Source: a virus
Virus record (IMG/VR): IMGVR_UViG_3300023176_002422
Location: 1 to 24,132 of that record
Direction: 5' to 3' (one strand)
DNA length: 24,132 bases
Shown here: positions 1 through 24,132 of the stretch, one piece after another
Layout of the letters: each line of letters starts with the position of its first letter
How positions within the stretch are numbered: the first letter of the stretch is position 1
The notes under the pieces: generated by a model
The model's database searches: none
Told to the model about the DNA's origin: nothing
The model's input: only the letters and a program-made list of their open reading frames with translations
Made by a program: the position numbers and the translations under genes

Positions 1-1
1 A

Positions 2-283
2 ATTGAGGCAATCCTAGAATACCTTAACATCGAATTACGAAGAACACGCAGTAAGTTCTTTAAACAATATCTAGAAAACTATCAACGAGCATTAAGCAGT
101 CGTGACGTTGAAAAATACGTAGACGGTGAAGCAGACGTTGTTGATTTTGAAAAAATTATCAACGAGTTTGCACTGCTACGTAACAAATGGTTAGGTGTCA
201 TGAAAGGTATCGATATGAAACAATGGCAGATAACTAACATTACCAAGTTACGTGTAGCAGGAATGGAAGACGCTTCCATATAA
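2..283 (+). CDS. C-terminal part of an unidentified phage protein
   Basis: The frame is open from the window edge to TAA at 281-283 and encodes about 93 residues, so the start lies upstream. The visible part is charged and looks mostly helical. It begins IEAILEYLNIELRRTRSKFF and ends WQITNITKLRVAGMEDASI. I do not recognise it. The size and the last 30 residues (a hydrophobic helix, then an 'I--I--LR-AGM' segment) faintly recall the end of T4-type UvsY, but the resemblance is too weak to name it. The gene is followed by a 35 bp gap with a late-promoter-like box, so it probably ends the preceding transcription unit. That it is coding is fairly sure; its function is unknown. Confidence 0.7.
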   Translation: MEAILEYLNIELRRTRSKFFKQYLENYQRALSSRDVEKYVDGEADVVDFEKIINEFALLRNKWLGVMKGIDMKQWQITNITKLRVAGMEDASI

Positions 284-305
284 TTTTCCTATCATAAACT
301 ACACA

Positions 306-313
306 CATAAATA
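306..313 (+). promoter_or_regulatory. Putative T4-type late promoter box (CATAAATA)
   Basis: CATAAATA differs by one base from the T4 late consensus TATAAATA. It lies in the short gap before the glycan island. With T4 geometry (last A at about -6), transcription would start at or within a base or so of the ATG at 319, giving an almost leaderless message. No Shine-Dalgarno sequence precedes that ATG. The match is short, so chance is possible in AT-rich DNA. Confidence 0.45.
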
Positions 314-318
314 TCAGT

Positions 319-1128
319 ATGAAAACAATCGTATTGGTAACAGGTGGCTTTGATCCACTACACTCGGGACATATTGCATATTTTGAAGAAGCCGCTAAAC
401 TAGGTGATGAACTAATAGTTGGCGTTAATTCAGATGCCTGGCTTACACGTAAAAAAGGCAAACCATTTATGCCATTCAAAGAACGTATTGCAATCATCAC
501 AAGTCTGCGTATGGTAAGTGGTGCTATCGATTTTGATGATTCGGATGGTGGTGCCGGAGGCGCAATATTCAAGTGCAAAGAAATTTTTGGTAATGATTGT
601 AAAATTATCTTTGCTAATGGTGGTGATCGTAGTGTTAAAAATATTCCAGAACTAGTAATGTATGGTGATGATCCGCAAGTAGAATTTATGTTTGGTGTTG
701 GCGGAGATGATAAAAAGAATTCAAGCAGTTGGATCTTAGATGAATTTAAAAATCCTAAAGTTGTTCGTCCATGGGGCTGGTATAGAGACTTATATACTAT
801 TGGTAAAGAAATTAAAGTTAAAGAATTAGTCATTGAGCCTGGTAAACAACTGTCTATGCAAAAGCACAGTAAACGTGCTGAAATGTGGTATGTGCTTAAA
901 GGCAAGTGCAAAGTTGTTACTATATTAAATAATGTACCCGATGAAAAAGTTTTAAATAACCTAGGAATAGGTTATGACATTGGTAAAGAAGTATGGCATC
1001 AAGGTGTAAATCCTTATGACAAACCTTGCCATATACTAGAAGTACAACACGGAGAAGAGTGCGTAGAATCAGACATCATGCGTATTGGTGTAGACGATGA
1101 CTATGGCCAGGAAGGACAACAAGAATAA
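319..1128 (+). CDS. Nucleotidyltransferase-cupin fusion protein (sugar activation)
   Basis: The protein has two domains. Residues 1-140 are a cytidylyltransferase/adenylyltransferase-like Rossmann domain: VTGGFDPLHSGH gives the HxGH signature (H15, H18), and KNSSSWIL at 133-140 sits where the ISTSxI-like loop is expected. This family (HldE C-domain, TagD, PCT) transfers a nucleotide to a sugar or alditol phosphate. Residues 147-260 resemble the cupin of type II phosphomannose isomerase/ManC: PWGWYRDL, then LSMQKHSKRAEMWYVLKG with likely metal ligands H183 and E188, and VWHQGVNP with H227. The fusion could activate and modify or bind one sugar; the exact substrate is unknown. It is the first gene of the glycan island. 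Its stop overlaps the next start (TAATG), so coupling is likely. No Shine-Dalgarno is visible. Confidence 0.8.
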   Translation: MKTIVLVTGGFDPLHSGHIAYFEEAAKLGDELIVGVNSDAWLTRKKGKPFMPFKERIAIITSLRMVSGAIDFDDSDGGAGGAIFKCKEIFGNDCKIIFANGGDRSVKNIPELVMYGDDPQVEFMFGVGGDDKKNSSSWILDEFKNPKVVRPWGWYRDLYTIGKEIKVKELVIEPGKQLSMQKHSKRAEMWYVLKGKCKVVTILNNVPDEKVLNNLGIGYDIGKEVWHQGVNPYDKPCHILEVQHGEECVESDIMRIGVDDDYGQEGQQE

Positions 1129-1820
1129 TGAACACCGTATACATTGGTTATGATTCCAGAGAAAAAATCGCTAGTGATGTTTGCGAGCACAGTTTGCGCC
1201 ACACTACAGAAGAACCCATTGACGTAAAATATCTTAAACTTAACGAACTTAAAAGAAAAGGTGTATACACTAGACCTGTTGATACACTAGGATCGACAGA
1301 ATTTACATTTACTAGATTTTTAATTCCTTATCTACAAGACTACAAAGGCTGGGCATTATTTTGTGATTGTGATTTTTTATGGCTCGACGATGTTGATAAA
1401 TTGTTTGCACAAAGAGACGACAAGTATGCAGTAATGTGTGTGCATCATGACTATACTCCTAAAGAAGGAACGAAGATGGATGGTAAAACACAATCGCTGT
1501 ATCCAAGAAAAAATTGGAGTTCAATGGTACTATGGAACTGCGAGCATCCTAGTAATAAACAAGTTATTCCTTCAATGGTTAATAATGAAACAGGAAAATT
1601 CATGCATCGTTTTAGTTGGCTCAAAGACGAGGAAATTGGGCAAATCAGTCACGAATGGAATTGGCTAGAAGGTTGGTATAAAGAACCACAAGATGGAAAA
1701 CCTAAAGCAATACATTTTACTGAAGGTGGCCCATGGTTTAAAAATTGTCAAGATGTTGATTACGCTGACCTGTGGATTAACACCGCTAACAAAACAGGTA
1801 CAAAATGGTCTCCATTATAG
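1128..1820 (+). CDS. GT-A-type glycosyltransferase-like protein
   Basis: The 230-residue protein has a GT-A layout: an N-terminal beta-strand (VYIGYDSRE), then WALFCDCDFLWLDD with the metal/nucleotide-sugar DxD motif at residues 80-82, an acceptor-side NWSSMVLWNC segment, and a C-terminal AIHFTEGGPWF whose histidine is placed like the late metal ligand of GT8-like enzymes. It probably moves a sugar from a nucleotide donor to a glycan or protein acceptor in the cytoplasm. The substrate cannot be read from sequence. The start ATG is shared with the stop of the preceding gene (TAATG), and its 3' end overlaps the next gene by 16 bp, all consistent with one operon. Confidence 0.75.
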   Translation: MNTVYIGYDSREKIASDVCEHSLRHTTEEPIDVKYLKLNELKRKGVYTRPVDTLGSTEFTFTRFLIPYLQDYKGWALFCDCDFLWLDDVDKLFAQRDDKYAVMCVHHDYTPKEGTKMDGKTQSLYPRKNWSSMVLWNCEHPSNKQVIPSMVNNETGKFMHRFSWLKDEEIGQISHEWNWLEGWYKEPQDGKPKAIHFTEGGPWFKNCQDVDYADLWINTANKTGTKWSPL

Positions 1821-2752
1821 GCATTGAAGGAGCATTGAAAACTCAATTTCCTTCTTTTAAAAAAGGAGTTGCCAGGCACGGCGATAAATTCGAGTTAGTT
1901 GCACATCCAGATCTTGCTAGTCATGCTGATGCATTTATTCAAACTAACTTAATTAAACCTAAAGTATTAAACAACGATTCAAGACGGTTAGCATATACTT
2001 TTATTAGAGATTCAAAAAAACCTTATCTAGTTCATGAGTCACCGAGTTTTAGAAGATATTTGGGTTGGGCAAGACTCGGTTGGTACAGTTATAAATGGAC
2101 CGAAGGCGTATTTGGAAATGAAAATTCTCCATCAGATCGTTGGAATAAATTTGAAAAAGCAACTGGCATAACATTTAAAGACTGGCATAGTCCCGGAAAT
2201 AGTATTATTATAATGGCACAAAAAGAGGGTGATTCAAGTTTATTAACTCTGTATGAAAAATATAATAGTTATTACGACTGGGTAGAAGATCTTATTGTTG
2301 ATATTAGAAAATATACTGATAGACCTATAATAATTAGACCACATCCGAGAAATAATTTAAAAGGAATAAAATTAGCATCAAGATTACAAAAAAAATTAAA
2401 AGATCCTACTATTACGATTAGTAATAACACAGATTCACTTGGTGACTATCTTTCATCGCCTAATAAAGCAGACGGGTTGTATAATGATTTAAAAAAAGCG
2501 TATTGTGTAATTACATATAATAGTTTAAGTGCTATTGAATCTATATGTGAGGGTATACCAACTTTTGCAATGGAAGACGGTAGCATGATTTGGCCGGTTG
2601 CACATAAAGATTTAAGTCAAATTGAAAACTTATCTTATGATATAGATTTAACGCAATGGAAATATGATATTGCTTATACTCAATGGACAGGAGAGGAACA
2701 TAAAAGCGGAGAAAGTTGGGCACACCTTAAACCGTTAATGTTTAAAGAATAA
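1805..2752 (+). CDS. GT-B-like 'TDRPI-IR-HP' family protein, copy 1
   Basis: This is one of five related proteins in the window. Shared landmarks are PSDRWNKF at about 109-116, a following strand IIIMAQKEGD, TDRPIIIRPHPR at 171-182, AYCVITYNSLSAIESICEGI with a small-residue loop, IPTFAMEDGS, and a tail AYTQWTGEEHKSGESWAHL. The Arg-Pro-His-Pro strand followed by a 'Y-S--AIE----G-P-F' segment recalls the C-terminal nucleotide-sugar-binding half of GT-B enzymes such as capsule or CDP-glycerol transferases. That assignment is inference. Cytoplasmic; no membrane segment seen. It overlaps the upstream gene by 16 bp and shares TAATG with the downstream one. Confidence 0.7.
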   Translation: MVSIIGIEGALKTQFPSFKKGVARHGDKFELVAHPDLASHADAFIQTNLIKPKVLNNDSRRLAYTFIRDSKKPYLVHESPSFRRYLGWARLGWYSYKWTEGVFGNENSPSDRWNKFEKATGITFKDWHSPGNSIIIMAQKEGDSSLLTLYEKYNSYYDWVEDLIVDIRKYTDRPIIIRPHPRNNLKGIKLASRLQKKLKDPTITISNNTDSLGDYLSSPNKADGLYNDLKKAYCVITYNSLSAIESICEGIPTFAMEDGSMIWPVAHKDLSQIENLSYDIDLTQWKYDIAYTQWTGEEHKSGESWAHLKPLMFKE

Positions 2753-3600
2753 TGAAAACATTTGCATGTATTACAACGTTTAATCAAGACTACTACGATC
2801 AATTAGCAAGCAAAATGGTCGAAACATACTTAGAATTTTGGCCTAAAAGTGTTCCTTTATACTGTTATACAGAAGATATGAAGTTACCAGTGCAAGCAGA
2901 AAATCTACACGAAATCGACGTATATGAGGCTTGCAATCCTGAATTACAGAGTTATTTAGACTACATAAAAACACACTTTAGCAGAGGGTTTGCATACAAA
3001 GCATTTGCTTGGGTTCATGCTTGTCGTACACTTGATGTTGATCAAATTATCTATTTAGATGCCGACAGTGTAACATATCGTCCTGTTACAGAAGCATGGT
3101 TAGATAGTATTCTTCCTGAAGATCATATTGCGGCGTACATGGGTGTTACAATGAATAAAGGCAAATGGCGCGGTTCAAATGTACAACACGCAGATACGGG
3201 TGTTTATTGGTTTAATCGTAGACACGCTTATGCTGATACGTTTGTAAACAGATACGAAGACATTTACATTTCACGTGAGGTAGACAATAGAGAACGATTT
3301 CCTAAACCAAATGATGCATACGTATTTGCTGACTGTGTTATGGATGCTCTTAAAAATGGTGTACGTAATATTGACTTTCACCCACAACGTACAGCACATA
3401 GTCCACTTAAAGAAACTATACTTGGCAAATACTTTAGACACTTTAAAGGTGCTAGAAAGAAAGATCCCAAGATGGACAAATACATTGAAAAAATTAAATC
3501 AGGTGCTGAACGCAAAGACTTAGAAAAAGCAGAAAAGAAAAACAAAAAGCACGGTAAGTTAAAAGAATTAGACAACACATTTAGGACTTGGAAAAAATGA
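2752..3600 (+). CDS. GT-A-type glycosyltransferase-like protein
   Basis: The 282-residue protein opens with FACITTFNQDYYDQLASKM and carries IIYLDADSVTYRP, whose DxD motif falls at residues 103-105. An HADTGVYWFN segment follows, as expected for acceptor and metal contacts in GT-A folds. The last 60 residues are strongly basic and lysine-rich. The - strand gene at 9729-10553 is a clear paralogue (same 'TTFNQ' start and 'DADS' motif). Both are followed directly by a methyltransferase of the same family, so the two genes look like a duplicated cassette. Probable role: adding a sugar that the next gene's product may methylate (inference). Confidence 0.72.
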   Translation: MKTFACITTFNQDYYDQLASKMVETYLEFWPKSVPLYCYTEDMKLPVQAENLHEIDVYEACNPELQSYLDYIKTHFSRGFAYKAFAWVHACRTLDVDQIIYLDADSVTYRPVTEAWLDSILPEDHIAAYMGVTMNKGKWRGSNVQHADTGVYWFNRRHAYADTFVNRYEDIYISREVDNRERFPKPNDAYVFADCVMDALKNGVRNIDFHPQRTAHSPLKETILGKYFRHFKGARKKDPKMDKYIEKIKSGAERKDLEKAEKKNKKHGKLKELDNTFRTWKK

Positions 3601-4187
3601 TAGATTGGCCAAAAAACGTAAAAGGAGAAACAGGATGGAGATTTCCTTTTTTCTATGCAGGTATTGATTATATTAAACCTAAAAGTATTTGTGAAATAGG
3701 ATGCTATAGAGGTAAAACTAGTTTACACCTATGTAGGTATGCATTACAATATACAGACGAATTACACTTTGCTGGATATGATTTATTTGATTTAGCAACA
3801 AGAGAAAATGACATTAAAGAAATAAACGGTAAAGGACACGGAAATTATGTTCGCACACAACTTGCTTTAGATAAAATTAAACGTGATTGCAATCCTCATC
3901 GCCCTACATTTTATCAATATAAAAATAAAAAATTTACGTTTGAAATTCACAAAGGCTTTACACAAGATACACTCGAAAAAAGAACGTTTGATTTTGTTTT
4001 TATAGATGGAGGCCACAGTTACGAAACGGTAAAGCACGATTACGAAAAGGTTAAAGGAAGTAAATTAATTTTCTTTGATGATTATAACTTAGAACCTGTT
4101 AGAAAATTTTGTGATGAAATTGGCGCTATTCCATTAGAACAAGACATTGGTCACAAAGTAAGACATTTAGCGTATATACTATCATGA
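3597..4187 (+). CDS. SAM-dependent methyltransferase (Methyltransf_24-like), copy 1
   Basis: I use the ATG at 3597, which overlaps the upstream stop as ATGA, rather than the in-frame TTG at 3588. The 196-residue product has a class I SAM-binding start (SICEIGCYRGKTS, about residues 29-41), GYDLFD at the end of the second strand, FVFIDGGHSYETVKHDY, and LIFFDDYN. The DGGHSYE and FDDY pair is typical of the Methyltransf_24/CmcI-like group, which often methylates sugars or small molecules, sometimes using a metal. Two paralogues lie at 6915-7445 and 9145-9732(-). With copy 3 it shares EINGKG-G, so those two are closest. The substrate is unknown; sugar O-methylation is inferred from the neighbours. 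Confidence 0.78.
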   Translation: MIDWPKNVKGETGWRFPFFYAGIDYIKPKSICEIGCYRGKTSLHLCRYALQYTDELHFAGYDLFDLATRENDIKEINGKGHGNYVRTQLALDKIKRDCNPHRPTFYQYKNKKFTFEIHKGFTQDTLEKRTFDFVFIDGGHSYETVKHDYEKVKGSKLIFFDDYNLEPVRKFCDEIGAIPLEQDIGHKVRHLAYILS

Positions 4188-4969
4188 TATTTTTAAGTAA
4201 AAACGGAACAGACGAATACGTCAATATGTTTGCAAATGGTAGTAATACTATGCCAACTTCAGACAAAGAGTTTGATTACAATGCAACTGCACCAGAACCT
4301 ATTGTGTTACGTGGAATACTCAAACATAAAATTATGAAACAGTGCTGGGAAGACAAACGTGATTTTTACTATATGGATAGTGGGTATTTGGGTAACTATA
4401 AGTCACCAATTAATCCAAACGGATGGAAATGGTTTCATAGAATTGTAAAGAACGATCTTCAACATGGTGATATTATTGACAGACCTAGCGATAGATGGGA
4501 CTCATTAAAATATACAATTCCAAAATGGAAGAAAGACGGCCGCAACATTCTTGTTGTTATGCCAAGCGAAAAACCAGCAAAGTTCTACGGTATTGATATG
4601 GAACAATGGCGTGAAGAAACAATTAGCACATTAAAGCAACACACAGATCGTCCTATTGTTGTACGTGAAAAAGCAGATCGTCCTACACGCATTGTTAAAA
4701 CAATTTATGAAGAATTAGATAATGCTCATGCTGTTGTAACTCTTCAAAGCATTGCGGCAACCGAAGCAGTATTATATGGAGTACCTGCATTTGGATTAGC
4801 ACCCAATGCGGCGTCCCCGGTGTCGCTATCTGACATAACTAAAATAGAACAACCGTACTATCCAGATAGTGATTTGGTATATAAATGGGCCTGCCATTTA
4901 GCATATGGTCAGTTTCATATACAAGAACTAAATGATGGTACAGCACGGAGAATATTAAATGCTAGTTAA
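4184..4969 (+). CDS. GT-B-like family protein, copy 2 (short, altered HP motif)
   Basis: This is the shortest member of the five-copy family (261 residues against 308-343). It keeps PSDRWDSL, the strand ILVVMPSE, TDRPIVVR, AHAVVTLQSIAATEAVLYGVPAF and the LAYGQFHIQELNDG tail. After TDRPIVVR the expected His-Pro is replaced by EKADRP. The N-terminal half is also about 50 residues shorter. If the HP strand contacts the donor, this copy may have lost or changed activity; it could be a partner subunit for another copy. ATGA overlap with the upstream stop and an 11 bp overlap with the next gene fit coupled translation. Confidence 0.68.
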   Translation: MIFLSKNGTDEYVNMFANGSNTMPTSDKEFDYNATAPEPIVLRGILKHKIMKQCWEDKRDFYYMDSGYLGNYKSPINPNGWKWFHRIVKNDLQHGDIIDRPSDRWDSLKYTIPKWKKDGRNILVVMPSEKPAKFYGIDMEQWREETISTLKQHTDRPIVVREKADRPTRIVKTIYEELDNAHAVVTLQSIAATEAVLYGVPAFGLAPNAASPVSLSDITKIEQPYYPDSDLVYKWACHLAYGQFHIQELNDGTARRILNAS

Positions 4970-5990
4970 AGTTTTTATGAATAGTGCAGGACACAACTCG
5001 GAAAGAGAAGTGTTACGTCAAATGTATGATGGTATTGATTATGCTGACAAAACTGCAAATGGTAAATTATCAAAAGAAGAAAGAAAAGAACGCAAAAACC
5101 TAGAAAAAGAAATGGGCATTAAGCGTGGACTACAGTACGAATATGATGAGGAATATCGTCCTTGTGATGTTGCCGTATTCTTAGGAAGTTGGAAACCTGA
5201 ACGAACACGTACATGGCATCTTACAAGAACTAGCATTAAAAAGAATTCTAAATGTTTTGTTGTTATTGAAACCCCGTTACTCGGACGACAGATGTTTGAA
5301 AAAAACACACACTACAGGGTGGGTGTTAATGGCTTTCTAAATCGTGATGCTTTTTGGGGAGACAATGTTAATCGTCCAGGAGATAGATTTAACGAGTTAG
5401 GGTTAATTTATAAAGGTTGGAAAACTAAAGAAGAACTAGGAGACAAAATTATTATTGCATTACAACTAGCAGGTGATGCAAGTTTAAGAAACTTAAATAT
5501 TAATGAATGGTGCGTAGATACGGTAAAAACCTTACGCGAATACACAGATCGTCCTATTGAAATTAGAACACACCCTGGTGTAAGTGAAAAAGGTATGGGT
5601 AACCATGAAGACCTATTTAAAGAATTTGCTTTTGCTAATTTTTCAAATGTAACTTTTGTTAATGGTCGTGACATTCCGTGGGAAGAGCATTTAAAAGATG
5701 CTTATTGTGTTGTTGCTTATTCAAGTGGTTTATCAATTGATGCTGTGCTTAACGGATATCCTGTTATTGCATGTGACGAAGGCAACTTTGCTTGGAATGT
5801 AGCAGAAACTAAATTAAAAAATATTGAAAATCTAAATTTGGCAAACAACGAAGAAGTTTTACAATGGTTGCATAATCTAGCATATTGTCAATGGACTCCT
5901 GAAGAAATGGAAAACGGTGTATGCTGGAGGCATTTGTTGCCGTCGATTGAAAAAGTATTAGCAGAAGTAAAAGCCAATGAAAGTAATTAG
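4959..5990 (+). CDS. GT-B-like 'TDRPI-IR-HP' family protein, copy 3
   Basis: The 343-residue protein is the longest copy. Landmarks are a charged, lysine-rich N-terminal stretch (residues 28-50), PGDRFNELGL, a strand KIIIALQLAGDASL, TDRPIEIRTHPG, DAYCVVAYSSGLSIDAVLNG, YPVIACDEGNFAW, and LAYCQWTPEEMENGVCWRHL. The TDRPI-IR-HP and 'AYSSG-SIDAVL-GYP' pair supports a GT-B-like C-terminal domain. A GGAG at 4947-4950 is 8 bases before the ATG and supports this start. It overlaps the gene before by 11 bp and the gene after by 14 bp. The short DNA around the TDRPI motif is nearly identical to that in copy 2, pointing to tandem duplication. Confidence 0.7.
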   Translation: MLVKVFMNSAGHNSEREVLRQMYDGIDYADKTANGKLSKEERKERKNLEKEMGIKRGLQYEYDEEYRPCDVAVFLGSWKPERTRTWHLTRTSIKKNSKCFVVIETPLLGRQMFEKNTHYRVGVNGFLNRDAFWGDNVNRPGDRFNELGLIYKGWKTKEELGDKIIIALQLAGDASLRNLNINEWCVDTVKTLREYTDRPIEIRTHPGVSEKGMGNHEDLFKEFAFANFSNVTFVNGRDIPWEEHLKDAYCVVAYSSGLSIDAVLNGYPVIACDEGNFAWNVAETKLKNIENLNLANNEEVLQWLHNLAYCQWTPEEMENGVCWRHLLPSIEKVLAEVKANESN

Positions 5991-6915
5991 TTACCTAAAG
6001 GGCATTCCTGCTAACAATAAAAATCCTGAGAAACCTGAAGTATTAAAGAGATTTGTACAGGGAGTAAACCTTAATGGAGATGTAGGAATAGCCTATGAGG
6101 GTAACGAGTGGAGTCTATCAGATGTAGCAGTGTTACAAGGATATGTACACGAAGACTCTCCAAATACACCACACTTATTATTGCGTAAAAAAGTATTTGA
6201 TGAACAAACACGTAATGGTAAGCATACTATTATTGTTGATAGCAATTTATTTTTGTATCTAGATAAAACAAATTCAAAACGTTATCTTCGTTATTCAATG
6301 GACGGTGTATTTCCTACTACAGGAAATTATTTTTGGGATAATCCCGATCCTAGTAGATTTAACAAGTTAAGAATTGAACTTGGCATACACCCTAAGCCTT
6401 GGCGTACAAATGGATCACACATTCTTATTTGTTTACAACGCAATGGCGGTTGGAGCATGAAGGGATTAGATAACCAAGATTGGGCAAGAGAAGTTATTAC
6501 CAAAATTCGAAAGGTAAGCGATCGTCCTATTATTGTTAGGGGACATCCTGGTGATAGACGTGCAGGAAAATATCTTAATCCTAAAGAACGTGCATTTAAG
6601 TTACACGGACTGCGTGATGTTTATATGAGCGATCATTTAAACAAAAGTTTGCAAGATGATTTGCGTAATGCTTGGTGTACAGTTGTTTACAATTCAAGTC
6701 CGGCGGTAGCAAGTGCTATTGAAGGAGTTCCTATTTTTGTTGCTGATCCTGATGATTGTCAAGCAAAAGATGTTGCAAATACAGACTTTGGAAATATTGA
6801 AAAACCAGACACGTTTGATAGAGATTTATGGTTGCAAAAACTTAGTATGTGTCATTGGAACTTTGAAGAATTAAGTTCAGGCGAGGCGTGGAAACATATG
6901 AGAGAATACATATAA
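5977..6915 (+). CDS. GT-B-like 'TDRPI-IR-HP' family protein, copy 4
   Basis: The 312-residue paralogue has DPSRFNKLRIELGI, the strand HILICLQRNGGWS, SDRPIIVRGHPGDRR, AWCTVVYNSSPAVASAIEG, VPIFVADPDD, and a tail LSMCHWNFEELSSGEAWKHM. The tail matches the 'LAY-QW--EE---G--W--L' ending of the other copies. The N-terminal 110 residues diverge, as expected if that half selects the acceptor (inference). The start ATG overlaps the previous gene by 14 bp and the stop overlaps the next start as TAATG. It probably acts on a glycan in the cytoplasm; the substrate is unknown. Confidence 0.7.
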   Translation: MKVISYLKGIPANNKNPEKPEVLKRFVQGVNLNGDVGIAYEGNEWSLSDVAVLQGYVHEDSPNTPHLLLRKKVFDEQTRNGKHTIIVDSNLFLYLDKTNSKRYLRYSMDGVFPTTGNYFWDNPDPSRFNKLRIELGIHPKPWRTNGSHILICLQRNGGWSMKGLDNQDWAREVITKIRKVSDRPIIVRGHPGDRRAGKYLNPKERAFKLHGLRDVYMSDHLNKSLQDDLRNAWCTVVYNSSPAVASAIEGVPIFVADPDDCQAKDVANTDFGNIEKPDTFDRDLWLQKLSMCHWNFEELSSGEAWKHMREYI

Positions 6916-7445
6916 TGGATAGAAAATCATTTGATAAAGTTTGTGAAATTATTAAAAATTATCAACCACAAAATTATGCTGAGATAGGTGTACACAATGG
7001 TTTAACTGCCGCTGGTATTTGCAGAGAAATATTAAAGTATAAACCAGATTTACATTTTGTAGGCTATGATGCGTTTGACGAAGTTCCTGCTGTAGAACAT
7101 AATGGTAAGTCACCGTCAACTAATAAACATTATGAAAAATGTTTATGGAGGTTTAGTGGACTTAAAAAAGATAACCCGCAGTTTACATGGGAGTTAGTTA
7201 AAGGTTTAACGACCGATACACTAACAACTCCTGTAAAGTATGACTTTGTATATATCGATGGCGGTCACAGTTATGAAACTGTTAAACATGATTACAACAT
7301 GGTTAAAGAAAGTAAAATTATTTTGTTTGATGACTATAATTTAAAAGATGTAAAAAAAGCCATTAGCGAAATAGGAAAGGGAGAGTTGCTTGCATCATAT
7401 GATGACTGGAAAAAAGCAACTTGGTTAATAATAAATGAAGATTGA
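6915..7445 (+). CDS. SAM-dependent methyltransferase (Methyltransf_24-like), copy 2
   Basis: I start at ATG 6915 (MDRKSFDKVCEII), overlapping the upstream stop as TAATG, instead of the in-frame GTG at 6888. The 176-residue protein shows YAEIGVHNGLTAAGI as the SAM-binding loop, VGYDAFDE, FVYIDGGHSYETVKHDY and IILFDDYNL. It lacks the EINGKG-G stretch of copies 1 and 3 and has NGKSPSTNKHYE in that place, so it is the more distant paralogue. The DNA coding for the SYETVKHDY motif contains a 26 bp stretch found inverted in copy 3. A role in methylating the product of neighbouring transferases is inferred. Confidence 0.77.
   Translation: MDRKSFDKVCEIIKNYQPQNYAEIGVHNGLTAAGICREILKYKPDLHFVGYDAFDEVPAVEHNGKSPSTNKHYEKCLWRFSGLKKDNPQFTWELVKGLTTDTLTTPVKYDFVYIDGGHSYETVKHDYNMVKESKIILFDDYNLKDVKKAISEIGKGELLASYDDWKKATWLIINED
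7269..7294 (+). repeat. 26 bp inverted repeat, left arm (within methyltransferase copy 2)
   Basis: Bases 7269-7294 are identical to the reverse complement of 9347-9372. Both arms encode the SYETVKHD motif of Methyltransf_24-like paralogues that lie on opposite strands. The arms are about 2.05 kb apart and enclose the methyltransferase block and the strand switch. Shared ancestry or gene conversion explains the identity; it also offers a site for homologous inversion. Confidence 0.85.
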
Positions 7446-7926
7446 GTTTGGTTGTGGTGAAACTCCTACAAAAGAAGGATTTAAAACTTGCGATATAAGA
7501 GATCTACCTGGAGTAGATTATGTTTGTCCTGCATGGGAAATTGATAAACTTGTACAAGAAAACACAGTTGAAGAAATATTTTCAAGACATTTTTTTGAAC
7601 ATCTAACATTTGCACAAGGTGAAGTAATGTTAGACAAATGGCGTAAGATTCTTAAGCCAGGCGGTATGTGTGAAATGATGTTACCTAATATGGCATTGCA
7701 CGTACAACAATGGCTTGAAAGAAAAACTGATAGAGAAATCAAACATGCTATGGCAGGTTTTTGGGGTTGGCAACGTGGAGAATTTGACGACGTTTGGGAC
7801 GTTCATAAAAGCGGGTATGATAAAGAACTTTTAACTAATCTAGTTAAAAGCAAAGGCTTTATTAATATCCAAAGCCTTGCTAAACCTATGTCTAAACACT
7901 TACACTTAAAGTTTTACAAAGCATAA
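7435..7926 (+). CDS. Class I SAM-dependent methyltransferase (Methyltransf_11-like)
   Basis: The 163-residue protein starts directly with the SAM-binding strand (MKIEFGCGETPTKEG), followed by CDIRDLPGVDY, HFFEHLTFAQGEVMLDKW and ILKPGGMCEMMLPN. These are motif I, the acidic end of strand 2, and the post-I and 'LKPGG' motifs of Methyltransf_11-type enzymes. It is unrelated in detail to the Methyltransf_24-like copies. It overlaps the previous gene by 11 bp and is the last + strand gene of this run. Its 3' end overlaps the convergent - strand gene by 21 bp. Small-molecule or sugar methylation is inferred from context. Confidence 0.78.
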   Translation: MKIEFGCGETPTKEGFKTCDIRDLPGVDYVCPAWEIDKLVQENTVEEIFSRHFFEHLTFAQGEVMLDKWRKILKPGGMCEMMLPNMALHVQQWLERKTDREIKHAMAGFWGWQRGEFDDVWDVHKSGYDKELLTNLVKSKGFINIQSLAKPMSKHLHLKFYKA

Positions 7927-8478
7927 ACCGTTGTTTTTTACAAACGCTTTGTGACTAAATTTACCTTTGATATTTAATGTAGTAACTTGTTTGACTTTAT
8001 CAGTTAATCCTCTGTCAAACTGAAAGCCATATTCTTTAAATTTTTCTATCCAATATTCTTCTGTGTTACAATTAACATGGTGATGTCCTGCTTTACCGAC
8101 AGGTGCAAATGACATTACAACAAATTTACCACGCTGAAAGTCTTTCATAAAATTAGGTAAAAACTTTTCCCAAACGTGTTCTACAAATTCAACACTCCAA
8201 ATTAAATCAACTTCTTTATTAAAAGGACTCGGACCTGTTTCGTAATCGTGTATTGTAATCCAATCTTTGTCTACTCCAGATCTTTCAACTTCGAAGTCAC
8301 CATCAATACCGTACGCTTCTATATCCATATCACGTGCAAGTTTAACCATTCCACCTGGACCACAACCTATGTCTAGCATTGTTTTTATGTTGAATAATTT
8401 TTTAACAAACTGTAGAGTTCCTTCATCTAAGTGTGTTTTATTTTTATGACCACCTAGGTGATCTGGTAGTGCTGTCAT
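7906..8478 (-). CDS. Class I SAM-dependent methyltransferase
   Basis: The 190-residue protein has TMLDIGCGPGGMVKLARDM as motif I (about residues 33-51), AYGIDGDFEVER, and VDLIWSVEFVEHVWEKFL, the usual 'D-i-----EHv' motif IV region. The segment GKAGHHHVNCNTEEYWIEKF has a histidine cluster that recalls phage methyltransferases of the Methyltransf_23 type (family guess only). The start shares ATGA with the preceding - strand gene. It is last of the four-gene - strand operon and is convergent with the + strand operon. Substrate unknown. Confidence 0.77.
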   Translation of the reverse strand: MTALPDHLGGHKNKTHLDEGTLQFVKKLFNIKTMLDIGCGPGGMVKLARDMDIEAYGIDGDFEVERSGVDKDWITIHDYETGPSPFNKEVDLIWSVEFVEHVWEKFLPNFMKDFQRGKFVVMSFAPVGKAGHHHVNCNTEEYWIEKFKEYGFQFDRGLTDKVKQVTTLNIKGKFSHKAFVKNNGLCFVKL

Positions 8479-9152
8479 TGTGTTTCTCCTAGTTTTACTA
8501 CATCACTGTATGGTATATATAGTGTGTTTGCTTTTATCTTTTTTTGCTTATCTGCAGGTATAACATAGGGTTTAAACATTTCTCCTACGTCTACAGATCC
8601 CCAGTGACTGCTTTCGCTAACTGGAACATTTTTATATTGATTTCTTCGACCATTATTACAACTTAAATATAATCCGCCATTTGGATTTAAGTTCTTTAGT
8701 ATATCTTTAAAGAAATACTTCCATTCATTTATTTCCCAAACAGTAGGCCTGTTGTTAAAAAATGATCTTAGTGTTACAATATAATCAACTTTATTACTTA
8801 GTGTAAATGGCTTATTTGAAAATACTAAATCGTCTGTTACTTTTAAATTTAAGTATTCGTATATAGGTACATAAGTTTTTTTGAATATATCAGTATGTAT
8901 TGTTTCTGTTCCTATACAATCGTGTCCGTATAATCTACAAATGTAAGGAAACCAACCAGCACCTGTTCCTATATCAATTAGCGTTTTGCCTTTTGTGTTG
9001 TGCAAACCCAAGTACTCTGCAACACTTAATTTTTCCTGTATATATTTTTCAACTGCTTCGTTGTAATACCTATTACCTGTTTGCGTATACAACTTATTAA
9101 TAGTGTTACGGCCAATCGAATCTATAACATCTTGAACAGAAAGTTTAGACAT
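8475..9152 (-). CDS. Class I SAM-dependent methyltransferase-like protein
   Basis: The 225-residue protein carries TLIDIGTGAGWFPYICRLYG as the SAM-binding motif I at about residues 57-76, then CIGTE for the second strand and NPNGGLYLSCNN in place of the 'kpGG' motif. The N-terminal 55 residues (TINKLYTQTGNRYYNEAVEK) look like a helical cap. A segment at about 127-140 (VTLRSFFNNRPTVWEINEW) lies where the catalytic loop is expected. It overlaps the upstream gene by 8 bp and shares ATGA with the downstream one. The acceptor cannot be deduced. Confidence 0.72.
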   Translation of the reverse strand: MSKLSVQDVIDSIGRNTINKLYTQTGNRYYNEAVEKYIQEKLSVAEYLGLHNTKGKTLIDIGTGAGWFPYICRLYGHDCIGTETIHTDIFKKTYVPIYEYLNLKVTDDLVFSNKPFTLSNKVDYIVTLRSFFNNRPTVWEINEWKYFFKDILKNLNPNGGLYLSCNNGRRNQYKNVPVSESSHWGSVDVGEMFKPYVIPADKQKKIKANTLYIPYSDVVKLGETQ

Positions 9153-9732
9153 TTATTACCACCGGTTGAATGTGTTTTGAACTTTTGTGAGGCATAAAAC
9201 TTATGCAAGGTTTAGGAGCATCAAATGCTTTGTCCCATGAATATTCAACTAACTTTTCTTTTTTTATAAGTTCGTCAACAAATTGTTTTACGCCTTCTGT
9301 TTGATAATCATCAAACACAATTACTTTGCTACCACTTACTTTGTAATAATCATGTTTAACAGTTTCATAACTATGACCACCATCTATGTATACAAAATCA
9401 TATACTGCTTCTGTGAGCGTATCTTGCGTATATCCTTTGATTAAATTAAATTTAAACTTCTTGTGTCTAGTCTGTCTATGTTTTAGATTTGCTTTTGCAA
9501 CTCTTAGTTTTCCTGCACCTTTTCCATTAATCTCACGCTCATGAAATTCTTTATTACTAACAACATCGTCAAATATATCGTAACCTACATATGCTAATTT
9601 AGGATTTATCTTTAAGCAGTAATCAACAAATTGTACTGCACTCTTGGCATCGTGTGTTCCAATTTCACAAATTATGTCCGGTTTGATATAATCAAATAAT
9701 TGATGAAACGGAGGAAGCATTGTTGGTTTCAT
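9145..9732 (-). CDS. SAM-dependent methyltransferase (Methyltransf_24-like), copy 3
   Basis: The 195-residue protein is a close paralogue of copy 1. It has IICEIGTHDAKSAVQF as motif I, GYDIFDDV, REINGKGAGKLRV, FVYIDGGHSYETVKHDY and VIVFDDYQ. Like copy 1 it follows a 'TTFNQ/DADS' GT-A gene with an ATGA overlap, so the pair 10553-9145 mirrors the + strand pair 2752-4187. The last 35 residues (after VEYSWDKAFD) are divergent. A sugar O-methyltransferase acting on the partner transferase's product is the working inference. Confidence 0.78.
   Translation of the reverse strand: MKPTMLPPFHQLFDYIKPDIICEIGTHDAKSAVQFVDYCLKINPKLAYVGYDIFDDVVSNKEFHEREINGKGAGKLRVAKANLKHRQTRHKKFKFNLIKGYTQDTLTEAVYDFVYIDGGHSYETVKHDYYKVSGSKVIVFDDYQTEGVKQFVDELIKKEKLVEYSWDKAFDAPKPCISFMPHKSSKHIQPVVINV
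9347..9372 (-). repeat. 26 bp inverted repeat, right arm (within methyltransferase copy 3)
   Basis: This is the reverse complement of bases 7269-7294, with no mismatches by eye. It encodes the SYETVKHD motif in the - strand paralogue. Beyond one mismatch the match continues for five more bases on the GGTCA side. Confidence 0.85.
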
Positions 9733-10553
9733 CGTATGTTATTCCAATATGCTTCATTGCGATCGGCTTTAAGATCTTTTCTATTGCTATGACCTTGACG
9801 CTTGCGATCACCTTTCATATGGTCTATGTATGCTCCTAACTCACTGTTAATAATCGGGTGTCCTTCTTTTTCAATAATACCTGCACTGAAGTTTTTATTT
9901 TTCACCCCAAACTTTTCTTCGTGCCATACACGCACTACATCATAGATGTAACTGTCATGCCATTCTTTTTCTAAAAATATTCCTTGTTCTGCTTCGTCAT
10001 ACATGCGTTGAAACTCATTAAAAAACTCTTTGGCATGTGGATGCTTTAAGTTCATGCTGTACCAACCACACTCTGTGTATTTGTTTGTACGTCCTGCATA
10101 ACAAGTAAATGTATCTTCAGGAATAAACTTTTCTAAAAAGTCTACAGTCATTGGTGTATGAACATAACTGTCTGCGTCCATCCAAATTAAAACATCAGCA
10201 TCTACCCTTTCTGCCGCATCACATACTACATAAACTTTGTTAGAAAATTTAATAGCGTCCCACTTAAATGCTTTTTTAGCATCTAATCTTTTCTTATCAG
10301 GCCCTTGACCGTTAGCACGAGGATCGTCTTTATAACGCTTTTTAAATTCAAATACAGCCGGTACTGATTGTTCTTGATCTAAAGGATAAATTTTTGATTT
10401 AGATTTAGGAACTTGTGGACGGCATCTTTCACCGTATGCATACAGATCAACTTCCGGTGGCATGTTTTGTGCAAAAGAGTTTATGAATCGTTGTCCATAT
10501 AACTGTAATCCTTGCTGATTAAATGTTGTTACAACCGCAAATTTTCGGGCCAT
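9729..10553 (-). CDS. GT-A-type glycosyltransferase-like protein
   Basis: The 274-residue protein is a paralogue of the gene at 2752-3600. It starts FAVVTTFNQQGLQLYG and has VLIWMDADSYVHTP with the DxD motif at residues 126-128, preceded by a helix AFKWDAIKFSNKVYVV. A basic, histidine-containing C-terminus (MKGDRKRQGHSNRKDL) resembles the lysine-rich tail of the other copy. The ATG has a GGAG 7 bases upstream (+ strand 10561-10564). It is the first gene of the - strand operon and faces 10614-11540 across a 60 bp intergenic space with promoter-like boxes on both strands. Donor and acceptor unknown. Confidence 0.73.
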   Translation of the reverse strand: MARKFAVVTTFNQQGLQLYGQRFINSFAQNMPPEVDLYAYGERCRPQVPKSKSKIYPLDQEQSVPAVFEFKKRYKDDPRANGQGPDKKRLDAKKAFKWDAIKFSNKVYVVCDAAERVDADVLIWMDADSYVHTPMTVDFLEKFIPEDTFTCYAGRTNKYTECGWYSMNLKHPHAKEFFNEFQRMYDEAEQGIFLEKEWHDSYIYDVVRVWHEEKFGVKNKNFSAGIIEKEGHPIINSELGAYIDHMKGDRKRQGHSNRKDLKADRNEAYWNNIR

Positions 10554-10563
10554 CTGAAATCTC

Positions 10564-10571
10564 CATAAATA
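10564..10571 (+). promoter_or_regulatory. Putative late promoter box (CATAAATA), + strand
   Basis: CATAAATA lies 42 bases before the ATG at 10614. Predicted initiation near 10577 leaves a 37-base leader containing AAGGAG at 10598-10603, 10 bases from the ATG. This geometry is normal and makes it one of the better late-promoter candidates here. Confidence 0.5.
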
Positions 10572-10586
10572 GTAATTAACTACGTA

Positions 10587-10594
10587 TATTTAGT
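10587..10594 (-). promoter_or_regulatory. Putative promoter for the - strand glycan operon
   Basis: Read on the - strand this is ACTAAATA, two bases off the T4 late box. The same stretch also contains TATACG (+ strand 10583-10588) with TTGAAT 16 bases further upstream (10605-10610), which could be a sigma70 site instead. Either would serve the operon starting at 10553. Confidence 0.4.
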
Positions 10595-10613
10595 ATTAAG
10601 GAGTATTCAATAA

Positions 10614-11540
10614 ATGATCTTCGGAATGTTCAACGAATTTGGTGCACAAAATTCTTCTCCAGTTTTTGGAGCATTTGAACACAGTCTAAACATAGCAGGA
10701 ATTCCATGGACAAAAAATTTGGATATGTGCCATGTTGCTGTTATATGGAGTGTACTATGGAATGGACGCATGGCGCAAAACAAACGCATTTGGGAACACT
10801 GTGAACAAACCAAAAAGCCTGTGATAGTTTTAGAAGTTGGCGGAATACTTCGTAATCAAAGTTGGAAAGTAGGCATTGGTGGTATAAACAACGAAGCATA
10901 CTTTGGAGAAACATCAACAAGCAGTATCAATAACTGGTTGAGAAATGCAAGCCAACATCGACAAAAACGATTTGGTATTAATTTACAACCGTGGAAACAA
11001 ACAACCCAGGACAAATATATTTTATTATGCACACAACATAATAAAAGTCATCAATGGAGAGACATGCCTAGTGTCGACGACTGGCTTGATGAGCAGTTAA
11101 CCAAGATTAGAAAATACACTTCACGTAAAATTAAAATTAGACCGCATCCTCGCTCTCCGTTAAATCCTAGCACGGTTAGAACACTAGACTTTAAACATAA
11201 AAATGTAGAATTACAATATCCTATTAGATATGCACAAACATATGACGAGTTTGATTTTGACGAAGCACTAGCAGGTGCTCACTGTGTTATAAGTCACAGT
11301 AGCAATCCAGGACTACAATCTGTAATTGCAGGAGTACCGGCGTTTGTAAGCAAAGACAGTTTGGCCCTTCCTGTTGCTAACACAGATTATAGCCAAATTG
11401 AAAATCCAAAAAGACCAGATAGAACACGCTGGTTTAATGACCTACTTTATACAGAATACTTTATAGATGAAATCCAAAATGGATTACCATTGGTAAGATT
11501 ATTACCTAGATTAGAACAATTAGTTCTTGCTCAAAAGTAA
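10614..11540 (+). CDS. GT-B-like family protein, copy 5
   Basis: The 308-residue protein is separated from the other four copies by the - strand operon. It keeps a 'KRFGINLQPWK' version of the DR(F/W) segment, the strand YILLCTQHNKSHQW, YTSRKIKIRPHPRSP, AGAHCVISHSSNPGLQSVIAG, VPAFVSKDS and a PVANTDYSQIENP block that matches copy 1's 'PVAHKDLSQIENL'. TDRPI has become TSRKI, but the R-HP core is intact. The N-terminal half (GAFEHSLNIAGIPW, then HVAVIWSVLWNGRM) looks Rossmann-like. AAGGAG 10 bases upstream supports the start. It is likely transcribed on its own from the late box at 10564. Confidence 0.7.
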   Translation: MIFGMFNEFGAQNSSPVFGAFEHSLNIAGIPWTKNLDMCHVAVIWSVLWNGRMAQNKRIWEHCEQTKKPVIVLEVGGILRNQSWKVGIGGINNEAYFGETSTSSINNWLRNASQHRQKRFGINLQPWKQTTQDKYILLCTQHNKSHQWRDMPSVDDWLDEQLTKIRKYTSRKIKIRPHPRSPLNPSTVRTLDFKHKNVELQYPIRYAQTYDEFDFDEALAGAHCVISHSSNPGLQSVIAGVPAFVSKDSLALPVANTDYSQIENPKRPDRTRWFNDLLYTEYFIDEIQNGLPLVRLLPRLEQLVLAQK

Positions 11541-11555
11541 TTTTAGTGTTATAAT
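11527..11555 (+). promoter_or_regulatory. Putative sigma70-type promoter (TTGCTC-N17-TATAAT)
   Basis: TTGCTC at 11527-11532 and a perfect TATAAT at 11550-11555 are 17 bases apart. Predicted initiation near 11562 leaves a short leader with AAGGG before the ATG at 11579. The -35 lies inside the end of the preceding gene. It would drive the unknown 396-residue gene and uvsW, separating them from the late-expressed island. Confidence 0.65.
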
Positions 11556-11578
11556 AATTGAAATAATAAGGGTGTCTT

Positions 11579-12769
11579 ATGTCAACTATTTCTATTAACA
11601 TTGCTGACCATACCATTGAAGATTGTGTAATGTATCTTGCCGGAGAAGGCAACTACATATTTGGAGAAGATGTTTCTATTCATTCAACCGACTTGCATAT
11701 AGTAAAGAGTCTTGGTAGACAGTTAGGAAACAACAATGCATTTACACAAAAACAAAGTTTAATTGGTTTAAGACTTGTAAAGAAATATTCAAGCCTGCTA
11801 TCTTCTGCAGGATTTAATTCCGAAAAAATTCTAGATGATAAAATTTTTAAATGGCCATTTAGAACAATTGATAGAACTAAAAGTTTATATATTGACGGAG
11901 AAAAAATTGTTCTTAAAAGTCCTTTCATCGCCGATGTTGTAAATCGAGTAAAGAAAAGAAAAACACCTTTCTATTACAAAGGCGAATATAGTGGTGACAC
12001 AAAAGAATGGAGTTTTGATTACAACGAAAATAATGTTGAGTTCTTGGTCAATCTTGTTAATGGTATGAACTTTTCCATTGATGAAAAGATTAAAAATGAT
12101 TTTAAGAAAATAAACGAAATTAAAAAGAAAGCATTAGACCACTATCCTATACTTGTAAAAAAGATGGGAGGATATGTTTACAACGACATAGTAATAGAAG
12201 AACAAGATCCAAGACGTGCAATCATGCAATCAAAACTACAAGGATGTTTGGTATACGATGACGGTGTGGTAGATGCTCTAAAGCCAAAGCAAAAAATGGA
12301 TTCAGTGTTGTTAGGTGATAGTCAAAATTGGTTTATAAACTCTAACATATATTCCTATTTGGACATTTTTTCATTGATCAATACCGTAGATCAGTGTATA
12401 ATTATGTGTAGTAGTAATAACATTGAACAGATTCAAGATATAGTAGGATCTCTTATTTCTGCTGGTTATACTGGTGATGACATTAGTGTAATGTTTAGAT
12501 TTAAAAGTTCTAAGGACTTTTTTGAAGGTAACAAATACATAAAAAATATGAACGTTAATCAGTTTAATCCAAATAAGAAAATTTTTATTATTAATGAAAA
12601 GATACCAAAACCTTTGATTAGTAATAACATTGATCCACAATTAGTTATAAGTTGTTTGCCTACATATCCAAGTCATTATAAGACACAAACTTACTTGGAT
12701 TGCAAACCTACTGTTGTATACTACTGCGGAAGCAAACCAACTGGAGTAGAAAACTGTGCCGACGTGTAA
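11579..12769 (+). CDS. Unknown protein upstream of UvsW, possible HARP-like segment
   Basis: I do not recognise this 396-residue protein. Visible parts: LGRQLGNNNAFTQKQSLIGL and the following LVKKYSSLL (about 45-75); a WPFRTIDRTKSLYIDG segment (92-107); then FYYKGEYSGDTKEWSFDYNE (131-150), whose 'Y---T--W-F' pattern resembles the HARP fork-binding repeat of SMARCAL1-like helicases. The C-terminal third (CIIMCSSNNIEQIQDIVGSL, then KIFIINEKIPKP) could be a RecA-like half domain, but there is no Walker A, DExH or arginine finger motif. It overlaps uvsW by 14 bp and shares its promoter, so a role in recombination or fork repair with UvsW is plausible. Function unproven. Confidence 0.6.
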   Translation: MSTISINIADHTIEDCVMYLAGEGNYIFGEDVSIHSTDLHIVKSLGRQLGNNNAFTQKQSLIGLRLVKKYSSLLSSAGFNSEKILDDKIFKWPFRTIDRTKSLYIDGEKIVLKSPFIADVVNRVKKRKTPFYYKGEYSGDTKEWSFDYNENNVEFLVNLVNGMNFSIDEKIKNDFKKINEIKKKALDHYPILVKKMGGYVYNDIVIEEQDPRRAIMQSKLQGCLVYDDGVVDALKPKQKMDSVLLGDSQNWFINSNIYSYLDIFSLINTVDQCIIMCSSNNIEQIQDIVGSLISAGYTGDDISVMFRFKSSKDFFEGNKYIKNMNVNQFNPNKKIFIINEKIPKPLISNNIDPQLVISCLPTYPSHYKTQTYLDCKPTVVYYCGSKPTGVENCADV

Positions 12770-14216
12770 ACTAGTAATTAAAGATGAAGTAAACGTAAAG
12801 TTTGAAGGACTTGATTTAGAAATGCGTAAAGCATTAACTAATAAGTTCAAGTATGATATTCCTTATGCACGTTACTTGCCAGCATATAAACTAGGACGTT
12901 GGGACGGCAAAGTTAGTTTCTTTGGACTAGGCGGAACAACATATATTAGTATGCTTGAAGACGCACTTCCTTTTTTAGAACAGAAAGGTTGGTATGTTGA
13001 AGTTGAGGATCATAGAGAAACTAGAGATTTACAGTTTACAAACATTACAGAAAACTATTGGAAAGATCAAGGTGCTGTATGGCCAGAAGGACACGTAGCA
13101 GAAGGACAACCAATTGTACTACGTGACTATCAAGTAGAAGTAATTAACAATTTTATTAGCAACCCACAAAGTCTACAAGAAGTTGCTACCGGCGCTGGTA
13201 AGACTATCATAACGGCCACATTGAGTAAGATTTGTGAGCCGTATGGTAGCACAATCGTTATTGTTCCGAACAAAAGTCTTGTTACACAAACTGAAGAAGA
13301 TTATGTAAACGTAGGACTTGATGTTGGAGTATATTTTGGTGATAGAAAAGAACTAGGTCACAAACACACTATTGTTACTTGGCAAAGTCTTAATGTGCTA
13401 GATAAGAAATCAAAGAACCACGAAGCCGCACATACACTAACAGAATTTTTACAAGATGTACGCACAGTTATTGTTGACGAAGTACACCAAGCAAAAGCAG
13501 ATGTGCTTAAGAATTTGCTTACACAAAACTTTGCACACGTTCCTATTCGTTGGGGACTAACAGGTACTATACCAAAAGAACAGTTTGAGTTTCAAGGTAT
13601 TAAAGCAGGATTGGGTGAAGTTATTAATCATATTTCTGCACACGACTTACAGCAAAAAGGTGTACTAGCAAACTGTCATGTAAACATTGTACAAACAGAT
13701 GATGTACAAGAGTTTAGCAACTATCAAGAAGAACTAAAGTATTTGGTTACAAGTGAACATCGCATTGATTGGATAGGTAAACTCGTAGACAAAATTAAAG
13801 ACTCCGGTAATACATTGATTCTAGTTGATCGTATTTCAGCAGGTAAAATGTTGGAAGAAAGATTAGAAAACTCTGTGTTTGTATCAGGAGAAACAAAGGG
13901 TACTGATAGAAAGGAACACTATGACTCAATTAAAGATAGCACTAATAAAATTATTATCGCAACGTATGGAGTTGCGGCTGTAGGAATTAATATTCCTCGC
14001 ATTTTTAATCTCGTCCTTATTGAGCCTGGCAAGTCTTTTGTAAGAGTTATACAAAGTATAGGCCGCGGAATTAGAAAAGCAGAAGACAAAGACTTCGTAC
14101 AAATTTGGGATATCACAAGCAGATGTAAATTTGCGAAGCGACACCTAACACAACGTAAGAAATATTATAAAGAAGCGAACTATCCTTTTACAATAGAAAA
14201 GATAGCAATCGATTAG
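12756..14216 (+). CDS. uvsW: UvsW-type ATP-dependent DNA/RNA helicase
   Basis: This 486-residue superfamily 2 helicase unwinds branched DNA and R-loops and promotes fork regression in T4. An N-terminal UvsW domain (CKLVIKDEVNVKFEGL, then YKLGRWDGKVSFF) precedes the motor. Motor motifs: LRDYQ (122-126), ATGAGKT Walker A (144-150), DEVH box (241-244), LTGT motif III, and QSIGRGIRK motif VI near 435. Length is close to T4 UvsW (about 500). The start is GTG inside the upstream gene's end; GGAG at 12743-12746 lies 9 bases before it, and no ATG occurs before residue 23, so GTG is needed to keep the N-domain. Role: recombination-dependent replication and repair. Confidence 0.92.
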   Translation: MPTCKLVIKDEVNVKFEGLDLEMRKALTNKFKYDIPYARYLPAYKLGRWDGKVSFFGLGGTTYISMLEDALPFLEQKGWYVEVEDHRETRDLQFTNITENYWKDQGAVWPEGHVAEGQPIVLRDYQVEVINNFISNPQSLQEVATGAGKTIITATLSKICEPYGSTIVIVPNKSLVTQTEEDYVNVGLDVGVYFGDRKELGHKHTIVTWQSLNVLDKKSKNHEAAHTLTEFLQDVRTVIVDEVHQAKADVLKNLLTQNFAHVPIRWGLTGTIPKEQFEFQGIKAGLGEVINHISAHDLQQKGVLANCHVNIVQTDDVQEFSNYQEELKYLVTSEHRIDWIGKLVDKIKDSGNTLILVDRISAGKMLEERLENSVFVSGETKGTDRKEHYDSIKDSTNKIIIATYGVAAVGINIPRIFNLVLIEPGKSFVRVIQSIGRGIRKAEDKDFVQIWDITSRCKFAKRHLTQRKKYYKEANYPFTIEKIAID

Positions 14217-14224
14217 GAGAACAT

Positions 14225-14728
14225 ATGCAAATACTTACATTAGAAAATGAACACTTTGATTTACAAACGCTACCAAAAGAAATAGACAAAGATATACGTT
14301 ATAGCGTACTAGATAACTCAGATCCTAAGGATCCTGATTACTTTTTTGTGCCACTAATTTACTTAGAAAGTTTTAGTTCGCCTGCCGTAGTACTACAGAT
14401 AGGATCAGCACAAATACAAATGCCTTTAGAGTGGAGTATGGTTGTAGGAAACTCTGATGTAGGTGATTTAGAAGTGTTACCATTAACAAGTTTAAATGAT
14501 AGAGGCTTTGAAGCATTTATCTTTAATCCACTAACAAGTTCTCGTCCTGAGTTTGTTCCGGTGGATGTTGTAAACGTTTATCAAGACGTTAAGTTTTATT
14601 TTCCAAAACTTAAATCAGGACAACTACTAACAACGCCATTAGAAAAGAAAAAGAATCCTAATTGTGCGTTTTTTGTTAAAGAAGTTTCACGACAAAGTGA
14701 AACATTGGATTTTAGCCTTGTATGGTAA
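14225..14728 (+). CDS. Conserved-looking phage protein of unknown function
   Basis: The 167-residue acidic protein has no motif I can assign. It contains DYFFVPLIYLESF, VVLQIGSAQIQMPLEWSMVV, LEVLPLTSLNDRGFEAFIFN, FVPVDVVNVYQDVKFYFPKL and CAFFVKEVSRQSE. It looks beta-rich and compact, with no signal peptide or membrane helix. A strong TTAGGAGAAC lies just before the ATG. It sits 8 bp after uvsW, within the replication gene run. Coding status is secure from its length, ribosome site and composition; function is unknown. Confidence 0.68.
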   Translation: MQILTLENEHFDLQTLPKEIDKDIRYSVLDNSDPKDPDYFFVPLIYLESFSSPAVVLQIGSAQIQMPLEWSMVVGNSDVGDLEVLPLTSLNDRGFEAFIFNPLTSSRPEFVPVDVVNVYQDVKFYFPKLKSGQLLTTPLEKKKNPNCAFFVKEVSRQSETLDFSLVW

Positions 14729-14740
14729 GGAGAAAGGATA

Positions 14741-15097
14741 ATGACTATGAAAGCAGGTAAAATATGGGGTCAAACAGAATTGATCCATGCAAACGGTGTA
14801 TTGGAATTTCACCGTATTGAATTCAAAAAAGGATTCAAATGTTCAGAACACGAACACAAGTATAAGTGGAATGGCTTCTTTGTTGAATCAGGCAAGATGA
14901 TTGTTCGTGTATGGCAAGATGACCAGGACGGTTTAATTGATGAAACAATTTTAGGTCCAGGCGAGTTTACACAAGTTAAGCCAGGTAAAGTGCATCAGTT
15001 TGAAGGTATAGAAGATGGTGTAGCATTTGAATTATACTGGGCAGAATTTAATCACGATGATATCGTAAGAAGAACTGTAGGATCAAAATCTAAATAA
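14741..15097 (+). CDS. Small single-domain cupin protein
   Basis: The 118-residue protein is one cupin barrel. CSEHEHKYKWNGFFVESGKM supplies the first cupin motif (H37, H39, with E49 in the distal position). PGEFTQVKPGKVHQFEG supplies the second (H85). Metal binding by three histidines is likely. Small cupins include sugar epimerases, isomerases and dioxygenases, and this one is not linked to a substrate by sequence. GGAG about 10 bases upstream supports ATG 14741; an in-frame ATG two codons later is an alternative. The stop overlaps the next start as TAATG. Confidence 0.75.
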   Translation: MTMKAGKIWGQTELIHANGVLEFHRIEFKKGFKCSEHEHKYKWNGFFVESGKMIVRVWQDDQDGLIDETILGPGEFTQVKPGKVHQFEGIEDGVAFELYWAEFNHDDIVRRTVGSKSK

Positions 15098-15822
15098 TGT
15101 TTGAACGTATTAAAAGCATCTTTAAAAAACAAGACAATCCAGAAATAACTTTTTGGAGTGAAGTACCCGGTCTTGAAGATGTTGTTCCAATTAAACCGGC
15201 TGTTAACTATCTACCCAAGTGGTGGAAAGACATGCCTCGTTTTGCAGATGTCGAACTTCCGCCCGAAGGTGTAAACAAAGGCACAGCAAAAAATTGTCCG
15301 GCTTTTGTTGATTTCTTTAAGTCAGCATATGTTGTACCATTATGGTGTGATGTTGAATTAGATATAAATCCACAAGGATATACCGTAAGAACAAGTTACG
15401 ATAAGTTTAAGTTTTCACATCACAATCCAATACAGTTTAAACAGTGGCTACCACAACACTTACAACAAAATGTATCTATGGTATTAAAGCCAGAGTGTCC
15501 GTGGCGTGTTAAAACAAGTCCGGGATATAGTGTAATGCAGTTACCTATGATGTTTGAGTTTAATGATACGTTTGAGTGTATGGCTGGAACCATTTGGAGT
15601 GATAAGTTTCACGAAATGAATCAACAACTAGTAATTAAAAAGTATGGTAAAATTACATTAGAAAGGGGAACCCCTTTAGCAATGTATGTTCCATTTAAAC
15701 GTGAAAAATTTAATTTTAATTGTACACACAGAACTCCTGAACTAGAAAGACTAGAAAAGAAAAGTCAAATGATAGTGCGTTCAAAGTTTATCGGCGGGTA
15801 CAAAAAAATGCAAAGTGAGTAA
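15097..15822 (+). CDS. Unknown protein, tryptophan-rich
   Basis: The 241-residue protein has no motif I recognise. It begins with a short basic helix (FERIKSIFKKQ), then ITFWSEVPGLEDVVPIKPAV, YLPKWWKDMPRF, KNCPAFVDFFKSAYVVPLWC, a beta-rich middle, and LERGTPLAMYVPFKRE near the end. The pattern 'P---ylP-Ww---P' followed by 'CPa--d----gyviPlw-D' suggests a conserved phage family, but I cannot name it. It is joined to the genes before and after by TAATG overlaps, so it is translated with the cupin. No membrane or secretion signal. Confidence 0.65.
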   Translation: MFERIKSIFKKQDNPEITFWSEVPGLEDVVPIKPAVNYLPKWWKDMPRFADVELPPEGVNKGTAKNCPAFVDFFKSAYVVPLWCDVELDINPQGYTVRTSYDKFKFSHHNPIQFKQWLPQHLQQNVSMVLKPECPWRVKTSPGYSVMQLPMMFEFNDTFECMAGTIWSDKFHEMNQQLVIKKYGKITLERGTPLAMYVPFKREKFNFNCTHRTPELERLEKKSQMIVRSKFIGGYKKMQSE

Positions 15823-16058
15823 TGGCTAAGATATACGAATCACCCGACGGAGGAGAAACTGTGTACGAAAGAGATACAGTAACAGGCGAACGCATATGCA
15901 TTGAAAAACCTGTACATCCTGATTGGTATATTGATCCTTATGATTTTGATTTGATAACAGAAATGGCCAAAGATGGAAATAAAACATTGCAAAATTTATT
16001 AAAAGAAGTTAAACTAGTATACAACTTGAGTATAGAAGAAGAAGATTATCATGGCTGA
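15822..16058 (+). CDS. Small unknown protein (78 aa)
   Basis: A short acidic protein that starts MAKIYESPDGGETVYERDTV and ends with a predicted helix (TLQNLLKEVKLVYNLSIEEE). Its start overlaps the upstream stop (TAATG), and its end overlaps the gp62 start by 8 bp, so it is part of the same coupled run. No known motif. The start is preceded by AAAGTGAG, a modest ribosome site. Confidence 0.62.
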   Translation: MAKIYESPDGGETVYERDTVTGERICIEKPVHPDWYIDPYDFDLITEMAKDGNKTLQNLLKEVKLVYNLSIEEEDYHG

Positions 16059-16500
16059 AAAGAAAAAGTTTCTTGATTTAAAAGCAATGCTTAGTGCTGT
16101 TGATCGCAGAGATAAAGAATGGTATAACAAACTTAGCGACGACGATAAAAAACTATTTGCTCCTTTTATTGCTATGCGTTATGTAAGCAGTGTTAAAGGT
16201 GATAAGTTTTTTCAAGAACACTACTTAGAAATGTGCAATGAATTTGTAAACAAACATCACTGGTCACTAAGCAAAAATCATAAAGGCTTGCTGTGGAAAC
16301 TAATGGCAATGTGCGGTGCTTACGAAAACTTTTTTCATCAGTATCAAGCGGCTCCAAAAAAACAAACAAAGAATAAATTTACACAATTCTTGCTAGACAA
16401 GAATCCTAATATGAAGATGGAAGATGCAGAGTTACTATCAAGTATTATGTCAAAGAAGGAACAAGATCAATACGTTAAAGACTATGATCCAAACAGTTGA
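16051..16500 (+). CDS. 62: Probable sliding-clamp loader small subunit (gp62-like)
   Basis: In T4, gp62 with four gp44 subunits loads the gp45 clamp. This 149-residue all-helical protein resembles the short cyanophage gp62: LKAMLSAVDRRDKEWYNKLS, then DDDKKLFAPFIAMRYVSS (the 'k-f-PFi-nR-lS' signature), a helical middle, a GLLWKLMAMCGAYENFFHQY segment, and a C-terminal 'kMEDAELLSSIMSKKE' helix. T4 gp62 is longer (187 residues). Gene 44 and gene 45 are not in this window, unlike the T4 order 45-44-62. The assignment rests on pattern memory and context in a replication cluster, so it is probable, not certain. Confidence 0.65.
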   Translation: MAEKKKFLDLKAMLSAVDRRDKEWYNKLSDDDKKLFAPFIAMRYVSSVKGDKFFQEHYLEMCNEFVNKHHWSLSKNHKGLLWKLMAMCGAYENFFHQYQAAPKKQTKNKFTQFLLDKNPNMKMEDAELLSSIMSKKEQDQYVKDYDPNS

Positions 16501-17176
16501 ACAACCATATGAGTGCGTACATTGCGGCAAGGCGTTTCAAAAAGAAAAAACGCTGATGGCTCATATGTGTGAGCCTAAACGCAGACATCTACAAAAAGAT
16601 GAAAAGCGTGTACAGGTTGGTTTCCTTGCATTTAATAAATTTTATACAATGGTACAGCGTACTAAACCTAAAACTTATGCAGAGTTTTGTAAAAGCAGTT
16701 ACTATAATGCGTTTGTTAAGTTTGGTAGTTTTGTTAGCAATATTAATCCGTTGTATCCAGAAAAGTTTATTGACTTTGTAATTAAGTCAAATGTAAAATT
16801 AGATCATTGGTGTCGTGATGAATTATACGACACGTATATGTTTGAAATGATAAAAATAGAACCCACTGAATCCGCATTAGAACGCAGTGTTCAAACAATG
16901 CTAGAGTGGGCAGATAAAGAGCAAGCACAGTACAACGACTATTTTAGATATTGTAATTTAAATAGAGCAGTTAACGATATTAGAAACGGACGTCTTAGTC
17001 CTTGGTTATTATTGAATTCAAAATCAGGAAAAGAAATGCTAAGTAAGTTCAATGATGAACAATTAGCAATCGTTGAACCAGTTTTGGATATTCCGTTTTG
17101 GCAAAGGCAATTCAAAGCAAAGCCTGCGGATGTAGAACTAACAAAAGAAATAATCAAGGAGGCACACATTGATTGA
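16484..17176 (+). CDS. Zinc-finger protein of unknown function
   Basis: I start at ATG 16484 (MIQTVEQPYECVHCGK), 17 bp inside the gp62 end, because the frame upstream is only the shadow of gp62. Residues 11-29 form a C2HC finger: C11, C14, H27, C29 in CVHCGKAFQKEKTLMAHMC. The rest (200 residues) is helical with conserved-looking pieces: FLAFNKFYTMVQRTKPKTYA, YYNAFVKFGSFVSNINPLYP, LSPWLLLNSKSGKEML and IPFWQRQFKAKP. A nucleic-acid or protein-binding role beside the clamp loader is plausible. I believe such proteins recur in marine T4-like phages next to gene 62, but the function is not known to me. Confidence 0.7.
   Translation: MIQTVEQPYECVHCGKAFQKEKTLMAHMCEPKRRHLQKDEKRVQVGFLAFNKFYTMVQRTKPKTYAEFCKSSYYNAFVKFGSFVSNINPLYPEKFIDFVIKSNVKLDHWCRDELYDTYMFEMIKIEPTESALERSVQTMLEWADKEQAQYNDYFRYCNLNRAVNDIRNGRLSPWLLLNSKSGKEMLSKFNDEQLAIVEPVLDIPFWQRQFKAKPADVELTKEIIKEAHID
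17156..17162 (+). promoter_or_regulatory. Strong Shine-Dalgarno sequence that fixes a TTG start
   Basis: AAGGAGG, seven bases complementary to the 16S rRNA tail, ends 6 bases before TTG 17169. No ATG lies at that spacing, so the gene at 17169-17480 is most likely initiated from TTG. Confidence 0.75.
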
Positions 17177-17480
17177 CACAGAAACATATACTGTTGTAAC
17201 AAACATGCGAGATGGCGAACCTATAGATCGAATTTATGGAGGCGCGGCGGGATCTCCTCGTATGCGTTTGGTACAAGCAGACGGAACCGAGTATCAAGGA
17301 AAGATTACCAAAAAAACTATTATAGTAGATGGTATAAATGGAAAATTTAAATCATACATTTATGTCACAGAGGACAAAAGAGTATTTGACAGGATGGGAC
17401 TTCCAGTGTATAATGTAGATATAAATGAAGTAACAGTTGAGGAGAATGAAGATGCTACACAAGATCAGTCAGATGTGTGA
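17169..17480 (+). CDS. Small unknown protein with TTG start (103 aa)
   Basis: The protein starts MIDTETYTVVTNMRDGEPID from a TTG codon with a near-perfect ribosome site. It looks like a small beta-rich domain (GAAGSPRMRLVQADGTEYQG, IIVDGINGKFKSYIYV) with an acidic tail (VTVEENEDATQDQSDV). No family recognised. It overlaps the upstream zinc-finger gene by 8 bp and the next gene by 29 bp. A strong ribosome site with a weak start codon could set its level. Confidence 0.65.
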   Translation: MIDTETYTVVTNMRDGEPIDRIYGGAAGSPRMRLVQADGTEYQGKITKKTIIVDGINGKFKSYIYVTEDKRVFDRMGLPVYNVDINEVTVEENEDATQDQSDV

Positions 17481-17655
17481 CAAAATTGATTCTATTAAAC
17501 GTGACGCAGATAGATTGCGTAAAATGAAGTATGGAGAAAACAAACATTCAACAACAGAAATTGATAACTTGATTGCACAAATACAATCAGACTGTTATCT
17601 AATTTCACAGGACAGAAGCCCTTATGCCAAGAGTACCGAGAAAGACAACACATAA
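17452..17655 (+). CDS. Small helical protein of unknown function (67 aa)
   Basis: I use ATG 17452 (MLHKISQMCDKIDSIKRDAD), 7 bases after GAGGAG at 17439-17444. An in-frame ATG at 17446 and TTG at 17437 are alternatives. Residues 1-30 form a likely amphipathic or coiled-coil helix, and IDNLIAQIQSDCYLISQ a second one. It overlaps both neighbours (29 bp upstream, 32 bp downstream). No function assigned. Confidence 0.58.
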   Translation: MLHKISQMCDKIDSIKRDADRLRKMKYGENKHSTTEIDNLIAQIQSDCYLISQDRSPYAKSTEKDNT

Positions 17656-17842
17656 AAATTACAGTCAATACGATCCAAAGATTCACACTAAAACTAAAGG
17701 AGGCCATGGGTTCGGTATGAAAAAAGGTGTAAAAACAAAAGACTACGAAAGCAGTGGACTTCATTTGATTGAAGTATTCAAATGGGAAGTACCTAAACAT
17801 CTAAAAGAAGAATACGAAAAATTTAAACAAGCAAATGCCTGA
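17624..17842 (+). CDS. Small basic protein of unknown function (72 aa)
   Basis: A lysine-rich protein starting MPRVPRKTTHKNYSQYDPKI, with a glycine-rich middle (KTKGGHGFGMKKGVKTK) and a C-terminal helix (WEVPKHLKEEYEKFKQ). Basic charge suggests nucleic-acid or nucleotide contact (inference). It overlaps the previous gene by 32 bp and the next by 8 bp. Its coding status rests on tight packing in the operon, since it has no known motif. Confidence 0.58.
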   Translation: MPRVPRKTTHKNYSQYDPKIHTKTKGGHGFGMKKGVKTKDYESSGLHLIEVFKWEVPKHLKEEYEKFKQANA

Positions 17843-18413
17843 TATCGATTTAGATTTTTTTGATCGCGACAGTGTGTTAGAAAAATTCAAACACATCAAA
17901 GCCTCACGTGAAGAAAAAGGCGAATTGAAAAAACATAACACAGGTGTTTATTTTCATAATGCTCCTGTTGATCCTTTTACAGATCGTTGCACCCTTGATC
18001 ACAAACTAGCAGAAGATCGAGGATACTTTAAAATTGATATGTTAAATGTTCACATATATGAGCATGTAAAAGACGAAGAACACTTAAATACACTTTTACA
18101 AAAGGAGCCGTTGTGGGAACTACTTACTCACGAAGAATTCAGCAACAACTTATTTCACGTCGCAGAACACAGCACTATTCTAAAAGAAATGAAACCGCAG
18201 AGCATAGAACAATTAGCGGCAGTACTAGCAATTATCCGTCCAGCGAAGAGGAGTTTGCTTGGACAACCGTGGGATACGGTGATGAAGAACGTTTGGACGA
18301 AACCTGAAGACGGAAGTTACTATTTTAAAAAGGCACACGCAGTTGCTTATGCACATGCGATTGTGGTACACATGAATTTATTATGCGAAGAATTAAAAAA
18401 TGAACAACAATAA
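17835..18413 (+). CDS. Miniature DNA polymerase III alpha (DnaE)-like protein
   Basis: The 192-residue protein reads like DnaE with its domains cut down to the catalytic signatures. PDIDLDFFDRDSVLEKF (2-18) matches the palm 'PDIDiDF---R--v' holding two catalytic aspartates. YFKIDMLNVHIYEHVK (64-79) matches 'KfDfLGLktLt', site of the third (D68). LFHVAEHSTILKEMKPQSIE, AAVLAIIRPAK (106-138) matches 'FqleS-gm---l--l-P---eDi-a--AlyRPG'. YYFKKAHAVAYAHA (162-175) matches 'FnKSHAvaYa'. The PHP, thumb, beta-binding and OB domains of the roughly 1,160-residue family are absent. T4-like phages replicate with a B-family polymerase, so this may be an accessory or a repurposed relic. It overlaps both neighbours. 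Confidence 0.75.
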   Translation: MPDIDLDFFDRDSVLEKFKHIKASREEKGELKKHNTGVYFHNAPVDPFTDRCTLDHKLAEDRGYFKIDMLNVHIYEHVKDEEHLNTLLQKEPLWELLTHEEFSNNLFHVAEHSTILKEMKPQSIEQLAAVLAIIRPAKRSLLGQPWDTVMKNVWTKPEDGSYYFKKAHAVAYAHAIVVHMNLLCEELKNEQQ

Positions 18414-18660
18414 TAACGAAGAACATTTTGTTTTTAACAACGATACCTTTGAAGAACAAGAAATTGCACAACTATCTTCCTTGATGGAAAATGAAGCGGT
18501 GCTACGTAAAGCACGAGAAAAATTTAGAGAAGAACAAAGCCGTCCTAGTCTTAGTGAATGTAAGGCATGCGGTGAAGAAATTCCAGAGGCAAGACAAAAA
18601 GCAGTACCAGGTGTTCAACTTTGTTTAGAGTGTGCAACACTAAACGAAAAACCTTGGTAA
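18400..18660 (+). CDS. DksA/TraR-family C4 zinc protein
   Basis: The 86-residue protein has a helical N-terminal part with an acidic stretch (FEEQEIAQLSSLMENEAVLR) and a C-terminal four-cysteine finger, C54-x2-C57-x17-C75-x2-C78 (ECKACGEEIPEARQKAVPG, then LCLECA), exactly the spacing of DksA/TraR. Such short TraR-like proteins bind the RNA polymerase secondary channel and alter promoter use without ppGpp. It lies just after the DnaE-like gene (14 bp overlap) and ends next to a convergent gene. A role in redirecting host transcription during infection is a reasonable inference. Confidence 0.8.
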   Translation: MNNNNNEEHFVFNNDTFEEQEIAQLSSLMENEAVLRKAREKFREEQSRPSLSECKACGEEIPEARQKAVPGVQLCLECATLNEKPW

Positions 18661-19035
18661 CTATTTTATCTTTCTAATTAATTGTATTGATTTTCTTTTA
18701 ATACGTTTTTCGGCAATATCATTAAGTCTTACCATATGTCCAAAAATTAATTCAACATCTTTGGTTGCAAAGGTTTTGATTAGTCCTTTAAATTTGTTCA
18801 TTTCAGACTTCATGAATATGTTAATAGGTATTTTGCGATTAGATTCCCACCACCAACTATCTCCGCATTCAAGCAATGCTAGTTTTTGGTTGTCATCTGA
18901 GCAACTAGAGTAATCGTATATGCTCGTAACATTAGAATCTTGATTAATAACGATACCAACGTATTCGATATCCCCGTGTTTAATACAACTTAAAAACGGG
19001 AATTTTTCCTGTAAATCTTCTTGTAGTGTTGTCAT
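18661..19035 (-). CDS. Unknown 124-aa protein
   Basis: I start at the ATG at 19035 (MTTLQEDLQEKFPFLSCIKH). The 18 codons upstream overlap the promoter region and the + strand gene. Recognisable pieces: DIEYVGIVINQDSNVTSIYD, LALLECGDSWWWESNRKIPI and a basic C-terminus (AEKRIKRKSIQLIRKIK). The 'CGDSWWWESNR-iPI' segment looks like a conserved core, but I know no family. A GGA lies a few bases before the ATG, with a TATAAT box (+ strand 19054-19059) further up. It runs opposite to its neighbours and abuts the DksA-like gene's stop. Confidence 0.68.
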   Translation of the reverse strand: MTTLQEDLQEKFPFLSCIKHGDIEYVGIVINQDSNVTSIYDYSSCSDDNQKLALLECGDSWWWESNRKIPINIFMKSEMNKFKGLIKTFATKDVELIFGHMVRLNDIAEKRIKRKSIQLIRKIK

Positions 19036-19043
19036 ACTATTCC

Positions 19044-19051
19044 AATAAATA
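19044..19051 (+). promoter_or_regulatory. Putative late promoter box (AATAAATA), divergent region
   Basis: AATAAATA is one base off TATAAATA, in the gap before a probable structural gene. Initiation would be near 19057, with AGGA at 19059-19062 and ATG at 19073. The same gap holds a - strand TATAAT at 19059-19054, which may serve the opposing gene. A TTGAGC on that strand lies about 15 bases further up, a poor spacing. Confidence 0.45.
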
Positions 19052-19072
19052 ACATTATAGGATGAACTCAAT

Positions 19073-19900
19073 ATGCTCAAGTTACCCATATATATTTATG
19101 AAACCGGTTATACCTTATACAGTGATTTGGATTCCGGGATTAAACAAGGATATACGCCAATGTACACAAAAGACATACAAATTGTGAAAGGTGTCACGAA
19201 CACTGTAAAGTTCACAGTTAAAAACCAGGATCAAAAGCCAATAGATATTAGCGGCGAAACACTAACATTCGTGTTAGTTAACAAGGAAACAGGTGCAGTA
19301 TATGTTGAAAAAGCATGTACTACTGTAGACGACGGTAGCACTGTTGCTACACGTGGTGTTGCTACGCTTACACTGAACGAAAGCGATACAGCAACATTAG
19401 TAAGCAAGTTTTACAAGTTCTCTGTGTACAGAACCGTAAACGGCGCTGGCAAGTATCCTACATATTCAAATACATATTATGAAGTAGCAGGCAATATTGA
19501 AATCGTTGATCAAGTATATCCAGCATTTACAGATTCAACAACACTTCCTAACACAGACTTTACTAGACCATTAACTAATAATTTCTATAGCCATAACGGA
19601 CAAATAACAGAATACTTTAGTTCAATCTATGATGCACAGCCTGAATATAAACGCAATGGTGCTGTTCATACTGTAACATATTACAGCGATGGATATACAG
19701 GCGATCTTACAATACAGGCCACTTTGGACAGCCAAGTTACAGCAGATACAAGTTGGGTAGACTTAACTACTATTAGTCTAACTAGTTCAGACGCTATTGG
19801 TTATGCCAATGTAACTGGTGTGTACAATTATTTAAGATTAAAGCATTTACCTGACAATTCGAACACCGGAACACTTGACAAAGTACTAGTTAGATCGTAA
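19073..19900 (+). CDS. Probable virion structural protein (baseplate/fibre-like)
   Basis: The 275-residue protein has, from residue 30, a BppU-like N-terminal beta domain: MYTKDIQIVKGVTNTVKFTV, then QKPIDISGETLTFVLVNKE. A Thr/Ser/Asn-rich beta stretch with YEVAGNIEIVDQVYPAF follows, and a C-terminal sandwich-like domain (LTIQATLDSQVTADTSWVDL, then GVYNYLRLKHL). Such architecture is usual in tail or baseplate fibres and their attachment proteins. Start uncertain: ATG 19073 has AGGA upstream, but ATG 19160 has AAGGA about 9 bases upstream and begins exactly at the domain, so the shorter 246-residue form may be the real one. Confidence 0.68.
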   Translation: MLKLPIYIYETGYTLYSDLDSGIKQGYTPMYTKDIQIVKGVTNTVKFTVKNQDQKPIDISGETLTFVLVNKETGAVYVEKACTTVDDGSTVATRGVATLTLNESDTATLVSKFYKFSVYRTVNGAGKYPTYSNTYYEVAGNIEIVDQVYPAFTDSTTLPNTDFTRPLTNNFYSHNGQITEYFSSIYDAQPEYKRNGAVHTVTYYSDGYTGDLTIQATLDSQVTADTSWVDLTTISLTSSDAIGYANVTGVYNYLRLKHLPDNSNTGTLDKVLVRS

Positions 19901-19903
19901 AAT
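19875..19903 (+). promoter_or_regulatory. Near-consensus sigma70 promoter of the primase gene
   Basis: TTGACA (19875-19880, perfect -35), a 17-base spacer and TAAAAT (19898-19903, one mismatch) lie inside the end and just past the stop of the structural gene. Initiation 7 bases after the -10 falls at 19910, the A of the primase ATG. No Shine-Dalgarno precedes that ATG. Confidence 0.75.
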
Positions 19904-19909
19904 ACTAGT

Positions 19910-20926
19910 ATGAATTCGATACAATCTACTATTACGACTGCCTTACCTTCAAAACGAAAGCAAACTCCTAGTGGTTGGGTTTCGTTTGATGCACCTTGCT
20001 GTGTTCATAATGGCGAAGGTGCGGACAAGCGTAAGCGTGGAGGTATAATGTTCAACGGTGACGGAACAGTGAGTTATCATTGTTTTAACTGTGGATATAC
20101 TGCATCGTTTATTCCTGGTAGAAACTTGTCCTACAAGATGCGAAAACTACTAGGATGGTTTGGAATGCCAAATTCAGAAATTACCAAACTTGCTTTGGAG
20201 GCACTGCGAATTAAGGAGGAGACCGTCATAGATGGGAATACCCCTCATATACAGTTGCCTGTTTTTGAAAAGAGAGAACTGCCAGTTGGTGCTCGGCCTT
20301 TTATGGAATGGCATAACTGGAAAGCATTAGAACCAAGCGGATTAGATCCAGAATTCATCAGAGCCGTCGAGTATGTAGTTTATGATCGTGGCCTTGATAT
20401 TGGTGACTATGACTTTATGTGGACCTGCGAAGGATCATATAAAACAAGGCTGATAGTTCCTTTTTATTATCAAGGGGACATAGTCGGATACACTGCTCGT
20501 AAACTAGGCGACGGCTCACCTAAATATATTACAGATAGTCAACCGGGTTATGTTTTTAACCTAGATGGACAAGGCTGGGATAGACAGTTTGTTATTGTAG
20601 TAGAAGGACCGTTTGATGCAATAAGCATAGGCGGCGTAGCAGTATTACGTAACGAAGTAAACGACCAACAAGCAATGCTAATAAACAGTTTGCAAAGACA
20701 GGTTATTGTTGTTCCTGATAAAGATCAAAGTGGAGAACAATTGGTTACCGATGCGATTAAATATGGATGGACTGTTGCTTTTCCAGATTGGCCTGATGCT
20801 GATGTAAAAGACGTTGCTGATGCTGTTAAACGTTATGGTAAAATATACACAATGCAAAAGATTATTCATAGTGTTACTAGTGGAATTAAAATACAACTTC
20901 TGGCAAAAACTTACTTTGCAGATTAA
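19910..20926 (+). CDS. 61: DNA primase (gp61-type)
   Basis: The 338-residue protein makes RNA primers for lagging-strand synthesis together with the gp41 helicase. It has a zinc ribbon at 30-61 (CCVHNGEG, then CFNCG: C30/C31, H33, C58, C61), a linker, an RNA-polymerase-like region with YKTRLIVPFYYQGDIVGYTA and SPKYITDS, and a TOPRIM fold: VVEGPFDA (E232) and VVPDKDQSG (D270, D272). Length equals T4 gp61 (about 340). The next in-frame ATG is at residue 47, inside the zinc ribbon, so ATG 19910 is the real start. It is expressed from its own sigma70-like promoter. The helicase follows after 25 bp. Confidence 0.92.
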   Translation: MNSIQSTITTALPSKRKQTPSGWVSFDAPCCVHNGEGADKRKRGGIMFNGDGTVSYHCFNCGYTASFIPGRNLSYKMRKLLGWFGMPNSEITKLALEALRIKEETVIDGNTPHIQLPVFEKRELPVGARPFMEWHNWKALEPSGLDPEFIRAVEYVVYDRGLDIGDYDFMWTCEGSYKTRLIVPFYYQGDIVGYTARKLGDGSPKYITDSQPGYVFNLDGQGWDRQFVIVVEGPFDAISIGGVAVLRNEVNDQQAMLINSLQRQVIVVPDKDQSGEQLVTDAIKYGWTVAFPDWPDADVKDVADAVKRYGKIYTMQKIIHSVTSGIKIQLLAKTYFAD

Positions 20927-20944
20927 ACAAAAAGGCAGTATAAT
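20916..20944 (+). promoter_or_regulatory. Putative sigma70 promoter of the helicase gene
   Basis: TTGCAG (20916-20921), a 17-base spacer and perfect TATAAT (20939-20944). The -35 is in the last codons of primase. Initiation 7 bases after the -10 falls at about 20951, one base before the ATG at 20952. The gap has no Shine-Dalgarno near the ATG (GGCAG is about 13 bases away). Confidence 0.7.
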
Positions 20945-20951
20945 ATAAACT

Positions 20952-22382
20952 ATGCAAGACTTTAATACAGACATACAAAAACTATTTTTAGAAATGTTTC
21001 TAGCAGATGCGGAAGCATTTGTAAGATGTCAAGGCATCTTTGAAAGCGAAAACTTTGATCAAAAACTACGTGAAGGTGCAGAGTTTATCAAGAAGTATGT
21101 TGACGAATATAAAGTTATGCCTGAACTTGATATTGTTAACAGTGCATGCCAAACAAATTTAAAAGATGCTAGTGCGGTAGGACAAGAACATACAGATTGG
21201 TTATTGGATACATTTGAAAAGTTTAGCAGACACAAAGCACTAGAACGTGCAATTCTAAAAGGTGCTGACTTACTTGAAAAGGGTGAGTATGGTCCTATTG
21301 AAGGCATGATTAAAGAAGCAATTCAAATTGGTCTTGCAAAAGATATGGGTACAGACTACTTTGCTGATCCTAGAGCAAGACTTGAAGGATTAAAAGATAA
21401 CAACGGACAGGTAAGCACAGGTTGGCCAAGCATTGACAAGAAATTGTTTGGTGGTTTTAACAGAGGCGAACTAAACATTTTTGCAGGTGGTTCGGGTGCA
21501 GGTAAAAGTTTGTTCTTGCAGAACATGGCTGTAAACTTTGCAACAGAAGGCATGAACGTGTTGTACATTAGTTTAGAACTTTCAGAAGCACTAACAGCAA
21601 TGCGTATTGACAGTATGCTTACAGGTATTGCTACAAGAGAGATTTTTAAAAGTCTTGATGATGTAGAAATGAAAGTTAGAATGATGGGCAAGAAGTCAGG
21701 CAAGATACAAATCAAGTATATGCCAAGTGGTAAGAATGCAAATGACCTGCGTAGTTATGTTAAAGAATGGTCAATTAAAAACAAGTGCAAGCCAGATGTA
21801 TTGTTAATTGACTACCTAGATTTGATGATGCCACTAAGTGTTAAAGTATCGCCAAGTGATTTGTTTGTAAAAGACAAATATGTATCAGAAGAACTACGTA
21901 ACTTGGCAATGGAACTAGGTTGTGTATTTGTAACAGCATCGCAGTTAAACAGAGCGGCGGTTGAAGAAATTGAATTTGATCATTCACATATTTCAGGCGG
22001 ACTTAGTAAGATTCAAACTGCTGATAACGTGATTGGTATCTTTACAAGCCGTGCTATGAAAGAACGTGGACGTTATCAAATACAGTTTATGAAAACACGT
22101 TCATCGAGCGGTGTAGGACAAAAAGTAGATCTAGAGTTTGATGTGGATAGTTTGCGTATTAGAGATCTTGCAGAAGACGAACAAAATAATTATCAAAGTC
22201 AATCAAGCACCATTGTAAACAATCTTAAAAAGACTAGCACAGTATTAGAATCACATCATGATGCAGGAGAAGAAACTGCACTACGCGAGCCAGGCGATGG
22301 TGATACTGTTGGAAAGATTAGCGGTAAAGCACAAAGTACTAAACTACGTGACATGCTTAAGAGTTTAAACACAGAGGATTAA
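20952..22382 (+). CDS. 41: Replicative DNA helicase (gp41, DnaB-like)
   Basis: This 476-residue hexameric helicase unwinds the fork 5' to 3' and carries the primase. The N-domain is helical (LFLEMFLADAEAFVRCQGIF). The RecA-like motor starts near 150 with TGWPSIDKKLFGGFNRGELN. Motifs: Walker A GGSGAGKS (179-186), catalytic glutamate in YISLELSE (E209), Walker B VLLIDYLDLM (D287), and VTASQLNR, the DnaB H3 motif. RYQIQFMKTRSSSGVG holds the arginine-rich C-terminal motif. A low-complexity tail of about 70 residues follows; gp41 tails bind other replisome proteins. Length matches T4 gp41 (475). It has its own sigma70-like promoter and abuts the oxygenase gene. Confidence 0.93.
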   Translation: MQDFNTDIQKLFLEMFLADAEAFVRCQGIFESENFDQKLREGAEFIKKYVDEYKVMPELDIVNSACQTNLKDASAVGQEHTDWLLDTFEKFSRHKALERAILKGADLLEKGEYGPIEGMIKEAIQIGLAKDMGTDYFADPRARLEGLKDNNGQVSTGWPSIDKKLFGGFNRGELNIFAGGSGAGKSLFLQNMAVNFATEGMNVLYISLELSEALTAMRIDSMLTGIATREIFKSLDDVEMKVRMMGKKSGKIQIKYMPSGKNANDLRSYVKEWSIKNKCKPDVLLIDYLDLMMPLSVKVSPSDLFVKDKYVSEELRNLAMELGCVFVTASQLNRAAVEEIEFDHSHISGGLSKIQTADNVIGIFTSRAMKERGRYQIQFMKTRSSSGVGQKVDLEFDVDSLRIRDLAEDEQNNYQSQSSTIVNNLKKTSTVLESHHDAGEETALREPGDGDTVGKISGKAQSTKLRDMLKSLNTED

Positions 22383-22949
22383 ATGTTTAAAGTACTACCA
22401 AATTTTTTACCACAATCAGAGTTTGACAGTGGCGTTGGCAGAGTAAGACACGATCCTAGCATACCTTGGTTTTGGGTACGTGGTACAAGTGATGTTAAAA
22501 GAGATCTTGACGACGATGCAGATTGGGATCACAGTTTTGCACACACGGCATACGAGTTTGGAGAACCCACAAGTTTCTTAGGAGTTAAATGCGAAGACAT
22601 TCTTAAAAGAGCATGTGAACAAGCAGATTTAAAATTAAAAAACATTTTAAGAATACGTTTTGGTTTAATTACAAAAACACCAACACCAATTGAACACGGT
22701 GGTCATGTAGACTTTAAACAACCGCACATGACAGCACTATATTATCTTACAACTTGTAACGGTCCTACTATATTCTACGAAGAAAAATGGAGCGAAGATG
22801 TAGAACATACAGAACTTACAGAAGCAAGACGTGTACCCGCAGAAGAAAACAAAATGCTTATATTTGACGGTACAACATATCACAGTTCAGTTTCACAAAC
22901 AGATACAAAGCAACGTATCGCAATCAATTTTAACTTCGAAATAGAGTAA
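22383..22949 (+). CDS. 2OG-Fe(II) oxygenase (prolyl 4-hydroxylase-like)
   Basis: The 188-residue double-stranded beta-helix enzyme has the iron triad and co-substrate arginine: HVD (H108, D110) in EHGGHVDFKQPHMTALYYL, H167 in TTYHSS, and R178 in KQRIAINFNFE. The family uses 2-oxoglutarate and O2 to hydroxylate proteins, nucleobases or small molecules. These genes are frequent in marine T4-like phages, usually with unknown target. The start directly follows the helicase stop (no gap) with AGAGG just upstream, so it is translationally linked to replication genes. A DNA- or protein-modifying role is only inferred. Confidence 0.85.
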   Translation: MFKVLPNFLPQSEFDSGVGRVRHDPSIPWFWVRGTSDVKRDLDDDADWDHSFAHTAYEFGEPTSFLGVKCEDILKRACEQADLKLKNILRIRFGLITKTPTPIEHGGHVDFKQPHMTALYYLTTCNGPTIFYEEKWSEDVEHTELTEARRVPAEENKMLIFDGTTYHSSVSQTDTKQRIAINFNFEIE

Positions 22950-22957
22950 TTTCCTAC

Positions 22958-22965
22958 ACTAAATA
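22958..22965 (+). promoter_or_regulatory. Putative late promoter box (ACTAAATA)
   Basis: ACTAAATA lies in the 35 bp gap before the 82-residue gene. Initiation near 22971 leaves a short leader with GAGGAAAA before ATG 22985. It resembles the - strand ACTAAATA at 10594-10587, so both may be one phage-specific variant of the late box. Confidence 0.4.
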
Positions 22966-22984
22966 CTAGTGCGAGGAAAATATT

Positions 22985-23233
22985 ATGAAATGGTTAATAG
23001 TGGTGCTAATGATGGGTTCTCACCCAGACGGTGCCAAGGATACATACCTATATTTTACACCCGAGTTTGAAACAGTTGAAGACTGCAAGAACTATGTTTA
23101 CTTCAATGCAGGAAGCATCAAAAATCATATGCAAATGGAGTTCGATGGTAATGTGCCAGAGATGATCTACTGCATGACCGAAAAGAAAGTCAAAGAGTTT
23201 ATAGACTTTGGTAAACCCGGTTTTGATGCATAA
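22985..23233 (+). CDS. Small unknown protein with hydrophobic N-terminus (82 aa)
   Basis: The protein starts MKWLIVVLMMGSHPDGAKDT: a basic residue, then eight hydrophobic residues, too short for a full membrane helix and without a clear signal-peptide cleavage site. The rest is mixed (YLYFTPEFETVEDCKNYVYF, VPEMIYCMTEKKVKEFIDFG) with two cysteines that could pair. GAGGAAAA before the ATG supports the start. It looks like a small domain of the kind seen after signal peptides, but the family is not recognised. Confidence 0.65.
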   Translation: MKWLIVVLMMGSHPDGAKDTYLYFTPEFETVEDCKNYVYFNAGSIKNHMQMEFDGNVPEMIYCMTEKKVKEFIDFGKPGFDA

Positions 23234-23241
23234 CTAATAGC

Positions 23242-23355
23242 ATGATAAAAATTTTTAAATTGATATTAAACAGTTGGCGTTTAATGGATAGCGAATACGG
23301 AGAAATCTGTAAAAAATGCCCGCAAGCACATCAATACCATTATCCGTATTTTTAA
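23242..23355 (+). CDS. Possible small protein with Cys/His cluster (37 aa)
   Basis: A short frame starts at ATG 23242 (MIKIFKLILNSWRLMDSEYG) and stops at TAA 23353-23355, 8 bp after the previous gene. The second half is ICKKCPQAHQYHYPYF: C-x2-C, then H-x3-H, a spacing that could bind zinc. It fills the only otherwise empty stretch of this region and overlaps the convergent yqgE-like gene's stop by 4 bp. There is no clear ribosome site, so coding is moderately likely only. Confidence 0.45.
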   Translation: MIKIFKLILNSWRLMDSEYGEICKKCPQAHQYHYPYF

Positions 23356-23921
23356 TTAAAATAAGAATTTACAGAGTTTGAAATAGCAACTGCTGTTGAT
23401 TCTTGCCAAAGTTTACTAACAGGACGTTCTAGTATGTTAGGTGGGCATTTTTGTGTTAACCATCGATGCTGTGGTGTCCAAGGCGGTTCTCCACTCATTT
23501 CACCTTCTAGTTGTCCGCCCTTCCAAGAACTTATCCCTATTGCTAATCTCCATCGACTAGGACCTCTTCCATTTGCAAGTTCACGCAATATTGTTTCACT
23601 ACCAGTAACACAAAGGGTATTTGTTACCCAATATGTATTAGAAGCAAGACAGTCAGGTGTATGAATAAAATAAAGGCTGTCTTCTTGTACAGGACCTCCA
23701 ATATATACAGGCTCTTGGCTTTGATAATCTATGTTAAGTGACTTTGCAATATCACCCACTGTTGTTGTGGTGCTAGGTCTATTAAGCATTATACCCCACG
23801 CTCCGCTGGCGTGATTTTCACATACCAACACAACACTCTGTGCAAAGAATGTGCTGTTAGCACTTGGTTGTGCAATTAATAATTGCCCTTGTAGTCCAGA
23901 ATTAAATTGTACCGAATCCAT
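23352..23921 (-). CDS. YqgE/AlgH (DUF179) family protein
   Basis: The 189-residue protein shows the whole family pattern: LQGQLLIAQPSANSTFFAQS, VVLVCENHASGAWGIMLNRP (31-49), EPVYIGGPVQEDSLYFIHTP (70-89), a VTGSETILRELA segment, GPSRWRLAIGISSWKGGQLE (120-139) and a Trp following (PPWTPQ). Bacterial YqgE/AlgH is about 185 residues, so this is full length. Its role is unclear in bacteria; AlgH was linked to alginate regulation in Pseudomonas. It is unexpected in a phage and may have been taken from a host. It has its own late-type box upstream and runs opposite to the preceding genes. Confidence 0.85.
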   Translation of the reverse strand: MDSVQFNSGLQGQLLIAQPSANSTFFAQSVVLVCENHASGAWGIMLNRPSTTTTVGDIAKSLNIDYQSQEPVYIGGPVQEDSLYFIHTPDCLASNTYWVTNTLCVTGSETILRELANGRGPSRWRLAIGISSWKGGQLEGEMSGEPPWTPQHRWLTQKCPPNILERPVSKLWQESTAVAISNSVNSYFN

Positions 23922-23943
23922 GCCTTTGTTCCAGTTATACCTA

Positions 23944-23951
23944 TATTTATT
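23944..23951 (-). promoter_or_regulatory. Putative late promoter box (AATAAATA), - strand
   Basis: On the - strand AATAAATA lies 22 bases before the ATG at 23921, in the 33 bp gap after the preceding - strand gene. Initiation near 23938 leaves a 16-base leader beginning about at GGAAC. The geometry fits the yqgE-like gene. Confidence 0.4.
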
Positions 23952-23954
23952 TTA

Positions 23955-24132
23955 TTATGCTAGAGTATAATTGAAGATTGTATAACCTTCGTCCGATGAA
24001 ATTTTATATTTTAAATGACTTGGAAATACTATAACGTCACCTGATCTTGGAGAATAGTTCCAATCATCTGCTGTAACAGAATTAATTCCTAGATATTCAA
24101 TGTTTAGGTCTTGTGGAAAAACATTGGTCCAC
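23955..24132 (-). CDS. C-terminal part of a possible beta-helix (2OG oxygenase-like) protein
   Basis: A frame open at the window edge encodes 58 residues ending ...EGYTIFNYTLA, with its stop at 23957-23955. It includes WTNVFPQDLNIEYLGI, then DWNYSPRSGDVIVFPSHLKY. 'SGD-IVFPS' followed by a strand ending 'FNYT' is the usual last part of a double-stranded beta-helix, as in phage 2OG-Fe(II) oxygenases and cupins. The distal histidine may be the one in FPSH. Too short to prove a family. The stop lies 33 bp before the yqgE-like ATG, so both may be cotranscribed. Confidence 0.6.
   Translation of the reverse strand, partial: WTNVFPQDLNIEYLGINSVTADDWNYSPRSGDVIVFPSHLKYKISSDEGYTIFNYTLA

Follow-up and report, generated by a model that had tools for sequence, protein, structure and literature searches.

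The 192-residue protein encoded at 17835..18413 (+) in the 24,132-nucleotide stretch of viral DNA analysed here (the window) is very probably the catalytic C-terminal subunit of a minimal C-family (DnaE-type) DNA polymerase built from two chains. The protein comprises DnaE from the PDIDIDF motif (residue ~399 of E. coli Pol III alpha) as far as the end of the fingers, less the thumb. We assign it as the C-terminal half of a two-part enzyme because the first part of the palm is missing from it and is supplied by a second gene in its relatives. A minimal Pol III alpha divided between two proteins has been described in group 2.2 jumbo phages, where an N-terminal NTP-binding protein and a C-terminal Mg- and template-binding protein occur beside a T4-like B-family polymerase (Iyer et al. 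2021, PMC7824862), and the window protein is most likely a further member of this set. A C-family miniature in such a setting, judged unexpected in an earlier reading of this DNA made from the sequence alone (the sequence-only reading), is for that reason less so. The split arrangement itself is thus already described, and what is added here is the exact split point, the residue correspondences and a high-confidence model of the fold.

The open reading frame was found exactly as the sequence-only reading had given it, on the plus strand and with four DnaE motifs in order. These are PDIDLDF (residues 2–8, 17838..17858), placed by hmmsearch alignments to Pol III alpha chains and by published assignments (PMC3919608); FKIDMLN (residues 65–71), whose FKID portion (18027..18038) holds K66 and the equivalent of E. 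coli D555, D68, as indicated by alignment and invariance; the segment LFHVAE...MKPQSIEQLAA..AIIRP (residues 106–136); and FKKAHAVAYA (residues 164–173, 18324..18353), which aligns with NKSHSAAYA and corresponds to the fingers O-helix (PMC8485763). A further stretch, KKHNTGVYF (17928..17954), probably corresponds to the KHxGGVV strand located after the thumb in DnaE, judging from sequence resemblance and from the order of strands in the model. Comparison with a Pfam profile, proposed earlier as a check, did return DNA_pol3_finger in a single-sequence scan, though at E=0.015 and so below the cut-off, and the corresponding NCBIfam scan gave a weak match to polc (E=0.098). Since the single-sequence Pfam score is weak, membership of the DnaE family has to be established at the level of the protein family, and here the match is significant: PHROG 11778, “DNA polymerase”, is matched with E=1.4e-66 over residues 3–186.

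Relatives of the protein are present in 63 cultured phage records, all less than 60% identical to it, and 61 of these align over at least 80% of the query. At least 599 stretches in IMG/VR encode relatives as well, so that a replication enzyme of this kind would be widespread in nature. Among 112 non-redundant relatives (sequences less than 85% identical), the invariant residues are D3, D5, D7, R11, H34, G37, P44, K66, D68, N71, W94, P121, I134, R135, P136, K138, F164, K165, H168 and Y172; H34 and G37 lie in the KKHNTGVYF strand. Comparison with nine close relatives gave dN/dS values of 0.09–0.16 for the gene, indicating purifying selection. The PHROG match, the many relatives, the invariant residues, the low dN/dS and a predicted fold like that of Pol III alpha together show that the motifs are not a product of chance, and that 17835..18413 is a real, widespread gene.

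The fold was predicted with AlphaFold2 from the 112-row alignment, which yielded a model with pLDDT 94.9 and pTM 0.84; the single sequence alone gave pLDDT 37. In a Foldseek comparison with the PDB, C-family polymerases fill all of the top 13 matches to the model, and they likewise make up the 15 best rows obtained with VIA-align. The latter placed 190 of the 192 model residues on residues 461–841 of Taq Pol III alpha (3e0d) with Z 9.8 and an rmsd of 3.8, as compared with a Z of only 3.3 for the best unrelated chain. The model, which was set against the Taq palm and fingers as the sequence-only reading had suggested, thus has a Pol III alpha fold, and with the motifs and PHROG 11778 it bears out the palm and fingers homology claimed there. 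The 190 residues are stretched over 381 residues of the Taq chain, and the modelled region covers the palm, from PDIDIDF onward, and the fingers, with no thumb between them. The missing thumb is also evident from the spacing of the motifs, in that D5 and D68 are 63 residues apart, as against 152 for the equivalent E. coli residues D403 and D555. No match to PHP, tandem HhH or clamp-binding regions was found in the 192-residue chain, nor is there room for them, and the claim that PHP, thumb, clamp-binding and OB parts are absent from this chain stands.

Profile alignment to solved chains equates M1-P2-D3-I4-D5-L6-D7-F8 with residues 399–406 of E. coli alpha. The catalytic residues of the E. coli enzyme are D401, D403 and D555 (PMC3919608; PMC8485763), and because of this their equivalents here are D3, D5 and D68, which we regard as the likely catalytic aspartates on the strength of the alignment. 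The set D5/D7/D68 put forward in the sequence-only reading was off by one aspartate. D7 aligns with E. coli D405, a position occupied by Asp in DnaE and by Asn in PolC (PMC3919608). H168 aligns with E. coli H760, the presumed steric gate against ribonucleotides (PMC8485763), and would presumably serve as the gate for deoxyribose in the phage protein. The three aspartates, K66, R135 and H168 are all among the invariant residues listed above.

The palm of DnaE also requires a GRGS segment that lies ahead of PDIDIDF. This nucleotide-binding segment is absent from the 192-residue chain, which begins downstream of it, and in relatives a second protein of about 170 residues supplies the GRGS part of the palm. 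In phages CBB and Atu_ph07 these N-half proteins, gp328 and gp316 respectively, are 172–177 residues long and match PF07733 with E=2e-8 and 5e-9 over profile positions 18–95 of 260; the N-half family is PHROG 11127, “DNA polymerase”. The two halves are complementary on the PF07733 profile, the N-half occupying positions 18–98 and the C-halves resuming at 92–112. Mapped on E. coli alpha, the N-half stops at residue 393 (the end of the N-half profile) and the C-half starts at ~399, so that the break sits just ahead of the metal-binding strand that carries the first metal-binding aspartates. A profile in which the N- and C-halves were joined matched Mycobacterium tuberculosis DnaE1 (5lew) with E=1.5e-10 in a single alignment that crosses the junction, compared with 1.1e-3 and 3.5e-3 for the separate N and C profiles. 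The N-halves gave no PHP match, and no natural fusion of an N-half with a C-half was seen at the loci examined. These results bear directly on the suggestion that the 192-residue protein acts by itself, as a miniature polymerase or terminal transferase that needs no partner. Such an enzyme would have the steric-gate histidine and the full set of three catalytic aspartates in one chain, and that chain is predicted to fold alone with high confidence; however, it would lack the first part of the palm, whose GRGS segment contacts the incoming nucleotide, and relatives carry precisely this part as a separate conserved gene. We therefore consider a stand-alone enzyme very unlikely.

If the 192-residue protein is one subunit of a split polymerase, its partner should accompany it. 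Both halves, together with a B-family polymerase, are present in all four cultured phages checked. Of nine IMG/VR contigs longer than 220 kb that bear the N-half, eight also carry the C-half, and the N-half is present in five of the seven C-bearing contigs of at least 180 kb. The three exceptions are explained by contigs that do not cover the other locus. Contig G028 (280 kb) has no N-half and by synteny stops ~4 kb short of the N locus, its end corresponding to 187.6 kb in G100 and 188.0 kb in G101, where the N-half lies at 191.4–191.9 and 191.9–192.4 kb; G090, also without an N-half, is likewise devoid of the genes that neighbour the N locus; and G078, without a C-half, lacks the helicase, primase and UvsW homologues too. 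Thus every large contig checked that covers both loci carries N as well as C. The correlation of the N and C trees in a mirror-tree comparison was r=0.89, which fits co-inheritance only and is no proof of interaction. No N-half was found in the 24-kb window itself. Three long contigs of related C-bearing phages do not cover the N locus, among them the nearest, G005 (116 kb), which is the longest contig of the window's close clade and has a C-half 88% identical to that of the window. Because the N-half is absent from the window and its locus is not covered in G005, we infer its presence in this phage from sister lineages. Initial searches of IMG/VR contigs, with N-half profiles of 2 and 10 rows, had given matches only in a separate single-chain DnaE, described below.

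The conserved partner also weighs against a role as decoy or inhibitor, in which the protein would shut off host replication by binding the Pol III holoenzyme of the host or by competing for its substrates. Likeness to the core of the host replicase is what this idea has in its favour, but the catalytic residues and the steric gate are invariant, a complementary catalytic partner co-occurs with the protein, the PHP, clamp- and tau-binding regions on which other subunits dock in alpha are missing, and phages of many unrelated hosts have retained the gene. A decoy function finds no support in these data and is extremely unlikely. As a separate matter, a DnaQ-like proofreading subunit was considered as an obligatory partner and rejected, RNase_T being above the cut-off in only 3 of 12 records, although some of these are fragments.

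The C-half gene lies in a T4-like replication neighbourhood, as had been claimed. Upstream is a UvsW-like DNA helicase (12756..14216, +; phrog_16, E=9.9e-78), and two conserved neighbours lie downstream, a T4 gp61-like DNA primase (19910..20926, +; phrog_47, E=3.1e-33) and a T4 gp41-like, DnaB-type replicative helicase (20952..22382, +; phrog_19, E=1.2e-73; Pfam DnaB_C). No family B DNA polymerase was found in the 24-kb window; one is present in G028 and in the four cultured phages. Downstream of the C-half in CBB, Atu_ph07, Paride and Phosso come a small gene on the opposite strand, another one or two genes, and then primase and/or DnaB-type helicase genes (a single annotated primase/helicase in Atu_ph07). 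The window has the same order, with the C-half at 17835, an opposite-strand ORF at 18661–19089, a virion-like ORF at 19073, the primase at 19910 and the helicase at 20952, and it contains one extra inserted gene, a DksA-type zinc-finger protein at 18400. The N-half is located elsewhere, in CBB and Atu_ph07 a few genes away from the clamp loader. Two other genes of this region are worth recording. The small gene at 18661–19089 (-) belongs to PHROG 11637 and is conserved beside the C-half, and a relative of CBB gp288 also adjoins the C-half in contigs G028 and G090. At 16424–17176 there is a conserved replication-cluster protein of PHROG 11058 with an N-terminal C2H2-like zinc finger, which likewise accompanies the C-half in G028 and G090.

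In the two-chain polymerase that we favour, the N and C chains would come together at the break, immediately ahead of the first metal-binding aspartates, to restore a single pol-beta-like active site in which D3, D5 and D68 would hold two Mg ions, the GRGS of the N-subunit would hold the incoming dNTP, and H168 would exclude ribose. The arginine of the DnaE FERFL motif is replaced by Glu in the N-halves (FSEFL/VNEFL), and for this reason the combined active site may differ from that of DnaE. This substitution, the lack of a thumb or any known DNA-binding module, and the presence of a B-family replicase in any case are all in keeping with another reading, in which the two halves do associate but serve the replisome in a structural or regulatory capacity, or act as a nucleotidyltransferase on some other substrate. 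We regard this as improbable, since the equivalents of D401, D403 and D555, the lysine, the RP pair and the equivalent of H760, the deoxyribose gate, are strictly retained and dN/dS is low, both of which point to templated dNTP chemistry. It is nevertheless unusual for a polymerase to have no thumb at all, so DNA binding would depend on the partner chain or on another protein.

What such a polymerase would be used for can be suggested only tentatively. In Bacillus, DnaE extends RNA primers for PolC. Since thumb, PHP and clamp motif are all missing from the phage protein, and primase and helicase genes follow shortly downstream of its gene, synthesis may be short and distributive, for example the extension of RNA primers ahead of a switch to the B-family polymerase. 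We consider this role possible though rather doubtful, its sources being gene neighbourhood and analogy. The same tentative standing applies to the fuller scheme of a split, thumbless, PHP-less C-family enzyme that extends primers, is coupled to primase and helicase and hands off to the B-family replicase; if true, it would represent a division of labour between two polymerases, with a bacterial-type and a eukaryote-type enzyme in one phage replisome. Gap or repair synthesis is an alternative role, and Iyer et al. proposed that the split Pol III alpha possibly cooperates in synthesis of one strand or in repair (PMC7824862).

The window protein belongs to the same family as the split Pol III alpha of jumbo phages (PHROG 11778 for the C-unit and 11127 for the N-unit) and, to judge from its relatives, would probably share the N/C division, the distant loci and the accompanying B-family polymerase; it differs in coming from a fragment of an uncultured phage and is 47% identical to the Atu_ph07 protein and 49% to that of Phosso. 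Of bacterial DnaE (E. coli, Taq, M. tuberculosis) it retains the palm and fingers fold and the equivalents of D401/D403/D555, D405 and H760, whereas the phage form is split into two chains, has 192 residues here as compared with about 1,160, and is without a detectable PHP, thumb, HhH, clamp-binding or OB domain. PolC from Geobacillus (3f2b) has the same fold over 186 residues (Z 9.3), but D7 of the phage protein is the DnaE-type Asp where PolC has Asn (PMC3919608), and the exonuclease and OB architecture of PolC is lacking. In earlier work the authors of the CBB study reported only the N-half and described it as truncated (PMC5259590), a marine survey recorded PF07733 in about half of one cluster of marine jumbo phages (PMC9123017), and Iyer et al. 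took the minimal forms as a model of ancestral Pol III (PMC7824862). Targeted searches of the open literature found no biochemical study of the split polymerase, and a 2026 review of jumbo phages does not mention DNA polymerase. With the split point, the corrected residues and the predicted fold in hand, the idea of a split polymerase becomes directly testable with two proteins of fewer than 200 residues. Two broader questions are touched on, namely how little of the bacterial replicase suffices to synthesise DNA, and for what reason a phage with its own T4-type polymerase should maintain another, unrelated polymerase core divided between two proteins.

A different C-family protein, of 543 residues and without a PHP domain, is encoded just after the gp41-type helicase gene in some relatives that also carry the C-half (loci L091, L092 and L093 in contigs G022, G044 and G045, and possibly L387 in G089). 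It is a single chain with a thumb region and a C-terminal OB-like part, and matches PF07733 with E=6.7e-44. It is a distinct second gene and no fusion of the N- and C-halves.

Several other genes in the window may be mentioned. Near the replication cluster, on the opposite strand, 23352–23921 (-) encodes an AlgH/DUF179 (UPF0301) protein (Pfam E=5.6e-34), usually a bacterial gene. The protein at 22383–22949 matches PHROG 274, “DNA endonuclease V”, and also the 2OG-Fe(II) oxygenase family PHROG 81, so that the endonuclease label looks doubtful. Five apparent paralogues of similar length with a TDRPI-like xIRxHP motif are found at 1805–2752, 4184–4969, 4959–5990, 5977–6915 and 10614–11540; the one tested, as 5977–6912, had no Pfam match. 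Finally, 319–1128 encodes a cytidylyltransferase-like domain fused to a cupin of the mannose-6-phosphate isomerase type, a combination that is probably concerned with sugar-nucleotide chemistry.

Follow-up and report, generated by a model that had tools for sequence, protein, structure and literature searches.

How are the replication genes of a jumbo phage started when promoters end only a few nucleotides before their start codons? The question is raised by the window, a viral DNA stretch of 24,132 nt (IMG/VR record IMGVR_UViG_3300023176_002422), in which the original prediction named three promoter-to-ATG layouts, and re-reading of the sequence showed that all three are present as described (Table 1). 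The primase promoter, TTGACA-N17-TAAAAT ending 6 nt before the ATG, held exactly and matches 11 of 12 consensus bases with a 17-nt spacer. The geometry claimed for the helicase, TTGCAG-N17-TATAAT at 7 nt, also held, and the promoter proved weaker than claimed, its −35 matching only three of six consensus bases. The late box at 306 held as well, 5 nt from ATG 319. The claimed absence of a Shine-Dalgarno (SD) sequence was confirmed for the primase ATG (anti-SD pairing energy 0.4 kcal/mol at 19910); the helicase ATG scored −4.1 kcal/mol (20952), and an AAAAAGG run ~17 nt 5′ of it is too distant for a good SD and lies upstream of the predicted RNA start. Gene 319 scored 1.6 kcal/mol. The asserted contrast with good ribosome sites elsewhere held only in part: comparison genes at 14225, 14741 and 10614 scored −7.3, −9.2 and −8.7 kcal/mol, respectively, but many window genes abutting their upstream neighbour likewise lack an SD, as judged by eye. 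Promoter-like sites between 5000 and 24132 of the window numbered 68, against 73.4 ± 7.3 in shuffles, showing no excess over chance. Since the window alone does no better than chance, the case rests on relatives.

Table 1 Features of the window at the predicted leaderless genes.
Feature	Coordinates	Strand	Remarks
Virion structural protein gene, 3′ end bearing the primase promoter	19073..19900	+	phrog_14467, E 8e-11
−35 box TTGACA, primase promoter	19875..19880	+	within last codons (..L-D-K..) of upstream virion gene
−10 box TAAAAT, primase promoter	19898..19903	+	opens with the TAA that terminates the upstream virion gene
Spacer ACTAGT, 6 nt	19904..19909	+	transcription predicted to begin at the A of ATG 19910
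DNA primase, no SD	19910..20926	+	phrog_47 DNA primase, E 3.1e-33; homology to relatives from residue 1
Alternative helicase −35, TTTGCA (18-nt spacer)	20915-20920	+	4/6 consensus matches
Weak helicase −35, TTGCAG (17-nt spacer)	20916..20921	+	3/6 consensus matches
Helicase −10 box TATAAT, then ATAAACT	20939..20944	+	perfect −10; 7 nt to ATG 20952
DnaB-like replicative helicase	20952..22382	+	phrog_19, E 1e-73; PF03796
T4-type late box CATAAATA, then TCAGT	306..313	+	5 nt to ATG 319
Cytidylyltransferase-like / mannose-6-P isomerase C-terminal-like gene, predicted leaderless late gene	319..1128	+	PF01467, PF01050

We surveyed 204 distinct primase junctions, falling into 116 groups at 80% protein identity, with starts assigned by homology independently of any promoter. 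L023 and L113 had no usable start, and RAS14, whose tblastn score we infer fell below the start-calling cut-off, is missing from the set and its primase was described separately. For the best sigma70-type promoter of each junction we recorded d, the distance from the end of the −10 to the start codon. This distance was 5–7 nt in 100 of the 116 groups, whereas shuffled upstream regions gave a mean of 0.76 and a maximum of 3, and it was exactly 6 nt in 82 groups. The −35 and −10 boxes occupy positions −35 to −30 and −12 to −7 relative to the A of the ATG, and the spacer between them is 17 nt in 96 of the 102 leaderless-type junctions. The location of the promoter relative to the upstream gene is far from constant. 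In 63 groups the upstream virion gene terminates on the first three bases of the −10 box, TAA in every case, and in another 34 the promoter lies beyond that stop, across a stop-to-start gap of 12 to 61 nt, with d still 5–7. The layout has switched at least nine times on the primase tree, the spacing being kept.

The overlapping groups also show that selection acts on the −35 nucleotides themselves. In all 63, the −35 lies within a conserved virion C-terminal peptide, ..[ILVF]-D-K-x-L-x-R-S-stop. The Asp codon beneath it is GAC in 62/63 of these groups, but in only 4/14 where the promoter has moved away (GAT in the other 10), with a background of 447 GAC among 1384. Similarly, the preceding codon ends in T in 62/63, though the residue it encodes is not fixed (V 18, F 18, I 14, L 13).

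Leaderless-type primase junctions are largely devoid of SD sequences: only 3/102 reach an anti-SD energy of −4.4 kcal/mol or below, compared with 32% of 523 control ORFs. A pyrimidine occupies position −1 in 54 of the 70 ATG junctions with d = 6, in keeping with an initiator (pyrimidine at −1, purine at +1) placed at the start codon. GTG serves as the start in 13/102 leaderless-type primases; on leaderless RNA in E. coli, GTG has been reported to be much less efficient (PMC9031893). Fourteen of the 116 groups fall outside d = 5–8. Eight are named relatives with leadered or coupled primases, seven having SD energies of −5.2 to −9.9 kcal/mol and Atu_ph07 −3.0; the remaining six are environmental, with no qualifying promoter nearby or a tie. 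Leadered junctions, mostly with an SD, belong to distant relatives including 121Q, CBB, K64-1, XaC1 and Munch, which encode IF3 as well. The original prediction held that an SD at these ATGs in related phages would refute it, and this applies to distant relatives only. It had also proposed comparing both junctions across relatives: primase spacing is conserved, and the helicase layout is found only in the window's clade and in scattered recurrences.

The helicase promoter is weaker and lineage-specific, conserved in the clade of the window and sporadic elsewhere. Its −10 lies at d = 6–7 in close relatives of the window, and a leaderless-type layout was detected in 40 of 169 junctions under a looser rule (−10 ≥5/6, −35 ≥3/6, d 4–9) that had no shuffle control.

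For gene 319 we collected 74 loci and set aside two of them, L444 and L445, in which the N-terminus is missing. An exact ATAAATA occurs in 16 of 37 distinct junctions, always at d = 5. Of 12 genomes or records searched, 6 contained late sigma factor families (gp55-type), all four complete ones among them; the record containing the window amounts to only 24 kb. The late box at 306 obeys the same start-codon spacing rule as the primase promoter.

Promoter geometry, its conservation and relocation, nucleotide selection, the lack of an SD and the initiator pattern are all demonstrated by sequence. What they most probably reflect is that the primase of this jumbo-phage family is transcribed from its own sigma70-type promoter as a leaderless mRNA; this is inferred from sequence alone, as are the position of the RNA 5′ terminus and the way the message is translated. 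The deliberate use of leaderless messages in the original prediction is accordingly supported by comparative sequence and not by experiment, there being no mapped 5′ ends. In the model we propose, transcription would start at the A of the primase start codon, leaving a leader of 0–1 nt and at most about 4, and ribosomes would recognise the 5′-terminal AUG (or GUG) in place of an SD. The promoter often sits within the 3′ end of the upstream virion gene, the TAA stop of which doubles as the first half of the −10. Gene 319 would use a T4-type late promoter likewise, and helicases of the window's clade their own weaker leaderless-type promoter. More speculatively, the arrangement may make primase synthesis depend on the firing of its own promoter, since late read-through RNA has neither a 5′ AUG nor an SD.

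Of the rival explanations, translational coupling survives best. It holds that ribosomes leaving the virion gene restart at the primase ATG and that the conserved element is a 9-nt stop-to-start distance. In its favour, the stop lies 8–11 nt before the start in the 63 overlapping groups, exactly 9 nt in 54 of them, and 108 of 169 helicase starts overlap or abut the primase stop. However, the 34 groups with longer gaps keep d at 5–7, and coupling leaves the nucleotide-level conservation of the −35 unexplained. We regard it as highly improbable as the explanation, although reinitiation could conceivably add to primase expression in the overlapping groups. A second rival, that the boxes are kept merely as coding sequence for the virion C-terminus, is supported by the conserved peptide and the position of the −35 inside it. 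It is virtually ruled out: third-base T persists before Asp while the residue varies, GAC gives way to GAT once the promoter has moved, and L234, L222, PA5oct and others retain d = 6–7 with different upstream C-termini. Chance promoter-like matches in an AT-rich genome, with the real promoters elsewhere, would agree with the lack of excess in the window but can be practically discounted against the 100 of 116 groups with d = 5–7. Finally, a mis-assigned start, with the true start internal and an ordinary leader within the apparent coding sequence, has no specific support beyond the uncertainty of all start calling and the differing annotated primase starts of PA5oct and XacN1, and is as good as eliminated by homology beginning at residue 1 and by the lack of an SD at leaderless-type junctions.

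Leaderless geometry of the primase kind is not confined to this gene. Genome-wide distances, measured from ORFs of ≥60 codons (40 in some runs) and not from annotated starts, peaked in 12 relatives at d = 6 where the promoter was of sigma70 type and at d = 5 where it was a late box. The leaderless peak was sharp for both promoter classes in relatives such as RAS14 and XacN1, and almost absent in four relatives encoding their own IF3. Across 12 genomes or records lacking IF3, leaderless-to-leadered ratios were 61:391 for sigma70 and 61:195 for late promoters, versus 3:187 and 6:110 in the four that encode it. XacN1 sites repeat near both ends of its record, which we read as terminal repeats, and the final counts omit its last three pieces (L483-L485) and identical sites. 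Among sigma70 sites outside the primase, those with d = 6 had a pyrimidine at −1 in 26 of 28 cases, compared with 158 of 351 leadered sites.

IF3 is a factor that disfavours leaderless starts. It is encoded by every complete or near-complete named genome whose primase is leadered or coupled (9/9), and was found in 0/4 such genomes with a leaderless-type primase (SCTP-2 being only weakly so) and in 0/20 environmental records. A bolder reading, which on balance we are slightly inclined to doubt, is that leaderless expression forms a genome-wide regime of early (sigma70) and late (gp55-type) promoters that excludes phage-encoded IF3. If this is true, a phage that gains or loses IF3 would change which of its messages are usable. 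The best phage IF3 tree needs two changes, and a single clade was not rejected (p-AU 0.443). Whether IF3 was gained once or twice is therefore undecided, and no matter how large the number of genomes, only one or two evolutionary events underlie the link. Host identity is weakened as an explanation, since Xanthomonas is the recorded host of phages of both kinds (XaC1 and XbC2 with IF3, XacN1 without). Ribosomal protein bS21 was rejected as a correlate, being present in 3/13 records: PA5oct (leaderless-type), Atu_ph07 and Phosso (leadered or coupled).

Leaderless phage messages are themselves known; the conserved use of two promoter classes for them was not found in the literature we searched. 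The Thermus phage phiYS40 has leaderless middle and late transcripts in a host with shifted IF2/IF3 levels (PMC3594737) and is a large lytic phage with genes read from leaderless mRNAs, as is predicted for the present phages. The present phages differ in having sigma70-type and T4-type late promoters, in that their named relatives infect proteobacteria, and in that their leaderless-type genes are outnumbered by SD-led ones. Lambda cI, named as a leaderless mRNA (PMC9031893), is likewise a phage message beginning at its AUG; its promoter is PRM. It is, however, a single repressor gene, whereas the jumbo-phage cases comprise replication and virion genes and are conserved across a broad family. 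In the bacterial Deinococcus-Thermus group, a −10 motif lies adjacent to ORFs at a required spacing with the −35 an optional enhancer (PMC12340547), resembling the fixed short −10-to-start distance without an SD seen here; the present phages add a consensus −35 set 17 nt from the −10, together with late promoters as a second class. Leaders in Lactococcus cremoris are bimodal, under 5 nt or about 40 nt with none between 4 and 14 (PMC10986495); those lengths were measured in a bacterium, whereas the phage leaders here are inferred from promoter positions. Pectobacterium phage CBB, of the same superfamily and with the same promoter classes, was described with promoters, an ATAAATA late motif, a gp55-like sigma and IF-3; the sections consulted do not mention leaderless messages (PMC5259590), and CBB differs in having a leader and an SD at its primase.

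In proteobacteria, most of what is known of leaderless messages comes from single genes. Here, a broad phage family appears to have kept a leaderless-type message for a replication enzyme while its promoter moved along the DNA, providing a natural series for studying ribosome choice between leaderless and SD-led messages during infection. The inverse link to IF3 suggests, as a concrete hypothesis, a reason for some giant phages to encode an initiation factor of their own. The prediction of a leaderless primase is testable in the cultured phage PA5oct on P. aeruginosa PAO1. Leaderless geometry also bears on gene-start annotation, the PA5oct primase being an example: its RNA is predicted to begin at a GTG 6 nt past TATAAT (NC_071039 position 145890), and its annotated start precedes that point, directly following the −10 box.

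The window is a virus record of 24,132 bases, and its primase and helicase are closest to those of Agrobacterium phage Atu_ph07, Sinorhizobium phage Phosso and Pseudomonas phage PA5oct, followed by the RaK2/121Q/CBB group. The original prediction held that the promoters of both genes, and a late box at 306, are set for leaderless mRNAs. On re-reading, the boxes were confirmed at all named places and the distances were exact. The primase promoter agrees with the consensus at 11 of 12 positions; the claim for the helicase promoter held only partly, its -35 box being weak (3/6 as originally written, 4/6 with an 18-nt spacer). Promoter-like sites in the window alone did not exceed those in shuffled sequence (68 versus 73.4 ± 7.3), and the question therefore had to be settled with relatives.

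Features of the window and of the PA5oct primase start
Feature	Coordinates	Strand	Remark
Gene 319	319-1128	+	late box at 306-313
Sugar/nucleotide-transfer and methyltransferase-like gene series	319-12769		PF01467, PF13578; possibly for surface modification
Perfect TTGACA-N17-TATAAT	17386-17414	+	within ORF 17169-17480; downstream come GAGGAG and ATGs in frame with ORF 17437-17655; looks by eye like a normal promoter with a leader
Late box	19044-19051	+	this box and the next, oppositely oriented, lie at the starts of the virion gene and of antisense gene 18661-19089
Late box	19100-19093	-	ends just 3 nt upstream of its ATG
DNA primase	19910-20926		best matches among jumbo phages
DnaB-like helicase	20952-22382		best matches among jumbo phages
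AlgH/YqgE-like protein	23352-23921	-	PF02622, E 6e-34; unexpected for a phage record
PA5oct primase, annotated start	L119:2980-2986		GTG immediately behind the -10 box

Junctions were collected by two scans with the window primase and helicase and two with alignments, plus 13 named phage regions; 204 distinct primase junctions, each with at least 60 nt upstream, were kept. Start codons were assigned by homology alone, and the best sigma70-type promoter was sought within 90 nt upstream. The distance (d) from the end of the promoter box to the start codon was 5, 6 or 7 nt in 173/204 junctions and 8-10 nt in another 15. Among 116 groups at 80% protein identity, d was 5 in 5, 6 in 82, 7 in 13, 8 in 2 and other in 14, compared with a mean of 0.76 and a maximum of 3 groups at d = 5-7 over 50 rounds of dinucleotide shuffling. 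In 54 groups with d = 6 in which the TAA stop of the preceding virion gene forms the first three bases of the -10 box (overlapping groups), numbering from the A of ATG as +1 gives textbook promoter positions: -35 to -30 for the -35 box and -12 to -7 for the -10 box.

An anti-Shine-Dalgarno (SD) energy of -4.4 was reached by just 3 of the 102 primase junctions of leaderless type, those in which RNA would begin at the start codon, against 32% of 523 control ORFs (at least 150 codons, related records, crude start calls) and 14% of shuffled ones. Their start codons were ATG (89) and GTG (13). Initiators generally prefer a pyrimidine at -1 when transcription starts at A. A pyrimidine preceded ATG in 54/70 d = 6 primase junctions versus 93/197 SD-led ORFs, an excess expected if primase transcription begins at the A of ATG.

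Alternatively, the stop-to-start distance could be the conserved quantity. The -10 box starts with the virion-gene TAA stop in 63/116 groups. In 34 others the promoter is found beyond that stop and the gap from stop to start ranges from 12 to 61 nt, and d in these relocated groups was 5 (1), 6 (24) or 7 (9); in the remainder, the stop was downstream of the -10 box in 1, no upstream ORF was found in 4 and 14 were classed as 'other'. A tree of 118 primases, analyzed by a quick method, gave at least 9 changes between the two layouts. Spacing that stays constant across promoter relocation and these layout changes speaks against this alternative. Returning to the leaderless reading, the -35 box of the 63 overlapping groups is translated as [V, F, I or L]-Asp-Lys or a similar sequence; the Asp codon is GAC in 62/63, and the preceding codon ends in T in 62/63 despite its varying residue. 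Where the promoter is elsewhere and the homologous Asp is present, Asp is GAT in 10/14 groups. Elsewhere in these genes, the background was 447/1384 for GAC and 36.5% for T-ending codons. The GAC preference is not built into the promoter rule, because the rule would also accept GAT.

Among named relatives, the primase junctions of 121Q, CBB, K64-1, XaC1, Munch, XbC2 and Vibrio phage 2.275 are leadered, mostly with a promoter at least 26 nt upstream or an SD. The Atu_ph07 junction is also leadered, but its SD is weak; that of Phosso has an SD and no qualifying promoter. The PA5oct junction reads TTGACA-N17-TATAAT-GTGCGC-GTG; its annotated start would be upstream of the RNA start, and the true start is likely the GTG 6 nt beyond. 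RAS14 has d = 7 at the annotated start, XacN1 d = 6 at a homology-set start upstream of the annotated one, and SCTP-2 d = 6 with a poor -10 box.

Under a looser promoter rule, 40 of 169 distinct helicase junctions have a -10 box at d = 4-9; 108 abut the primase stop or overlap it, in 9 the -10 box is further up and 12 have neither. The helicase is therefore usually coupled to the primase; the clade of the window, together with some other lineages, has a separate leaderless-type promoter for it. Exact ATAAATA was present in 16 of 37 distinct junctions of gene 319 relatives, always at d = 5; some of the other 21 show, by eye, a degenerate box in the same position. T4-type late sigma families were detected in 6 of 12 genomes or records searched, including all 4 complete ones, and an ATAAATA motif is reported upstream of structural genes in CBB (PMC5259590). 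Comparative sequence supports the leaderless interpretation of the primase and of gene 319, and moderately that of the helicase; RNA 5' ends remain unmapped.

Promoter-to-start distances fell into two classes in 12 genomes or records without detected IF3: for sigma70, 61 at d = 5-7, 27 at 8-15 and 391 at 18-37; for late promoters, 61 at 5-7, 16 at 8-15 and 195 at 16-35. The short-distance peaks, d = 6 for sigma70 and d = 5 for late promoters, would in each case make the A of ATG the +1 base, the late start being placed from what is generally known of its position relative to the late box. PA5oct contributes little (leaderless to leadered, 2:27 for sigma70 and 2:33 for late). At non-primase sigma70 sites, an SD (-4.4) was found in 3/28 leaderless-type (d = 6) versus 223/351 leadered cases, and a pyrimidine at -1 in 26/28 versus 158/351; the late-site values (d = 5) were 1/36 versus 91/175 and 29/36 versus 86/175. 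Among the genes predicted to be leaderless are part of a DNA polymerase, an exonuclease of PA5oct, virion proteins and a protein resembling a head maturation protease. The gap between classes resembles that of the leaders measured in Lactococcus cremoris, where none falls between 4 and 14 nt (PMC10986495). In one record (G011 pieces, L170), a promoter cassette is repeated: four small genes share near-identical promoters of leaderless type that end in TATACTACTGACATGATG.

The literature searched, which excluded most subscription papers and all preprints, held no leaderless report for this phage family; the cases met were phiYS40, mycobacteriophage and bacterial. Another jumbo phage, AR9, has leaders of 26-491 nt (PMC5312081).

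Searching with the C-terminal domain as the criterion, IF3 was detected in 9/9 complete or near-complete named genomes with a leadered or coupled primase (Atu_ph07, Phosso, 121Q, CBB, Vibrio 2.275, K64-1, XaC1, Munch and XbC2), in 0/4 named genomes with a leaderless-type primase (PA5oct, RAS14, XacN1 and SCTP-2) and in 0/20 environmental records, possibly fragments. The leaderless peak was nearly absent in four IF3 genomes (leaderless to leadered, 3:187 for sigma70 and 6:110 for late). With genes treated as independent, Fisher tests gave p values of 4e-7 (sigma70) and 4e-6 (late) against all 12 without IF3, and of 2e-6 and 0.005 against four large ones. High IF3 inhibits leaderless translation (PMC9031893). 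The inverse link between IF3 and leaderless genes remains a hypothesis, because phylogenetically it represents one or two events. The IF3 genes (L542-L545) have Clp neighbors: Phosso and Atu_ph07 carry a Clp ATPase there, and 121Q carries a ClpS-like adaptor. Next to the IF3 gene of Vibrio phage 2.275 comes an S21-like gene, followed by a ClpS/L7-L12-like gene.
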